Shown in pieces: positions 1 through 64,000 of a stretch of 64,000 nt of DNA. The notes under the pieces are model-generated. The model ran no database searches and had not been told where the DNA came from. It worked only from the letters and a program-made list of their open reading frames with translations. The stretch's first letter is position 1; the number at the start of each line of letters is the position of its first letter. Made by a program: the position numbers and the translations under genes. Origin of the DNA: Bacteroidaceae bacterium (GTDB taxonomy: Bacteria > Bacteroidota > Bacteroidia > Bacteroidales > Bacteroidaceae); assembly GCA_017557635.1 (NCBI GenBank), contig JAFYYH010000021.1, forward strand, positions 46,363 through 110,362. Direction: 5' to 3'.

Positions 1-141
1 ACACTTGGGCTGAATAATACGCTTGTACGCAGGTATCCGGTCGGAGTGTCCGCGCTCCACGCAAGTGCGGGGGTATTTTGGGACACTACGACATAACAAT
101 ACGTTTGCACGCAGAAAACGCGTCGTAACGTCCGTGTATTT
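1..141. repeat. REP-like repeat, left copy beside RAYT-1
   Basis: This stretch matches 1119-1258 in the same orientation; over the first 77 bases I count 7 differences (about 91 percent identity). It holds two imperfect palindromes. The first runs from AATACGC at 16-22 to the GGTATT near 72-77, with an internal GGAG/CTCC stem around 43-58. The second runs from AATACG near 97 to CGTGTATT near 133-140. Bases 1-13 are identical to the last 13 bases of the transposase gene, including its TGA, so this copy carries the tail of a RAYT reading frame. It may be the end of another RAYT copy lying to the left of the window. Confidence 0.8.
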
Positions 142-170
142 GGCCGCCCCAACCATTATTGTTAGATTTG
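139..170 (+). promoter_or_regulatory. RAYT-1 promoter (Bacteroidetes type)
   Basis: TTTG at 139-142, a 20-nt spacer and TAGATTTG at 163-170 match the Bacteroidetes sigma-ABfr consensus (TTTG, then TAnnTTTG). The gene starts 28 bases downstream. The -33 box is formed by the last bases of the second palindrome of the left repeat, so the repeat supplies part of the promoter. Confidence 0.65.
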
Positions 171-198
171 CGGAAACACTATCCTAGTACCAATTGTT

Positions 199-1131
199 AT
201 GAGAAATCTCTACCATCTGTGTGTAGCATCACACAACGAAGTCCTTTTCAGGGATGAGTCTGATTTTCTGGCGTTTACAAACCTGATGGCGCTGGCTGCG
301 TACAAGACAAATGAGGAGTTACTGGCCGATGCGCTTATGTCAACCCACTATCATCTGGCGGTCATGTCGCATGATCCGGCCCCATTTATATCCAGTCTGC
401 GGCACAGTTACGGCCGATACTTCAACTACAAATACAATCGAACGGGCAGACTCGGCCCCAAGGGGTTCTTCCAGACCCGGATAGACGGAATGAAGCACCG
501 AAACGCCGCATTGAGTTACATCCTGAGGAATGGGCTGCACCATGCGCAAAGCCCGACCCCGTTCGGTTACAGGCACTGTACCATCAATTCCGTTTTTAAC
601 AAGGAGATGGGCCGAAGCAAGGAACGCCACCTTATTACCTCCCGGTCGGAGATTGCAACGTACTTACCCCGACATGCGGTATTTCCCGATCATTATGTAA
701 TGAATGAAGACGGTGTATTCCTTCGCGAATCATTTATGGAGATACCACAGCTGGAATTGTTGTTCGTAACTCCGCGAGGATTCCTGTATCAGATGAACCG
801 ATTGTCCGATGAAGTCTGGCAAAAAGAACAGTTGGAAGAGAACCCGAACGAACCGCCTGTCACGTTGAATACCATTGAACGTCCGTTTGACAAGAAGAGC
901 GTACTTTCGATGCTGGAATGTGAGAAGGGTTTCAAGTACGATGCGTCCAAAATGAATGATGTCGCGGTGTGTGACATCATTGATAATCAGCTGATCAAAC
1001 GATATAAGAAGGCGTCAGTATACGCCCTTGACGAAACGCAGAAAAACAAGATCGCACAGGTGCTTAAAAACGATTTCCGCATCCCCCAGTACCAGATAAA
1101 CCGATGCCTGGTATGTGGACACTTGGGCTGA
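199..1131 (+). CDS. REP-associated Y1/HUH transposase (RAYT-1)
   Basis: 310 residues. The N-terminal half is a Y1_Tnp (IS200-like) HUH nuclease domain: the metal-binding HxH is His50-Tyr-His52 and the likely catalytic tyrosine lies in the YGRYFNYKYNR stretch (Tyr71 or Tyr74). LRNGLHH near residues 110-116 is shared with the second RAYT in this window. The C-terminal 90 or so residues form an extra domain, also shared with RAYT-2 (IID, then Q..RCL near the end). No tnpB or iscB partner is nearby. The gene sits alone between two direct REP-like repeats, and the right repeat starts within its last codons, which is the usual layout of single-copy domesticated RAYTs that process REP hairpins as single strands. 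Activity on these repeats is inferred from the family. Confidence 0.85.
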   Translation: MRNLYHLCVASHNEVLFRDESDFLAFTNLMALAAYKTNEELLADALMSTHYHLAVMSHDPAPFISSLRHSYGRYFNYKYNRTGRLGPKGFFQTRIDGMKHRNAALSYILRNGLHHAQSPTPFGYRHCTINSVFNKEMGRSKERHLITSRSEIATYLPRHAVFPDHYVMNEDGVFLRESFMEIPQLELLFVTPRGFLYQMNRLSDEVWQKEQLEENPNEPPVTLNTIERPFDKKSVLSMLECEKGFKYDASKMNDVAVCDIIDNQLIKRYKKASVYALDETQKNKIAQVLKNDFRIPQYQINRCLVCGHLG

Positions 1132-1258
1132 ATAATACGCTTGCACGCGGGTTTACGGTCGGAGCGTCCGCGCTCCACGCAGGTGCGGGCGTATTAATGG
1201 ACGCTTGGACAACACAATACGCTCGTACACGGAAAACACGTTGAAGCGTCCACGCACC
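1119..1258. repeat. REP-like repeat, right copy beside RAYT-1
   Basis: Direct copy of 1-141. The first palindrome spans 1134-1195 (AATACGC at 1134-1140, GCGTATT at 1189-1195) with an inner GGAGC/GCTCC stem. A second, weaker AATACGC-led unit begins near 1222. The repeat begins inside the last four codons of RAYT-1. It contains ACGCAGGTGC followed by GCGTATT (1178-1195), the same core found in the inverted repeats around the second RAYT. Confidence 0.8.
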
Positions 1259-1326
1259 ATGCGGAAAACGTCCCCACAACGCAAAAGAAAATAGCGCTGT
1301 ACGATAGAGGTTTCGGTTATTATGAC

Positions 1327-1334
1327 TACCTTTG
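1327..1334 (+). promoter_or_regulatory. -7 element for xylB-GH8 unit
   Basis: TACCTTTG matches TAnnTTTG, 52 bases before the xylB start. No clear -33 box is visible at the usual distance, so the promoter may need an activator. Confidence 0.45.
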
Positions 1335-1385
1335 TTTGCCCTAATGCAAAGCAAGGAAAATTACAATCAATTATAAGGAAAAACT

Positions 1386-2864
1386 ATGTATCTGTTAGGT
1401 TATGACATAGGCAGCTCTTCAGTGAAGTGCAGTCTTGTAGATGCCCAGAACGGCAGTTGCGTTGCAACCGCGTTCGCCCCAAAGAGTGAAGCACCCATTA
1501 AAGCAGTCAACCCCGGATGGGCTGAGCAGAACCCTGAAGACTGGTGGTCATACCTCAAGGCAGCCACTGCCGATGTAATGTCACAGTGCAAGGTCGATGT
1601 CAAGGACATCAAGGCCATCGGAATCTCCTATCAGATGCACGGACTGGTGTGCGTTGACAAGAACCAGAAGGTACTTCGCCCCGCCATCATATGGTGTGAC
1701 TCCCGCGCAGTAGGCATCGGCGAGAACGCATTCCAGGAACTGGGCCGTTCACAGTGCCTCACCCACCTGCTCAACACCCCCGGCAACTTCACAGCCTCAA
1801 AACTGGCATGGGTAAAGCAGAACGAACCCAAGATCTTTGACAAGATCGACAAGATCATGCTCCCCGGTGACTACATCGCAATGCGTCTGACCGGCGAGAT
1901 CGCAACCACAATATCAGGCCTGAGTGAAGGTATGTTCTGGGACTTCCAGACCGGCAAGGTTGCCGACTTCCTGCTTGATTTCTACGGAATACCCCGCACT
2001 TTCATACCCAACATCGTTCCCACCTTCGCAGAGCAGGGCCGTCTGACCGCCGCCGCTGCCAAGGAACTGAACCTGGCCGAGGGCACACCCGTTACCTACC
2101 GTGCCGGTGACCAGCCCAACAACGCCCTTTCACTGAACGTATTCGAGCCCGGTGAAATCGCCTCAACCGCAGGTACATCAGGTGTTGTATACGGTGTGAA
2201 CGGTGAGATCAGTTACGATCCCAAGTCAAGAGTGAACACATTCGCCCACGTAAACCACAAGACCGGTTTCAACCGTCTGGGTATCCTACTCTGCATCAAC
2301 GGTACAGGTATCCTCAATGCGTGGATGAAGCGCAACATAGTACCCGAGGGTATCGGTTATGCCGAGATGAACGACCTGGCCGCCCAGGCACCCATCGGTG
2401 CAGCAGGCGTATCAGTACTGCCTTTCGGTAACGGTGCCGAGCGTGTTCTTGAGAACAAGGAGCGCGGCTGCAGCTTCAACGGTGTGAACTTCAACATCCA
2501 CAACCGCTCACATCTGCTTCGTGCAGCTCAGGAAGGTATCGTATTCTCATTCAAATACGGTATCGAGATAATGGAGGATATGGGTATGCCCGTGAACAAG
2601 ATTCACGCCGGCAACGCCAACATGTTCCTCAGCCCGCTCTTCCGCGACACTCTGGCCGGTGTAACCGGTGCCACCATCGAACTTTACGACACAGACGGTT
2701 CAATAGGTGCAGCCAAGGGTGCAGGTATGGGAGCCCACATCTACAATGACCACAACGAGGCCTTCGCATCACTGCAGAAAATCCGTGTCATCGAGCCTAA
2801 GGCTTCCGATATGCCCGCTTACGATGAGGCATACCAGCTCTGGAAATCATACATTCAACAATAA
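1386..2864 (+). CDS. xylB: Xylulokinase
   Basis: 492 residues, normal length for FGGY-family xylulokinases, which phosphorylate D-xylulose with ATP to xylulose 5-phosphate for the pentose phosphate pathway. The N-terminal ATPase-fold domain opens with YDIGSSSVKCSLVD (residues 6-19), followed by the YQMHGLV and IIWCDSRA motifs typical of xylulokinases. The likely catalytic base is Asp242 in RAGDQPNNAL, followed by the glycine-rich STAGTSGVVYG segment. It is cytoplasmic, with no signal peptide. It lies 20 bp before the GH8 exo-oligoxylanase and close to a xylan PUL, which supports xylulose rather than another sugar. A xylose isomerase is not in the window. Confidence 0.93.
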   Translation: MYLLGYDIGSSSVKCSLVDAQNGSCVATAFAPKSEAPIKAVNPGWAEQNPEDWWSYLKAATADVMSQCKVDVKDIKAIGISYQMHGLVCVDKNQKVLRPAIIWCDSRAVGIGENAFQELGRSQCLTHLLNTPGNFTASKLAWVKQNEPKIFDKIDKIMLPGDYIAMRLTGEIATTISGLSEGMFWDFQTGKVADFLLDFYGIPRTFIPNIVPTFAEQGRLTAAAAKELNLAEGTPVTYRAGDQPNNALSLNVFEPGEIASTAGTSGVVYGVNGEISYDPKSRVNTFAHVNHKTGFNRLGILLCINGTGILNAWMKRNIVPEGIGYAEMNDLAAQAPIGAAGVSVLPFGNGAERVLENKERGCSFNGVNFNIHNRSHLLRAAQEGIVFSFKYGIEIMEDMGMPVNKIHAGNANMFLSPLFRDTLAGVTGATIELYDTDGSIGAAKGAGMGAHIYNDHNEAFASLQKIRVIEPKASDMPAYDEAYQLWKSYIQQ

Positions 2865-2884
2865 AAAGCCAAATTACTGACAAA

Positions 2885-4177
2885 ATGAGAACAAACAAGA
2901 CAACCACGATCATTATGGCTGCCCTCTGCTTAGTCCTGGGCATTGCCGCATGTTCATCATCCAAGAGTGCATCCAAACTGGCTCCCGCCAAGAAGGGATA
3001 CGCCGAGACCGGAAAGTACCGCAACTACCTTAAGGAACTCGGTTTCAGCCAGGAGGAGATTGACGGAAAGATTCAGGAAATCTACTCAGTCATATTCGAG
3101 GGTGAAGGAGCCGCTTACCACGATGTTGACGTTGAGGTTGACGGCAAGATGATACCCATGGGTTACATATCGGACGTAAAGAACAACGACGTTCGTACCG
3201 AGGGCCAGTCATACGCAATGATGATAGCTGTCCAGCTGGACAAACCTGAATTATTCAACAGAGTATGGCGCTGGTCAAAGCACTATATGCGTCACAACGA
3301 GGACGGTCCCTCACACGGTCTGTTTGCATGGTCATGCCGTACCAACGGCCGCCGCACATCAAACGGATCAGCCAGTGACGGTGAGCTCTACTACGTAACC
3401 GACCTTCTGCTGGCATCACGCCGCTGGGGAAGCTATGAGGAGTTCAACTACCTGGCCGAGGCACAGGAGCTGCTTAACGACCTCTTCTCAAAGGACGGTA
3501 CAGGTGGTGTAACCAACATCATCAACATGGAGAAGAAGCTCATCAACTTCTGCCCCGATGTTCGTTCAAACGAGTGGACCGATCCTTCATATCACCTGCC
3601 CGCATTCTATGAAATCTGGGCCGAGACTGCCAAGGACGGTCGTGAGGCAATCTACCGCGAGCTGGCTGACAGCGCACGTGCATACCTGCACCGCGCCTGC
3701 GACCCTGTTACCGGTATCAACCCCGACCAGAGCCAGTTTGACGGTACTCCCAACCGCGGCAGCGAGTTCCACTATGACTCATGGCGCGTTCCTATGAACA
3801 TCGCTATGGACTTCACATGGTACCACAAGGATGCTCAGTGGCAGACCGAGTATGCCACCAAGTTCCAGAACACCATCCTGGGCCGCTACGGCATCACCGA
3901 GTTCCCCGATCAGTTCGCACTCAACGGTGACGTATCAGCACGTCCCATGGGCGGCGGCCGCTGGCGTCCCAACCTGCGTCACTCAATCGGTTTTGTAGGC
4001 ACCATGGCCACCACAGCCCTGATGTGTGACAGCGAGTACAACCAGGAACTGGTAAAGCATATGTTCTCACTCAAGCACGAGCCCTATGAGGACGGCTACT
4101 ACGATGTATACTACGACGGTTTGATTTACCTTTTCGCCCTGTTGCACCTTAGCGGCAACTATCGCATGAACTGGTAA
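2885..4177 (+). CDS. GH8 reducing-end xylose-releasing exo-oligoxylanase, lipoprotein
   Basis: 430 residues. A lipoprotein signal ends at Cys23 (GIAACSSS), so the enzyme is membrane anchored. The rest is a GH8 (alpha/alpha)6 barrel close to Rex enzymes, which cut single xyloses from the reducing end of xylo-oligosaccharides (EC 3.2.1.156). Glu106 in DVRTEGQSYAMM fits the general acid, Asp165 in SDGELYYVT fits the conserved substrate-site acid, and Asp298 in YDSWRVPMN fits the general base of Rex. The substrate is inferred from motif similarity and from xylB next door; GH8 also holds cellulases and chitosanases, but the ASRRWG and RTEGQSY forms favour Rex. Confidence 0.88.
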   Translation: MRTNKTTTIIMAALCLVLGIAACSSSKSASKLAPAKKGYAETGKYRNYLKELGFSQEEIDGKIQEIYSVIFEGEGAAYHDVDVEVDGKMIPMGYISDVKNNDVRTEGQSYAMMIAVQLDKPELFNRVWRWSKHYMRHNEDGPSHGLFAWSCRTNGRRTSNGSASDGELYYVTDLLLASRRWGSYEEFNYLAEAQELLNDLFSKDGTGGVTNIINMEKKLINFCPDVRSNEWTDPSYHLPAFYEIWAETAKDGREAIYRELADSARAYLHRACDPVTGINPDQSQFDGTPNRGSEFHYDSWRVPMNIAMDFTWYHKDAQWQTEYATKFQNTILGRYGITEFPDQFALNGDVSARPMGGGRWRPNLRHSIGFVGTMATTALMCDSEYNQELVKHMFSLKHEPYEDGYYDVYYDGLIYLFALLHLSGNYRMNW

Positions 4178-4198
4178 AATATACAGATACCATACGGA

Positions 4199-4238
4199 GC
4201 GTCCCGGCCATTTTGTTTTGGTCGGGACGTTCTTTTTT
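4199..4238 (+). terminator. Terminator after the GH8 gene
   Basis: A 10-bp stem (CGTCCCGGCC against GGTCGGGACG, one G-U pair) with a T-rich loop is followed by TTCTTTTTT. Confidence 0.85.
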
Positions 4239-4282
4239 ACAAAAAAACAACTGCCGATAGCTTCGCTTTCTAAAATTCTTGT

Positions 4283-4384
4283 TATCTTTACGCGCTATAT
4301 AAGTACATGCGTACATACGCGCGAGCGAGCGCATATACTTAGGTACCAGACCCTAATAGGACTAAATAATTAATAACCAAAGAT
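4283..4384 (+). promoter_or_regulatory. -7-like element and long leader of the fasciclin gene
   Basis: TATCTTTA at 4283-4290 resembles TAnnTTTG. The transcript would start with a roughly 90-nt leader. Bases 4290-4337 are an alternating purine-pyrimidine, CG-rich tract that can pair imperfectly with itself (AAGTACATGCG against CGCATATACTT). Confidence 0.4.
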
Positions 4385-6640
4385 ATGAAAATCAACAAAA
4401 GACTGTTCAGAAAGTCAGTACTGGCCGTTGCAGCCATCGCATTCCTCGGATTGGGAGTATCCTGTAAAGATCTCTGGAGCGAGCAGCACCCGGGTACTTA
4501 CTACACAAACAATGGTGAAACTGTAGCCGACTACCTTACCGGTAGGGTTAAGAATCACGGTGATTATTCTTACTTCATCGCCATCCTGGAGAAGGCTGAG
4601 CTTTGGGGTCAGATGAGAACCTACGGCACATACACCTGCTTTGCCCCTGATGACAAAGCCATGCAGGCATACTTCGACGAGAGACGTGCCGAAGCCCCCA
4701 ACGACTCAGTACGCACTGTATTTGCAAGCCTTGAAAATGTTCTGCAGAACCGCAAGCTTTGCGATACCATCGCACGCACCCACCTGTTCAACAACGCCAT
4801 GTATGCTTCAGATTTGAACGGTGACGGAGTTCTCCAGCATCCTAACATGCTTGACCGTTATGTAACATACAACTCATTCCCCGATTCAACTGATAAGGTT
4901 GTTGATGCAAACGGCAATGTGATTAAGGCTCATGACGGTACAGATTCCGTCAACATCAAACTGAAGTACCTCATCAACATGCAGGCATCACTTATCAAGA
5001 CCGATGACTCTGTACAGAACGGTGTTGTACACAAGGTTGACAAGGTTATCCGTTCTTCAAATCAGTTCCTCCCCGGTCTGATGAAGGAGAACCCCAACCT
5101 CACAATATTCTACGGAGCTCTTGTATCCACAAAACTCATCAACAAGATGGAGGGTGTCTATTTTGATGAGACTTATCCCGCAATTGATTATGAGTGGACC
5201 GAGCAGGCTCTCCGTGACAACTATGCCGGACTTCACAAGAACGAGACAGCATTCGAAACCGGTGATAACGCAGACCGCATTGCTTACCCCGAAAAACGTG
5301 AGTTCAAGTTCACGATGTTCGTAATGCCTGATACCGCTCTTGCAACATACAGTGACAATTACTGGTCAGGTGGTATTAAAGATGTAAATGATCTGCGTGA
5401 GTATGCCAAGAAGGTATATAACGATGCCGAGCACATCAACGATGCAGACTCTCTGCCTACCAGCCCGCTGTATCAGCTTATCGCTTATCATATCCTGCCG
5501 TGCTGGCTCTCATATGACCAGTTCAACACCCGTCAGATTCAGTTGCGTCAGCGTCACCTCCATTTCCAGGAGCATGACATGGAGGACTTCTTCGAGACCA
5601 TGCTTCCTCACTCAATCATGCGTATAAGCACTCCTTACCCCACCAACGAGAACCCGCTGGGTATCTTCATCAACCGTCGTGGTACTATCACAACCGGTCT
5701 GATTTCCGAGGGTGTAAGAATTGCTCAGAATGCAAGTGAGTATAATCTGCCGGGCAGCCTGACCAACATCTGCGTAAACGGCGGATACCATTACATCAAC
5801 AAGCTTCTTGTATATGATGATTTCACCCGCAATACCGCACTCCAGTGCCGTATGAGAATCATGTGCTGCACTCTGTCACCTGACTTCATCAACAGCCGCG
5901 GCCGTGGCCGTCTGAACGGTGAGACCAACATCAAGAATATTGACAAGATGTCAATGGCATACAAGATGGGTTATTGCACCAACTTCCTGTGGGTTGAGGA
6001 TCAGACCAAGTTCTTTGTAAGATATCGTGACGCAAGTTTCGGAACATATAACGGTGATGAGCTCACAATCCGCGGTAGTTATGACCTCGCATTCAAACTG
6101 CCTCCTGTACCTGCCGACGGTACTTATGAGATCCGTGTATGGAACAACTCTCTTGCCAGCAGCGGCCGTGGTGACCGTGGTATCGTTCAGTTCTACCTGC
6201 ACCAGTACAATCCTGTAGAGGATGCCAATACATACTGGCGTAACTGGAAGTGGGATCCGCAGGGTATTCCTGTTGACCTTCGCTTAGGTGGTAGTGATTC
6301 ACGTATCGGTATGGTACCTGACAATGATGACAGATACAGTGGAATGTCTGCAACTCAGGTGGAAGAGGCCATTAAACTCAACGACCGTGCTATGCGTATC
6401 CGTGGCTTCCTTAAGGCTCCGGATTCATACACCAGCGGTTCATCAACAGACTACAGCGGTGATCCTATCCGTGTAGATGAGAACTGCTACCGCAAGATCA
6501 TGTCCAATGAATATCTCAAGGCCGACAACGACTATTGGGTTCGTATGCGTCAGGTTTATGAGGAGGACGGTGTATTCCCGTTCAGCTTCATCGAGATTGT
6601 ACCTAAGAGCGTATATGAGGGTGCCGAGGATCAGCATTGA
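4385..6640 (+). CDS. Fasciclin (FAS1)-domain surface lipoprotein
   Basis: 751 residues. A lipoprotein signal ends at about Cys27 (LGVSCKDLW). The N-terminal region carries a FAS1-like unit (TYTCFAPDDKAM near residue 80, then a HLFNN segment and VVHKVDKVI), and a second, degenerate unit follows (FTMFVMPDTAL, then LIAYHILPCWLS near residues 315-380). The C-terminal third looks like a beta-rich carbohydrate- or ligand-binding domain. FAS1 domains mediate adhesion and ligand binding; in Bacteroidetes such lipoproteins often accompany SusC/SusD pairs. This gene stands alone between xylB-GH8 and the ECF operon, opposite to the PUL, and resembles the two PUL fasciclin proteins. The exact ligand cannot be read from sequence. 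Confidence 0.75.
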   Translation: MKINKRLFRKSVLAVAAIAFLGLGVSCKDLWSEQHPGTYYTNNGETVADYLTGRVKNHGDYSYFIAILEKAELWGQMRTYGTYTCFAPDDKAMQAYFDERRAEAPNDSVRTVFASLENVLQNRKLCDTIARTHLFNNAMYASDLNGDGVLQHPNMLDRYVTYNSFPDSTDKVVDANGNVIKAHDGTDSVNIKLKYLINMQASLIKTDDSVQNGVVHKVDKVIRSSNQFLPGLMKENPNLTIFYGALVSTKLINKMEGVYFDETYPAIDYEWTEQALRDNYAGLHKNETAFETGDNADRIAYPEKREFKFTMFVMPDTALATYSDNYWSGGIKDVNDLREYAKKVYNDAEHINDADSLPTSPLYQLIAYHILPCWLSYDQFNTRQIQLRQRHLHFQEHDMEDFFETMLPHSIMRISTPYPTNENPLGIFINRRGTITTGLISEGVRIAQNASEYNLPGSLTNICVNGGYHYINKLLVYDDFTRNTALQCRMRIMCCTLSPDFINSRGRGRLNGETNIKNIDKMSMAYKMGYCTNFLWVEDQTKFFVRYRDASFGTYNGDELTIRGSYDLAFKLPPVPADGTYEIRVWNNSLASSGRGDRGIVQFYLHQYNPVEDANTYWRNWKWDPQGIPVDLRLGGSDSRIGMVPDNDDRYSGMSATQVEEAIKLNDRAMRIRGFLKAPDSYTSGSSTDYSGDPIRVDENCYRKIMSNEYLKADNDYWVRMRQVYEEDGVFPFSFIEIVPKSVYEGAEDQH

Positions 6641-6657
6641 TCCCCGCCCCCTTACAT

Positions 6658-6695
6658 AAAAAAATATCGGAGCAGAAATGCTCCGATATTTTTTT
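6658..6695. terminator. Bidirectional terminator between convergent genes
   Basis: A perfect 11-bp stem, ATATCGGAGCA with GAAA loop, is flanked by A-run and T-run, so it can stop transcription on both strands between the fasciclin gene and the sigma-factor operon. Confidence 0.9.
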
Positions 6696-6717
6696 GTCTA
6701 TCAGTTGAAGATTTTGA

Positions 6718-7515
6718 TTAACGTGTTCCTCCCGGACGGAACTGTTGACCGGGTATTTGCTGGCCGTTCTGCTGGCCACCTCTCTGAGGATTAAATCCAG
6801 GACCGAAACCGGGACCGAACTGTCCGGGCTGACCAGTCTGAGGGAATTGTCCCTGAGGGCCAAAAGGCTGGCCCTGAGGAGCGAACTGCTGGCGGCGCTG
6901 CTGCCACAGGCTGTCGCGGTTCTCAAAGCGTCTGCGGTTCTCCTGCATACGACGTATCATTGCAGTATCAGGCTGACCCCAGTTCTTCCAGTAGTTCTCC
7001 CACCACTGCTGCTGCTGTTCATCGGCCTGCTGCATTTCACGCTGACGGTGACGCTGGAAATCAAACATATGGGGCTGCATCATGAACTGCGGGTTCATCA
7101 TGTTCCACTGACCCATCACCTGGAACTGACGCTCATTATGTATACGGGTCTGCTCTGATCTTTCGCCCCAAACCTTCTGGCCAAGCTCCCACTGAGCAAT
7201 ACCCACTTTCTGGCGGGTAGAGTCAGGCAGAGCCTTGTCTAGTTTCTGCATATAGCTGGAGTTTATCTCCTGCCAACGCTTCATGTAATCACGTGATTCA
7301 GGCTTGAGTTCACGATTCAGTTTAACCAACTGCTCGTTATACTCAATGTAGATCTTAGCAAACTTCTCGTACTCTTTCTTAGTGAGATTTGCATTCTCCT
7401 TTATGAAACGCAGGGACGCATTGATCATCTGCTCGTCCCTGTCCTGCGCCATAACTGACGGAGAGGTCAGGAGCAAACCTGCCAGAATCAACAATGCTGT
7501 CCAACGCTTTTTCAT
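6718..7515 (-). CDS. Secreted Gln/Pro/Gly-rich protein of the ECF operon
   Basis: 265 residues. A signal peptide ends near MAQ (residue 24). Residues 25-120 are helical and charged with regular Leu/Tyr spacing, reminiscent of Spy/CpxP-type periplasmic proteins. Residues 130-180 are rich in Met, Gln, Trp and Arg. The last 55 residues are a disordered tail of repeated QFGP, QGQ and PGQ motifs. It is the third gene after the sigma factor and anti-sigma candidate, 2 bp after the latter. A periplasmic stress sensor or chaperone that tunes the sigma system is a reasonable inference, but I do not recognise a named family. Confidence 0.6.
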   Translation of the reverse strand: MKKRWTALLILAGLLLTSPSVMAQDRDEQMINASLRFIKENANLTKKEYEKFAKIYIEYNEQLVKLNRELKPESRDYMKRWQEINSSYMQKLDKALPDSTRQKVGIAQWELGQKVWGERSEQTRIHNERQFQVMGQWNMMNPQFMMQPHMFDFQRHRQREMQQADEQQQQWWENYWKNWGQPDTAMIRRMQENRRRFENRDSLWQQRRQQFAPQGQPFGPQGQFPQTGQPGQFGPGFGPGFNPQRGGQQNGQQIPGQQFRPGGTR

Positions 7516-7517
7516 AA

Positions 7518-7844
7518 TCAGTTGCCGTAGTAGTTGCTCATCATTGAATAGACGCCAAGTTCATCGGCTGTCATATTCTGCAACACCTCATCCACGCTTG
7601 CGCACTGTGAGATGCTGTCATAGTCGGGAATATCAATCCCGCCACCAAAGGGATGCAGGAACAGCAGTGCAACTGCAGCCACGCTTGCTGCGCTTGCGAA
7701 CAGAGCAACAATCCTGCGCTCTACGCGATGCTTGCGCTGCTTTCCAATCTGGGCTACGACACGTTCTGTCATGTCGTCAAGGAAATGCTCAGGCATTCTG
7801 TAAGGCATTTCTCTGCTTAAACTTTCCAGATCAAAATCTTTCAT
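7518..7844 (-). CDS. Putative single-span anti-sigma factor
   Basis: 108 residues. The cytoplasmic N-terminus (about 1-42) includes PYRMPEHFLDDM, a form seen in small Bacteroidales anti-sigma-like proteins. One transmembrane helix follows at about 45-64, then a short periplasmic tail with ADELGVYSMMSNYYG. The start overlaps the stop of the ECF gene by 4 bp, so the two are probably translationally coupled. Role inferred from operon position and topology; there is no zinc-binding HxxxCxxC motif. Confidence 0.6.
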   Translation of the reverse strand: MKDFDLESLSREMPYRMPEHFLDDMTERVVAQIGKQRKHRVERRIVALFASAASVAAVALLFLHPFGGGIDIPDYDSISQCASVDEVLQNMTADELGVYSMMSNYYGN

Positions 7845-8431
7845 AACTGATGTTCTAAAATATAATCCTTTATCTTCTGTACTGCGTAATGATAGTTGGT
7901 CTTAAGCGTATTCACACTGTCTCCTACTATCTGGTGAATCTCCTCATAACTCTTGTCATCGTAATATCTGAGGTTAAACACCATCTTCTGCTTGGCCGGC
8001 AGGAGTGCAATTGCCTCCTGGAGGAGTATCAGAGTCTCATCGGCATCCGGACTTGCTTCCTCTCGTACGCTGTCCTTAAGCGAGTCGCCCAAATCATCGA
8101 CCGACATAGTGAAACCGGAACGGTTCTTGAGCAGTTTAAGACTCTCATTTGTCGCTATCTTATAGAGCCATGATGAAAGCGGATACTCGTTGGAGTACGT
8201 ACTCCTGTACTTATATACGTTTATCATTGTCTCCTGAAGACAGTCCTCCGCATCATCATGGGCCACCACCATTCGGCGAATGTGCCAATATAACGGCTCT
8301 CCGTATTTCTTCATGATGAGGCGTACGGCCTCCTCTACGTGATTATCATCACATAGCAGACGGGCAATGGATTCGTCGCTAACTGAAAGAGATCCTTGGC
8401 TGTTCACTATGCTATCTTCCTCACGTTTCAT
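7841..8431 (-). CDS. ECF-type RNA polymerase sigma factor
   Basis: 196 residues. Region 2 lies near residues 40-110 (HDDAEDCLQETMINVYKY, then SSWLYKIATNESLKLL). Region 4 lies near 130-190 (LPAKQKMVFNLRYYDDKSYEEI followed by a helix-turn-helix with VNTLKTNYHYAVQKI). Region 3 is absent, as in ECF factors. It is the first gene of a three-gene unit with the anti-sigma candidate and a secreted protein. It lies just beyond the PUL; whether it regulates the PUL or a general envelope response cannot be told from sequence. Confidence 0.9.
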   Translation of the reverse strand: MKREEDSIVNSQGSLSVSDESIARLLCDDNHVEEAVRLIMKKYGEPLYWHIRRMVVAHDDAEDCLQETMINVYKYRSTYSNEYPLSSWLYKIATNESLKLLKNRSGFTMSVDDLGDSLKDSVREEASPDADETLILLQEAIALLPAKQKMVFNLRYYDDKSYEEIHQIVGDSVNTLKTNYHYAVQKIKDYILEHQL

Positions 8432-8483
8432 CCTTAATATATCGGATAGGTGCAGAAGTTAAATTATTATACTATTTTAACTG

Positions 8484-10115
8484 TTAATACGCAGCCTGAT
8501 GGAAGTAATCAAAGTCTGCATAACCGCCAGCCTTTTCAGTGCAGAAACTGTACAGACCCGTGCGGTAACCGGTAAAGTAATCCAGACTGAATGACATCTG
8601 CAGTACAGCGTCAACATCGGTCCAACTCTTACCGTCCAGTGAGTAGCTCATGAAAGCCTGGTCGGCACGCTCACCTTCCTCCTGAGGAGTAAAGACATAA
8701 CGGATCTTGAGCCATACCTTATCCTGTGTAAGAGGAATACGCAATGCTTCAGTATCAGGACTGGGCTGCTGGGCACCCTGAGCCTGAGGTCCGCGGCGCC
8801 GTCCCATATTACGGTGAGTCATCGCTACAAGGCTCTTGCTACCGTCATCGGCCACTTCTACACCAATGGTGCAGTAATTGCTCTGGAAGGCAATTATACC
8901 GGCTCTATCGCCCGGTTTCATGCCGCTGGCATCCATCAGAACCTCACTATAGCAGCGAGGGCCTACAGTACGTTGGGTAAGAGTGTTGCGGGCATTGGTT
9001 ACATCGGTAGCCACCTGACCGGTCTTGAGACGGAGCCAACCCTTGCGCTCGGTTACAGACCATGCGCTGTTGTCAGGTTTGTGGTTCCACTGCCATACCA
9101 GATCAAGTTCGTTCTTCTTATACTTGAACTCGTCATTATCCCAAGTACGGTTCTTACCGCTTTCGGGAAGATTGACTGTAAACTGCTTTACAGGTACGGT
9201 TTCATCGCCAAGTATAGGCCATCCGTCAACCCACTTCATAGGCTGGAGAGTCGGGATACGGCCTACTGCACCATGATCCTGGAACATGATTGAATACCAG
9301 TCACCGTTCTGTGTCTCCATGATGGCACCCTGAGCTACACCGTCACCGCGGCCGTCAAACGCACCGCTCAGTATGGTCTTACTCTCATACGGGCCCATCA
9401 GGTCCTTTGAGCGCCAGCAGGTCTCAGTACGTACGCCACCGCTGGGCCAGTCAATTACAATCACATAGTAATAATCACCTATGTGGTAGATATGGGCACC
9501 CTCGGCACGGAGGTTATAGCCCTGACGCGGAGAGTCAATGATGATCTTCTCTTCGGCACCGGCCTTGATAGCTGAACCATCGGGTTCAAGTTCAATGATA
9601 CGGATTTCACCGTTGCCCCATACCACATAAAGATGACCATCCTCAAAGAGCATGGATGCATCATGGAACGGACGGTTAATCACTGAACGTTCCCAGTTGC
9701 TCTTGGTAATATCATTGGTCTTGTAGATATATGTCTTGTTCTGGTCATTAGCAATGAACAGGGCATAGAAGGTTCCGTCAACATAACGGAGTGATGTAGC
9801 CCACTGTCCCTTACCATAGGCGTTACGGCCGTTACGCAGGTTATAGACATCATCATCTTCAAGGAAATCATACACATAACTCACCAGTTCCCAGTGAACC
9901 AGGTCCTTGGAGTGCATAATGGGAGCACCCGGGCAGAAATACATGGTGGTGCTTACCATATAGTAATCATCACCTACTCTGATCCAGTCATTATCCGGTA
10001 TATCGGTATAAGTGAGAGGATTGATACATTCAGTCTGCTTGTTTTTAGCAGTGCATCCTGACCATGCAAACAGAAGCATGGCCAGGATGGCTGTAAGTAT
10101 AGTCTTAGTTTTCAT
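8484..10115 (-). CDS. GH43 beta-xylosidase/arabinofuranosidase with C-terminal lectin-like domain, lipoprotein
   Basis: 543 residues from the ATG at 10115; an in-frame TTG at 10124 is less likely because the ATG leaves a compact lipoprotein signal (Cys in FAWSGCTAK). The five-bladed GH43 domain covers about residues 30-310. Catalytic-site candidates are the Asp of YTDIPDNDW, the Asp of LFEDGHLYVVWG and the Glu of LRAEGAHIY. The C-terminal 200 residues look like the concanavalin-type domain of GH43 xylosidases (WQWNHKPDNSAWSV). It acts on the ends of xylo- or arabinoxylo-oligosaccharides. It begins 17 bp after the CBM6-linked GH43 gene, so the two probably form one operon. Confidence 0.87.
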   Translation of the reverse strand: MKTKTILTAILAMLLFAWSGCTAKNKQTECINPLTYTDIPDNDWIRVGDDYYMVSTTMYFCPGAPIMHSKDLVHWELVSYVYDFLEDDDVYNLRNGRNAYGKGQWATSLRYVDGTFYALFIANDQNKTYIYKTNDITKSNWERSVINRPFHDASMLFEDGHLYVVWGNGEIRIIELEPDGSAIKAGAEEKIIIDSPRQGYNLRAEGAHIYHIGDYYYVIVIDWPSGGVRTETCWRSKDLMGPYESKTILSGAFDGRGDGVAQGAIMETQNGDWYSIMFQDHGAVGRIPTLQPMKWVDGWPILGDETVPVKQFTVNLPESGKNRTWDNDEFKYKKNELDLVWQWNHKPDNSAWSVTERKGWLRLKTGQVATDVTNARNTLTQRTVGPRCYSEVLMDASGMKPGDRAGIIAFQSNYCTIGVEVADDGSKSLVAMTHRNMGRRRGPQAQGAQQPSPDTEALRIPLTQDKVWLKIRYVFTPQEEGERADQAFMSYSLDGKSWTDVDAVLQMSFSLDYFTGYRTGLYSFCTEKAGGYADFDYFHQAAY

Positions 10116-10132
10116 GTCACACAACGTTGGCT

Positions 10133-11485
10133 TTATTCAAATGAGATCCAGTCTACCTGAGCGTTACCCTTTGAGGCAAGACGGACCTTGAGGTGATGTA
10201 CACCGGTAGAGGCACCCTTTACAGCAGCAACGATCTCAGATGCTGTGTTCTTGGGGCTGAGTTTAACCTTTGAGATAACCTTATCATCCTGCAGGATCTC
10301 AAGTGTTCCTGTTGAAGGAGCTGCAACCTTAACCTTTACTCTCTGGGGAGCATTCTCAAAGTTTACTGTATTGTACTTAACCCAAGCACCCTGCTCGTAG
10401 AATACGGTCTTCCAACCTGCAAAATAGTTGGTTGTGTCAAGATATGCGATTGAATCACCGTTCTGGCTGATCTCTGAATAACGGTCTATCTGAATCTGAG
10501 TATTAGCCTGGGTTACGCCGATACCACGGAGTGAGGGCTTAACCATGCGGATGCTTCCGTCCGGCTCAAAGAAGATACTGTCAGCGCAAACTGAACGGTT
10601 CTTGTCAAATGCCGGTGAATAGTCATTGTGATGATAGAACAGATAGGTCTGACCCTTAAACTCAATGATTGAGTGGTGGTTGGTCCAGCACTTGTTTGCG
10701 TGCTCCTCAAAGAATACACCCATAAACTTGTAGGGGCCGAAGATGTTGTCGGCCATGCAGTATGCCAGAACCTCCTCGACGTCACGGGCCCAGGGGAATG
10801 TCATATAGTACTTGCCGTTATGCTTGAACAGATACGGACCCTCAACGAGACCCTTGGTGGGAACCTCCTCAACACGATGACGGTCTGCGGGATCAGTAGA
10901 TACTGAAAGCCAGTCATCATTCATCTTGGTGATAGTGATGCCGGGCATAACCAGGTAAGCCTGACCGTCATCATCAACAAAGATACAGGGGTCGATACCG
11001 CCTACACCTTCCAGAGGAGTAGCCTGAGGAATATAGGGGCCGAAGGGGTTGTGGGCAATGGCAACACCTACACGGTTACCACCCATACCACGACGTCCGT
11101 TTGCACTGGGCTGGGGCTTTGAACCGGCAGGCCAGAAGAAATAATAATCACCTGTATTGGGGTTCTGCTTGCAGTCAGGAGCCCACATTGAGTAGCCCTT
11201 TTCATTTACCCAGGGTGCAGTCCACTGGTCAACAATTACACCATGATCCTTCCAGTCAGTAAGGTTATCGCTGGAAAAAACATGGTAATCAGCCATGCAG
11301 AACCAGTCCTTACGTGCATATTCATCAGGAGCGGGAATATCATGTGAAGGGAATACATAAACGCGATCACCTACTACCAGAGCCGAAGGGTCTGCCGAGA
11401 ACTGATCACGGATAATAGGGTTCTGTGCCTGAGCGGCAATGCCGGCCAGCATCAGAGCGGCCAGGAGTGAAAATCTTGCTTTCAT
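10133..11485 (-). CDS. GH43 glycosidase with C-terminal CBM6-like module
   Basis: 450 residues. A signal peptide ends at about residue 20 (GIAAQAQ). The GH43 propeller spans about 22-315: Asp in FSADPSALVV fits the catalytic base, Asp in GGIDPCIFVDDDG the pKa modulator, and Glu in LVEGPYLFKHNGKYY the acid. NHHSIIEF is the usual conserved His segment. The last 120 residues match a CBM6-type beta-sandwich that binds xylan chains. Probable arabinofuranosidase or xylosidase on xylan side chains. It begins just after a terminator hairpin, so it may be transcribed separately from the SusCD genes. Confidence 0.87.
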   Translation of the reverse strand: MKARFSLLAALMLAGIAAQAQNPIIRDQFSADPSALVVGDRVYVFPSHDIPAPDEYARKDWFCMADYHVFSSDNLTDWKDHGVIVDQWTAPWVNEKGYSMWAPDCKQNPNTGDYYFFWPAGSKPQPSANGRRGMGGNRVGVAIAHNPFGPYIPQATPLEGVGGIDPCIFVDDDGQAYLVMPGITITKMNDDWLSVSTDPADRHRVEEVPTKGLVEGPYLFKHNGKYYMTFPWARDVEEVLAYCMADNIFGPYKFMGVFFEEHANKCWTNHHSIIEFKGQTYLFYHHNDYSPAFDKNRSVCADSIFFEPDGSIRMVKPSLRGIGVTQANTQIQIDRYSEISQNGDSIAYLDTTNYFAGWKTVFYEQGAWVKYNTVNFENAPQRVKVKVAAPSTGTLEILQDDKVISKVKLSPKNTASEIVAAVKGASTGVHHLKVRLASKGNAQVDWISFE

Positions 11486-11585
11486 CTGTTGATTATAAAG
11501 AGGTTAATAATATACATATTTGGTAAGCGAGTATAAAGATACCCTCTTTTGGGCAAACCGCATAACACACACACTAAAAAAGTGA

Positions 11586-11628
11586 TAAAAAGAGAATCGG
11601 CGGGGAGCCTTGCGCTCTCCGCCGATTC
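11586..11628 (-). terminator. Terminator after the 1390-residue gene
   Basis: A strong stem (GAATCGGCGG.GAGC against GCTCTCCGCCGATTC) is followed on the minus strand by TCTCTTTTTATC. It closes the SusCD/fasciclin unit. Confidence 0.8.
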
Positions 11629-11651
11629 ATTATAGATCAGTTGTTACTTAA

Positions 11652-14600
11652 TCACTTAAGCAGAACCTTGTCAACAACAACCTTACCGTTAACGTTGGTC
11701 TTGCGGATCAGGATCTGACCAGCCTTAGGAGCTGCTACCTGAACACCACCAAGAGTGTAGTACTCAACGTTAGCTGCGATAGCCTTGGCAGGACTTACGA
11801 TGGTCAGGAGCTCTGTCATCTTAGCCTGCTCACCAGCTACTGCTGCGGTATAGTTGAAGTTCTTGTCCGGAACAAACAGCAGTGAGAAGTTGTCGGCACG
11901 TGACCAACCGTTCTGTGATCTCAGCATGAATGTTACGTCAAGTGTATCGGTTGCACCAACCAGGATGCTGTCAACAGCAAGCTTCTGAGCGCCGCTGGTT
12001 GTAGCCTCTGCACTGTATGTGCTGTCGGGCAGAACAACAGTCATCTTAGCAATCTTACCTTCTGAATCCTTAGGAGTGAACTCTGTCAGCTGAACACCAA
12101 GCTCATACAAACCTGCAGGCAGGTCAGCTACCTTAGTGTACAACTCAGCCTTACCGTTCCAGTCCATACCGATTTCAGCATCGAATACGGGCATACCCTT
12201 AACGTAAGCGTCATAGCTCTTGTCACCGGTTACCATTGAGTTACCCTCGTTGAATGCCTTAACAGTCCAACCCGGATAGAGGTTGTCATAAACAACATTG
12301 GTAATCATAACCCAGATAGGCATCTTGCCATTGAGGCTACCAGAGTTGTACTTGTGCTGTGTGTACTGCATGTTTGCACCATGATCAGCAGGACCGGCGG
12401 TATTGTTGTCCGGCATGTTCTTATCTGAACGGTCAACAATTCTAGGAGTCTGGTAGAGGTTGTAGTTCTTGATGAACGGAGTTACATCCAGACTGTCAAT
12501 CAGCTTGTCATTGATGTTGGCAGCAGCCTTCTGGTAGATAGCCAGCTTAATAGCCTGCTTGAATGCATCGGCAATAAGATCAGCATCACCCTCAAGATTC
12601 TCAAGAGCGGTCTTGATGTCAGCAGTATCAGCAATGGTAGAACCAAGCTTGGTTGCCAGAGCCTGCAGAGCAACGATACGAACTGTAGCAGCGTCGAATC
12701 CGATTACTCTGAAGTCGTAAGCATCGGCAGCACCCTTAACTGTTGCAACAGCAGTCTTAACAGCGTCATCAGCAGGAGTGATAAGGTTGTACTCGAACCA
12801 CTCATCATAAGTATCCTGCAGAGCATCATACTCAGCATACTCAGTGTGCTCAGCAGCATCAAGCAACTTCTTTGATCTCTTGATCTGATTTACGAACTCC
12901 TTGTTGTCTGCAACACGTGCATCAAGAGCCTTGATCTGATCGTCCATCAACTTGATGAATGCTGTCAACTCAGCGTTTGTATGATCAGCGAATACATATG
13001 TATCAACTGATTCCTTAGTAGCCTTAAGTGCAGTGTAAGAAGCAAGATCCTTCCAACCAATGCTGTCAGCAACAACACTAGCCAGCTTTGAATCAGACTC
13101 TGCCTGCTTAGCGAATACCAGGTCAACGGTATCCATGCGGAGTTTCAGAGCCTCATTTGCAGCATCAATTTCATTAGCAGCAGCAAACCAGTCTGAAGGT
13201 GAAGAGCTTGCGTACGGAGATGCAGCATCAGCCTTGTAAGTATCAACGAGTCTGGAAGCAGCAGCCAAGATCGGGCCAGCGTACTTAGCGTCAGTTGCAG
13301 TTGCAATGCGAGCCTGAGTAGCAGCAACAGCCTCGTTAACGCGATAGATAGGACCGTATGTTACAGGGTTCCTGCTAAGAACGAAGTTGGTGAATGCCAT
13401 TGAAGGATAGCCCTCAGAACCGTTGTTGGCAGGATCTACGCGTACCTCAATGATGTATCTGCCCTCGTCAGCAATTGTGATAATATCGCTGAACGGCTGT
13501 GTAACGATAGTATCAGGATTGTTGTCAGCATTCTTGATCTTGGACTCTCCATAGTTCTTAGTAAATGTGTACTTAGAAACGAGTGTCTTGTCATCATCAG
13601 GCATAACATTAGGCTCAGCATCGTATCTGTAAACAAAAATCTTGAATCCAAAGTTCTTGTTGATAGCCATAGCCTTGTAGTCCAGCTTATAGCCTCCAGG
13701 AGTCAGGTTGATAGGATCACCATAGCCCAGATATACAGCAGCATAGTTGTCGGCGTTGTTACGCGGGCAGATGACAAGTACTCTCTTGTTAACCAGACCA
13801 TCTGTTGAATAACGATACAGACGAGCGGCATTCAGCTCTGACTTTCCATCCAGAACCTGCCAAGAGATTCCGCCACCCCAACCATCCTTGTACCAATAGC
13901 AAGCTGTTCCAGCAGGTGAGTTCTTACCGGTAGTACCAGGGTTGAATGTCTCATCAAGGAACTTAGAGTTCCATACCTCAGTGAATGTAGCTGATGAGAG
14001 GTCTCTGTTGATAGGACGGGTGAAGTTATAACTTACAGATACGTTTGCACCCTTATTGGTTGTGTTGGGTACATAGATAGACTTGATCTCAATAATAACA
14101 TCACCTGTCAGAGGACTTGTATAAGAAGCAGGACGGGTAACGGTCAGAGTTGAATCAGCCTCGTTCCACTCACGGTCCCAAATCTCTGAGCCTGCATAAA
14201 CGATACACTTCTCACGAAGCTCCTTATTTGCAGGATTATCAATCTCCATCTCACGTGAGAACTTGAACTTGAATTCTCTCATGGTTCCGTCAAGACCGAA
14301 TGAACCATCCTCAAGATAAGCCTTCTGCATAACAGGAGCTCTGTCATACATTGAATATACGTTAGCGAATACGTAGGGGTTCAAAGCAGCAACCTCGTTG
14401 CTGAAGTCAAGAACTCTCTTTCCAGCCCTGATCCACTCCTTGTTGGTAGCCTGCGGGAACAGTTTACCGGTATAGTGAAGTGCAAGTTCTTCCTCGGTCG
14501 GGTTGATGAATGATACAAGTACAGTATCATACTGATCGAAAGTGTAACGCTTCTTCTCACCAGTTACGGGATCATCATAGAAGTCAGCGAACAGGTACAT

Positions 14601-15824
14601 GTAACCGTCACCCTGGTACTCAGCAGAAGCTATACCGGTAGGCTCCCATGTGCCATCTGAATACTTACCCCAAACATCAAAGTAATCACCGGGGATCTCA
14701 ACTGCTTCAATCTTGTTCTTCTTGAAAGCAGCCTTTGCCTGTTTCTTAAGGTCAGTCTCATAACCGAAGTTTACACGCAGCTTGTCCTGATAGTACTCAA
14801 CACCACCGATGGTTGATCTGGTCAGTGACATGTTATCAATTGCGAATACTGATGAGTCAGATGCAAAACCAAGACGTACAAAGAACTTATCGGGCTGAAC
14901 GGTGTAGTTCAGGTCATAGCTCTTGGGGTTGGTTGAACCAGCTGAATCCTTTGAATGCCATGTCCAGTCACCGCTTGCCCACCAGTAACCGTCAACGAAT
15001 ACATAGTAGTTGGCAATTGAGTCGGTCAGATAGTAGGTCATGTATGTGCACTTCTCCCACTCATCAGCTTTGAAGTCATTCTTGGTGAACTCGAACTTGT
15101 TGTTGTACTCGAGGTTGCTGGAACTGCTCTTATAACCCATTGTAAAAGGCTTCTCTGCATGGAAGTAACCACGCATGATGTCTGTGTACAAAGTAGGAAC
15201 TATAGAACTACCGGCGTTACGTGTCTTAGCCTTTGCATAGAAAGTAAGTCTGTAAGAGGTGTTGTCCTGAATATCCAGACCACGTACAAAAAGGTTACGA
15301 CGATAACGGGCAGCCAGACCGTTAGAATATGAATTGTTTCCACTGGGCAGTTTGGGTGCTGAATCAGATGTGAACTGGAAATAATAGTTACCACCGTTGT
15401 CAGCCTCACCGAAAGCAGCCATTGCTGACTGACGGGCAGTCTTCTCCGCACCGGCATCCTGTACAATCTGAACGTTCTGCTCTACTGTCTCAGTCCATTT
15501 CTCTGCAACGTTATCATAAACTACAACACCGTTGTAAAGAATCATAGTGGTATCCCTGAAAATACCCTTCTGCCATTTATCCGGCTCGTCCCAGGGTTTG
15601 AAGCTGGTACCGTTTGAATTACCCTCATGATCGTAGTACTCCATCTGGGTAATAGAATCCACACGGATTTTTGACCAAGTAGCGAAGTCAGCCTCGAAGT
15701 CCTGACTGAAGATCAACTTGGCGTCTTTGTCTGCATCAAACAGTGGCTCTGTAATGCCCGGCTGAGCAAACGCGGGAGCTGCAAAAAGCAACAACCCTGC
15801 AAATAATAAGTCTCGTTGTTTCAT
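11652..15824 (-). CDS. Large secreted PUL surface protein with helical stalk and Por-like C-terminal tail
   Basis: 1390 residues, starting with a clear signal peptide (cut near FAQ, residue 20) but no lipobox. The first 350 residues look like one or two beta-sandwich, CBM-type domains. A central beta-rich segment follows. Residues about 830-1110 are Ala/Asp/Lys-rich and helical and may form a stalk. After a further beta domain the last 40 residues (YYTLGGVQVAAP, then QILIRKTN and VDKVLLK) resemble the C-terminal signals of proteins exported or anchored by a Por/type IX-like route. It directly follows a SusD gene, the position usual for surface glycan-binding proteins. I see no glycosidase active-site motif. 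Confidence 0.55.
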   Translation of the reverse strand: MKQRDLLFAGLLLFAAPAFAQPGITEPLFDADKDAKLIFSQDFEADFATWSKIRVDSITQMEYYDHEGNSNGTSFKPWDEPDKWQKGIFRDTTMILYNGVVVYDNVAEKWTETVEQNVQIVQDAGAEKTARQSAMAAFGEADNGGNYYFQFTSDSAPKLPSGNNSYSNGLAARYRRNLFVRGLDIQDNTSYRLTFYAKAKTRNAGSSIVPTLYTDIMRGYFHAEKPFTMGYKSSSSNLEYNNKFEFTKNDFKADEWEKCTYMTYYLTDSIANYYVFVDGYWWASGDWTWHSKDSAGSTNPKSYDLNYTVQPDKFFVRLGFASDSSVFAIDNMSLTRSTIGGVEYYQDKLRVNFGYETDLKKQAKAAFKKNKIEAVEIPGDYFDVWGKYSDGTWEPTGIASAEYQGDGYMYLFADFYDDPVTGEKKRYTFDQYDTVLVSFINPTEEELALHYTGKLFPQATNKEWIRAGKRVLDFSNEVAALNPYVFANVYSMYDRAPVMQKAYLEDGSFGLDGTMREFKFKFSREMEIDNPANKELREKCIVYAGSEIWDREWNEADSTLTVTRPASYTSPLTGDVIIEIKSIYVPNTTNKGANVSVSYNFTRPINRDLSSATFTEVWNSKFLDETFNPGTTGKNSPAGTACYWYKDGWGGGISWQVLDGKSELNAARLYRYSTDGLVNKRVLVICPRNNADNYAAVYLGYGDPINLTPGGYKLDYKAMAINKNFGFKIFVYRYDAEPNVMPDDDKTLVSKYTFTKNYGESKIKNADNNPDTIVTQPFSDIITIADEGRYIIEVRVDPANNGSEGYPSMAFTNFVLSRNPVTYGPIYRVNEAVAATQARIATATDAKYAGPILAAASRLVDTYKADAASPYASSSPSDWFAAANEIDAANEALKLRMDTVDLVFAKQAESDSKLASVVADSIGWKDLASYTALKATKESVDTYVFADHTNAELTAFIKLMDDQIKALDARVADNKEFVNQIKRSKKLLDAAEHTEYAEYDALQDTYDEWFEYNLITPADDAVKTAVATVKGAADAYDFRVIGFDAATVRIVALQALATKLGSTIADTADIKTALENLEGDADLIADAFKQAIKLAIYQKAAANINDKLIDSLDVTPFIKNYNLYQTPRIVDRSDKNMPDNNTAGPADHGANMQYTQHKYNSGSLNGKMPIWVMITNVVYDNLYPGWTVKAFNEGNSMVTGDKSYDAYVKGMPVFDAEIGMDWNGKAELYTKVADLPAGLYELGVQLTEFTPKDSEGKIAKMTVVLPDSTYSAEATTSGAQKLAVDSILVGATDTLDVTFMLRSQNGWSRADNFSLLFVPDKNFNYTAAVAGEQAKMTELLTIVSPAKAIAANVEYYTLGGVQVAAPKAGQILIRKTNVNGKVVVDKVLLK

Positions 15825-15919
15825 AAAAAATTGTTAATTAATAAATAGGTTAAATAACTCGTTGTCTCTCTCTTAAGTTTTTGTCAATAGGTTAATTAAT
15901 AAGTTAAACTATCACCAAA

Positions 15920-15957
15920 ACCTGCACCCGCGGGGACAGTTCCCCACAGGTCCAGGT
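15920..15957 (-). promoter_or_regulatory. Hairpin between susD and the 1390-residue gene
   Basis: ACCTG...CAGGT encloses a GGGGA/TCCCC stem with a four-base loop in the 141-bp gap of this operon. No good T-run follows on the minus strand, so it is more likely an mRNA processing or stability element, or an attenuator, than a full terminator. Confidence 0.4.
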
Positions 15958-15965
15958 GTATTTTT

Positions 15966-17945
15966 TTATTTCTCGTCAGGGAGTACCAGGAACCACGATT
16001 TGTTGAGTGATTTACCGTCACCGTTCAACTTGTTGTACAGGTTCATGTCCATGTCGCGGTAGTAATCTACCTTGTCATCCAGAACAGCTGTCTCACGGGT
16101 TGCAACACGGCGGGCAAGGAAATCATTCTCAGCAAAACCGCCATATCCGGGTGAACTGGGATCCTGAGCGCGATGCATCGAAATACGCAGCAGGTCGCCA
16201 AAGCGGTAGCCCTCAAAACAGGTCTCCAGAGCCATCTCGTCAATCAGTCTCTCCTCTACGCCACGGATTGAATCCTCAAGTGTGGGAACTCTGCCTGCGG
16301 TTGTATCAACCGGTATACGATAGTTGGGATCGTAATCGGCATCACCGCATCCGCGAGAGTGGATACCAAAGGTATTTCCTTCATCCAGCCAATATGAAAT
16401 ATAGGCATTGGTAGTACCTACACCGGCTGAGAAGCTGACATCCTCCCAAGAAGTCTTTGCCTTCTTGAAGTCTTCGGTAGCAAAAGTGTAAATCTCAGAA
16501 ATGTCAACACCGTTAACATTCTTGGCTCTGAGCTTTTCACCCTGACTAATACTGTCAATGGTCGCCTTGCAGAGACCGCTTTTAAGTATGGCAAATGCCG
16601 TCTGAGGTAGCTCACAACGGTTCAGTGCCTCTGCAAGCCTCAAATATACGACGTCCTTACGATATAACCAAATTTTTTCTGAATTAATTTTATTTAACGT
16701 TTGGTATTCACTGTTGTAGTTACTTGAAGCAATGTCACCCTCGTCAAATATAAGATATTCGGTCTCAAGAACTGACTGAAGTCTCAAGTCTCCGCGACGC
16801 AGAAGGATAAGTTCATCCTCCTTGTTGGCCATATAAGCAGGATACTCAAAACGGCTATCGGCAGACAGTTTTGCATGATAGCAGTAGTTCTGGCGTACGC
16901 TGGTGGCGGTAAGGCCGCGTGAACGTGTCAACTGATACCAATAGTAATTGTCTTCGGTTGAATTGTAGATGTTCATCAGGTCAGTTACAGTACCGCTGTA
17001 CTGATCGGCTTCCATGGGGATGTAGCAGATATAACCGTTGTTGCTGAAGATATTACGGGTATAAGTATCCCATGAAGAGGTGATATCCGGTCCAAAGTAG
17101 AGGAAGTCATTGGTAAGCCATCTTACATCATAAACTCCAACAGTATATCTGCGGTTGTCACCGGCCAGGAAATCATGATAGTAAAGGGCTGCATGAGCAT
17201 AGTCCTCGGCCCAAAGATAGAGATCACCCAGAATCAGACGGATAGGAATGAAGAGTTCCTTTGACTGATGCTCGGTTGTCTTTGAACCGTCACCCAGCTG
17301 CTCGCCACCAAACTTACCGTAGTTGGGAGAGTACTTATCCATATACTCAATGAAGTTCTTCTCCTTTCCTTTGAACTCCTCAAGTAATGCCTGAGCTACC
17401 TCCTTGATGTTCAGCTTCTGAACGTTGCCTGCGATATCACCAGTGATGGGTTTGTCAAAATAAGGAACCTCACCGTAGATCTGGGCAAGCTGCAGATAAG
17501 CCCAGGCCTTGTAGCACAACATAACGATGTACTCACCCTTCATGATGGGGTGCTGCTGGTTACGGGTGAATGTGGTATCAACCTGATTCAGGAAGAAGTT
17601 GCAGTTGTTGATGATTGAATAGTAATCAAGAGCCTGATCATACTTGTTGTCCTTGAGTGACTTGAAATCATAATCATAAAGGTCACGCAAATCCTTTGAA
17701 GCATGGCTTGAGACAGCAACCAGGTCACCGCGGATTTCACCCAGGATGTTGGTGCGGTCTGCAATGGTCTGCATCTTCTTGATGATGCCCAATACGGAAT
17801 ATACAGTATCGGTGGGATCATCCAGAGTGTTCTGATAGTCATACATGACTGTCTTTGAATCAACTCTGAGCATATCCTCGCACGAGGTTACTCCTGCCCC
17901 GATGCATACGGCAAGAGATATTGTCAATATCGTTTTCAGTTTCAT
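15966..17945 (-). CDS. SusD/RagB-family glycan-binding lipoprotein (second pair)
   Basis: 659 residues, long for SusD. A lipoprotein signal ends at Cys22 (GAGVTSCEDML). The helical SusD scaffold is visible in NCNFFLNQVD, MLCYKAWAYLQLAQIYGEVPY (TPR-like) and the C-terminal ETCFEGYRFGDLLRI, the equivalent of the conserved ERR..EGxRWxDLxR motif. It caps the SusC porin on the cell surface and delivers oligosaccharide to it. It lies 11 bp after its SusC partner. Confidence 0.88.
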   Translation of the reverse strand: MKLKTILTISLAVCIGAGVTSCEDMLRVDSKTVMYDYQNTLDDPTDTVYSVLGIIKKMQTIADRTNILGEIRGDLVAVSSHASKDLRDLYDYDFKSLKDNKYDQALDYYSIINNCNFFLNQVDTTFTRNQQHPIMKGEYIVMLCYKAWAYLQLAQIYGEVPYFDKPITGDIAGNVQKLNIKEVAQALLEEFKGKEKNFIEYMDKYSPNYGKFGGEQLGDGSKTTEHQSKELFIPIRLILGDLYLWAEDYAHAALYYHDFLAGDNRRYTVGVYDVRWLTNDFLYFGPDITSSWDTYTRNIFSNNGYICYIPMEADQYSGTVTDLMNIYNSTEDNYYWYQLTRSRGLTATSVRQNYCYHAKLSADSRFEYPAYMANKEDELILLRRGDLRLQSVLETEYLIFDEGDIASSNYNSEYQTLNKINSEKIWLYRKDVVYLRLAEALNRCELPQTAFAILKSGLCKATIDSISQGEKLRAKNVNGVDISEIYTFATEDFKKAKTSWEDVSFSAGVGTTNAYISYWLDEGNTFGIHSRGCGDADYDPNYRIPVDTTAGRVPTLEDSIRGVEERLIDEMALETCFEGYRFGDLLRISMHRAQDPSSPGYGGFAENDFLARRVATRETAVLDDKVDYYRDMDMNLYNKLNGDGKSLNKSWFLVLPDEK

Positions 17946-17956
17946 AATACCTTATA

Positions 17957-20900
17957 TTAAAGGTTAATCTTCAATCCAAGTGAGAAATTGGTACTCTGCG
18001 GAGCAAGACCGCGGTCTATACCACGCAAAAGAACGTTGTTACCTGATACGAATTCAGGATCTGAACCCAGATATCTGGTCATGGTAAGCAGGTTGTTGGC
18101 TGCGCCCCAAACTGTAAGTCCCTGCAGGTATGTGCTGTGAACAGGAATCTTGTAGCTTAAGGTTACGTTCTTGAGGCGCATATATGAACCGTCCTCAATC
18201 CAACGGTCTGAGAAACGTGCGTTCTGATGCGGATCCTCAAATATCACGCGAGGTATATCGGTCTGCTGACCCTCAACCATCCAGTGGTTGGTCATGGCAA
18301 GAGACTGGTTCATGAATCGTGAACCGCTCTCAAGCAGCATACGCTCATAGTTATAGATGTCGCCGCCGACTGAATAGGTGAAGGTTGCACTGAGTGCAAA
18401 GTTACCCATGCCCAACTTGGTTGTCAGACGACCGTAGAAATCAGGATTGGGATCACCTATCTGAACCATATCATTCTTGTCTATGATCTTGTTGCCGTCC
18501 TGGTCAACAAAATGCATGTCACCAGCCTCGAATGCTTCACCCTTATTTGTTTTAAGACCGGCATCCAAAGCTGACTGAGTGGTGGTAAACACACCATCAG
18601 TCTGGTATCCGTAGAATACGCCTACAGGACTGCCCACCTGAGTTCTTACGGTTGCACCGTAGAGTTCAGTCTCATAACCGGCTGAAGGCAACTGGGTGAT
18701 CTCATTCTTGTAATGACCTATGCTTGCACCAACCTCCCACTTAAGAAGCTGTGAGTTGATGAGTTTGAGGTTGAATGATGCGTCAAATCCCTTGTTTGAA
18801 AGAGCACCTCCGTTACTCCATGTTTCGGGAAGACCTGAAACGTATGAAAGAGAGCTGATGGAGAGCAGGTTGTCAGTATTTGAACTGAATACATTGGCGG
18901 CAAGTGCAAGACGGTTGTCAAGAAGTACCATCTCCATACCGGCGGTAAGCTTGTTGGTTGATTCCCAACGCAGAGCACCGTTACCGATATTTGTCATTGT
19001 CATACCCTCCTTGTTAAGCAACTTAACAGGATAGAAGTAGGTCTTGGATGCCGAAGCGTCATAGCTGTCGTTACCGGTAATGTCAAAACCTGCATTGAAC
19101 TTGAGATAATCAATGAAGTCAACATTGAACCAGGGCTCTGATGAAGCCACCCATGCTGCTGATACAGACGGGAAAAGACCCCAAGGCACACCGAACATCT
19201 TAACTCCGGCGTCAACAGCGCTACCAAAGCGTGAAGATGCGGTAAGACCTAAGCTGGCTGCCAGGAAATATTTCTCCTTATAGTTGTATGAGGCCTGACC
19301 CCACCATGTAAGTGAGATATCCTGTGATTCAACACCGTCTGTCTCTCTATACTTGAGTGAAGTATCCATGTTAGGCTTCTTATCGTTACCGGAGTTGTAA
19401 CCCAACATTGATGTCTGGAACATTGAGTTGTTGATGTAACGGAAACCGGCCTGCAGATCAAAGTCATGAGCATAACGCTTGTATGTGTACTCAAGGAATG
19501 TGTTGCTCATGAATCCGTCCTGCTTGGCAGACATGGCTGCAGCCTTGTTGTCAACCAGACCTATACCCTCAATCTGGAATTTAGGAGTTCCGTTCAAAGG
19601 AATGTAGTAATTCTCGTCAGAGTTGGCAAGTGTATAAGTGAACTGGCTTGCAAGAGTCAGGTTACGCTTGATTTCCCATCTGGGAGTAACAGCCAGGGTG
19701 ATGAAACGGCTGCCGTAGTAGTTCTTGTTGATACCGTCACCGTTAACAAGAATGGCAAGCGGGTTGGCAAGTGAAACCTCTTTTCCCAGAACCTCATCCA
19801 GATAGTCATCCTCGGTGGCAAGATAGTTGGTCAAACCGCCGCCGTACATCTGGGCATAAGGTGAAAGGAACGGAGATTTTACAAGTGCCAGGAATCCGGG
19901 GGAATTGATCATGGTGTTGTCAATGTTATCGGGAGCACCGTCATCACGGAGGTCACGGGTAACATCACTGTATGAAGCGTCAAAACGAAGTGTGAACTTG
20001 TCACCCAGAATGATGTCTGAGTTCAGACGCAGGTTGAAACGGGAGAAATCACTCTCAACCAAAGTAGCATCACCGGTGATATAACCTACTGAAAGGCTGT
20101 AGTTAGCTACATCATCACCACCCTGAACGCTTACGTTGTAGTTCTGAACGAATGCATCGTGATAAGAAATCTTACTCCAGTCTGTTTCATTCTCGTGATA
20201 CCAGTAGTAATAAGGATAGTTATTGTCTGACTGGAGGAACTTGAATGAAGAAAGAGTGGTACCTGTAGTTCCCAGCAACTCAGATGCGTAAGAACGGTAC
20301 TGTGACTCATTCATAACGTAAGGAAGTGAAGGCATCAGCTGATAGTTACCAGAGATGTTCACATCAATCTTGGTAGCCATGGTCTTGATACGTCTGGTCT
20401 TGATGATTATGACACCGTTTGAACCCTTAGGTCCGTAAATACCATAACCGTTCTTGAGAACCTGAACAGACTCGATATCCTCAACGGGGATATTGGCAAG
20501 CAGATTGTTGTAGAAACCGTCATGCATTGCAACGTTGTCATAACCCATATCAAGGATTGTACCGTCAAGTACAATCAGAGGCTGTGTATTGATATTGAGT
20601 GAATTGATGCCGTCTATCTGCAGCAGAGAACCAACACCGAGCTGGCCAGAACGTATGATTGAGAATATATTTCCCATCAGGGACTGCTGCATCTGTACAT
20701 CAACGCTTATATCAGCACTTACAGATGATATTTTACCTTCTGATACTGAAGCAGCGCTTGTGCTGGTGTTGTAAATCTCGGAGAAAGTCTCATCAAACAT
20801 CTTGACGTCAACTCCTTCGGTACGGCCTCTGAGTGATTCAACTACGGTGTTACAACCTTCAAGGCTGAATGTAAGAGAGGTCACGAAATCCGGAATCCTG

Positions 20901-21124
20901 ATAGTAAATGAACCGTCCGCCTTACTCATGGCTGAGTAACGTGAATTGTTGTAAGCCTGAACCCTGACACCCGGCATGGGAGTGTTGAGAGCAGCATCGG
21001 TTACAAAACCGGTAACAACGACCAGATCATCCGTACTGTTCTGGGCTGATACAGGAGCTGCGAACAGCAACATGAGACCTGCCAACCCGAAGGCTAAAAA
21101 CCTTTTCTTGTCAAATATCTTCAT
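17957..21124 (-). CDS. SusC/RagA-family TonB-dependent transporter (second pair)
   Basis: 1055 residues. After a signal peptide (APVSAQ, about residue 28) comes a carboxypeptidase-regulatory-like domain (VTGFVTDAALNTPMPGVRV), then the plug with PLIVLDGTILD and IESVQVLKNGYGIYGPKGSNG, then the 22-strand barrel ending in an aromatic-poor LGLKINL. It imports the oligosaccharide across the outer membrane with TonB energy. It sits 14 bp after the 575-residue fasciclin gene. The plug leader is divergent (SusC plugs usually show a LQGKVAGV motif, here missing), so this pair may take a different ligand from the first pair. Confidence 0.9.
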   Translation of the reverse strand: MKIFDKKRFLAFGLAGLMLLFAAPVSAQNSTDDLVVVTGFVTDAALNTPMPGVRVQAYNNSRYSAMSKADGSFTIRIPDFVTSLTFSLEGCNTVVESLRGRTEGVDVKMFDETFSEIYNTSTSAASVSEGKISSVSADISVDVQMQQSLMGNIFSIIRSGQLGVGSLLQIDGINSLNINTQPLIVLDGTILDMGYDNVAMHDGFYNNLLANIPVEDIESVQVLKNGYGIYGPKGSNGVIIIKTRRIKTMATKIDVNISGNYQLMPSLPYVMNESQYRSYASELLGTTGTTLSSFKFLQSDNNYPYYYWYHENETDWSKISYHDAFVQNYNVSVQGGDDVANYSLSVGYITGDATLVESDFSRFNLRLNSDIILGDKFTLRFDASYSDVTRDLRDDGAPDNIDNTMINSPGFLALVKSPFLSPYAQMYGGGLTNYLATEDDYLDEVLGKEVSLANPLAILVNGDGINKNYYGSRFITLAVTPRWEIKRNLTLASQFTYTLANSDENYYIPLNGTPKFQIEGIGLVDNKAAAMSAKQDGFMSNTFLEYTYKRYAHDFDLQAGFRYINNSMFQTSMLGYNSGNDKKPNMDTSLKYRETDGVESQDISLTWWGQASYNYKEKYFLAASLGLTASSRFGSAVDAGVKMFGVPWGLFPSVSAAWVASSEPWFNVDFIDYLKFNAGFDITGNDSYDASASKTYFYPVKLLNKEGMTMTNIGNGALRWESTNKLTAGMEMVLLDNRLALAANVFSSNTDNLLSISSLSYVSGLPETWSNGGALSNKGFDASFNLKLINSQLLKWEVGASIGHYKNEITQLPSAGYETELYGATVRTQVGSPVGVFYGYQTDGVFTTTQSALDAGLKTNKGEAFEAGDMHFVDQDGNKIIDKNDMVQIGDPNPDFYGRLTTKLGMGNFALSATFTYSVGGDIYNYERMLLESGSRFMNQSLAMTNHWMVEGQQTDIPRVIFEDPHQNARFSDRWIEDGSYMRLKNVTLSYKIPVHSTYLQGLTVWGAANNLLTMTRYLGSDPEFVSGNNVLLRGIDRGLAPQSTNFSLGLKINL

Positions 21125-21138
21125 ATACTAAACTTTTA

Positions 21139-22866
21139 TCATTCAACAGGTTCCAGAATAAAGCAGTCAAGCCACAACTCACTTGTATACTTGGCAACAT
21201 TATCAACTCGGCTGCTCAAAGTAACCGAAAGTCGGCGCTGATTCATTGCATAGTTGCAATAAGGAATATTTACAGTACCTAACAAAATGGTGTCAATATT
21301 GTCCACCTTATTGTTAATAATGTACTCGGATTGCGTTCTTCTAGGTCTGCCTTTACTGTCATAAGTAATGATAACGGCTATTGAATCTACAAGCGTAGAA
21401 TCAAACTTGGTAGGAGTATCATAGGCCAACTTGGGATGGATAGCGTTAGGCAGGTGTCTCCTCTTTGTAGGATCACTGTTATCCCTTGTATTCATATTGG
21501 GAACGACAATTGCCTTAACGGTATATCTGCCCCTGAGGTTATTGGAGATATAGAACTGTGCATCCCACTTGCTCATTCCCTCCATGGAGAGTCTCATAAC
21601 CTGAATAGGCTCCGGAAGAACAATGGTATCATCAATGGCTCTGATGGTCTGGAATGTGGTTACGAATCTAGACAGATTACCGCCGGAAGCATTCTCGGCC
21701 TCCATGATTATGGGACGGAGGAATGTCAGTTCATCCTGGAAAGGCCATTTGTCAATGATATATACTGTACCGTTACTGCACTCAACTGAATCTATGCAAC
21801 TGCCGAAGAGTCCGTTAACCTTATCGTAAGGCTTACCGAAGATATGGTACGGTTTACCGTCGCGGCGGTTCTCATAAGAATCATACTGTGTTGAGAAGAT
21901 TGAATCCGGAAGGAACTTCTGGACGGTGGGATTGGTGTTGAAAATCAGGTCACCAAGCATTGTTATGTAGGTGTAGAACTGCTGGAGAGAGTCATTGTTA
22001 AGGTTCTCCTCCCTGTAAACGAAGTACTCCTTGATTCTGTCATAGGTACTGTTCCAAACCTCGGGTGTGGGCAGAACCAAAGCAAAGGTACTGTCCTCAC
22101 TGTTGATATAACCGAAGTTGCTCAACAGGACGCTGTACTCAGTCATGACGGAGTCAACATATTCCATCTCACCGTTCTCATTGATACCCTGGGCAACACT
22201 GCGGGAAGGATCAAGTTCCTCAATGGTATAGCTCTTGAACCAGTCTCCGATAATGTCCTTGTAACGGGAATCAGTGGTCAGGAACTCATAAATGTTAGGA
22301 CGGATACTCAGATAACCGTTCAGGAAATGAAGGATACCGTTGCTGCAACGGATATTCCTTTCATCACCATTATAAGTCTGACCGGCGATATCATCGGCTG
22401 CTGAGAAATAAGGTTTGCCGTTAAGCATATAAACCTTCTCCTCCTTTCCGGCACCTACTGAGTGCTTGAATCGGGCAATATGGTTCATAATGAACTCTTC
22501 ACCTACCTTCTTGTGCTCGGCATCTGTCTTATTTTTCTTTGTGTACAGATCCCAATCAACATTGGCGTTATCCGAAGGAGCCCAAACAGTCAGGAACTGG
22601 TCCTCTTCAAGTAACTCCAGGTATGTGATATTGATAGCTCTTCCGTGCTTATCAACCATTTTTGTATAACGAAGGGCGTCATAAAACTTTCCATAACCCT
22701 CTTTGTTCTTAAGACTAAGTGTCTCGGCCAGTTTGTCAACCGGATACTTGCTCTCCGTCTCCTTGAAGCTGTAATGATCGTTCCATGCAGTATCCTTGCA
22801 AGAACCGAAGGCAATCAGAACAGCAGCCAACAGGAGTGATTTTCCTATAGAGATATATTTTTTCAT
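21139..22866 (-). CDS. Fasciclin-like lipoprotein between the SusCD pairs
   Basis: 575 residues. Lipoprotein signal with Cys in AFGSCKDTAW. The N-terminal FAS1-like unit shows FLTVWAPSDNANVDW, EFIMNHIARFKHS, VYMLNGKPYF and SNGILHFLNGYLSI, the canonical order of FAS1 motifs. A second, degenerate unit follows (TFALVLPTPEVW, then CSNGTVYIIDKWPF near residue 360). The C-terminal 200 residues are beta-rich and may bind glycan. It lies between the first susD and the second susC, so it is likely a surface partner of one SusCD complex. Confidence 0.78.
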   Translation of the reverse strand: MKKYISIGKSLLLAAVLIAFGSCKDTAWNDHYSFKETESKYPVDKLAETLSLKNKEGYGKFYDALRYTKMVDKHGRAINITYLELLEEDQFLTVWAPSDNANVDWDLYTKKNKTDAEHKKVGEEFIMNHIARFKHSVGAGKEEKVYMLNGKPYFSAADDIAGQTYNGDERNIRCSNGILHFLNGYLSIRPNIYEFLTTDSRYKDIIGDWFKSYTIEELDPSRSVAQGINENGEMEYVDSVMTEYSVLLSNFGYINSEDSTFALVLPTPEVWNSTYDRIKEYFVYREENLNNDSLQQFYTYITMLGDLIFNTNPTVQKFLPDSIFSTQYDSYENRRDGKPYHIFGKPYDKVNGLFGSCIDSVECSNGTVYIIDKWPFQDELTFLRPIIMEAENASGGNLSRFVTTFQTIRAIDDTIVLPEPIQVMRLSMEGMSKWDAQFYISNNLRGRYTVKAIVVPNMNTRDNSDPTKRRHLPNAIHPKLAYDTPTKFDSTLVDSIAVIITYDSKGRPRRTQSEYIINNKVDNIDTILLGTVNIPYCNYAMNQRRLSVTLSSRVDNVAKYTSELWLDCFILEPVE

Positions 22867-22890
22867 ATCATTATCTGTTTTATGTTACTA

Positions 22891-24636
22891 TCAATGAGAT
22901 GCCTGCTGGACCTCTTCATCATCTTTATAAGCAGGATTCTGCTTAAGACAACCGTAACTGTTTCTGATCTCGTCCTTTGCCAAGGGGAAATACATTGCAT
23001 AAGGATTCTTGAGTTTGATCTTCACAGCACTCAGAGTGGATGAATCATGCTTCTTCTCAACAAAACCGAGTAAGCGTGTCTGGTTTCCGTCACGACGGGC
23101 CATGCGGACCAGATCATACCAGCGCTTACCTTCGTACATGAGTTCGCGGCGGCGCTCCTTGAACAGGAGGTCCTCCATACCGGCAACTGACAGGTTGCTG
23201 GTATAGTTAAGGTCGGCCAGAGTCTTGGGATTAGCCTTACGAACCCTATCAACATCATAAATGATAGCACGCTTGTTAACGGCGTCAATCAGATTGTAGG
23301 CCTTCTCCTTGCAGGTGGTTGCCTCGGCACTGCCGTCACCCGCTGCCTTTGCCTTCATGATGTAAGCCTCGGCTTCGAACAGAAGTACCTCTGTATAACG
23401 GTAAACAATCCAGTTGGGCTGGGCAGCATACTGGCCACGGATATTGTAGTAGTCACGAAGCAGTGTTCCGCTTGAAACTCTAAGGTCTATATCACTGTAT
23501 GCATACTTGGTAATGGCGTATGAAGTACCGCGGGTAAGCAGATTCTGGAAATATCTGGAATCAAACGGAGACTCAAATACATCGTTACCTGCAGATGAAC
23601 TGAAGCCGTCACCAATCTTCTGATAAGCCTTGATCTGGCCTACGCTACGGTTCTGCTCGGACTGATAACTCTGATAGTAGGTTCCTACGAACGGGTTCTG
23701 TACGTCAAAACTGTAAGGAAGTTCGAACAGAGACTCGAAAGAGTTTCCTGTACCGAAGATCTCATCGTATGAGTTACCGAAATACTCGTCGGACTCGGCA
23801 TCCGAGATAAGGGGATAACCGTTGAACAGATTCAATGTGCAGAGTCTGCCTTCCTTACTCTTGATCTTCTCATAGTCCTGCATCTTGAGGGTGTTAACCT
23901 CCTCACAGACTGCGATACATTTGTCCCAGTCACCATCGTTACCACGCCACAGATACATATCGGCAAGCATTGCGCAGATTGCAGATTTGGTTATACGACC
24001 GGTATTGGCATCCTCGCTCGCATACTTGTTTACTGCATACTTCTTGACACTCTCCAGATCCTTGATAATTGAATCCAGAACTGCCTCGAATGAACTCTGC
24101 GGAACATAGAACTTGTCACGTCCGCCTTCATCATCGATTGAAGGTTCTGTTACATAAGGTACATCATGGAAACTGCGGATAAGATACCAGTAGCAGAGGC
24201 AACGCAGTGCAACGGCCTCGGCCTCCTGAGCCAGAAGTTCATCAATCAGGAAGTTCGGGTCCTTGTCGGCTACCTGAGGTGCATAATAGAGTACCGTGTT
24301 TGCACGGTTGATAACATCGTAGAATGCTGTGTATTTGCAGTATGAGTTTGTGATGAGAATGTTCTCACGCAGTATCTGACGGATATCCTCGCCTGTACCG
24401 TTACCTTCAACTACATTGTCAGAGCGCATCTCGCCCCAAACACACATACGGGTAAGGCAATCAGACTGCTCCAAAGCACTGTATGCACCCAGCAGAACAC
24501 TCTCGACATCAGACTTGTCTGTCCAGAAGTTCTCCAGAACGATATCGTTCAGAGGCTCCAGGTTAAGGAAGTCATTACACGATGTGAATGACGCTCCCAA
24601 CAGTGTTACTAAAAGTAATGACTTAATATTTTTCAT
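22891..24636 (-). CDS. SusD/RagB-family glycan-binding lipoprotein (first pair)
   Basis: 581 residues. Cys20 in GASFTSCNDFLNLEPL is the lipid anchor. The N-terminal SusD motif (LNDIVLENFWTDKSDVESVLLGAY) and the C-terminal LLFKERRRELMYEGKRWYDLVRM are textbook. It follows its SusC by 20 bp and precedes the fasciclin gene by 24 bp. Confidence 0.93.
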   Translation of the reverse strand: MKNIKSLLLVTLLGASFTSCNDFLNLEPLNDIVLENFWTDKSDVESVLLGAYSALEQSDCLTRMCVWGEMRSDNVVEGNGTGEDIRQILRENILITNSYCKYTAFYDVINRANTVLYYAPQVADKDPNFLIDELLAQEAEAVALRCLCYWYLIRSFHDVPYVTEPSIDDEGGRDKFYVPQSSFEAVLDSIIKDLESVKKYAVNKYASEDANTGRITKSAICAMLADMYLWRGNDGDWDKCIAVCEEVNTLKMQDYEKIKSKEGRLCTLNLFNGYPLISDAESDEYFGNSYDEIFGTGNSFESLFELPYSFDVQNPFVGTYYQSYQSEQNRSVGQIKAYQKIGDGFSSSAGNDVFESPFDSRYFQNLLTRGTSYAITKYAYSDIDLRVSSGTLLRDYYNIRGQYAAQPNWIVYRYTEVLLFEAEAYIMKAKAAGDGSAEATTCKEKAYNLIDAVNKRAIIYDVDRVRKANPKTLADLNYTSNLSVAGMEDLLFKERRRELMYEGKRWYDLVRMARRDGNQTRLLGFVEKKHDSSTLSAVKIKLKNPYAMYFPLAKDEIRNSYGCLKQNPAYKDDEEVQQASH

Positions 24637-24656
24637 ATCAATTTACGTCTTTAGGG

Positions 24657-27600
24657 TTAGAAATTCACATTGACACGGAATGTTACTCGACGTGAACGCG
24701 GTGTACGGCTGTTATCGGTAGCCACCTGACCACGACCGGAACTTACCTCAGGATCAAGACCTGTATACTTGGTCCAGGTTGCAAGGTTACTTACGCTGCA
24801 ACTGAATGTCAAACCACTGAGGTGAATCTTCTTAGTGAGTTTAGGATCGACGTTATAGTTGAGTGATGATGATGTCCAACGCATGAATGAACCATCCTCT
24901 ACATAACGGTCTGAACCCAGGTCATTGTAACCCCACTTGTAAAGAGTGCGCGGAACCTCAGTTACGTCACCCTCAACACGCCAGCGCCAGTTGATGGCAG
25001 CCATAACGTTACGGAGTTCACGCGGAGCCTCAGCACCAAGGCGTGAAGCATTCACGATTCTGTTACCGTAACGGAAACTGAAGTTGTTGCTCCATGACAG
25101 ACGGCCCCAACGTGCATTCAGGCTGAAACCACCGTTGATCTTAGGCAGAGAACTACCCAGATAAACGATATCAAGCTCGTTGATGTTACCGTCATGGTTG
25201 ATATCCTCGTATTCTACGTCACCACCTACGAACTCGTAGTAGTTGGTAAGTTCACCAAAGCCGAATACCATGGGCTTGGTCTTACCCTTTGAGTTCAGGA
25301 TAACGTTGCCATCGGCATCCTTTACTACAGGAGCGTTAGGACCGCTTACGCCGGGAACCTCAACCTCACTGTAGTCACTGTACTGATAGATACCTTTATA
25401 CTTGAAACCGTAGATTGAACCGTATGAGTTCTTGAGGGCTACGTATGAGAGGTACTTGGTATGAGGATTGTTCATATCGAAATCCTGCTGCCAGTTCTTA
25501 AGAACGATATCGTTCATCTCAAGAATCTGGTTGGTGTTGTCAGAGAAGTTGACATTACCTCCAATACTGAAGTCCTTACCTGCTAATCTGGTTGAATAGA
25601 TACGGCCGGCAGATACACGCAGATCCCAACCCTCATTCATCATCTTACCGTCATTGACAGCGGGAAGTGAGGTGTAACCTGAAGATGAAGGAATCGGGAA
25701 GTTGTTATTGATCAGCTTGTCAGTGGTTGTGTGATAGAAGTTGATCTGAGCAGTGATCTTATCATCAAACATACCCAGGTTCAAACCGTAGTTCCACTGA
25801 GTTGACTCCTCCCACTGGAAATCGCTGAGTCGGATGTTGGCAGGATAGATGGTAGAAACGCCCATATATGACTTGCCTGAAGAATAACGGCTGCGGAACA
25901 TATCGTCACCGCCCGGAGCGTTACCTGTGAAACCCCAACTCATCTGGAAGCCCACCATGGTAAGAAGGCCGCTCTCGCGAACGCTGTCAAACCACTTCTC
26001 ATCCGAAATGTTCCAACGTGCTGATGCAGCAGGGAATGTTCCCCACTTCTTGGCATTACCTGTTCTGGTAGTACCATCGGAACGTGTGGTAAATGTGATG
26101 TTATACTTACTCTTGTAAGAGTAGTGGATCTGAGTTGAAATACCAACGTTGCGGCTGCGGCTTGCACCGGTGCTCATACCTGTGATACGGCCGGGAAGAC
26201 CGACAGATCTGAATGTACCTGAAGGAAGACCGCCTATGCCTGTGCTCATATCCTTACCGTTACGGTTCTCAATTGACATGCTGGCAAAAGCCATGATGTG
26301 ATGATTCTTGTTATTGAGATGCGGCTCGAATGTGAGTGAGTGGTTGGTATTGATGTTAGAACTCTTGCTGGCACTGCTTGAAGTAGTGTTTGCGTTCTGG
26401 TCCTGCCAACCGTTACGTGACAGACTCTGAGGAGTAAAGCTCTCATTTGTGTTGTTGCTTACACCAAAGTTTACAGAGCCTTCATATGTAAGACGGTGAT
26501 CTGTGGTAGGATCAAGTCCCAAGAGGTTGTAAGTGATACGGAAGTCCGGATTAACGCTCAGGCTGATCTGGTAACTCTCCTTCTCCTCTGCCTCAAGCAA
26601 GGGGTTGTTCTGTCTGGGAAGGTCTGATGATGAACTCTCGGGCATAAGGTAATATGTTCCGGTAGGTTCACCTGTCAGAGGATCCTCATAATAGATAGCA
26701 AGGTTAGGCATCATCTCCTGTGCAGTGTTCACAGCAGTGTTACCGCTACGACGGTTGTTGCTGTATGACAATGAGAAGTTGGTCTGAACCTTGATACGCT
26801 CTGAAATGAAGTAGTCAAAGTTTACACGTGTGGTGAAACGGTTCATTCTCTGACCGATAACGGTACCGGTCTCTGTATCATAGTTTGCTGAAACCATGAA
26901 GTGAGCCTTGTCACCACCACCTGAAATTGAGACGTTGTGCTGATGGGCGACACCCACTCTCTTTACAGCACCTACCCAATCGGTGTTGTCGTTCCACATT
27001 TCATAGTCGGGCTTAGTCTTAACGTAGTTGATCTCCCAGATATCGTTGGTAAGAGCATCGTTCAAATGCGGGTTGAACAGAGACTCCTTAACGAACATGG
27101 TGTACTGGTCACCGTTCAGGTAATTGTAACCCTTAGGCTGGAAGTTAAGGTTAAGGTTATATGAGTAGTTGACACGTGTTGCACCACGCTGACCACGCTT
27201 GGTGGTGATTTCCATTACACCGTTTGCACCACGCATACCCCAGAGAGCTGTAGCAGATGCATCCTTAAGGAATGATATTGACTGGATATCCGACGGGTTC
27301 AGACTGAGCAACTCAGCCAGACGATCCTGCTCGAACTGAGCTTCCAGACCGGCGGAGAGGTATTTATCCAGACCATCGGCAAACTGGTTCTCGGTATTCT
27401 TGTCAATTGAAAGGATGATACCGTCCACAACAATCAGCGGGTTACCGTCACCTGTCAGGGTTGACTGACCACGCAGACGCATTGAAGAACGTGCACCAAG
27501 GTCACCTGAATCGAATACGATATCAAGACCTGCAACCTGACCTGCAAGAGCCTCATCGACTGTGGTAAGACCCAGATCGGCAAACTCATCCATATTGATG

Positions 27601-28016
27601 GTCTGAACTACACCTGATGTCTCACGCAGAGGAATCTTAAGACCTGTGGTCTCCTGATAACGTTCTGCAGTAATCTCAACTTCAGGAATATCACCTCCCT
27701 GCTCCTTCATGTCGATTTCAAAATAGGTCTTGTCAATAGGAATATCTACTGTCTCATAACCTACGTATGTAATCTGAAGACGGTCTTCGGGGTTTACCAG
27801 ACGGAAAGAGAAGTTACCTTCCATATCGGTAATGGCATGATTCACGATACGGTCTGCGGCATCTCTTTCAGTAACATTCACCATCATCAAGGGACCTTCA
27901 CTGTCCTGAACGACACCACTGATGATATCGCCGGCCTTCTGAGCCTGAAGCAAACCGGGCATTACAGCCAACAATATGGCTAAAGCCCCCTTAAATAATC
28001 TGTCAGTATATTTCAT
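24657..28016 (-). CDS. SusC/RagA-family TonB-dependent transporter (first pair)
   Basis: 1119 residues. Signal peptide (GLLQAQ), carboxypeptidase-regulatory-like domain (ISGVVQDSEGPLMMVNVTE), then a canonical plug (VDEALAGQVAGLDIV, GNPLIVVDGIIL, IQSISFLKDASATALWGMRGANG). The barrel ends in VTFRVNVNF with the expected terminal Phe. It is the likely importer for the main ligand of the locus. Spacing to the upstream 1080-residue fasciclin gene is 18 bp. Confidence 0.95.
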   Translation of the reverse strand: MKYTDRLFKGALAILLAVMPGLLQAQKAGDIISGVVQDSEGPLMMVNVTERDAADRIVNHAITDMEGNFSFRLVNPEDRLQITYVGYETVDIPIDKTYFEIDMKEQGGDIPEVEITAERYQETTGLKIPLRETSGVVQTINMDEFADLGLTTVDEALAGQVAGLDIVFDSGDLGARSSMRLRGQSTLTGDGNPLIVVDGIILSIDKNTENQFADGLDKYLSAGLEAQFEQDRLAELLSLNPSDIQSISFLKDASATALWGMRGANGVMEITTKRGQRGATRVNYSYNLNLNFQPKGYNYLNGDQYTMFVKESLFNPHLNDALTNDIWEINYVKTKPDYEMWNDNTDWVGAVKRVGVAHQHNVSISGGGDKAHFMVSANYDTETGTVIGQRMNRFTTRVNFDYFISERIKVQTNFSLSYSNNRRSGNTAVNTAQEMMPNLAIYYEDPLTGEPTGTYYLMPESSSSDLPRQNNPLLEAEEKESYQISLSVNPDFRITYNLLGLDPTTDHRLTYEGSVNFGVSNNTNESFTPQSLSRNGWQDQNANTTSSSASKSSNINTNHSLTFEPHLNNKNHHIMAFASMSIENRNGKDMSTGIGGLPSGTFRSVGLPGRITGMSTGASRSRNVGISTQIHYSYKSKYNITFTTRSDGTTRTGNAKKWGTFPAASARWNISDEKWFDSVRESGLLTMVGFQMSWGFTGNAPGGDDMFRSRYSSGKSYMGVSTIYPANIRLSDFQWEESTQWNYGLNLGMFDDKITAQINFYHTTTDKLINNNFPIPSSSGYTSLPAVNDGKMMNEGWDLRVSAGRIYSTRLAGKDFSIGGNVNFSDNTNQILEMNDIVLKNWQQDFDMNNPHTKYLSYVALKNSYGSIYGFKYKGIYQYSDYSEVEVPGVSGPNAPVVKDADGNVILNSKGKTKPMVFGFGELTNYYEFVGGDVEYEDINHDGNINELDIVYLGSSLPKINGGFSLNARWGRLSWSNNFSFRYGNRIVNASRLGAEAPRELRNVMAAINWRWRVEGDVTEVPRTLYKWGYNDLGSDRYVEDGSFMRWTSSSLNYNVDPKLTKKIHLSGLTFSCSVSNLATWTKYTGLDPEVSSGRGQVATDNSRTPRSRRVTFRVNVNF

Positions 28017-28034
28017 TTTCTGTACGTTTGCTTA

Positions 28035-31000
28035 TTAGAAATTCATTTCACCATTGCTCAGCGGCGCATCAATCAGATGGACGACAGCATAAGATGAAGT
28101 CTCGATTGAGAACAGATCATATCCGCCTTCGGTTAAGGTTGTGCTACCGTCGGAACCCTTGATCTCGTACTCACGACACATTATGTTATAATACGGCTTA
28201 CCTTCGGCAGTCTTAGTCTTAAGAACCTGACGGGTATTACCGGCCTTGTCAGTGATAAGGATACCGTCACCACCCTTGACAGTCAGTTTCTCGAACTGCT
28301 GGTTGCTGTTCATATAAGCGGTCTCATACTGAGCCTTCTCTGCAGGAAGTCCTGTTCTGTCATCAATACCGGCATTGAAATCGGCACCAATGTAAACTGA
28401 GTTATCCTGGATGTGATACTTCACGAAGTTCTTCATCTGGGAACGCTTCTTGTTGGTGAAGTACTTTGCACCGTAACGGGCATTGTAATCATCATTCTTC
28501 TCACCGCTCCTTCTCATTGAAGCAGCGTATTTTGCACCGGCGCTGTCGGCCACACCGAACATCTCAACAGAGAGATTGACCAGGTAGTCGGGGAATCTGG
28601 CGGCTACAACGCTGTCAACCTTGTTGTAGTCATAATCGGCCTCCTCCTCATAGTCACCTATGATGGTGTTCCTGATAGTGGTGTTATATAATGTTTCCCT
28701 TGCCTGGAGTGAATCCTCATCCCACAACACCTTTCTGTCGAAGAGAGCCTGGATTGAATCATTCTGAGGAACATATACCGTGTAATGGTAAGTGTTGAAT
28801 GATGAGATGCACTCTGCAGAACCGATCTTGTTTGTATTTGATGTCTCAGCAAATACGCCTGTGCTCCACATCAGCTTAAAGAACTTCTCGAACTCAGGAT
28901 ATGTGGTAGCATCCGATACAACATCGTAAACAGACTTTCTTGAAGGCAGAAGCGGACGGTCAATAATATATGTACGTCCGTTACCGGGAGTAAGTGAAGT
29001 CTTGGACAGGTCAACACGCTGCAGAACCTTTACAGGTCTCTGGATAGCGTCAGCCTGACCTTCATTCTCTATCTGCCAACCGCCTTCAACAATCATGTTG
29101 CCGTAATCGTTTACAGGATCTGCAACATTCTTGAAACGGATGGTTCCGCGACCCTTGGTCCTGAAGTATGAATAACCTTCGGGATCAGCTACCGTGGGAG
29201 CCTCTACATTACCTATTATAATATGGTAATCCATAAGGTCAAGGATACGGTTGCGGATGAACAGGGTTGCATTATTCTCTACATCCTGGTTGCTTGAGTT
29301 CTTAGTCATACCCGGAATCAGATCCAGTCCGAAATCGGTCAGTGTACCTGTTGTCTCGTCAAAATCATAGACGCGACCCATAACCTTGGCTGTCTCCTTG
29401 GGATCATCGGGGTTCTGCTTGCCGTAACTGAATGCAACAGCTTTCAGTTTGCCGGTTCCCTGAGCCTTCAGATAGAATGCAGCGGGATCAATCCAAACCA
29501 GCTTGTTCTTCAGTTCGGGATGTCCTGCGGGACCGATGGTATCGATCATAGGAACAAAGAAGCTGTACTCGGCAACCATAGAATTAAGGTATGCCTTGAA
29601 AGCCAGCTTGTCATCCTCACGGATAGCCCAGTCGATGATCTTGAGTTTCTCGTTCACGAGAACAGGATAAGCAACTGATCTGTAAGCGGTAGGAACGTAT
29701 ACTGTTTTGGTGAAGTAAACTGCACCGTTGCAGCACATTACTACATCATCGATTGTCTCCTCGGCCTGAGCACGGGTTCTGTCCTCGAAGAAAGGATCCT
29801 GAGCGTCATTGAGAACGCTTGAGAACTTGCTGGGAACTGAACCTACCAGAGAGTACTGCATGTTGTTGTTGACAAGCTCGGCGATGGTGGAAAGTTCAAT
29901 TCCGCTCATATCCTCGATAACCTCATCAACGTTAAGGTCGTTGCGGCCCTTGTACTTCTCAAGACCGTATCTTGCTCTGAGTCGTGCACCCAGCTGGCTC
30001 TCGTCAAGCCACCACTCCATCAGGTACTGGTCCTCAGGAACGAACATAAGACCCATATCCTGCTGGAGAGCGACATCAGTGTTTGATGCGTTGGTTGAAG
30101 AGATGAAACTGTTCCATCCCGGATCGAACTTAAGAAGTTCACTGTTCTGGGCTGCAATTCCGTCAAAGTTGGAGTTGATGGTTGCAGATACGTTCTGACC
30201 GGAAAGTCTTGATCTCTTGGCTACGTACTTCTTTACAAATACAGAGTCACCGTTGGCGGTCATGGCATCTTCAAGAGCCTGACTCTTGAGAAGACCTGAG
30301 TTGAGAAGCATTCTGATGTTCTCATCTCTGTCTTCACGGTCACCGCGTGAGTACTGGGGAACCGAGAAACGGTCAAGAATTGAACTGTATATCCTTGAAT
30401 TGGGATTGGTTGCAATGTAATCGGCCATGTTGGGCAACAGATATACTACATCGGCCATCACGTGGAGGAATCCGTTGAAGCACTTCTTGTTGGGCCACTC
30501 GATTGAGGTTCCGTTCACACTGGCGTCACCGGGACGGTGAGCAGGCTTTCCAACCTTGCTGTACTTACCCAGACGGAACAGGAAATCGTAGTCGTCATTG
30601 TCAATCTTATTTGACTGAAGGAACTTGTTTACAAAGAATATAATAGGTTTGTTCGTTCCATCCTGGAGCAGAACAATGCTCTTGCCGTCATTCTTGGTGC
30701 GAAGACGATTCCAGAACTTGCTGCCCTTGGGGAGATCGCTTGCCTTGACAACCGGTATGGTATCGAGAACAGAAGATGCTGATACTCGACGCATACAACT
30801 ACCAAGGATAGGAGGAGTGTTGTCACCTCCGGGGCTGCTTGAAAGCATTGCTACCTGATAAACGTTGTTCAGCATGGATCCGTTCAGGATCATGGTCTTC
30901 TGAGCAGCGCTCAACTGGTCATAACTGGTCACCTTCTGACCGTCAGGGGTAGTAAACGGACAATTCCTGAAGAAACGGGCGAAAGCACTGTCGTCAGCCA

Positions 31001-31277
31001 CAAAAAGGGTCTTACTACCGGTCTTGGCCAGGATGTTAACCTGATCAAGGTCTTCGATAAGTCTGACGAACGTGTTGAATGAATACTCAACACCGGTGCT
31101 GTCATTCCTGAAGCCCTCCTTCAGAGTCTCATAAATACTTGTACCGAGCCACTCAGGCATCCTCTTGTCAAGGTCAAAGTCAGGTCGGCATGATGAAAGA
31201 CCGAACACTGTGGCCATGACAGCCAGAAATGCTCCAAACAACCCGGAACGGTTTGTAAGAGATTTAAATCTTTTCAT
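28035..31277 (-). CDS. Multi-domain fasciclin lipoprotein at the PUL start
   Basis: 1080 residues. The lipoprotein signal ends at Cys30 (FGLSSCRPDFDL). Several FAS1-like units can be followed: KTLFVADDSAFARFF with ILNGSMLNNVYQVAM and FNGFLHVMADVVYLL (about 90-310), then a unit with GLMFVPEDQYL and CCNGAVYFTKTVYVP (about 440-570), and a later one with YTVYVPQNDSIQALF. It is about twice the length of the other PUL fasciclin and directly precedes the canonical SusC. A multi-FAS1 surface adhesin or SusC accessory lipoprotein is inferred; no enzyme motif is seen. Confidence 0.75.
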   Translation of the reverse strand: MKRFKSLTNRSGLFGAFLAVMATVFGLSSCRPDFDLDKRMPEWLGTSIYETLKEGFRNDSTGVEYSFNTFVRLIEDLDQVNILAKTGSKTLFVADDSAFARFFRNCPFTTPDGQKVTSYDQLSAAQKTMILNGSMLNNVYQVAMLSSSPGGDNTPPILGSCMRRVSASSVLDTIPVVKASDLPKGSKFWNRLRTKNDGKSIVLLQDGTNKPIIFFVNKFLQSNKIDNDDYDFLFRLGKYSKVGKPAHRPGDASVNGTSIEWPNKKCFNGFLHVMADVVYLLPNMADYIATNPNSRIYSSILDRFSVPQYSRGDREDRDENIRMLLNSGLLKSQALEDAMTANGDSVFVKKYVAKRSRLSGQNVSATINSNFDGIAAQNSELLKFDPGWNSFISSTNASNTDVALQQDMGLMFVPEDQYLMEWWLDESQLGARLRARYGLEKYKGRNDLNVDEVIEDMSGIELSTIAELVNNNMQYSLVGSVPSKFSSVLNDAQDPFFEDRTRAQAEETIDDVVMCCNGAVYFTKTVYVPTAYRSVAYPVLVNEKLKIIDWAIREDDKLAFKAYLNSMVAEYSFFVPMIDTIGPAGHPELKNKLVWIDPAAFYLKAQGTGKLKAVAFSYGKQNPDDPKETAKVMGRVYDFDETTGTLTDFGLDLIPGMTKNSSNQDVENNATLFIRNRILDLMDYHIIIGNVEAPTVADPEGYSYFRTKGRGTIRFKNVADPVNDYGNMIVEGGWQIENEGQADAIQRPVKVLQRVDLSKTSLTPGNGRTYIIDRPLLPSRKSVYDVVSDATTYPEFEKFFKLMWSTGVFAETSNTNKIGSAECISSFNTYHYTVYVPQNDSIQALFDRKVLWDEDSLQARETLYNTTIRNTIIGDYEEEADYDYNKVDSVVAARFPDYLVNLSVEMFGVADSAGAKYAASMRRSGEKNDDYNARYGAKYFTNKKRSQMKNFVKYHIQDNSVYIGADFNAGIDDRTGLPAEKAQYETAYMNSNQQFEKLTVKGGDGILITDKAGNTRQVLKTKTAEGKPYYNIMCREYEIKGSDGSTTLTEGGYDLFSIETSSYAVVHLIDAPLSNGEMNF

Positions 31278-31333
31278 TATTTGGTTGTTTTGATTATTAA
31301 AATCACTTTAGGTGGGTTATCTCTCTCTGTATG

Positions 31334-32365
31334 TTATTTATCAATACCTTCGATGGTCTTGATGTGGCCCTGAGCATCATACTCGATCTCGCAGACCTTG
31401 AGGCTGCGGAGCCATGACTTGCCGCCTGAAGGCACGCTGTCATGATGGAACAGGTACCACTTGCCCTTGTACTCAATGATTGAGTGGTGGGTGGTCCAAC
31501 CTACTACAGGAGTCAGGATAACGCCCTGATAAGTGAAGGGACCGTAAGGGTTGTCACCGGTTGCATAGCACAGGAAGTGTGTGTCACCGGTTGAATATGA
31601 GAAGTAATATTTGCCTTTGTATTTGTGCATCCAAGATGCCTCGAAGAAGCGATGGGGATCATCAGCCTTGAGGGGGTTACCCTTCTCGTCTACCACCAGA
31701 ATGGGACGCGGAGCCTCGGCGAAGTTCAGACCGTCCTTGGTCAGACGTACGCAGCGGCTGGGCAGTGCATCCTCCTTACCCTCGGGAAGATACGGAGTCT
31801 CCAGGTGGATATTGTCCTTGTAACGCTGAAGCTGTCCGCCCCACAGACCGCCGAAGTATACGTAAACCTCACCGTCTGCATCGTCGCGGAATGCGCACAT
31901 GTCAATGCTGTAGCTGCCGGCAACGGGTGCGGGATTGGGAATGAACGGACCCTCGGGACGCTGTGCGATAGCTGTACCCCAATGGAACACGTCGTTGCGG
32001 TCCTTCATCGGGAAGTACATGATGTAACGCTTGACTTTCTTGCTGAATCCCATTCCCTGTGACTGTTCCTCTGCGTTTGTAGGAACCTCGATTTCATACT
32101 CCTGAACGTCGCAGTCCCAAAGCTGGCGGCCGGCCCATGGAATATCTTCCAGACCAATCACCTTGCCGTGGTCAATGACCTCGCCGTTCATAATGTCATC
32201 AGTGGAAAGGACGTGATAATCTTTCATGACATACTGGTCGCCATTGTCATTCTCGACATTTTCGCATTCCCAGTCATGTGAAGGATAGATGTAAACTCTG
32301 CCGTTGAATACGTGAACAGAGGGGTCTGCCATGTAATCCGCGGGAAAAAGATAACGCTTCTTCAT
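31334..32365 (-). CDS. GH43 beta-xylosidase-like enzyme, probably cytoplasmic or unanchored
   Basis: 343 residues with no signal peptide (MKKRYLFPADYMADPSVHVF). The catalytic base is the Asp of YMADPSV, the pKa modulator is the Asp of SYSIDMCAFRDDADG, and the acid is the Glu of HRFFEASWMHKYKGKYYFSY. THHSIIEYKGKWYLFHHD is the conserved His segment. A single-domain GH43 without CBM is typical of subfamily 1 enzymes that hydrolyse imported xylo-oligosaccharides. It is the first gene of the PUL and lies 56 bp ahead of the fasciclin gene. Confidence 0.85.
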   Translation of the reverse strand: MKKRYLFPADYMADPSVHVFNGRVYIYPSHDWECENVENDNGDQYVMKDYHVLSTDDIMNGEVIDHGKVIGLEDIPWAGRQLWDCDVQEYEIEVPTNAEEQSQGMGFSKKVKRYIMYFPMKDRNDVFHWGTAIAQRPEGPFIPNPAPVAGSYSIDMCAFRDDADGEVYVYFGGLWGGQLQRYKDNIHLETPYLPEGKEDALPSRCVRLTKDGLNFAEAPRPILVVDEKGNPLKADDPHRFFEASWMHKYKGKYYFSYSTGDTHFLCYATGDNPYGPFTYQGVILTPVVGWTTHHSIIEYKGKWYLFHHDSVPSGGKSWLRSLKVCEIEYDAQGHIKTIEGIDK

Positions 32366-32412
32366 AAGTTACTTTGGTTAATATATTATTATCTAAAAAT
32401 TCAGTTAGCGGC

Positions 32413-32440
32413 CAAAGTTAACTCTTTTTTGTCTTTCAAA
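32413..32440 (-). promoter_or_regulatory. PUL promoter (candidate)
   Basis: On the minus strand TAACTTTG (32413-32420) matches TAnnTTTG; TTTG lies at 32437-32440, 16 nt away, shorter than the usual 19-21. It sits 48 bp before the GH43 start and downstream of a strong terminator, so the PUL probably begins here. Confidence 0.5.
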
Positions 32441-32474
32441 GCAGTTTTGGCGTATTTTTTTTTAAAAATAGGGT

Positions 32475-32510
32475 AAAAAAAAGAGACCGCATCTTGGCGG
32501 CCCCTTTTTT
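32475..32510. terminator. Terminator between tRNA-Gln region and PUL
   Basis: On the minus strand GGGGCCGC and GCGGTCTC form an 8-bp stem with two G-U pairs and a 6-nt loop, followed by eight T. The plus strand also has T-rich flank, so it may work both ways. Confidence 0.75.
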
Positions 32511-32592
32511 AGGTCCTTATCCACATCTTCTCAGACCAGAGTCAGGACATCACGAAAGTCAATTACTAACCAAATATGTGCATGAAAACTTA
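32475..32592 (-). ncRNA. Candidate small RNA between tRNA-Gln and the PUL
   Basis: A TATCTTTG -7 element (32598-32605, minus strand) is followed after about 115 nt by the strong terminator at 32475-32510, with no reading frame between. The -7 box is preceded by an 11-bp inverted repeat (32606-32616 with 32632-32642) that replaces a normal -33 box and could be an operator. The same hairpin might instead end the tRNA transcript, so the RNA is only a candidate. Confidence 0.3.
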
Positions 32593-32688
32593 CGCTACAA
32601 AGATATGGCACGTTTCCGGCTTTGTATACCCGAAACGTGCCATTGACGTTAAGATTTGTTCCGACTAGTGAAATTTTTGCTAAAAAAG

Positions 32689-32759
32689 CTGTCGTACCCG
32701 GATTCGAACCAGGACAAACAGAACCAAAACCTGTTGTGCTACCATTACACCATACGACA
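32689..32759 (-). tRNA. tRNA-Gln (anticodon UUG)
   Basis: Minus-strand cloverleaf: acceptor TGTCGTA pairs with TACGACA. The D-arm contains TAATGGTAGCA, the anticodon stem is ACAGG/TCTGT with loop TTTTGGT (anticodon TTG), and the T-arm contains GGTTCGAATCC. The discriminator is G, CCA is not encoded, and a T-run follows. It lies 55 bp downstream of tyrS. Confidence 0.95.
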
Positions 32760-32814
32760 ATCGCCTAAGCCTTCTGCGGTGCCGCAAAAGGTATGCAAAT
32801 ATAGGGTTTTTCCC

Positions 32815-34113
32815 TTATTCGGCTATCAGCAGATAGTAGTTTTTCTTGCCCCTCTGGAGCACGATATAACGTCCGTCAACCAGATCATCCTCAGTGAAGA
32901 TGCGTGAGTGGTCGTAGGTCTTTTCCTTGTTGACCGAAACGCCGCCTCCCTGCATCATCTTGCGGGCCTCGCTCTTGCTGAAGAATACCGGGCAGATGTC
33001 TGTCAGGAAATCCGATGCCTTTACCTCCTGCTTGAGAACTTCACGGTTGAAACGGAACTGGGGAACACCGTCAAACACTGACAGCAGCATTGACTCGTCG
33101 ATGTTCTTCAGGTCATCGGCACTTGCACTGTTACCGAACAGTATGTCCGATGCCTCGGCGGCAGCCTTATAATCGGCCTCACTGTGTACCATGCAGGTTA
33201 CGTCCTTGGCCAGACGCTTCTGAACCAGACGCAGATGGGGAGCAGCGTCATGCTCGGCAATCAGGGCCTCACACTCCTCCTTTCCGATGTTGGTGAAGAT
33301 CTTGATGTAGCGCTTGGCATCCTCGTCACTTACGTTGAGCCAGAACTGATAGAACTTGTAGGGTGAAGTGTACTCAGGGTTAAGCCATACGTTACCGCCC
33401 TCGGTCTTGCCGAACTTGGTACCGTCCGACTTGGTTATGAGGGGACAGGTCAGGGCAAAGCACTCGGTTCCGTTAATACGGCGGATAAGTTCCGCACCGG
33501 TGGTGATGTTTCCCCACTGGTCTGCACCGCCCATCTGGAGTTTGCAGTTCTTGTGCTCGTTCAGGTAGAGGAAGTCATAACCCTGGAGCAACTGGTATGT
33601 GAACTCAGTGAATGAAAGACCGTCGCGGGCCTCGCCGTTGAGACGCTTCTTCACGGAGTCCTTAGCCATCATGTAATTGACGGTTATATGCTTACCGATA
33701 TCGCGTGAAAAATCAAGGAAAGTTACATCCTTGAGCCAGTCATAATTATTTACAAGTTCGGCCTTGTTCGAAGCGTCACTGTCAAAGTCCAGGAACTTGG
33801 CCAGCTGCTTGCGGATGCACTCCACATTATGCTTCAAAGTCTCCTCGTTAAGGAGGTTGCGCTCCTGTGATTTTCCGCTGGGGTCACCGATCATTCCGGT
33901 GGCGCCTCCGATCAGTGCCAGGGGCTTGTGGCCGCAACGCTGGAAGTGGCGGAGTATCATGATACTGCACAGATGTCCGATATGGAGTGAATCTGCAGTG
34001 GGGTCAAAGCCCACATAAGCTGTAACCTGTTCCTTGCTGAGAAGTTCGTCAGTACCGGGCATCATCTGGTGAATCATGCCTCTCCAGGTCAGTTCTTCAA
34101 CAAAATTTGTCAT
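32815..34113 (-). CDS. tyrS: Tyrosyl-tRNA synthetase
   Basis: 432 residues from the ATG at 34113 ([12 protein letters not shown], the usual Bacteroidales start); a start 36 bases upstream would add an unlikely extension. Class I signature DSLHIGHL near residue 38 and KFGKTEGG near 235 (the KMSKS loop). A C-terminal S4-like RNA-binding domain carries [10 protein letters not shown]. It charges tRNA-Tyr in the cytoplasm. It is last in the rnpA-yidD-tatD-tyrS stretch but has its own promoter. Confidence 0.95.
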
Positions 34114-34146
34114 AGTAATGAGTATTGGATTTTGCTCAAAAGTCCG

Positions 34147-34177
34147 CAAATGTACGATACTTTGTTTAAAGTCACAA
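34147..34177 (-). promoter_or_regulatory. tyrS promoter
   Basis: Minus strand: TTG (34175-34177), 20 nt, then TACATTTG (34147-34154). It lies just after the stop of the TatD-like gene. Confidence 0.65.
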
Positions 34178-34179
34178 TA

Positions 34180-34806
34180 CTATCGCTTAAGAAGAATGTT
34201 GATATTCCTTAAAATAACGCGTTCTACGCTTTCTGTTAATTCTTTTCTGACCTGGGCGGCCGCCTGGATCACATCCTCTATCGGGCAGATTCCGTCTGTT
34301 TCCAGGAAGAGACGGTCCAAAGGGACTGTTTTCAAAGATTCGGTATTGTGTTTGAGGCCGAATGATACCAGGATTCCCTGTGCAAAAATCTGGTTCATCT
34401 GTTCCGGGCCTCCGCGGAAACCGTGGATGATCCAGGGCTGTGAAGGCTTTAGGGCTTTGCGCAGCCGTATTACGCTGTCACAATCTCTTACCACATGGAG
34501 TATCATAGGCTTAGAATAAAGCTCCGACAGTTCCGCCTGCCTTATGAAAGCCTGCTCCTGCAACTCGTGCGAGGGGCCTTTCAGGGCATCGAAGCCACAC
34601 TCACCCACTGCCGGAACCCGGGGGTTCGCAAGCAGTTTTTCCAACTCATCCAATTGACTTTCAAAACCTTCAGTCACATCCCAGGGATGCAGTCCAGCAC
34701 TGAAAAAATGGCCGTCGGCCGCAGGTATCGGACCGCAGCCGATGCACACCAGAGCCGTTCCGGGGACCGATGGCAATACATGCGTATGTATGTCTTTGAT
34801 GTTCAT
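34180..34806 (-). CDS. TatD-family metal-dependent hydrolase
   Basis: 208 residues from the ATG at 34806; that start overlaps the yidD stop (ATGA), showing coupling. It has the TatD metal ligands: DIHTHVLP at the N-terminus, [22 protein letters not shown] and LETDG. It is shorter than typical TatD (about 260), as in other Bacteroidetes members. Probable DNase or phosphoesterase; the precise substrate is unknown. Confidence 0.85.
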
Positions 34807-35045
34807 GGAACGGGATCGTATCCTGAACCACCCCATGGATGGCATCGCAATACACGCCTTATGGCAAGCCACGTTCCCTTGAACGGACCATGCTTTGTAA
34901 TTGCCTCAATGGCATACTCGGAACATGTGGGAGTGAACCTGCAGGAAGGCGGCGTAAGAGGCGATATGAACTTACGGTAAAACCGAATGGGAAGCATCAG
35001 CAACCACCCTAACGATTTGGTAAAAATATTTAACAAATCTCTCAC
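34803..35045 (-). CDS. yidD: Membrane protein insertion efficiency factor YidD
   Basis: 80 residues. It shows the whole YidD signature: [21 protein letters not shown], then [31 protein letters not shown] and GGSGYDPVP. It is an inner-membrane-associated helper of YidC insertion. Its start overlaps the rnpA stop by 4 bp and its stop overlaps the TatD start, so the three are one unit. Confidence 0.96.
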
Positions 35046-35434
35046 TTTTCAGACAGTGTTTCAACCAGTCTTTCCAACGCCTGGCTCAGACGCTGGTCAA
35101 GCTTATCGGACTCCCATAGCTTGTTGTCATTGAAAAGGAATGCCAGGGCCAGGCCCTTTCCTTTTGAAGCTACTGTCTCCTTGAGAGAAGAGGACCCGGT
35201 GCGGTAGAACTCACGTATCTGACGCTTTATCCGGTTACGGTCAACAGCATGATGAAAATTGCGTTTGGGTGCACTGATAAGCACCTGAACGCCGTCGATG
35301 TCATCGGTCAGAAGCCACACCAGGCGTACGGGAAACACCGAAATCTGGCGGTTTCCCTCACTGAATAAACGGTCTATCTGCGTGCTGCTGCACAGACGCT
35401 CCTGTTTGCTGAATGTGTTTGAACCTGACAACAT
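35042..35434 (-). CDS. rnpA: Ribonuclease P protein component
   Basis: 130 residues from the ATG at 35434; the longer frame to 35473 would need a TTG start inside the hemD terminator. The RNR signature [20 protein letters not shown] binds the P RNA and the pre-tRNA leader. It precedes yidD as in many bacteria, but rpmH is not next to it here. In the cytoplasm it removes tRNA 5' leaders. Confidence 0.93.
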
Positions 35435-35441
35435 AAATAAA

Positions 35442-35487
35442 AAACGGGTTCCGCCTAAGACACAATGCCTCAATGATGGGAACCCGT
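35442..35487 (-). terminator. Terminator after hemD
   Basis: ACGGGTTCC pairs with GGAACCCGT across a 16-nt loop and is followed on the minus strand by TTTTTTATTTATG, immediately before rnpA. Confidence 0.8.
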
Positions 35488-35503
35488 CTGTATAGGATGT
35501 GAT

Positions 35504-36253
35504 TTACTTCTTCTGGTTGGCTGCGAACCATGCATCGATAGCGGCAGACATAGAGGTGATTCCGGGTACCGGAGCCTCGATATCAAGACGCAGACCTGCA
35601 TCACGGATAGCCTTTGCGGTTGTTCCGCCAAAGCAGCCGATGATCTTCTCACCCTGAACAAAGTTGGGAGCGTTCTGCTTGAGTGACTCGATACCAGCGG
35701 GGCTGAAGAATACCAGCATATCGTAATCATCAAGTTCACCTGCTGCAAACTCGTTGCTTACGGTGCGGTACATGATGGCCTCGGTATGGGCAATCTTGTT
35801 GGCATCCAGAAGTTCCTTGAGTTCACCGGTATGAACGTTTGACATGGGAATGAAATACTTCTCAGTCTTGTGCTTGAGGATAGGAGCCATGAGGCTGTCC
35901 ACCTTACCGGTGTTGCCGAAGAAGACCTTACGCTTGCGGTACTGAACGTACTTCTGAATGTAGAGAGATACTGTCTCGGTAATGCAGAAATACTTCATAT
36001 CCTCCGGGATGTTTACTCTCATCTCGGCGCAAAGCTGGAAGAAATGGTCAACAGCGTGACGTGAAGTGAATACTACAGCTGTGTGGTCAAGTATGTTGAC
36101 ATGCTGCTGTCTGAACTCTTTGGCACTAAGCGGATCAACGCGGATGAAAGGTTTGAACACAAACTCAACGCCGTATTTCTCAGCCAGATCAAAATAGGGA
36201 GACTTACCTGTTGTAGGCTGCGGCTGGGATATGAGAACCTTCTTAACTTTCAA
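35504..36253 (-). CDS. hemD: Uroporphyrinogen-III synthase family protein
   Basis: 249 residues, two Rossmann-like halves as in HemD: KVLISQPQP opens the first, AVVFTSRHAVDHFFQL and VFFSPAGIESLKQN are the paired family motifs, and IGCFGGTTAKAIRDAGL lies near the end. It would close hydroxymethylbilane into uroporphyrinogen III. The family is poorly conserved, and Bacteroidales often carry this copy beside DUF4271 without other heme genes, as here, so a different physiological role is possible. Confidence 0.82.
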   Translation of the reverse strand: MKVKKVLISQPQPTTGKSPYFDLAEKYGVEFVFKPFIRVDPLSAKEFRQQHVNILDHTAVVFTSRHAVDHFFQLCAEMRVNIPEDMKYFCITETVSLYIQKYVQYRKRKVFFGNTGKVDSLMAPILKHKTEKYFIPMSNVHTGELKELLDANKIAHTEAIMYRTVSNEFAAGELDDYDMLVFFSPAGIESLKQNAPNFVQGEKIIGCFGGTTAKAIRDAGLRLDIEAPVPGITSMSAAIDAWFAANQKK

Positions 36254-36265
36254 GGCTGTATGGTT

Positions 36266-36958
36266 TTAAATTAGACCAAATAATCTGCTCGTTAGCATGA
36301 ACTCTATAAGAATAGGCGCTAATTCGAACGCACAAAGGTACATAATAAATCCCGAATTGGAACGCTGATTCTTAAATAAGGTGGTTTTTATCTTGAAAAT
36401 TCTGCCGGCTATGACCAAAACTCGCATAAAGTATGCAAAAATGAGCAGTGCCAGAAGATGGATGTCCAGAAAAACCACGAAGAATGAGAAGATCAGAATA
36501 AACAAACCGGCAACCGAATAGGACATCACGAAAAAGCAATTCCAGCGGCCCGGTTTGAGGGTTATTATCTGTCTTCGGTAGAGAATCTTGTTGGTGACTG
36601 TATAAAGCATCAGCTTGATTACCAGACAAAGCACTACCAGGAAGGAATACCACAGCAGGAAAACGACCTGTGAAAATCCCTCCTCCATCAGATCATGTGA
36701 GTAAATGCCCACCGAAATTCCTATGCTGAGGCTGGAAAGTATGAAGACTGCAATGTTCTCACCCGTAGAAAGGAGAGGATAACTTACATCGCCGTCAGGA
36801 CTCTTGAACCTGAACATGGAAAGAAAAGATTTGACATAGTCATACCTGTAAGGCCCCATTATCACAAGCATGAGCAGCAATGTCAGTATCATTGCTGAGA
36901 GGAACCAATCATTAAGCTGATATGAGTTCGCTAAATCGATTATTGGAATAAAGGACAT
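36266..36958 (-). CDS. DUF4271 membrane protein
   Basis: 230 residues with about six hydrophobic helices (near 17-35, 67-85, 95-120, 140-170, 172-190 and 205-220). The LKPGRWNCFFVMSYSVAGLF segment and the position directly before hemD identify the Bacteroidetes DUF4271 family. The start overlaps the stop of the LOG-family gene by one base. Function unknown. Confidence 0.8.
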   Translation of the reverse strand: MSFIPIIDLANSYQLNDWFLSAMILTLLLMLVIMGPYRYDYVKSFLSMFRFKSPDGDVSYPLLSTGENIAVFILSSLSIGISVGIYSHDLMEEGFSQVVFLLWYSFLVVLCLVIKLMLYTVTNKILYRRQIITLKPGRWNCFFVMSYSVAGLFILIFSFFVVFLDIHLLALLIFAYFMRVLVIAGRIFKIKTTLFKNQRSNSGFIMYLCAFELAPILIEFMLTSRLFGLI

Positions 36959-37545
36959 TATTTGTTTGTATTGATTTTGCTTGTTGTATCATTCCAGTCA
37001 GGAAGCGTATCCACAAGTTCAATGGCTTCCTCAGGAGTTTTTGCCACAGCCCACAGCTTCTTGAACACGGGGTTCATGAAATGACGCTGCGCCGTGCGGT
37101 CAAGCATATCAAGGAGAGGATCGTAATAGTTATCTGTATTGAGGATAATGATGGGTTTTACGAAAAGTCCCAACATCTTCCAGGTAATGATTTCAAAAAG
37201 TTCCTCAAAGGTTCCGGTTCCTCCGGGTAGGGCCACAACGGCATCGGCCATCTGGGCCATGCGGTTCTTGCGTTCATGCATGGTTGGGGTTATGATGACC
37301 TCAGTCAACCCCTCATGAAGCCAGCCGTTGTCAACCATAAACTGCGGTATGATGCCTATCGATATACCACCGGCATCAAGGGCTCCGTTCTCGACGGCCG
37401 CCATAAGTCCGGTGCTTCCCGCACCTGACACAAGCCTCTTGCCGGATCTGGCTATAAGCCCGCCCAGTTCAAAGGCGGCATCCACGAAAACCTTCTCGGC
37501 ATCGGCGCTGGATGCACCGTACACAACTACAGTCTTACGCTCCAT
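36958..37545 (-). CDS. LOG-family (TIGR00730) nucleotide phosphoribohydrolase
   Basis: 195 residues from the ATG at 37545; the frame extends to a TTG at 37554. The Rossmann-like fold begins with VVVYGASSA, and the signature PGGTGTFEELFEIITW with the upstream RKNRMAQMADA is the LOG active site, which cleaves nucleoside 5'-monophosphates (AMP or cytokinin type) into base and ribose phosphate. It lies 16 bp after ahcY and may take part in adenine nucleotide turnover. Confidence 0.9.
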   Translation of the reverse strand: MERKTVVVYGASSADAEKVFVDAAFELGGLIARSGKRLVSGAGSTGLMAAVENGALDAGGISIGIIPQFMVDNGWLHEGLTEVIITPTMHERKNRMAQMADAVVALPGGTGTFEELFEIITWKMLGLFVKPIIILNTDNYYDPLLDMLDRTAQRHFMNPVFKKLWAVAKTPEEAIELVDTLPDWNDTTSKINTNK

Positions 37546-37561
37546 AACCCTCAATTCTCAA

Positions 37562-38980
37562 TTAATATCTGTAGTGTTCTGCCTTGTAAGGACCTTCAAC
37601 AGGTACGCCGATGTAATCGGCCTGAGCCTGGGTCAGTTTGGACAGATGTACGCCGATACGCTCCAGATGCAGACGTGCAACCTCCTCGTCCAGGTGCTTG
37701 GGCAGGCGATAAACGTCAACAGGGTATTTCTTGTTGAACAGTTCTATCTGAGCCAGAATCTGGTTGGTGAAACTGTTGCTCATTACAAAGCTGGGGTGAC
37801 CGGTTGCGCAACCCAGGTTAACCAGTCGGCCATCGGCCAAAAGGATAATGCTGTGTCCGTCGGGGAAGAAGTAACGGTCCACCTGAGGCTTTACGTTCTG
37901 ACACTTGATACCCGGTATCTTCTTGAGTTTGTCAACCTGAATCTCGCTGTCAAAGTGGCCGATGTTGCAGACGATGGCCTGATCGGGCATGACCTTGAGA
38001 TGATCGGTTGTTATGACGTCTATGTTACCTGTTGTGGTTACGAATATGTTGCCGAGCGGTGCGGCCTCCTCCATGGTGACTACCTCATATCCCTCCATGG
38101 CTGCCTGCAGAGCGCAGATGGGGTCAATCTCGGTTACCAGCACGCGGGCGCCGTATGAGCGCATGCTCTGGGCACAGCCCTTACCTACCTCACCGTAACC
38201 GCAGACTACGCATACCTTACCTGCTATCATTACATCGGTGGCGCGCTTGATACCGTCGGCCAGTGACTCGCGGCAGCCGTACAGGTTGTCGAACTTGCTC
38301 TTGGTTACGGAGTCGTTGACGTTGAATGCGGGGAACAGGAGTTCGCCGTTCTGCTGCATGCGGTACAGACGGTGTACACCGGTGGTGGTCTCCTCACTTA
38401 CGCCCTTTATCTCTTTGGCAATGTTCTGCCAGTATGTGTTACCCTTTACCTTGGCAACCTCCTTGAGTGCGTTCAGGAGTTCACGTTCATCGGCCGATTC
38501 AGCCTCATAATCCAGTGCCTTGGGATCTTTCTCGCCCTTTACGCCCAGATGTATCATCAGTGTGGCGTCACCGCCGTCATCAACTATCATGTTGGGACCT
38601 CCCTCGGGGAAGTTCAGAGCCTGGAGTGTGCACCACCAGTACTCCTGAGCCGTCTCACCCTTCCAGGCAAAAACTGCGGCACTGCCTGCAGCGGCAATGG
38701 CTGCGGCGGCATGATCCTGGGTGGAGTATATGTTGCATGAGCACCAGCGTATCTCGGCGCCCAGCTCGTGAAGTGTCTCAATAAGAACTGCTGTCTGGAT
38801 TGTCATGTGCAGAGAGCCCATTATGCGGGCGCCCTTCAAAGGTTTTGAATCACGGTACTTGTCACGGAGAGCCATCAGACCCGGCATCTCCTTCTCGGCC
38901 ATCTCAATCTCCTTTCGACCGAAATCAGCCAGCTTGATATCTGCCACCTTATACGGCAGGTTAGAGTAAAGTTCGTTCAT
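37562..38980 (-). CDS. ahcY: Adenosylhomocysteinase
   Basis: 472 residues. It hydrolyses S-adenosylhomocysteine to adenosine and homocysteine using bound NAD. Visible motifs: [29 protein letters not shown], the NAD-binding [17 protein letters not shown], and the C-terminal PYKAEHYRY with the conserved Lys-Tyr ending that completes the neighbouring subunit's cofactor site. First gene of the ahcY-LOG-DUF4271-hemD unit. It recycles the product of methyltransferases such as the one at 62484. Confidence 0.97.
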
Positions 38981-38999
38981 ATATAATAATTTGTGACTG

Positions 39000-39007
39000 C
39001 AAAGTTA
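39000..39007 (-). promoter_or_regulatory. -7 element of ahcY
   Basis: Minus strand TAACTTTG, 20 bp before the start codon and directly after the T-run of the rpsO terminator. No clear -33 box. Confidence 0.5.
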
Positions 39008-39009
39008 GC

Positions 39010-39075
39010 AAAAAAAAGGTCCGATAAGGCCGGACATGAAAAAAGTGGGGTTAACCTCTTGGTCAACCCCACTTT
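39010..39075 (-). terminator. Tandem terminators after rpsO
   Basis: The first hairpin (39042-39075) pairs AAAGTGGGGTTAACC with GGTCAACCCCACTTT with one mismatch, then TTTTTTC. The second, weaker hairpin (about 39018-39036, GTCCG/CGGAC) is followed by eight T on the minus strand. Confidence 0.85.
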
Positions 39076-39089
39076 CATCTTTCCTAGCC

Positions 39090-39359
39090 TTACTTACGCA
39101 GACCGAGAGCCTTAACGATAGCGCGGTAGCGCTCGATGTCTCTCTCCTTGAGGTAGTTGAGCAGTCTGCGACGCTTACCTACCAGCTGGGTCAGTGCCCT
39201 TTCAGTGCTATAATCCTTACGGTTCTCCTTAAGATGTTCCGTCAAATGGGAAATACGGTATGAGAACAAGGCTATCTGGGCTTCAGGTGAGCCAGTATCC
39301 GTGTTGGACTTTCCGTATTGTCCAAAGATCTCTTGTTTTTTCTCTTTGTCTAAATACAT
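39090..39359 (-). CDS. rpsO: 30S ribosomal protein S15
   Basis: 89 residues, the standard length. [18 protein letters not shown], the [13 protein letters not shown] segment and the final LGLRK are universal S15 features. It binds the central domain of 16S rRNA early in 30S assembly. Transcribed alone, divergent from typA. Confidence 0.98.
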
Positions 39360-39396
39360 TTTCTTAAAAATAATGTGAAAACTCGTTTAGCGGGCG

Positions 39397-39426
39397 CAAA
39401 GATAGAGCTTCTTTTTCAATACACAA
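39397..39426 (-). promoter_or_regulatory. rpsO promoter
   Basis: Minus strand TTG (39424-39426), 19 nt, TATCTTTG (39397-39404), then GCGCCCGC. It matches the -33/-7 consensus. Confidence 0.7.
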
Positions 39427-39449
39427 TGAATTTTCTAACATTTTTGCCG

Positions 39450-39468
39450 TAACTTTGCACCCGCAAAG
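39450..39468 (+). promoter_or_regulatory. typA -7 element with short palindrome
   Basis: TAACTTTG (39450-39457) runs into the palindrome CTTTGCACCCGCAAAG (39453-39468). The same arrangement is found at miaB. Confidence 0.6.
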
Positions 39469-39482
39469 AAAACACATACTAT

Positions 39483-41276
39483 ATGAACATCAGAAACATA
39501 GCTATTATCGCTCATGTTGACCACGGTAAGACGACACTGGTCGACAAGATGATGCTGGCCGGACACCTGTTCCGCGACAACCAGGCCAAAGGAGAACTTA
39601 TGCTCGACAACAATGACCTGGAGCGCGAACGAGGCATAACAATCCTGTCCAAGAATGTATCTATTACTTATAAGGATACCAAGATTAACATAATTGACAC
39701 TCCGGGACACTCCGACTTCGGCGGTGAGGTAGAGCGCGTGCTCAACATGGCCGACGGCTGCATCCTTCTGGTCGATGCATTTGAAGGTCCGATGCCTCAG
39801 ACACGTTTCGTTCTGCAGAAGGCTCTTCAGATAGGACTCAAACCCATCGTAGTAGTAAATAAGGTTGACAAGCCCAACTGCCGTCCCGAGGAGGTTTACG
39901 AAATGGTATTCGATCTGATGTTCGCACTCGATGCAACCGAGGATCAGCTGGATTTCCCCGTACTCTACGGTTCAGCAAAGCAGAACTGGATGAGCACCGA
40001 CTGGAAGCAGCCCACCGACAATATCCTGCCCCTGCTTGATGCCATCATCAAGTACATTCCCGAACCCAAGCAGGAGGAGGGCACCCTGCAGATGCTTATC
40101 ACATCACTTGACTACTCATCATACACCGGACGTATTGCAGTGGGCCGTGTAAACCGCGGAACCCTGAACGAGGGTATGACCTGCACGCTGGCGCACCGTG
40201 ACGGCAGCAAGGAGAAAGTCAAGATCAAGGAACTCCACACTTTTGAGGGTATGGGCCGCAAGCGCGTTCCCACAGTAGGTGCCGGTGACATCTGCGCTAT
40301 CGTAGGTCTTGACAAGTTCGAGATCGGTGATACCATCTGCGATGCCGAGAATCCCGATCCTCTGCCTCCTATCGCAATCGATGAGCCTACCATGAGTATG
40401 CTCTTCAGTATAAACGACTCACCTTTCTTTGGTAAGGAGGGTAAGTACGTTACATCACGTCACATTCAGGACCGTCTGAATCTGGAACTTGACAAGAACC
40501 TTGCTCTGCGCGTACGCCGCACCGAGGAGGATGGCAAGTGGATAGTATCAGGCCGTGGCGTGCTGCACCTGTCAATTCTCATTGAGACCATGCGCCGTGA
40601 GGGTTATGAACTCCAGGTAGGTCAGCCCCAGGTAATCATGAAGGAGATTGACGGCCGTACATGCGAGCCTATCGAGGAACTCACCATCAGCGTTCCCGAG
40701 GAGTTCGCCAGCAAGATGATTGACCTGGCCACCAAGCGCAAGGGTGAGATGACATCAATGGACACCCAGGGTGACCGCGTTGTCATTGTATTCGATATTC
40801 CTTCACGCGGTATCATCGGCCTCCGTACCAATGTGCTTACCGCATCTCAGGGTGAGGCCGTAATGGCACACCGCTTCAAGGAGTATCAGCCTTACAAGGG
40901 TGACATCGAGCGCCGCACAAACGGTTCGATGGTTGCCATGGAGACCGGTACCGTATTCGCTTATGCACTTGACAAGCTGCAGGACCGCGGTAAGTTCTTT
41001 GTAAACCCGCAGGATCAGGTTTATGCCGGTCAGGTTGTAGGTGAGCACGTTCACGAGAAGGATCTGGTCATCAACGTGACCAAGAGCAAGCAGCTTACAA
41101 ACATGCGTGCCAGCGGTGCCGATGAAAAGGCCCACATCGCACCTCCCGTTGTATTCTCTCTTGAAGAGGCTCTTGAGTACATCAAGAACGACGAGTACGT
41201 TGAGGTTACCCCCAAGAGCATGCGTATGCGTAAGGTTATTCTGAACGAGTTGGAGCGCAAGCGCGCCGCCAAGTAA
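39483..41276 (+). CDS. typA: Translational GTPase TypA/BipA
   Basis: 597 residues. GTP-binding motifs: [14 protein letters not shown] (G1), the RGITI switch, [14 protein letters not shown] (G3) and VVNKVDKPN (G4). Then the elongation-factor beta barrel, domains like EF-G III and V, and the TypA-specific C-terminal domain ([13 protein letters not shown]). It is a ribosome-associated GTPase that helps 50S assembly and stress adaptation. Followed 9 bp later by a lipoprotein gene. Confidence 0.97.
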
Positions 41277-41285
41277 AATAACCCG

Positions 41286-42329
41286 ATGAAAACGAGGTTT
41301 TCTGCAATAATCGCACTGACTGTGCTGCTTTTGACCGCCTCCTGCGGTAAAAAGGGCATGTTCGTGCTGCAGGGAACCGTTCAGGACGGGACCGATACCA
41401 TTCTGGTATTAGGAATTGACTCACGGTTTGAAGATGCGGACACCATCTTCTGCCGTGAAGGCCAGTTCAAATGGAAATTCCACCCCGATACAGTTACCAC
41501 TCTCATTCTGGTACTGCCCGATGGACGCTACCATCCGGTATTTGCCGAAAAGAATGTGGAATCATTCATAACGATACCTTCCGATACAGGACTCTTCCAG
41601 GTTTCGGGCGGTTATTGCAATGATTCATATCAGGCGTTCTATCTGGCGTCACAGAACGACACTGCAATGGAGCAGGCTGCAGCCAGGATAGACTCCTTCA
41701 TTACCCGTGACCCGTTCTCGGAAGTAACCCCCTTCCTCATCTATGACCAGATGGTCAGGAAGTACCATGCACGCGAGAGTGTCATAGAGCCTCTTATCAA
41801 ACGTATGAGCGGCAACATGCAGGACGCTCCATACCTGATCTCACTCAAGGCTGAATTCGAGAAACCGGCCAACAACAATCTCTATTTCGATTCATACGCA
41901 GTAAAGGACTCAACCGGTCAGAAACGCCAGTTCATAGATATCGGCGGCACATCAAACTCTCTGCTGGTATGCGTATGGGCCTCATGGATGGGCCAGGCAG
42001 GACTGGACGCAAGGGATACCCTGGAATATTTCCGCCAGAAGTATCATGACAGGTTCTTCAATGTGATTGACCTCTCCGTCGACGTAAACATTGACATGTG
42101 GAAGAAAGCCATTGAGAACGATACCGTCAGATGGCCGTCATATTCGGATCCGACCGGATGGGAAAGCCGCATAGTAAAGAACGCCAATCTTCAGACGCTG
42201 CCTGCATTCATCCTGTTCTCCGGTTCCAAGAGGCTCATGTACAAGACCACTTCAATAAAGGACCTGGACATAGAGTTGGACAAAACCCTGACAAAACCAC
42301 GTTTACAAACCGAACAGAAAAAGAAATAG
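41286..42329 (+). CDS. Thioredoxin-fold lipoprotein lacking the CxxC motif
   Basis: 347 residues. Lipobox TASCGKK (Cys20). The N-terminal half resembles the DUF4369 domain that precedes TlpA-like thioredoxins in Bacteroidetes. The C-terminal half has the thioredoxin layout (LLVCVWASWMGQAGLDARD, then FNVIDLSVDVN, and a cis-Pro region TLPAFILF), but the WCxxC redox centre is replaced by WMGQAG. It is therefore probably not a disulfide reductase; a binding or structural role in the periplasm is more likely. Downstream of typA in the same direction. Confidence 0.75.
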   Translation: MKTRFSAIIALTVLLLTASCGKKGMFVLQGTVQDGTDTILVLGIDSRFEDADTIFCREGQFKWKFHPDTVTTLILVLPDGRYHPVFAEKNVESFITIPSDTGLFQVSGGYCNDSYQAFYLASQNDTAMEQAAARIDSFITRDPFSEVTPFLIYDQMVRKYHARESVIEPLIKRMSGNMQDAPYLISLKAEFEKPANNNLYFDSYAVKDSTGQKRQFIDIGGTSNSLLVCVWASWMGQAGLDARDTLEYFRQKYHDRFFNVIDLSVDVNIDMWKKAIENDTVRWPSYSDPTGWESRIVKNANLQTLPAFILFSGSKRLMYKTTSIKDLDIELDKTLTKPRLQTEQKKK

Positions 42330-42392
42330 CACTGAATACCATTAATCATTTCCTTGTCTTGCTTAATCTATTAACCATAAACATATCTAACC

Positions 42393-43931
42393 ATGCTTAT
42401 CAAAGTATCAGGTGCGGCTGTCCAAGGGATAGACGCATACATCGTGACCATCGAAGCGAGTACATCCCGCGGTATCAGATTCTTCCTTGTAGGACTGCCT
42501 GACAGCGCAGTCAAGGAGAGCCATGAACGTATCATATCGGCTTTCCAGGTAAACGGTTACAAATTCCCCTCTTCCCAGATCATCATCAACATGGCTCCGG
42601 CCGATATCCGCAAGGAGGGCGCAGCCTATGACCTGCCGCTTGCCATTGTCATACTGGCATCTGGAGGAGAACTTGACACGTCAACTCTTGATGACTATGT
42701 CATAATGGGTGAAATGAGTCTTGACGGTTCGCTTCTGCCGGTCAAAGGAGCCCTTTCAATGGCCATCGAGGCACGGACCCAAGGGTTCAAAGCAATTATC
42801 CTGCCGGCTCAGAACGCAGCCGAAGCTGCTGTAATAGACGGACTGAAGGTATACGGAGCCAACAATCTGCGTGAGGTTGTAGACCTGATAAACCTGATCC
42901 CGGGACACATTGAGCCATTGGATAAGAACAGTGTCCTGAAGGAAGTCATCCCAACCGGATACCAGGCTGATTTTGCCGATGTAAAGGGACAAAACGCCGT
43001 TAAACGGGCACTCGAAGTAGCAGCCAGCGGCGGACACAACCTGATCATGGTCGGCCCGCCGGGAAGCGGTAAGTCCATGATGGCAAGAGCTCTTCCTTCA
43101 ATACTTCCGCCACTGACCGAAGAGGAGAGCATCGAGACCACCCGTATCCATTCGGTTGCCGGTTTTACGGGGAACGGAGCCGCTCTTATAACCGAGAGGC
43201 CGTTCCGTCATCCCCACCACACTATATCCAATGTGGCCCTGACGGGCGGAGGCACCAACGGACAGCCCGGTGAGATATCACTCGCCCATAACGGGGTGCT
43301 CTATCTGGACGAACTGGCCGAGTTCACCAGATCGGCCCTGGAGACTCTGCGACAACCGCTCGAAGACAGGAGCGTAGTCATATCAAGAGTCAAATACAGG
43401 ATAGAGTATCCGGCATCGTTCATGCTGGTTGCATCAATGAACCCCTGCCCCTGCGGATACTACAACCATCCCACAAAGGAATGTCACTGCACCCCAACTG
43501 TGATTGAACGTTATCTGGGAAAGATTTCGGGCCCGCTGATGGACCGTTTTGACATTCAGTGCGAGATTCTTCCCGTGGGGTTTGATGACATGTCATCGGA
43601 ACGGAAGGGTGAAGCAAGTGCCTCCATACGGGAACGCGTGATTGAGGCCAGAGCGGTACAGGCTGCCAGATTCAGCGATGAAAAGGGGCTGTATTGCAAC
43701 GCTCAGATGGATTCACGACTGTTGCGGAAATACGCCAAAGCCGAGCCGGCCGCAATCCGGATGCTGGGTGAGGCCATGAACCGCCTCAACCTCTCGGCAC
43801 GTGCCTATGACCGAATCCTCAAGGTTGCCAGGACAATCGCCGACATGGACAAATCTGATACGATCAGGCCGCATCATATAGCCGAAGCGATAGGTTATCG
43901 CAGCTTGGACCGCGCCTCTTGGGGTAAATAA
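42393..43931 (+). CDS. comM: ComM/YifB-family Mg-chelatase-like AAA ATPase
   Basis: 512 residues. The N-terminal ChlI-like S5-fold domain ([33 protein letters not shown]) precedes the AAA core with Walker [12 protein letters not shown] (about residue 220) and LYLDELAEF (Walker B). The zinc-type MNPCPCGYY motif is typical. ComM is a hexameric helicase that helps branch migration during natural transformation; in organisms without known competence the role is unclear. Confidence 0.92.
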
Positions 43932-43949
43932 AAAAATATAGTAATTTTG
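43919..43949 (+). promoter_or_regulatory. metG promoter
   Basis: TTG (43919-43921), 20 nt, TAATTTTG (43942-43949). The -33 box lies inside the comM 3' end. Confidence 0.65.
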
Positions 43950-43978
43950 CAGTCCGAAACAACTTAGATATATCATAT

Positions 43979-46039
43979 ATGAAAGACTACAAGAGGATTC
44001 TGGTTACATCGGCCCTGCCCTACGCCAACGGCCCGCTTCACATAGGCCATCTGGCAGGCGCATACGTTCCGGCCGATATTTATGTCCGTTACCAACGTCT
44101 CAAGAAGGTGGACGTGATGTTCATTGGAGGCAGTGACGAGCACGGTGTGCCCATCACCATCCGCGCCAAGAAAGAGGGCGTTACCCCCAAGGAGATCATT
44201 GACCGCTATCACTATCAGATGAAGGATACCTTCAAGGGTATGGGCATATCTTACGACATTTACGGTCGTACCAGCTCCCCTGTACACCATAAGCTGGCTG
44301 CCGATTTCTTCCGCAAACTCTACGATACCGGCAAGTTCATCCAGAAGACCAGCGAGCAGTACTACGACGAGGAGGCCAAGATGTTCCTGGCCGACCGATA
44401 CATTACCGGTGAGTGCCCTCACTGCCACTATGATCACGCCTACGGTGACCAGTGCGAGAAGTGCGGCACATCACTCTCACCCACTGAACTGATTAACCCC
44501 AAGAGTACTGTAAGCGGCAGCAAGCCCGTTATGAAGGAGACCACACACTGGTACCTGCCTCTGGAGCAGTATCAGGAGTGGCTTGAGAAGTGGATCCTGC
44601 AGGAGCACAAGGAGTGGCGTCCCAATGTTTACGGTCAGTGCAAGAGCTGGCTTGACATGGGTCTTCAGCCCCGTGCCGTGAGCCGCGACCTTGACTGGGG
44701 TATCCCCGTTCCCGTAGAGGGTGCCGAGGGCAAGGTTCTGTATGTATGGTTCGATGCCCCCATCGGCTATATCAGCAACACCAAGGAGTTCTGCGACTCT
44801 CATCCCGAGCGCGGCAGCTGGGAGACCTGGTGGAAGGATCCCGATACACGTCTTATCCACTTTATCGGTAAGGACAACATCGTGTTCCACTGCATCGTGT
44901 TCCCCGCAATGCTTAAGGCCGAGGGTTCATTCATACTTCCCGACAACGTTCCCAGCAACGAGTTCCTGAACCTGGAGGATGACAAGATCTCAACCTCACG
45001 CAACTGGGCCGTATGGGTACACGAGTATCTGGAGGATTTCCCCGGTAAGGCCGATGTAATGCGTTATGTGCTTACCGCCAACGCTCCTGAGACCAAGGAC
45101 AACAACTTTACATGGAAGGATTTCCAGGCACGCAACAACAACGAGTTGGTTGCCATCTACGGCAACTTCGTGAACCGCGCCCTGGTTCTGACACAGAAAT
45201 ACTTTGACGGCGTAGTTCCCCAGTGCGGTGAACTGACCGACTATGACCGCGACACCCTGAAGGAGTTTGCAGATGTAAAGCAGCAGCTTGAGTCTCTGCT
45301 TGACAACTTCAAGTTCCGTGAGGCACAGAAGGAGGCCATGAACCTGGCCCGCATCGGAAACAAGTACCTGGCCGATACCGAGCCCTGGAAACTTGCCAAG
45401 ACCGACATGAAGCGCGTTGAGACAATTCTCAACATTGCTCTCCAGCTGGTTGCCAACCTGGCCATAGCATTTGAGCCGTTCCTGCCCTTCTCAAGCGAGA
45501 AGCTGCGCGGAATGATTGCCCTGGACGGTGCTGACTGGAACCGCCTGGGTGCCATTGACCTGCTGCCCGCCGGCCACAAGCTGGGCAAGGCAGAACTTCT
45601 GTTCGAGAAGATTGAGGACGATGTCATTGACGCCCAGATCCAGAAGCTGCTCAAGCGCAAGGAGGAGAACGAGAAGGCTGCAGCCGATGCCGCTCCCGCC
45701 AAGCCCATCAAGGCCAACATAGAGTTCCCCGAATTCGAGAAACTGGACATCCGTGTAGGTACAGTGCTTGAGTGCACCAAGGTTCCCAAGGCAGACAAAC
45801 TGCTCCAGTTCAAGATCGATGACGGTCTGGGCGGCCGTACTATCCTTTCAGGCATTGCAAACTATTACAAGCCTGAAGATCTGGTAGGCAAGCAGGTATG
45901 CTTCATAGCCAATCTGGCACCCCGCACCATCCGCGGCATTGAGAGTCAGGGTATGATTCTGAGCGCTCTTGACGCAGACGGCACACTGGCCGTAACAACC
46001 GTTCAGCGCCCTGTAAAACCGGGCAGCGAGGTTTGCTAA
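43979..46039 (+). CDS. metG: Methionyl-tRNA synthetase
   Basis: 686 residues. Class I HIGH-type motif [12 protein letters not shown] near residue 18, a zinc knuckle [18 protein letters not shown] near 143-160, and the KMSKS equivalent [13 protein letters not shown] near 335. The C-terminal 110 residues are the EMAP/Trbp111 tRNA-binding domain ([18 protein letters not shown]), giving the dimeric form. First gene of metG-ispD-yfhO-glycosyltransferase. Confidence 0.97.
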
Positions 46040-46049
46040 AAAACAGATT

Positions 46050-46745
46050 ATGAATACAGTCGGAGTCATACTTGCAGCAGGCTCCGGTTCAAGAACCGGC
46101 CTTTCCACCCCCAAGCAGTTCCTGCTTCTGGGTGGAAAGACTGTTTTGGAGCATTCCGTCCAGACATTTAATGACCACCCGGGCATAGATCAGGTTGTAA
46201 TTGTCACTTCGCCCGACTTCATACAAAAGGTTGAAGGTATTGTCAAGGCAAACGGTTGGACCAAGGTCACAGCCATATTACCCGGTGGAAAGGAGCGATA
46301 TGACTCCAGTCTTGCCGCCGTACGCCATTTCAGCGACAATCCTGACCTGGTTATGCTGTTCCATGACGCAGCCAGACCGTTGGTATCGGCCCGGATAATA
46401 TCGGACACGCTTAAGGCTATGGAGTCTTTCAATGCGGTGGATGTGGCCATCCCCGCTGTGGATACCATCGTTCAGTGTGATGCTGCAGGCACGGTTATGG
46501 AATCTGTCCAGAACCGCAATCTGCTGTGGCGCATGCAGACGCCGCAGGGCTTCCGTCAGAAAACGATAGCCCAGGCTTACCAAATTGCACTTAAAGACCC
46601 GCAGTTTACGGCAACCGATGACTGTGGCACGGTATTACGATACCTCCCCGATGAGAAGGTGGGTATTGTGCAAGGAGACGAAAAGAACATAAAACTTACA
46701 TATGCCGACGATTTGCCCCTAATGGAGTTTTTACTAAGTTTGTAA
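46050..46745 (+). CDS. ispD: 2-C-methyl-D-erythritol 4-phosphate cytidylyltransferase
   Basis: 231 residues. Nucleotidyltransferase start VILAAGSGSRTG with PKQFLLLGGKTVLEHSV; FHDAARPLVSA, VDTIVQCD, WRMQTPQGFR and TDDCGTVL are IspD motifs. It couples MEP to CTP in the non-mevalonate isoprenoid pathway. Starts 10 bp after metG. Confidence 0.95.
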   Translation: MNTVGVILAAGSGSRTGLSTPKQFLLLGGKTVLEHSVQTFNDHPGIDQVVIVTSPDFIQKVEGIVKANGWTKVTAILPGGKERYDSSLAAVRHFSDNPDLVMLFHDAARPLVSARIISDTLKAMESFNAVDVAIPAVDTIVQCDAAGTVMESVQNRNLLWRMQTPQGFRQKTIAQAYQIALKDPQFTATDDCGTVLRYLPDEKVGIVQGDEKNIKLTYADDLPLMEFLLSL

Positions 46746-46767
46746 AAATATTGAATTACCCTTTCCT

Positions 46768-49206
46768 ATGAAAAAAGCTAACCTCAAGAAGCTATCCCCT
46801 TTCATTGTCGCATTGATTGCGTTCCTGGCTATAGGATTCTTATATTGCTCTCCTGTTTTGGAGGGTAAGGTATTGCAGGCCGGAGATACCACCAACTATC
46901 TGGGAGCATCGAATGAAATACGCCAATACACAAAGTCTGAAGGAAGGCAGATGTGGTGGACAAACTCCATGTTCGGAGGAATGCCGTCATATCAGATAAG
47001 CGGTCAGACTCCGGCTAACAAACTTAGGGCAAAACTTGAGCGTCTTTCACATCTGTGGTTGATTGGAAGCAGAGAGCCGATAGGCATACTCGTAGCATAT
47101 ATGATCGGTTTCTTTATTATGCTGCTCTGCTTTGACGTGGATCCGTGGATGAGCATAGCGGGTGCCATTGCACTCACGCTGTCGTCATATTTCCTGCTGA
47201 TCCTACCTGCAGGACACGTAACCAAAGCCAATGCCATATGCTGTCTGGCACCCATGATAGGCGGCTTCTACGCCATCTTCCGAAGCAGGTTCTGGCTAGG
47301 CGTACCCGTAACCCTGTTTTACGGAACCATAGGACTCACGCTCCACTCTCAGATGACCTACTACGCATTCATGCTCTTGGGAGTGCTCTTTATAAGCGAG
47401 ATTTTCATTCACGCCAAGGCCAAGACCTGGAAGGAGTTCGGAAAGGCTACCGGAGTATTCATACTGTCATTGCTCCTGGTGTTGGGAACCAAACTCAGCT
47501 GGTTCCAGATGAACCGCAGTTACCTTAACGAGACCATGCGCGGAGGACACAGCGAACTGGTATCGGACAATGCCGAAGGTGATGACCAGGAGAAACTGGT
47601 AGGTCTGGATTTTGATTACGCTACTGCATGGTCATACGGAAAGACCGAAACCTTTACCCTGCTTGTTCCCGAATACATGGGAGGAGCCAGCGGTTATGAC
47701 CTGGGAAAAGACTCCAAACTTGAAAAGGAACTCAGAAGCATGGGAGTACCCGCCAACAGCGCCCGCAGTTTCTGCTCCAGCTCACCCGTTTACTGGGGAG
47801 AAAAGGTATTTACCAGCGGTCCTGTTTATGTGGGAGCCGTCATCTGTTTTCTGTTTATCCTTGGACTGATAGTAGTCAAGGGAGCCTACAAATGGTCTCT
47901 GTTTGCCGCTACATGTTTCTCAATACTGCTTGCATGGGGACACAACTGGGAATGGTTCTCAAGACTGTTCTTTGACTATTTCCCCATGTACAACAAGTTC
48001 CGTACGGTTGAATCCATACTGGTTGTGGCCGAGATAACCATGCCCCTGCTGGGATTTCTGGCAATAAGGCATCTGGTTCAGTCCGATGACAAGGCTGCCA
48101 ACAGGAAAGCCATACTTACCGCCGGAGCCATCACAGCCGCAATCTGTCTGCTGGTGGCAATATCTGCCGGTTTCACCGACACCGCATCATCATATGACAT
48201 CAGATTCAAGGATGACGTCGGTGATACCATCTATGATGCCATCCTCCGTCAGAGACAGGCTCTGATATCCTCATCGGCCCTGCGCAGTCTTGTGTTCGTT
48301 CTTCTGGGAGCAGGCGCTACTTATGCCTACACTGTAATGAAGGAGAAGAAGAACAGCAATGTCATGTTTGCGGCCGCATTGACAGCACTCATTCTGATTG
48401 ACATGGTTCCCGTGGACAGGAAGTTCTTTGGAAAACAGAACTTCATTACCACCAAGGAGAACTCTCAGATATTCGCAATGCAGGATTGGGAGAAGGCCAT
48501 ACTTCAGGACCAGTCACTTGATTACCGTGTCCTCAACCTGTCAACAAACACTTTCAACGAAGCAAGGACATCTTACAGACTCAATTCGTTGGGCGGATAT
48601 TCTGCCGCCAAGATGCGCCGTTACCAGGATCTTATCGACACTCATATCTCAAAGAACAACATGTCGGTCCTCAACATGCTGAACACCAAATATCTCATTA
48701 CCGACAACCGTCAGATATTGAGGAACCCCGAGGCAATGGGTAACGCATGGTTCGTTGATACCGTACTCTTTGTCAACTCTCCTGTCAGTGAAAGCCAGGC
48801 TCTGAACATAATAGACGTCAGAACGACTGCTGTAGCCGACAACAAGTTTGCCGACATACTGAACGTATCTGTATCGGCAAGTGATCCTGAGGCCTTTATA
48901 AGACTTGACAAATACGTTCCGGACCGTCTTGAGTACACTTCAAGTTCCACCAAGGATAAGGTTGCCGTATTCTCCGAGATTTATTATCCCAATGAATGGC
49001 ATCTCTATATTGACGGCAAGGAGCATGAGATAGGTCGTGTCAACTACGTACTCCGTGCCGCAGTGATTCCCGCCGGAAAACACTCTATCGTAATGGAGTT
49101 CGTACCCAATGCACTTAAGAATGACTGGATCTGCATGATTCTGGTCATCCTTACAATCATCATTTCGATAGGAATGCCTGTCTGGCACTTTGTAAAGAAA
49201 CAGTAA
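46768..49206 (+). CDS. YfhO-family polytopic membrane protein
   Basis: 812 residues. About a dozen transmembrane helices fill residues 13-550 (first at 13-32), and a large extracytoplasmic C-terminal part is closed by a last helix near 785-805. The conserved early segment (SPVLEGKVLQAGD, WWTNSMFGGMPSYQIS) fits YfhO, a GT-C-like family implicated in glycosylating cell-envelope polymers. The next gene is a glycosyltransferase only 2 bp away, supporting a glycan-assembly role. Substrate unknown. Confidence 0.85.
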   Translation: MKKANLKKLSPFIVALIAFLAIGFLYCSPVLEGKVLQAGDTTNYLGASNEIRQYTKSEGRQMWWTNSMFGGMPSYQISGQTPANKLRAKLERLSHLWLIGSREPIGILVAYMIGFFIMLLCFDVDPWMSIAGAIALTLSSYFLLILPAGHVTKANAICCLAPMIGGFYAIFRSRFWLGVPVTLFYGTIGLTLHSQMTYYAFMLLGVLFISEIFIHAKAKTWKEFGKATGVFILSLLLVLGTKLSWFQMNRSYLNETMRGGHSELVSDNAEGDDQEKLVGLDFDYATAWSYGKTETFTLLVPEYMGGASGYDLGKDSKLEKELRSMGVPANSARSFCSSSPVYWGEKVFTSGPVYVGAVICFLFILGLIVVKGAYKWSLFAATCFSILLAWGHNWEWFSRLFFDYFPMYNKFRTVESILVVAEITMPLLGFLAIRHLVQSDDKAANRKAILTAGAITAAICLLVAISAGFTDTASSYDIRFKDDVGDTIYDAILRQRQALISSSALRSLVFVLLGAGATYAYTVMKEKKNSNVMFAAALTALILIDMVPVDRKFFGKQNFITTKENSQIFAMQDWEKAILQDQSLDYRVLNLSTNTFNEARTSYRLNSLGGYSAAKMRRYQDLIDTHISKNNMSVLNMLNTKYLITDNRQILRNPEAMGNAWFVDTVLFVNSPVSESQALNIIDVRTTAVADNKFADILNVSVSASDPEAFIRLDKYVPDRLEYTSSSTKDKVAVFSEIYYPNEWHLYIDGKEHEIGRVNYVLRAAVIPAGKHSIVMEFVPNALKNDWICMILVILTIIISIGMPVWHFVKKQ

Positions 49207-49208
49207 TT

Positions 49209-50330
49209 ATGAAGATAGTCATTCTGGGAACCGCCTGGCCCTATCGCGGAGGAATAGCCGATTTCAACAACCGGCTGGCGCAGGAATTCATAAAGGAGGG
49301 TAATGAGGTCAAGATATTCACCTTCACCCTCCAGTATCCGTCATTCCTGTTTCCCGGCAAGACCCAGTACTCGCCTGACCCACAGCCCCAAGGCCTGGAC
49401 ATTGTAAGGAGTCTGAACTCAGTCAATCCCTTCAACTGGATCAAGGTGGGCCGTCAGATCAGACGTGAAAAACCGGATCTGCTGATTGTACCTTTCTGGA
49501 TGCCGTTCATGGGACCCTCAACCGGTTTCGTATCACGCATGGCCCGTAAGTGCGGCGCCCGCAGAGTTGCCATACTTCATAACCTCATACCCCACGAGCA
49601 CAAACCCGGTGACAAGATCCTGTCACGCTATTTCATCAAATCCGTTGACAGCTTTGTGGCACTGTCCGAATCAGTAAGGGACGATATCAGTCTGTTTGAT
49701 ACCAAAAAGCCCCGTACATTCAGCCCACACCCGCTCTATGACCACTTTGGTGAACTTGCCACAAGAGAGGAGTCTCTTAAGCATCTGGGACTTGATCCCG
49801 CTTACCACTACATACTCTTCTTTGGACTGATACGTGACTACAAAGGCCTGGACCTGCTGCTCAGGGCATATGCCGACAGCCGCCTGCGTGAACTCAACGT
49901 ACGTCTGCTGGTGGCAGGTGAGTTCTACGGCAGTTCCGACAAATACTTTGAACTTGAGAAAGAACTGGGACTTGAGGGACTCATCATCTGGAAGAACGAG
50001 TTTGTTCCCAGTGAAGAGGTCCGATACTGTTTTGGTGCGGCCGATATCATTGCACAGCCCTACAAGACCGCCACTCAGAGTGGCGTATCACAGATAGCCT
50101 ATCACTTTTGCAAGCCCATGCTGGTAACCAACGTAGGCGGACTGGCCGAGATCGTTCCCGACGGAAAAGCCGGTTACGTTGTAGAGCCCGAGCCCACCCG
50201 AATTGCCGATGGATTGGTGGATTTCTTTGCAAATGAGCGACAGGAGCAGTTCGCCAAGGGTATCCTTGACGAGAAGAACAAATACTCCTGGAGTAAGATG
50301 ACTCAGGCTATTCTTCAGTGTAAAATCTGA
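49209..50330 (+). CDS. GT4-family glycosyltransferase
   Basis: 373 residues, GT-B fold. N-terminal GTAWPYRGGIADFNNRLA is the acceptor-side glycine loop. The C-terminal half has ILFFGLIRDYKGLDLLLRAY, ADIIAQPYKTATQSGVSQIAY and PMLVTNVGGLAEIV, the nucleotide-sugar-binding EX7E-like region. It is cytoplasmic, probably membrane associated, and likely works with the upstream YfhO protein. Its 3' end overlaps the convergent M64 gene by 23 bp. Confidence 0.9.
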   Translation: MKIVILGTAWPYRGGIADFNNRLAQEFIKEGNEVKIFTFTLQYPSFLFPGKTQYSPDPQPQGLDIVRSLNSVNPFNWIKVGRQIRREKPDLLIVPFWMPFMGPSTGFVSRMARKCGARRVAILHNLIPHEHKPGDKILSRYFIKSVDSFVALSESVRDDISLFDTKKPRTFSPHPLYDHFGELATREESLKHLGLDPAYHYILFFGLIRDYKGLDLLLRAYADSRLRELNVRLLVAGEFYGSSDKYFELEKELGLEGLIIWKNEFVPSEEVRYCFGAADIIAQPYKTATQSGVSQIAYHFCKPMLVTNVGGLAEIVPDGKAGYVVEPEPTRIADGLVDFFANERQEQFAKGILDEKNKYSWSKMTQAILQCKI

Positions 50331-51525
50331 TGATTCGCTCAAGCGAGCGCTGACAGACAGGGCAGAATTCCGGGTATTTGTTTGTCTTCATACGGCAGTC
50401 AAACGAGCCGCGCCATACACCTTTTGACATATACCCTCCTCCTTCATACAGATCTGCCTTTTCAGGCATCATATCCTTCCATTTGCTGTCAAAGTCAACC
50501 TTTGTAGTAATGTTGGGCTCCCAGGGCTCAGTTTCGGAATTATAGTACTGCTCGTACTGGTCATCGTAGAAATACTCATCGGCCAAGCCGCCGAAACTGT
50601 GTCCGAACTCGTGTACCACAACGGGAGCGAATTGCGCGTGATGGGCGGTGGTAAGGGTGTATGAATTGAATATTCCGCCTCCTCCATAGACATCGGTATT
50701 GGCCAGTATGATGATATGCTCATAAGGAATACCAGCCAGTTTATCATGCAGTTGCCTTAACCTCAGGGTGGTCAGATATCGGTCCGAATAGAATGTGCTG
50801 AAAGATGAATTCAAGGCCGTTTCAGTCCAAAGGCCCTCCTTAGGAACACTTACCTCTCCGTCCCTGGATTCAAGTTCCACTGCAAGGATATTGAAACGGT
50901 CCTGAAGGGTCTTGAACGGTTCATGTGAGAACAGACTGTTCACTGCAATGCCTGCATCCTTGTAGAAAAGATCCATTTGATGGGCGGTATAGCCCTCCGG
51001 AACAATCACTACATCAATGCATTTCTCAGGACTGCCACCCTGATGAAGATATTTCCATTTTGCAGGGTTCTGACCTATCTTGCGGATAAGGATATCCTCC
51101 GGGTCAACGGTGTGACGCAGGGAGGCTACCACCTTGTTGTAATTGTCTGTAAGCTTAACCTCGACCACTGCTTTTGCGGATGGCATGGGCAGCAGGTAGA
51201 CGTTCTCAAAACTGCGGTCCACCTGGGTTGCCTCCTCGGTGTTCTGCCACTCCTGGAACAGGGTGCTGAAGGAGTTGCGGAACAGGGTGTCACCCGTGGC
51301 GGCATCGGTCATGGTTATCTGACCGTTTCCTTCCAGATATAAGTCTTTGAGATTGACACGGCGTCCGTACCAACCGTCTATCACATTCAGGTCATCAAGA
51401 TAGATGTGTGACTCCTTGCTGTTGCCGGAGAATGTATAATTGACCCTGAGGGTCTGATCCTGGGCATGAACAGCGGCTGCCAGCAACAGCAGCGCTATAC
51501 TATTCTTCAGTCGAAACCAGTTCAT
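50308..51525 (-). CDS. Secreted M64-family (IgA peptidase-type) metallopeptidase
   Basis: 405 residues from the ATG at 51525, which gives a clean signal peptide (LLLLAAAVHAQ); the frame continues 12 codons upstream. The N-terminal M64 beta domain is followed by the catalytic zinc site VVHEFGHSFGGLADEYFY (His, Glu, His and the Asp of the motif), and CPVCQRSLERI near the end. M64 enzymes cleave IgA in Clostridium; in gut Bacteroidetes the target is not known. Its start overlaps the rnr 3' end by 26 bp and its 3' end the convergent GT4 gene. Confidence 0.87.
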   Translation of the reverse strand: MNWFRLKNSIALLLLAAAVHAQDQTLRVNYTFSGNSKESHIYLDDLNVIDGWYGRRVNLKDLYLEGNGQITMTDAATGDTLFRNSFSTLFQEWQNTEEATQVDRSFENVYLLPMPSAKAVVEVKLTDNYNKVVASLRHTVDPEDILIRKIGQNPAKWKYLHQGGSPEKCIDVVIVPEGYTAHQMDLFYKDAGIAVNSLFSHEPFKTLQDRFNILAVELESRDGEVSVPKEGLWTETALNSSFSTFYSDRYLTTLRLRQLHDKLAGIPYEHIIILANTDVYGGGGIFNSYTLTTAHHAQFAPVVVHEFGHSFGGLADEYFYDDQYEQYYNSETEPWEPNITTKVDFDSKWKDMMPEKADLYEGGGYMSKGVWRGSFDCRMKTNKYPEFCPVCQRSLERIIRFYTEE

Positions 51526-53668
51526 AATCCATCTGTTTCTTTTCAAGGTTGCAGCGTACAACTTTTACCTTTACATGGTCACCCAGGCGGTAACGCTTGC
51601 GGGTGCGCTGGCCTATGATGCAGTAGTTCTTCTCATCGAACTCAAAGTAATCACCGCCCAGTGAGCGGATGCCTATCATGCCCTCGCACTTGTTTTCTAT
51701 GATTTCAGCGTAGATTCCCCACTCTGTCACACCGCTTATGACGGCATCGAATACCTGTCCCATACGGTCTGACATGTACTCTACCTGCTTGTACTTGATG
51801 CTGGCGCGCTCTGCCTGCTCAGCCAGCTGCTCCTGTGCCGAACAATGCTCGCAGTACTCCTCATACTTGCCCTGGTTCACACTGCGGCCGCCTCCGATAT
51901 AACGGGTAAGCAGGCGGTGTACCATAAGGTCGGGGTAACGGCGTATGGGTGATGTAAAGTGGGTGTAGAACTTGAATGCCAGACCATAGTGGCCGATGTT
52001 ATCGGTGGTGTAGCAGGCTTTCTGCATGGAGCGGATTGAGATGGTCTCAATGAGCTCCTGCTCCTTCTTGCCCTTGACCTCTGAGAGCATCTTGTTCATG
52101 GACTTGGCCATCTCGGCGGGATCACCGTTGGTCTTGAGCTTGTAACCGAACTTGGCAACAAAGTTCTGCAGATTCTCCATGCGCTCGGGATCCGGCTCAT
52201 CATGAACACGATAGACAAATGTCTTAGGATTGCCGCCCTTGACTTTGCCGATGAATTCGGCAACGGTGCGGTTAGCCAGCAGCATGAACTCCTCGACCAG
52301 CTGGTTGGCATCCTTGGACTCCTTGAAGAAGACGCTTACGGGATGTCCGGTCTCGTCTATATCAAAACGAACCTCGACACGGTCAAAACTGAGTGCTCCG
52401 TCAGCAAAACGCTTGGCACGCAGTATCTTGGCCAGACTGTCCAGGGTCATTATCTCTGTCTTGAACTCATCGCCCGGCAGAGGCTCCTTTCCGCCCTGCT
52501 GCTCACGCTCAATGATTGCCTGAACCTCCTCATAGGCAAAACGGCGGTTGCTGCGGATAACGGTACGTGCTATGCGGGAGCGTTTGACAACGCCGGCATC
52601 GGTCATCTCAAGGATTACCGAGTATGTGAGTTTATCCTCATCCTGACGCAGTGAGCACAGGTTGTTACAGAGTTTCTCAGGCAGCATGGGTATGGTGCGG
52701 TCCACCAGATAGACTGATGTGGCGCGCTTGAATGCCTCCTTATCTATTATACTGCCCTCCTGTACGTAGTAACTTACATCGGCAATATGTACGCCTACCT
52801 CCCAGAGTCCCTTCTTGATGGGACGGATGGAGAGCGCATCGTCAAAGTCCTTGGCATCGTGCGGGTCAATGGTGAATGTTACCACGTCACGGAAATCCTC
52901 ACGTCCGGCCAGAGCGGCATCGGTGATATCGGCCGATATGTCATCGGCGGCACGCTCAACATTCTCGGGATAGGTGTAGGGCAGTCCGTATTCGGCCAGG
53001 ATGGCATGCATCTCGGTGTTGTTCTCACCGGCGGCACCCAGTATGTCTATGACCTTTCCAACTGGGTTGCGGTCAGGGGTATCGGGCCATTCAACGACCT
53101 TGACAACTGCCTTCTCACCGTCACGGCCCTTCTTGAGGTTGGATATGGGTATGAATATGTCACGGTCCGATTTGTCCGGGGTAACCAGGTAGGCGAACTT
53201 GCCCTTGACCTGAAGCGTACCTACAAAGGTATCCTTGGCGCGCTTGAGTATCTCGGTCACCTCACCCTCGGGACCAGAATGGGGACGGCGTGCAAAGAGC
53301 ACAATCTTGACGCGGTCACCGTTAACGGCACCGGCCGAGTTACGCTCTGCAACGAATATGGGATCACCTCCGTCATCGGGCACAAGGAAGTTCTTGCCGC
53401 CTACACGGCGCTGCAGCACGCCCTCCACGAACTTGCTCTTCTGCATGAGTTGGAACTGACCGTCCTTCTCCTTGAGGAAACCGTCCTCAACAAGATCCAG
53501 TACTATGTCCAGGCACATGCTGCGCATGGGATGAGTCTTGAGTTTAAGCTCATCATACAGACGCTTTACACTGATGGAATGATCCTGATTGTCACGGAAC
53601 CAGTCAGTAATAAGGTCCGTCATGGTTCTGCGGTTGAGACGGACTCCTCCTTTGAAAGATCTACCCAT
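51500..53668 (-). CDS. rnr: Ribonuclease R
   Basis: 722 residues. Winged-helix N-terminus (about 15-75), two cold-shock domains (about 80-230), the RNB nuclease domain with DPHDAKDFDDALS (acidic metal site) and HFTSPIRRYPDLMVHRLL, then a C-terminal S1 domain (ISGVTEWGIYAEI). It is a 3'-5' exoribonuclease able to degrade structured RNA. It lacks the long Lys-rich tail of the E. coli protein. Confidence 0.95.
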   Translation of the reverse strand: MGRSFKGGVRLNRRTMTDLITDWFRDNQDHSISVKRLYDELKLKTHPMRSMCLDIVLDLVEDGFLKEKDGQFQLMQKSKFVEGVLQRRVGGKNFLVPDDGGDPIFVAERNSAGAVNGDRVKIVLFARRPHSGPEGEVTEILKRAKDTFVGTLQVKGKFAYLVTPDKSDRDIFIPISNLKKGRDGEKAVVKVVEWPDTPDRNPVGKVIDILGAAGENNTEMHAILAEYGLPYTYPENVERAADDISADITDAALAGREDFRDVVTFTIDPHDAKDFDDALSIRPIKKGLWEVGVHIADVSYYVQEGSIIDKEAFKRATSVYLVDRTIPMLPEKLCNNLCSLRQDEDKLTYSVILEMTDAGVVKRSRIARTVIRSNRRFAYEEVQAIIEREQQGGKEPLPGDEFKTEIMTLDSLAKILRAKRFADGALSFDRVEVRFDIDETGHPVSVFFKESKDANQLVEEFMLLANRTVAEFIGKVKGGNPKTFVYRVHDEPDPERMENLQNFVAKFGYKLKTNGDPAEMAKSMNKMLSEVKGKKEQELIETISIRSMQKACYTTDNIGHYGLAFKFYTHFTSPIRRYPDLMVHRLLTRYIGGGRSVNQGKYEEYCEHCSAQEQLAEQAERASIKYKQVEYMSDRMGQVFDAVISGVTEWGIYAEIIENKCEGMIGIRSLGGDYFEFDEKNYCIIGQRTRKRYRLGDHVKVKVVRCNLEKKQMDYELVSTEE

Positions 53669-53703
53669 ATTGAGAATGTTTTGTTCTGTTTACGAAGATA
53701 CAA

Positions 53704-53742
53704 ATTAAAAATCGGAAGCAGTGCTCTGCCTCCGATTTTAAT
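53704..53742. terminator. Terminator between gntR and rnr
   Basis: AAAATCGGA.GCAG pairs with CTGC.TCCGATTTT around a TGCT loop, with A/T runs on both sides. It ends the minus-strand ABC/GntR unit; because rnr is also on the minus strand, rnr needs its own promoter. Confidence 0.75.
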
Positions 53743-53743
53743 T

Positions 53744-54082
53744 TTAAAGACCCAAGTCTGATGCCTTGAGTTGAAGTAGCTCCATCTTCCGTTTTATTAT
53801 GGGCACTTCATTTTCGATGAAATCAACCCTCATTTTTTCCAATGCGATGGCTTTTGCGCCTTCGGCCACAAAGTATCCTATGCCTCGCTGGTTGAAGATG
53901 ATGCCATCCATCGTAAGTTTCTCATAACTGCGCATGGCTGTATTGGGATTCACTCCAAGCTCTCCGCCCAGTTCACGTACTGACAGTATCCTGTCACCCT
54001 CCTTCAGTTCTCCGCTCAGAATCTTTTCATTGATTCCATCGGCTATCTGAAGGTATATCGGTTTGTTCTGATTGAATTCCAT
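53744..54082 (-). CDS. GntR-family regulator of the ABC operon
   Basis: 112 residues, the short YtrA-like form: a winged-helix GntR domain (IYLQIADGINEKILSG, RILSVRELGGELGVNPNTAMRSYEKL, GIGYFVAEGA) followed by only a short helical tail (about 75-112) and no large effector domain. It is third in the operon, 12 bp after the permease gene. YtrA-type regulators usually repress the ABC transporter beside them. Confidence 0.9.
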   Translation of the reverse strand: MEFNQNKPIYLQIADGINEKILSGELKEGDRILSVRELGGELGVNPNTAMRSYEKLTMDGIIFNQRGIGYFVAEGAKAIALEKMRVDFIENEVPIIKRKMELLQLKASDLGL

Positions 54083-54094
54083 AAGACAGTCCTA

Positions 54095-54964
54095 TTAATG
54101 TTTGATCTTTCTTACTCTGAAATAAATGGCGATTGCAAGTCCCAGGTTGACAACCGTATCAGTAATGCAATCCATCAGTACTGCATGCTTCATGCTCCAT
54201 GATATGAACGGGAAAGACTCGAAGATCTCCTCGGGGGACATATTGCTGGCAGCAGCCTCCTTGAATCTCTCAACAGCTCCGTGCATTATTATAGGAGTGG
54301 TAATCATGCTTAATGCAATGCTTATAAGGATCAGGCAACCTATGGTCTTGGCCGGTTTTGATGACTTGAACAACAGGGCGCCAAGAAGGAAGATAAGGAA
54401 TCCTTCGGCCAGATCATCGGCATACATCCAGGGAGAAGTCATTATTGAGTAGTCAGGAATAATATTCTGTGTCTCCAGACTGGCTTTCTTGAATATGTCG
54501 CTCAGGACGGTCTGACCATTGTTGATTGCAATTATCAAAGAGTCGCCGCAACGGCTGTCAATCAGGCAGAGAATCTGATCCAATGACAGGTAAATTGCAA
54601 AGAATGCAAACGGAACTATCACACAGCAGACAATTATCATTGAAAGAACCTTCTCCAGTGAAGAGGCCGGTACCATGAGGAATGAAGATCCCTCTTTCTT
54701 ATCGGTGATGAAACCGTATATCTTGGCAGGGGCCGTAATAGTCAGAACAATCAGTGTTATACCAAGTATAGTTGATCTGGGTGCTACTTCCAGACTATAC
54801 CAGCCTGCACCTACTATCATTGTAAAGAATCCTACCAACAGGTAACCGGTAATGCAGATTGTTGCCATTATGAGAAATGAAATACCGTATCTTGCAATAG
54901 CATTCTTGATATCGGTCATAAGATAACGACCGAATCGGTTCATATTCAAAACATCATTATTCAT
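54095..54964 (-). CDS. ABC transporter permease-type membrane protein
   Basis: 289 residues from the ATG at 54964 (MNNDVLNMNRFGRYL); an ATG at 54976 is possible. About six transmembrane helices. The N-terminal amphipathic MNRFGRYLMTDIKNAI segment and a conserved KEGSSFLMVPAS loop between helices are seen in Bacteroidales permeases next to YtrA-like regulators. Partner of the ATP-binding protein 14 bp upstream. The substrate is not evident. Confidence 0.75.
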   Translation of the reverse strand: MNNDVLNMNRFGRYLMTDIKNAIARYGISFLIMATICITGYLLVGFFTMIVGAGWYSLEVAPRSTILGITLIVLTITAPAKIYGFITDKKEGSSFLMVPASSLEKVLSMIIVCCVIVPFAFFAIYLSLDQILCLIDSRCGDSLIIAINNGQTVLSDIFKKASLETQNIIPDYSIMTSPWMYADDLAEGFLIFLLGALLFKSSKPAKTIGCLILISIALSMITTPIIMHGAVERFKEAAASNMSPEEIFESFPFISWSMKHAVLMDCITDTVVNLGLAIAIYFRVRKIKH

Positions 54965-54977
54965 AGCCGTAATCATT

Positions 54978-55805
54978 TTACTTGTTGAACATTTCCTTAA
55001 TCTCATTCTTGTGCAGCAGAACTGCATTGAACAGAGCCTCGATGTTGACCTTGCTCTCAGCACCTGTGGTGTTGCGTACTACCTGTATGTTGCCGCCCGG
55101 TACCATCTCCTGATAGAGTGCGTTGGGATCAACATCCGTTGAGTAGTCGAAATAGAGTTTTTCAGCGATTTCATCGAGTGATGCATTCAGCAATACATCC
55201 CTGCGGTCCAGAATAATGATGGGATCGATGATAGCCTCCAGGTCACGTGCCTGGTGCGTTGAGATAAGCAGTGTCGAATCATCGGACGTGTACTTTGAAA
55301 CAGCCTTGCGGAACTGAGCCTTTGAAGGGATGTCAAGTCCGTTTGTCGGCTCGTCCATGAAAAGGTATTTGGTATTGCAAGCAAGGGCGAAGCTGATGAA
55401 TGTCTTCTTGAGCTGACCGTATGACATCTGATCCATACGCTGATTCTGGTCAGTATCAAACACAGTCATAATCTCAGAGAACTTCTGGGCGTTGAAGTTG
55501 GTCCAGTACTGTCCGTGATCAATTGCAAAATCTATTGCCTTACGACGCGGTGCAGGAACCTCATCGGGCAGATAATAGATATTGGAGAGAAAAGAAGGTT
55601 CACGGTTATATGGTTTCTGACCGTCAATCTCCAATGTTCCGTCTTCGACCTTCTTAAGGCCGGCAAGCAAGGTAAGCAGAGTAGTCTTACCCACTCCGTT
55701 CTCTCCCAGAAGACCGTATATGCGTCCCTCCTGGAGATCCATCGAAATGTCCTTCAGTACGACGTGCTCGTCATAACTGAATCCTAATTTCTTGATTGTA
55801 ATCAT
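54978..55805 (-). CDS. ABC transporter ATP-binding protein
   Basis: 275 residues. Walker A GLLGENGVGKTTLL, the signature MSYGQLKKTF in place of the classical LSGGQ, Walker B YLFMDEPTNGLD, and the H-loop STHQARDLEA. First gene of the ABC-permease-GntR operon. The MSYGQ signature is common in YtrB/EcsA-like exporters. It probably serves export or a stress response to envelope-active compounds. Confidence 0.93.
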   Translation of the reverse strand: MITIKKLGFSYDEHVVLKDISMDLQEGRIYGLLGENGVGKTTLLTLLAGLKKVEDGTLEIDGQKPYNREPSFLSNIYYLPDEVPAPRRKAIDFAIDHGQYWTNFNAQKFSEIMTVFDTDQNQRMDQMSYGQLKKTFISFALACNTKYLFMDEPTNGLDIPSKAQFRKAVSKYTSDDSTLLISTHQARDLEAIIDPIIILDRRDVLLNASLDEIAEKLYFDYSTDVDPNALYQEMVPGGNIQVVRNTTGAESKVNIEALFNAVLLHKNEIKEMFNK

Positions 55806-55850
55806 AGTCGTATCGTTTGTTTATCGGTGTATTACTTCACTAAGACACTG

Positions 55851-55880
55851 CAAATATAAGGCGTATTTCTTTACATGCAA
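55851..55880 (-). promoter_or_regulatory. Promoter of the ABC/GntR operon
   Basis: Minus strand TTG (55878-55880), 19 nt, TATATTTG (55851-55858). Operator half-sites for GntR could overlap but I see no clear palindrome. Confidence 0.65.
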
Positions 55881-55942
55881 CAAGATTAACGTATTTTAAC
55901 TATACACTACGTGCGTGCTGCGTGTGTGCGTACCTTTTTTGA

Positions 55943-56105
55943 GCCATACCTGTCACCACAAGCGTTGTAACCCCGATTCCCTGCAAGTATGGCTCCAAAA
56001 ATGGCCAAAACCCGGGTTTTCGCTGCCATACTTGCAGAAAACCGCCCTTAAAAGACCTTTTTACGCAGGTATGGCCATTTTAAAGAATACGCGGCACCTG
56101 CGTAA
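55943..56105. repeat. Inverted repeat, left copy (nested palindromes)
   Basis: 163 bp that reappear in reverse at 59232-59394 with 9 mismatches by eye (about 94 percent). The internal structure is symmetrical: GCCATACCTG (55943-55952) pairs with CAGGTATGGC (56066-56075), CTGCAAGTATGGC (55981-55993) pairs perfectly with GCCATACTTGCAG (56025-56037), and AAAACCCGGGTTTT sits in the inner loop. It ends with GAATACGC.GCACCTGCG, the core shared with the repeats of RAYT-1. No gene lies between 55806 and 56162; bases 55905-55940 are an alternating CG-rich tract. Confidence 0.9.
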
Positions 56106-56135
56106 TTGGTTTGTCAGCAATTATCCATATATTTG
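56106..56135 (+). promoter_or_regulatory. Promoter of the helicase gene
   Basis: TTG (56106-56108), 19 nt, TATATTTG (56128-56135). The -33 box begins at the first base after the inverted repeat. An alternative TTTG at 56110 gives a 14-nt spacer. Confidence 0.55.
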
Positions 56136-56162
56136 CCACACAAGAAACCTGATTGCTATACT

Positions 56163-58316
56163 ATGAAAAAAGATCATCTCTTTGAACTGGCCGAGAATTA
56201 CATTTCCCAGACGGGAATCTCGGTGTTTTTGACCGGCCGCGCCGGAACCGGAAAAACCACATTCCTAAAGTACATTGTTGAGAATACGCCCAAGCGCTGC
56301 GTAGTGCTTGCGCCAACTGGTGTTGCCGCAATCAATGCGGGCGGCGTAACAATCCATTCATTTTTCCAGCTGCCTCTGTGCCCCTATCTGCCCGACGTTG
56401 AGGAGCTGGTAACGGAGTATCAGCTGCCCGAGGCCAGGCGCCAACTGCGTAAGGAAAAAGTCAAAATCATCAAAACGCTGGACCTGCTCATCATCGATGA
56501 GATTTCAATGGTCCGTGCAGACCTCCTGGATGCTGTAGATGCTGTGATGCGCCGATACCGCCACAACAACAAACCGTTCGGCGGAGTCCAGTTGCTCATG
56601 ATAGGTGATGCACACCAGCTCCCGCCGGTAGTGACCGAGCAGGATGAGCCCTGGCTCAAGAAGGTCTACCAGTCACCGTTCTTCTTCCACTCCAAGGTGA
56701 TGCGGCAGCTCAAATATGTGACCATCGAACTGCAAACAGTTTACCGTCAGTCAGATACATCTTTCCTGGATATACTCAACAGCATTCGGGACGGAGTGAT
56801 GGACAACGCCACTTACCGTATGCTGAACAGTCGCCTTGACCCGCGATTCAATCCCGATGACAGCGTAGCCGTATCGGGCAGCCGATGGATCCGCCTGACC
56901 ACTCACAACCGTCAGGCCGACAGCATCAACCAGGAGAAGATGGAGGCACTTAAGACCCGCCTCTACACATTCTATGCCGAGATCGAGGGCAATTTCCCTG
57001 AGAACACGCTCCCCGCTGAGAAGGTACTTCAACTCAAAGAGGGCGCACAGGTTATGTTCCTGCGAAACGACTCCCGCGAGGGCCGATATTATAACGGAAA
57101 AATTGCCACCGTAACCTCCATAGACTATGATGACGGCATCACAGTGACCGATGAAAACGGCGATGAAATCAAGGTTCCCATCGAGAAATGGGAGAACATC
57201 CAATACGAGATAGACAAGGAAACAAAGGAGATTGTACCAAAGGTTGAAGGCACATTCTCGCAGTATCCACTACGTGCCGCGTGGGCAGTCACAATCCACA
57301 AGAGCCAGGGTTTGACATTTGACAATGTTATCATTGATGCGGTATCGGCCTTTAGTTTCGGACAGGTTTATGTGGCTCTTTCACGCTGCCGAACACTTGA
57401 GGGTATCGTTCTGAGCAGTCCTATTTCACAATCCTGCCTCTTCAATAACAGCGATGTATCCGGATTCCATGAGCAGTTCCAGCCGGTATCTGAGATGGAG
57501 CGTCAGCTGGAGGCATCGCGGGCGGAATATTTCATGAACAATCTCAAGGAGTGCTTTACATTCAGCGAACTGGAAAGACTTACCGGTTGGGCAGGCGGAA
57601 TATTCAACAACCATCTAAAGAACACCTATCCGGAGCAGACATCAAGGATGGAGGAGAACCGTCGCAAGGTCAGGGATATCGAGAAAATCGCCGAGGCATT
57701 CCGACGTGAACTGGACCGAATAGGTCTTAATGACAAAGCCCACCTTGATGAGAGAGTCGGTAAAGCAGCCGGATATTTCCTGCCGATTTTGATTGAAGTG
57801 GCTTCGGATGTAACTCCCATTATGTCCGTTTCCATCGACAATAAGGATGTCAAAAAGACGCTTACGGAGGCATCGGGCGAACTCCTGCCGGAACTCTCCA
57901 TGCATCTTCAGAGCATGAAGGAGATACTTGAAAACGGTTTCAGCATAGAATCATACCTCAGAATCAGGAATGATGCGCTGCTGTCGCCCAAGCCCAAGAC
58001 GTCAATCAAGAAGGTCAAGGAGCCCAAACCTGTCAAGGAAAAGGAAATCAAAACCAAGCCCACCATCGAGGAAATCTACTCCGACAACCGCCACCCCGAA
58101 CTGATCCAACCCCTCATAGACTGGCGAACCGAGCAATACATATCCCAGAACATCCGCGCCTACTGGGTACTCACCCAACGCACCCTCCTGGAAATAGCCG
58201 ATACCTGCCCGTCGACCAAAGAGGAACTCCTGGCAGTAAACGGATTCGGCCCCGCAAAATGGAAGCAGTACGGTGAGGAAATCCTGGAACTGATAAAACT
58301 CCATCGTAAGGATTGA
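56163..58316 (+). CDS. PIF1-like DNA helicase with C-terminal HRDC-type domain
   Basis: 717 residues from the ATG at 56163; the open frame reaches 56106 but that extension would cover the promoter. SF1 helicase motifs: Walker A LTGRAGTGKTTFL (residues about 23-35), VLAPTGVAAINAGG (Ia), LLIIDEISMV (II), IGDAHQLPPV (III), VYRQSD (IV), VTIHKSQGLTFDNVI (V) and VYVALSRCRTLEGI (VI), close to PIF1/RecD2. The middle 200 residues are family specific, a Lys/Pro-rich linker runs near 610-645, and the last 70 residues resemble HRDC (NIRAYWVLTQRTLLEIAD, NGFGPAKWKQYGEE). It probably unwinds DNA 5' to 3' and may resolve secondary structures. It lies inside the inverted repeats, 54 bp before RAYT-2. Confidence 0.9.
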   Translation: MKKDHLFELAENYISQTGISVFLTGRAGTGKTTFLKYIVENTPKRCVVLAPTGVAAINAGGVTIHSFFQLPLCPYLPDVEELVTEYQLPEARRQLRKEKVKIIKTLDLLIIDEISMVRADLLDAVDAVMRRYRHNNKPFGGVQLLMIGDAHQLPPVVTEQDEPWLKKVYQSPFFFHSKVMRQLKYVTIELQTVYRQSDTSFLDILNSIRDGVMDNATYRMLNSRLDPRFNPDDSVAVSGSRWIRLTTHNRQADSINQEKMEALKTRLYTFYAEIEGNFPENTLPAEKVLQLKEGAQVMFLRNDSREGRYYNGKIATVTSIDYDDGITVTDENGDEIKVPIEKWENIQYEIDKETKEIVPKVEGTFSQYPLRAAWAVTIHKSQGLTFDNVIIDAVSAFSFGQVYVALSRCRTLEGIVLSSPISQSCLFNNSDVSGFHEQFQPVSEMERQLEASRAEYFMNNLKECFTFSELERLTGWAGGIFNNHLKNTYPEQTSRMEENRRKVRDIEKIAEAFRRELDRIGLNDKAHLDERVGKAAGYFLPILIEVASDVTPIMSVSIDNKDVKKTLTEASGELLPELSMHLQSMKEILENGFSIESYLRIRNDALLSPKPKTSIKKVKEPKPVKEKEIKTKPTIEEIYSDNRHPELIQPLIDWRTEQYISQNIRAYWVLTQRTLLEIADTCPSTKEELLAVNGFGPAKWKQYGEEILELIKLHRKD

Positions 58317-58370
58317 AAGCAGTTTTGCTAATTCCTTGTTTGTATTTAATTCTTAATACCTTTTCCTATC

Positions 58371-59234
58371 ATGAAAAAAATGATTCATTGTTGCTTTACT
58401 TCCCATCAGGAGGTGATGTTCCGAAGTCCGCAGGATGTGGGCTTCTTCCTTAACTTGCTTGCACTTACCTCCTGGAAGTACGGTGTTGACATTTTTGCCG
58501 ATACGGAGATGTCAAACCACGTTCATTTACTGTTGTTTTCATCGGACAAAACCGAGACCAGACTATCCGTAGGCCCATATTCGAAGACCGTTACCAAGCC
58601 CGGTTTTGACAGGGACGGAAGCATCCTTTACTCCGACTCAAACCAGTTGTCTGATTTTGTGAGCGCCTTACGAAAGCGTTACACATGGTATTTCACCGAA
58701 AAATACCAGCGTGACTGCGGCGGAAGAATGGGTGAGAAATACTACTTCTCGCTGATTATTGAAGGAAATTATCATATGATTTCAGCCTGCAGTTATGTGC
58801 TCAGAAACGGCCTTCATCATGGAGTTTCGGGTACTTCATTCATGTATCCATATTCATCCATCAATGATATGTTCATTCCCGAATTGGGGAAAACGGACCG
58901 CCCCTACCAGGGAAACCGTAACCCCGATGAAAAATGGCTTGAAGAGCAGGACCAGGACAGGAACGGCAAACCCGCCATTGGCATTTCTGACATAGAACCC
59001 ATCCACAATGAGGATGCCGTCAAATCCTATCTGTACAACGAACGCGCTGCGACTTTCCGTAACTGTCGGAACGACATAGACTTGTGCGGTATTATTGACA
59101 GATGCATACTCCCTGAATTCAAATCCCCATCCATATACCAGCTCAGCCGCGATAAGCGGGAATCCATCAAAAGGATACTAATAAATGATTTCCATGTGTC
59201 CGACAGTCAGGCTTCCCGCTGCCTGTGGCTGTAA
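58371..59234 (+). CDS. REP-associated Y1/HUH transposase (RAYT-2)
   Basis: 287 residues. HUH motif His50-Val-His52 (EMSNHVHLLLF), the likely catalytic Tyr104 or Tyr107 in RKRYTWYFTEKYQR, and the conserved VLRNGLHHG. Relative to RAYT-1 it has an insertion of about 30 residues between the HUH motif and the tyrosine. The C-terminal domain (about 210-287) matches that of RAYT-1 (ND..LCGIID, PSIYQLSRDK, INDFHVSDSQASRCL). The stop codon is the first three bases of the right inverted repeat. Nicking of the repeat hairpins is inferred from the family. Confidence 0.85.
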   Translation: MKKMIHCCFTSHQEVMFRSPQDVGFFLNLLALTSWKYGVDIFADTEMSNHVHLLLFSSDKTETRLSVGPYSKTVTKPGFDRDGSILYSDSNQLSDFVSALRKRYTWYFTEKYQRDCGGRMGEKYYFSLIIEGNYHMISACSYVLRNGLHHGVSGTSFMYPYSSINDMFIPELGKTDRPYQGNRNPDEKWLEEQDQDRNGKPAIGISDIEPIHNEDAVKSYLYNERAATFRNCRNDIDLCGIIDRCILPEFKSPSIYQLSRDKRESIKRILINDFHVSDSQASRCLWL

Positions 59235-59394
59235 CGCAGGTGCTGCGTATTCTTTAAAATGGCCATACCTGCGTAAAATGGCCTTTAAATGGCGGTTTTC
59301 TGCAAGTATGGCAGCGAAAACCCGGGTTTTGGCCATTTTTGGAGCCATACTTGCAGGGAATCGGGGCTACAATGCTTGTGTTGACAGGTATGGC
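59232..59394. repeat. Inverted repeat, right copy (nested palindromes)
   Basis: Reverse complement of 55943-56105 with 9 mismatches. It starts at the RAYT-2 stop codon and retains all palindromic arms: the 13-bp CTGCAAGTATGGC/GCCATACTTGCAG pair and AAAACCCGGGTTTT are unchanged. The fact that the mismatches fall largely outside the long arms suggests constraint on the hairpins. Confidence 0.9.
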
Positions 59395-59396
59395 CG

Positions 59397-59431
59397 CAAA
59401 ACAACGGTCCGCAACCGGGAGCTGCGGACCG
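59397..59431 (-). terminator. Terminator after the CoA-transferase gene
   Basis: CGGTCCGCA pairs perfectly with TGCGGACCG across a 9-nt loop; the minus strand continues TTGTTTTG. It lies between the right repeat and the gene end. Confidence 0.6.
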
Positions 59432-59451
59432 CTGGTATTCCAAAGGGTGGA

Positions 59452-60933
59452 TTAAAACTCGGCAAGGTGCATGTCGCCCTTCTCGGCCAGGGCCTTGTGG
59501 AGAGCAAAGGCTTTGTCCAGAGCGTGGCTGGTCTGACCCTTCTCGGCAATCTTGAGGTAATCCCACATGAGTTGCTTGTAGTCAGGGTGAACGCAGTTCT
59601 CGATGATGCACTTGGCGCGCTGGGCGGGTGACTTGCCGCGCAGATCGGCAATACCCTGCTCGGTGATGAGCACCTTTACGCTGTGCTCGTTGTGGTCAAC
59701 GTGTGAGCACATGGGAACGATGGCGCTGATCTTGCCTCCCTTGGCGGTTGACGGGCAGCTGAAGATTGAGATGAATGCGTTACGGGTGAAATCGGCTGAA
59801 CCGCCCACACCGTTCATCATCTTGACGCCACTTACGTGAGTTGAGTTCACGTTGCCGTAGATATCGGCCTCCAGGGCAGTGTTCATTGCGATCAGACCCA
59901 GACGGCGTGCAATCTCGGGGCTGTTTGAAATCTCGGTAGGACGGAGCACCAGCTTGTCCTTGAAGAAGTCCATATCATCGTAGATGCCCTGCAGGGTCTC
60001 GTTACTTACGCTCAGTGATGAGCTTGAACCGAACTTGCAGTGGCCCTCACGCATCAGGTCGATAACTGAATCCTGGATAACCTCAGTGTACATCTGGAAT
60101 GCGGGAACTGAAGGATCCTCACCCAGAGCACCCAGAACGGCGTTTGCAACATTACCTACACCGCTCTGCAGGGGCAGGAAGGTTGAAGGAATGATACCGC
60201 GCTTGAGGTCACTGATAAGGAACTGGGCTACGTTGTGACCGATCTGAAGAGTGGTCTCGTCAGGAGCGGTGAAGCCACGTGCCTCGTCGGGGATGTTAAC
60301 CTCAACGATACCTATGATCTTGGCGGGATCTACCTGGATGTAATCCTTGCCGATGTGGTCGCTGGGCTGATAGATGGGAATCTCGCGGCGATAAGGGGGA
60401 TCAGCCGGCTCGTAGATGTCATGCAGACCCTTGGCGCAGCGTGCGTGGGCTGCGTTCACCTCGATGATGATCTTCTCGGCCAGACGGGCTACTGTGGGGG
60501 CGATGCCCACACCTGCGGTTACCCAGATCTTACCGTCATCAGTCACGTCAAAGGCTTCCATGATGCCTACGTTGAGTTTGCCATAGAATCCGTAGCGCAT
60601 CTCCTGTGCCATGTGGCTCAGGTTGATGTCGTTGTAGGCGATTTCACCGTTGTTTACGGCTGTACGGAAATCCTTGTTGGTGGTGTAGGGAGCGCGGTAC
60701 TTGAGAGCGTGCTCGCGAGCCAGGATGCCGTCGCATGAATCGCCGGTTGAAGCACCGGTAAACAGACTGATCTGAAACTCCTGACCCTTCTCATGGAGTT
60801 CGTGGGCCATTAAACCGATCTCATGTGTCACAGCCTTGGGGGTACCTGCAGGGGTAAATCCGCTCAGACCTACGTTGTCACCGTTCTTGACAAAGCGTGC
60901 TGCCTCGGCAGCGGTCATTCTTTTGAAAGCCAT
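59452..60933 (-). CDS. Acetyl-CoA hydrolase / succinyl-CoA:acetate CoA-transferase family protein
   Basis: 493 residues. Family I CoA-transferase: GLSGFTPAGTPKAV, LFTGASTGDSCDG, the catalytic Glu in QMYTEVIQDSV near residue 285, the oxyanion/CoA segment GVGGSADFTRNA and VLITEQGIADLRGKSP. It moves CoA between acetate and succinate (or propionate), in keeping with succinate- and acetate-forming fermentation in Bacteroidales. Hydrolase and transferase activities cannot be separated by sequence. Transcribed alone and divergent from miaB. Confidence 0.9.
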   Translation of the reverse strand: MAFKRMTAAEAARFVKNGDNVGLSGFTPAGTPKAVTHEIGLMAHELHEKGQEFQISLFTGASTGDSCDGILAREHALKYRAPYTTNKDFRTAVNNGEIAYNDINLSHMAQEMRYGFYGKLNVGIMEAFDVTDDGKIWVTAGVGIAPTVARLAEKIIIEVNAAHARCAKGLHDIYEPADPPYRREIPIYQPSDHIGKDYIQVDPAKIIGIVEVNIPDEARGFTAPDETTLQIGHNVAQFLISDLKRGIIPSTFLPLQSGVGNVANAVLGALGEDPSVPAFQMYTEVIQDSVIDLMREGHCKFGSSSSLSVSNETLQGIYDDMDFFKDKLVLRPTEISNSPEIARRLGLIAMNTALEADIYGNVNSTHVSGVKMMNGVGGSADFTRNAFISIFSCPSTAKGGKISAIVPMCSHVDHNEHSVKVLITEQGIADLRGKSPAQRAKCIIENCVHPDYKQLMWDYLKIAEKGQTSHALDKAFALHKALAEKGDMHLAEF

Positions 60934-60979
60934 TTTGTATTATTATTTACTTGTTTGACTTCTTTGGTATAAAGTTGCG

Positions 60980-61010
60980 CAAAATTAACCATTTCCTAAT
61001 ATAAAAACAA
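60980..61010 (-). promoter_or_regulatory. Promoter of the CoA-transferase gene
   Basis: Minus strand TTG (61008-61010), 20 nt, TAATTTTG (60980-60987). It is back to back with the miaB -7 box, 1 bp away. Confidence 0.65.
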
Positions 61011-61011
61011 G

Positions 61012-61029
61012 TAAATTTGCACCCGCAAA
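61012..61029 (+). promoter_or_regulatory. miaB -7 element with short palindrome
   Basis: TAAATTTG (61012-61019) runs into TTTGCACCCGCAAA (61016-61029), identical in 14 bases to the typA start region. Confidence 0.6.
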
Positions 61030-61039
61030 ACAAAGGAAT

Positions 61040-62371
61040 ATGGAAGAGGGAACAAAGAAACTGTTCATTGAGACTTACGGCTGCCAGATGAATGTGGCAG
61101 ACAGCGAGGTTATTGCATCAATCATGCGCATGGCGGGTTACGAGCCCACCGAAAGCATTGATGAGGCCGATGCCATATTCCTGAACACATGCTCCATCCG
61201 TGAGAACGCCGAGCAGAAGATCTGGAACCGCCTGGAGGCGCTCAACGCCCTCAAGAAGAAGAAAAAGAATCTTTACATCGGCGTAATGGGCTGCATGGCC
61301 GAGCGCACCAAGGAGGACCTGACCGAAAACCATCATGTTGACGTTGTCTGCGGTCCCGACGCCTACCTCTCGCTGCCGGACCTGATGGCTCAGGTCGAGG
61401 CCGGACACAAGGCAATGGATGTGGAGCTCTCCACCACTGAAACCTACCGCGATATCATACCCGAGCGCATTTGCGGCAACCACATCAGCGGATTCGTATC
61501 AATCATGCGCGGCTGCAACAATTTCTGCCACTACTGCATTGTTCCCTACACCCGAGGCCGTGAGCGCAGCCGTGATCCGCAGAGCATTCTGAACGAGGTT
61601 CTCGATCTTAAGAAAAAAGGTTACAAAGAGGTTACCCTTTTAGGTCAGAACGTGAACTCATACAAGTTTGAAAACGGTGAATCCACCGTAGGATTCCCGC
61701 AACTTCTCCGCATGGTTGCCGAGGCCGTTCCCGAGATGAGGGTAAGGTTCACCACTTCACATCCCAAGGATATGAGTGATGAGACCCTGCATGTAATTGC
61801 CGAGGTTCCCAATATCTGCCGTCACATACACCTGCCGGTTCAGAGCGGAAGCAGCCGCATACTCAAACTGATGAACCGCAAGTACACCCGTGAGTGGTAT
61901 TTGGAGCGTGTAGATGCAATCAAACGTATCATCCCCGACTGCGGTCTTACCACCGATATGTTCACCGGCTACCACTCAGAGACCGAGGAGGATCATCAGG
62001 AGAGCCTGTCACTCATGCGTGAGTGCCGTTTTGATGCCTCATTCATGTTCCGCTACTCGGAGCGTCCAGGCACATATGCCAGCAAACATCTGCCCGACAA
62101 TGTTCCCGAGGAGATCAAGATCCGCCGCCTGAACGAGATGATAGAACTCCAGAACCAGTTGTCACTGGAACGCAACCGCGAGTGCATCGGCCATGAGTAT
62201 GAAGTTCTGGCCGAGGGTTATTCCAAGCGCTCCCGTCAGCAGCTTTACGGCCGCACCGAGCAGAACCGTACCGTTGTCTTTGACAAAGGCACCCACCGTC
62301 CGGGCGATTTCCTCAAAGTCCGCATCACAGACGCCACCTCCGCCACCCTATTTGGCACTGAATTGTGCTGA
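61040..62371 (+). CDS. miaB: tRNA-2-methylthio-N6-isopentenyladenosine synthase
   Basis: 443 residues. The N-terminal UPF0004 domain binds one iron-sulfur cluster (ETYGCQMN, NTCSIREN, GVMGCMAER), the radical-SAM core has RGCNNFCHYCIVPYTRGRE (CxxxCxxC), and a C-terminal TRAM domain ends in KVRITDATSATLFG. It adds a methylthio group to i6A37 of tRNAs reading UNN codons. GRERSR after the radical site and TSHPKDM are MiaB-specific. No operon partner upstream. Confidence 0.95.
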   Translation: MEEGTKKLFIETYGCQMNVADSEVIASIMRMAGYEPTESIDEADAIFLNTCSIRENAEQKIWNRLEALNALKKKKKNLYIGVMGCMAERTKEDLTENHHVDVVCGPDAYLSLPDLMAQVEAGHKAMDVELSTTETYRDIIPERICGNHISGFVSIMRGCNNFCHYCIVPYTRGRERSRDPQSILNEVLDLKKKGYKEVTLLGQNVNSYKFENGESTVGFPQLLRMVAEAVPEMRVRFTTSHPKDMSDETLHVIAEVPNICRHIHLPVQSGSSRILKLMNRKYTREWYLERVDAIKRIIPDCGLTTDMFTGYHSETEEDHQESLSLMRECRFDASFMFRYSERPGTYASKHLPDNVPEEIKIRRLNEMIELQNQLSLERNRECIGHEYEVLAEGYSKRSRQQLYGRTEQNRTVVFDKGTHRPGDFLKVRITDATSATLFGTELC

Positions 62372-62397
62372 AAACCAGCAAAAAAACCTTAAAACAC

Positions 62398-62429
62398 TTG
62401 ACAAGGGGGTTTTCGGGGTGTTATATTTG
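62398..62429 (+). promoter_or_regulatory. Promoter of the methyltransferase-ftsX unit
   Basis: TTG (62398-62400), 21 nt, TATATTTG (62422-62429). It is followed by a CG-rich alternating tract, GCGCGCGTTACGCG, in the 54-nt leader. Confidence 0.6.
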
Positions 62430-62483
62430 CGGTCACTTTGCGCGCGTTACGCGTAAGGCGCGTACATAGCGTGCACCTTTAGG

Positions 62484-63392
62484 ATGATTTATCAGGACTT
62501 CAAGCCTTGTCCCATTTGCGGAGCGTCAGGACAGATTCCCTATGCAAACTGCACTGACTTTACGGTAAGCAAAGAGTCATACACTCTTATGCGCTGTCCG
62601 TCGTGCGGTGTTGTTTATACGCTGGATCCTCCGTCCGAAGAGGAGATGAGCCGCTATGACAAGGTCAACCTGAAACTCAAACTGGGCGACTCCCCCTCCG
62701 GACTCATCGGCCGTCTTTACTATCATGTCCGCACCCGTATGCTCCGCAAGAAGGTCAAGATTGTTGAGTCACAGGCATACCGCACCGGCGGCTCACTCCT
62801 GAACTACGGAGCCAAGACCGGCTTCTTCTCATACAAGATGGAGAAACGCGGATGGAAGGTGACATCGGTAGAGAGATATCATGAGGAGAGGCTGTTCTCG
62901 CTTGAGATGTTCCATCACCGCATGATTGATGTGCCCGAGATGGATGCGCTGCACGCAGGCACGTTTGATGTCATCACAATGTGGCACGTTTTTGAGCACT
63001 GCCATAACCCCAACCAACTCCTGGACAGATTCTACGAGTTGCTCCGCCCGGGAGGCATACTGGTCATGGCCTGCCCGAATGTATGTTCGACCGATGCCAT
63101 GTACTACGGACCTTATTGGGCTGCGTACGATGTGCCCAGGCACCTCTGGCACTTCAATCCCAATTCATTAAGCGCATTGGCATACAGGCACGGATTCACA
63201 CTCATGCATCATGAGAAGATGCCTTATGACAGTTTCTACATATCGATTCTGTCCGAGAAGCATCTGCGTCACCGTATGTCATTCATCCGCGGAATGTATC
63301 ACGGACTGCGTTCTTGGCGGATTTCACTGACCAAACGTGGCCGAAGCAGTTCGCTGGTATATGTTTTCAGAAAGAGACAAGAAACAGAATAA
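62484..63392 (+). CDS. Zinc-ribbon class I SAM-dependent methyltransferase
   Basis: 302 residues. An N-terminal four-Cys zinc ribbon (CPICGASG, then CPSCGVVYTL) precedes a Methyltransf_23-type fold. Motif I is degenerate: the usual GCGTG is GAKTG in LLNYGAKTGFFSYKM. Then FDVITMWHVFEHCHNPNQLL (motif IV), GGILVMACPN and WAAYDVPRHLWHFNP, found in related enzymes. The substrate is unknown; relatives act on polysaccharides or lipids of the envelope. The ftsX gene begins 1 bp after the stop. Confidence 0.8.
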   Translation: MIYQDFKPCPICGASGQIPYANCTDFTVSKESYTLMRCPSCGVVYTLDPPSEEEMSRYDKVNLKLKLGDSPSGLIGRLYYHVRTRMLRKKVKIVESQAYRTGGSLLNYGAKTGFFSYKMEKRGWKVTSVERYHEERLFSLEMFHHRMIDVPEMDALHAGTFDVITMWHVFEHCHNPNQLLDRFYELLRPGGILVMACPNVCSTDAMYYGPYWAAYDVPRHLWHFNPNSLSALAYRHGFTLMHHEKMPYDSFYISILSEKHLRHRMSFIRGMYHGLRSWRISLTKRGRSSSLVYVFRKRQETE

Positions 63393-63393
63393 T

Positions 63394-64000
63394 ATGGTCA
63401 AACAAAAGAAAAAGAGAAAGATAGACCTGCTGTTCATCACAGCATGCATCAGCACGTCTTTGGTTCTGCTGCTCATAGGCATAGTGGCTCTGCTGCTGCT
63501 CACCGCCAATGACCTGTCACGCCATCTCAAGCAGGAGATGACAGTTGAGGTAATCCTCAAGGAGAGCATCACCGATACCCAACTCTCGACACTGCGCCGC
63601 GGCATTGAAGCATCGCCCTACTGCGCCGTATGCTCCTACATATCCAAGGAGGACGCCCTAAAGGATATGACCAAGGCCATGGGTACCGATCCCTCACAGT
63701 TCCTGGAGTACAATCCCTTCTACGCATCCTTGAACATACGTCTGGAGGCCGATTACGCCTGCAACGACAGCCTGAAGGTGATTGAAAAGAAGATTGCCGC
63801 ACAGGAGGGTGTGCGCGAGGTGACATGGCAGAAGGATCTGCTGGACATAATCAACAGCAACATACGCAAGGTTGCCGGTCTGCTGCTGATTCTGGCCATG
63901 ATACTCTCTCTGGTATCGTTCACACTCATAAACAACACTATCAAACTCACCATTTACGCCCAGCGTTTCGTGCTTTACTCCATGAAACTGGTAGGCGCCA
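63394..64000 (+). CDS. ftsX: Cell division protein FtsX (5' part, cut by the window end)
   Basis: Open from ATG at 63394 to the window edge, 202 codons without stop. N-terminal cytoplasmic basic segment (KQKKKRKIDLLF), transmembrane helix at about 12-35, periplasmic domain (about 40-150), then a second helix and FTLINNTIKLTIYAQRFV with MKLVGA, the conserved FtsX core. FtsX with FtsE forms an ABC-type divisome complex that activates peptidoglycan hydrolases. The remaining two helices lie beyond the window. Confidence 0.93.
   Translation, partial: MVKQKKKRKIDLLFITACISTSLVLLLIGIVALLLLTANDLSRHLKQEMTVEVILKESITDTQLSTLRRGIEASPYCAVCSYISKEDALKDMTKAMGTDPSQFLEYNPFYASLNIRLEADYACNDSLKVIEKKIAAQEGVREVTWQKDLLDIINSNIRKVAGLLLILAMILSLVSFTLINNTIKLTIYAQRFVLYSMKLVGA

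Follow-up and report, generated by a model that had tools for sequence, protein, structure and literature searches.

The window, i.e., the whole stretch of 64,000 nucleotides of Bacteroidaceae DNA analysed here, contains a gene for a PIF1-family helicase of 717 aa with a C-terminal HRDC domain (56163..58316, plus strand, with the ATG at 56163 and the stop codon ending at 58316) and, next to it, a gene for a RAYT/TIRYT-like HUH-Y1 protein of 287 aa (58371..59234, plus strand). The two genes are enclosed by inverted repeats of 168 nt that are 93% complementary in an arm-versus-arm comparison. The left arm lies on the helicase side (55936..56103, plus strand) and adjoins an ABC-transporter ATPase gene (54978..55805, minus strand); the right arm lies on the RAYT side (59234..59401, minus strand) and adjoins an acetyl-CoA hydrolase/CoA-transferase-like gene (59452..60933, minus strand). 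The latter and a MiaB-like gene (61040..62371, plus strand) are the first and second genes of block M, and a methyltransferase-like gene follows on the right flank (62484..63392, plus strand). The names of these four neighbours were read from their proteins; the ABC-transporter and methyltransferase-like genes stay put in related genomes.

The sequence-only reading had described inverted repeats around the helicase and RAYT genes and had set an inner edge of the repeats at the RAYT stop codon. Both observations were borne out, the right arm beginning on the final base of that codon. On the other side, the sequence reads TTTG at 56110, six bases past the end of the left arm, a putative -33 box of the helicase according to the sequence-only reading. 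A BLAST search within 170 kb of the contig also aligned the arms (92% over 180 nt, E=3e-67). Each arm holds three GCCATACYTGC sites of alternating orientation, and the left arm, taken as single-stranded DNA, folded better than 200 of 200 shuffled sequences (z -3.9). A scan of both strands found the GGGGWSAS motif in 0 of 31 arm copies. GT[AG]G was found in 30 of the 31, counted as a tetranucleotide alone, and so short a word has a high chance occurrence and is weak evidence.

The domain search assigned the helicase to PIF1 (E=1.4e-30) with HRDC (E=2.3e-16). Its best solved relatives, with E values from 1e-95 to 1e-106, are labelled as an AAA ATPase, a TPR domain protein or an ATP-dependent DNA helicase, and we take them to be bacterial PIF1s. 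The structures deposited as PIF1 helicase were matched at E<=2e-74. In the RAYT protein, the HUH and Tyr motifs are conserved in the alignment; we take NHVH to be the HUH motif and YVLRNG to be the Tyr motif. The same alignment showed that the window RAYT lacks an internal segment of 91 residues carried by nine orthologs. Its match to Pfam Y1_Tnp was under the cut-off (16.2 vs 23 bits), as were those of all seven RAYT proteins scanned. NCBIfam and PHROG scans gave no RAYT match at E<=0.001, and no solved structure matched RAYT by sequence at E<=10.

The repeats form a dispersed family. A genome-wide check of the kind that the sequence-only reading had proposed revealed, besides the two arms, four further sites in the source genome, and these further copies adjoin unrelated genes. 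Across the genus, repeats were detected at E<=1e-10 in 10 of 11 genomes having the window-type RAYT and in 2 of 26 others; at E<=0.001 the counts were 10/11 and 5/26. Both ends of the helicase–RAYT block carry repeats in eight of the ten other RAYT genomes, with G006 (left-end repeat partial, at a contig end) and G010 (right arm with an internal deletion) counted. Of the remaining two, G009 has a repeat at one block end only, and G013 has no arm by the repeat model, its contig stopping just past RAYT; the region upstream of the G013 helicase has one other copy in that genome (73%). Meanwhile, no significant repeat copy was present at the helicase ends in any of 12 RAYT-less genomes, two weak repeat-model matches at the helicase boundary of G033 (E 0.37 and 1) being left out of the count. 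Since the longest exact inverted match between the helicase boundaries of these 12 genomes is only 6–11 nt, no alternative arms were found in them either. The repeat and RAYT make up a TIRtron/REPtron-like pair, and the repeats were presumably spread by RAYT. Four paralogous RAYT stretches (L085–L088) and L089 of G018 were compared by their proteins and the window genes only.

An HUH gene together with a PIF1 helicase inside inverted repeats could suggest a Helitron-like or IS-like bacterial mobile unit bringing its own helicase. The comparison of helicase neighbours did not bear out the Helitron-like possibility raised by the sequence-only reading. A close relative of the helicase (66–96%) occurs with the window's own neighbours in 22 of the 22 other genomes examined, ten of which have RAYT and repeats and 12 of which do not; the helicase thus keeps to one locus throughout. 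None of the 61 genomes searched has a further full-length match to the helicase at E<=1e-60. The helicase and the HUH protein are encoded by two separate ORFs (56163-58316 and 58371-59234) rather than by a Rep-helicase fusion, and the similarity of the helicase to Helraiser (2e-16) is far weaker than that to the PIF1-type structures. The HEL and RAYT data do not fit the tree of the flanking genes, which the AU test rejects (p<=1.3e-4), and therefore sequence at this locus has been exchanged between species. Nevertheless, with the helicase being an ordinary chromosomal gene that keeps its locus with or without RAYT and repeats, and with repeats beside unrelated genes, the two findings that the sequence-only reading had itself named as refuting, the Helitron or transposon reading was rejected on synteny, and a mobile unit is extremely unlikely. 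Of the "transposable or REP-expanding unit" proposed earlier, the part that stands is a dispersed repeat co-occurring with RAYT; the unit with its own helicase does not. The site is one of chromosomal rearrangement and not a jumping element with helicase cargo, and a helicase and an HUH gene inside inverted repeats should not be read as a Helitron.

What is new in this analysis, and absent from the sequence-only reading, is that the helicase–RAYT block is inverted between several related species within a cluster of uncultured bacteria from the gut. The window contig and G036 are collinear over ~155 kb except for exactly 55943-59394, which is flipped. Orientation also differs between the sister tips G019/G021 (support 1.00), G000/G002 (0.78) and G017/G011 (0.76); among the genes behind this tree is the helicase, and its history is at odds with that of its neighbours. 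By parsimony, block M changed orientation in five steps, the state of G006 being inferred as its contig has no block M genes. In the tally of all genes, 17 of 318 mapped genes were discordant: four of block H, two of block M and 11 elsewhere, some of which (at C19:159920) are probably not orthologs. The Fisher comparison of orientation (9/14 vs 11/314) mixes genome-loci with genes, concerns a locus picked for its repeats and has a denominator not purged of all H and M genes; it is given no weight here. Phase variation is unsupported as an explanation: judging from the sequence, the arms also enclose the stretch that precedes the helicase start codon, and this stretch moves with the block. Inspection by eye of the ORFs at window positions 50000-64000 picked out no recombinase.

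The inversion might be unrelated to these repeats. The genus may often invert blocks at short or other palindromic repeats, with the RAYT repeats merely sharing the same intergenic gaps as bystanders. Small inversions with no detectable long repeats were indeed seen at C19:129117-130460, 150089-154177 and 90341-100030. The helicase flipped as frequently in RAYT-less as in RAYT-bearing tips (four parsimony steps in 12 tips vs three in 11); as its orientation varies in genomes devoid of both RAYT and repeats, the window repeats are not the sole route to inversion. Another palindromic family, with a partial fit to GGGGWSAS, occupies these block ends in G020, G017 and G009 and is plentiful in a number of genomes across the genus. 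The bystander role is nonetheless quite unlikely, given that the breakpoints against G036 coincide exactly with the repeats and that marker sites switch from flank to gene a single time, within the repeat, both for G021/G019 and for three locus-2 quads.

This switch was clearest in the best pair, G021/G019, in which 49 flank-following sites at -59 to 100 are succeeded by 17 gene-following sites at >=143 with no interleaving. Of the seven quads mapped, four were in clean order, two had one misplaced site each (position 14 in G000/G036 at locus 1; position -54 in G002/G036 at locus 2) and one, G010/G017, was uninformative. Two further quads that were mapped separately, G002/G026 and G000/G026, lacked the pattern, with 0 flank-following sites in the former and 1 in the latter; in the G026 contig concerned, one outer flank is a near copy of the other. 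In the cleanest comparisons, then, the breakpoints lie within the repeats. The crossover interval was 100-143 at locus 1, and at locus 2 it was <104 for G010/G036 and >152 for G002/G017. As the intervals vary, they fit homologous recombination and not one fixed site.

The genomes compared are drafts, in at least four cases MAGs, and a short-read assembly could have put the arms together the wrong way round, the more so in G000 and G026, whose arms share 76 and 56 identical consecutive bases. The longest exact arm match is, however, 18–19 nt in G019 and G021, 23 nt in G036 and 12 nt in G011, and exact stretches of 12–23 nt are too short to mislead most assemblers. Since the flank and gene markers also switch consistently within the repeat, an assembly artefact is extremely unlikely.

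Two other loci were informative. At locus 2, the same repeats surround four genes, which stand in one orientation in three of six genomes and in the other in three. Locus 3 has another RAYT and another repeat family; it is flipped in three of ten readable genomes, own genome included; of these three, G010 has repeats at both ends and the others have them at a single end. In G036, a third repeat copy lies beyond the neighbouring genes. Twenty stretches were fetched around other repeat copies and the five of locus 2 (L162–L166) were studied; as the 15 other fetched repeat sites were left out, loci 1–3 are not a random sample.

The flipping could in principle be the work of RAYT itself, which would nick the hairpins of the arms and provoke or perform strand exchange, perhaps helped by the co-oriented helicase. 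The linkage and co-occurrence of RAYT and repeats speak for this, as do the two distinct repeat families that flank flipped blocks, each beside its own RAYT, and the fact that HEL and RAYT are adjacent in all 11 genomes with the window-type RAYT. Against it, crossover intervals differ between events, the window RAYT misses its 91 residues, flipped blocks without RAYT exist (G002 at locus 1; G020 at locus 3), though later loss is possible, and we know of no reciprocal inversions by Y1 HUH enzymes. We therefore regard a RAYT-driven inversion as unlikely. The bolder proposal, very unlikely in our view, is a RAYT-based shufflon, in which RAYT families would keep inverted pairs of palindromic repeats as switch points and RAYT, with the neighbouring PIF1-HRDC helicase, would promote reversible inversion and permutation of gene blocks.

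The explanation that we consider probable is an ordinary PIF1-HRDC helicase locus beside RAYT and its repeats, where homologous recombination between inverted copies flips the block. A RAYT-type HUH endonuclease gene and palindrome-rich, TIRtron/REPtron-like repeats would reside beside the chromosomal helicase gene, with one repeat copy in opposite orientation on each side of the helicase–RAYT pair. Reciprocal homologous recombination of the two copies would then invert the block without loss, and a third copy past the neighbouring genes, as in G036, would allow further inversions and changes of gene order. The crossover is presumably made by the general recombination of the host rather than by RAYT, and the inversion may be mostly neutral because the upstream region travels within the block. 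This ties RAYT-associated repeats to gene-block inversions that recur and whose breakpoints have been mapped; the locus offers a testable natural system for the effect of RAYT on the inversion rate at its repeats.

Among the matches listed (titles and abstract starts), the open-access literature gave none that dealt with inversions ending at RAYT repeats or with operons of RAYT and a helicase. One paper, in its accessible part, mentions RAYTs as well as inversions close to one Pseudomonas origin, without a connection between them (PMC3390384). The features shared with TIRtrons and REPtrons are a RAYT flanked by inverted repeats, here enclosing the helicase too, and the dispersal of those repeats in the genome. 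As far as the available portion of the TIRtron/TIRYT paper (PMC3733652) goes, a RAYT-like gene likewise lies between long inverted repeats, self-complementary in some cases, and a number of these repeats also make up a dispersed family of moderate abundance, while GGGGWSAS is common to some TIRs only; the present locus differs by the extra helicase gene, the lack of GGGGWSAS and the inversion of the block between species. The word "inversion" is absent from the main text of that paper. Like the REPtron/REP-BIME system, in the part of its description available (PMC6006769), the locus has a probable HUH-Y1 protein tied to its own palindromic repeats with no apparent movement as a unit; unlike that system, it has long composite repeats of low copy number. 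Canonical REPtrons carry GT[AG]G at the foot of a REP hairpin; here it was seen as a tetranucleotide. Helitrons differ by the two ORFs and the one fixed locus found here. In the accessible text on Wolbachia, an enclosed element also flips at a fixed site, by TIR-TIR recombination (PMC3004938), but that element is an insertion sequence, whereas the genes flipped here are residents of the chromosome, at several loci and beside repeats of two families. The dispersed TRIP1 repeats of E. coli are similarly said to drive chromosomal inversions, although the inversion there spans 1.3 Mb and the accessible part of the paper does not mention a RAYT link (PMC10888264). Finally, invertons and shufflons share with this locus the inversion at inverted repeats, which was seen here between species and with a crossover position that varies.

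The two inverted repeats that the sequence-only reading placed around a helicase and an HUH gene are real and enclose both genes. The left arm (55936-56103 of the window) and the right arm (59234-59401) are inverted copies of each other, with 93% complementarity over 168 nt. Between them, the Pfam search identified a 717-aa PIF1 helicase (56163-58316) having an HRDC domain at its C-terminal end, and a 287-aa HUH protein, the RAYT (58371-59234), starts 54 bases past the helicase stop. The RAYT carries NHVH and YVLRNG, which we take to be the HUH and Tyr motifs. Its score against Pfam Y1_Tnp was 16.2 bits, below the cut-off of 23, and six further RAYT-like proteins, four of them orthologs of the window type, were all under this cut-off as well. 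PMC6006769 states that most members of the class give no more than a partial alignment to this profile. Nine orthologs are 377-378 aa long and contain a 91-aa internal in-frame segment, near residue 185, that is absent from the window RAYT; the tenth (G009, L084:8649-9293) is cut short, with 131 aa to the first stop and a remnant downstream. Two more Y1_Tnp proteins of the window's own genome G000 (C20:126786-127016, L022, and 227676-228035, L023) scored 43 bits, above the cut-off that the window RAYT misses.

The comparison of the window with the related genome G036 over ~155 kb and 98 mapped genes showed that the change in orientation is limited to the helicase and RAYT (block H), the aligned inverted segment being 55943-59394. 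Block M comprises the next two genes, acetyl-CoA hydrolase-type and MiaB-like, and the two blocks are flanked by an ABC-transporter gene on the left and a methyltransferase-like gene on the right. Of the eight possible signed orders of H and M, six were read directly: H+M+ in nine genomes (G000 counted), H-M+ in six, H+M- in three, and H-M-, M-H- (G010, partly at a contig end) and M+H+ (G009) in one each. In G006, H adjoins the right flank and M lies beyond the contig; in G013, only H+ beside the ABC-transporter gene is visible. Four relatives are uncultured Bacteroidales MAGs, RUG in the MAG names presumably denoting rumen genomes. On a tree of seven concatenated genes, the helicase among them, sister tips differ in block orientation. 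H changes orientation 7 times on this tree against a mean of 6.8 for shuffled labels; therefore, no phylogenetic signal could be detected in the orientation.

In the clearest comparisons, the inversion breakpoints fall in the arms. When G021 (H+) was compared with G019 (H-), 49 sites from -59 to arm position 100 followed the flank and 17 sites, all from position 143 onward, followed the gene. Locus 2, a C15 repeat pair of the same family, has orientation A in G000, G002 and G010 and orientation B in G026, G036 and G017. It showed the same flank-then-gene order, the last flank and first gene sites being 12 and 104 in G010/G036, 53 and 108 in G000/G036, and 152 and 159 in G002/G017, where the outer flank of G017 is beyond its contig. 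The comparisons of G000/G036 at locus 1 (the arms of H) and G002/G036 at locus 2 were imperfect, with one misplaced site each, and put the switch at 108-162 and 21-53, respectively. The G010/G017 quad was uninformative for the switch position, and the G002/G026 and G000/G026 quads gave no flank-then-gene pattern (0 and 1 flank-following sites; both outer flanks of the G026 contig are near copies). As the crossover intervals differ between events, homologous recombination is favoured over a fixed site. The longest identical run shared by the arms is 18-19 bases in G019 and G021, which argues against misassembly.

Locus 3 is a second RAYT-like gene (199-1131) whose repeats, of a different family, lie at ~1-87 and 1114-1208; C19:42502-42596 is a further copy in inverted orientation. 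The adjoining two-gene block is flipped relative to its flanks in 3 of the 10 genomes read (G000 counted): in G010 (with the RAYT), where repeats lie at both ends, and in G015 and G020, where just one end has a repeat copy. It is not flipped in G000, G002, G011, G017, G019 (partial), G021 and G036; no match was obtained for the G006 stretch. Loci 2 and 3 entered the analysis because each has a repeat pair, out of a larger set with 15 further repeat sites.

RAYT-less tips also flip H (4 steps in 12 tips versus 3 in 11 RAYT-bearing tips). Across seven genomes, 17 of 318 comparisons of gene orientation were discordant; for the 11 of these that lie outside H and M, a search for bracketing long inverted repeats gave none. 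Small gene-block inversions between relatives (C19:150089-154177 and 129117-130460) had no detectable long inverted repeats. Another palindromic repeat with GGGGWCWG cores, part of its copies fitting GGGGWSAS, is abundant in several genus genomes and is located at gene-block ends (L148:10119-10154 and 13132-13167; L079:8823-8863; L084:3190-3430), at the same ends in G020, G017 and G009, and may serve other flips. Pattern hits number from 0 to ~150 per genus genome searched, G021 having 76+72 (one figure per strand) and G000 having 3. An inverted repeat pair (222 nt, 90%) around 1.5 kb was also seen in G036 (C4:59359-61332). In the AU test, the helicase and RAYT data each rejected the flank tree, indicating that the locus was also exchanged between species; the flanks, concatenated for this tree, may be mosaic too.

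A helicase match at E<=1e-60 was present in 28 of the 37 genomes of the genus set, and its neighbourhood was inspected in 25 genomes besides G000, the partial matches of G028 and G031 being left out. The window's own neighbours flank it in 22 of these 25 (identity 66-96%; flanks only partly on the contig in G006, G013, G002 and G010); in G016, G030 and G034 (helicase identity 54-55%), no window neighbour was found within the 18-kb stretch. Among the 22, the RAYT is beside the helicase in 10 and absent in 12, and in none of these 12 did the repeat-model search give a significant hit at either end of the helicase. Since the same locus occurs with or without the RAYT, and lacks the repeats in RAYT-less genomes, the helicase does not travel with them, and the proposal of a mobile unit with its own helicase was not borne out. 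The G010 helicase (L076:6706-8818) matches in two pieces, its frame apparently broken or mis-assembled.

The repeats form a dispersed family linked to the RAYT, with six places in G000: the two locus-1 arms, the C15 pair around transport/metabolism genes, and two isolated composite copies, one on C11 and one on C18. There, 18 of 21 GCCATACYTGC sites are at repeat places (reversed-pattern control, 9). At E<=1e-10, repeats were found in 10 of 11 genus genomes with the RAYT versus 2 of 26 without it (Fisher p=2e-6, kinship ignored), the exceptions being G013, with the RAYT only, and G002 and G008, with repeats only; at E<=0.001, the counts were 10/11 and 5/26. Both block ends carry repeats in 8/10 other RAYT genomes. 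GT[AG]G, the tetranucleotide at the foot of REPtron hairpins, is present in 30 of 31 arms, although so short a word is likely to occur by chance. In the arm tree, a clade with support 1.00 unites the arms of G017, G019 and G021 with the RAYT-side arm of G011 and no others, in agreement with a split in the RAYT tree. The helicase-side arm of G011 departs from this agreement, and the arm of G009, a genome having this RAYT type, lies just outside the clade. The suggestion of a REP-expanding unit finds partial support in the repeats, which are dispersed and track the RAYT; the helicase is no part of a moving unit.

We conclude that the locus is a TIRtron-like RAYT system adjoining a resident helicase gene, its inverted repeats serving as endpoints of inversion. 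Each piece is already known; the literature searched gave no example in which they are combined, at three loci and with the crossovers mapped. The RAYT-linked repeat family agrees with the TIRtron concept (PMC3733652), although the motif published for it, GGGGWSAS, occurs in none of the 31 arm copies here.
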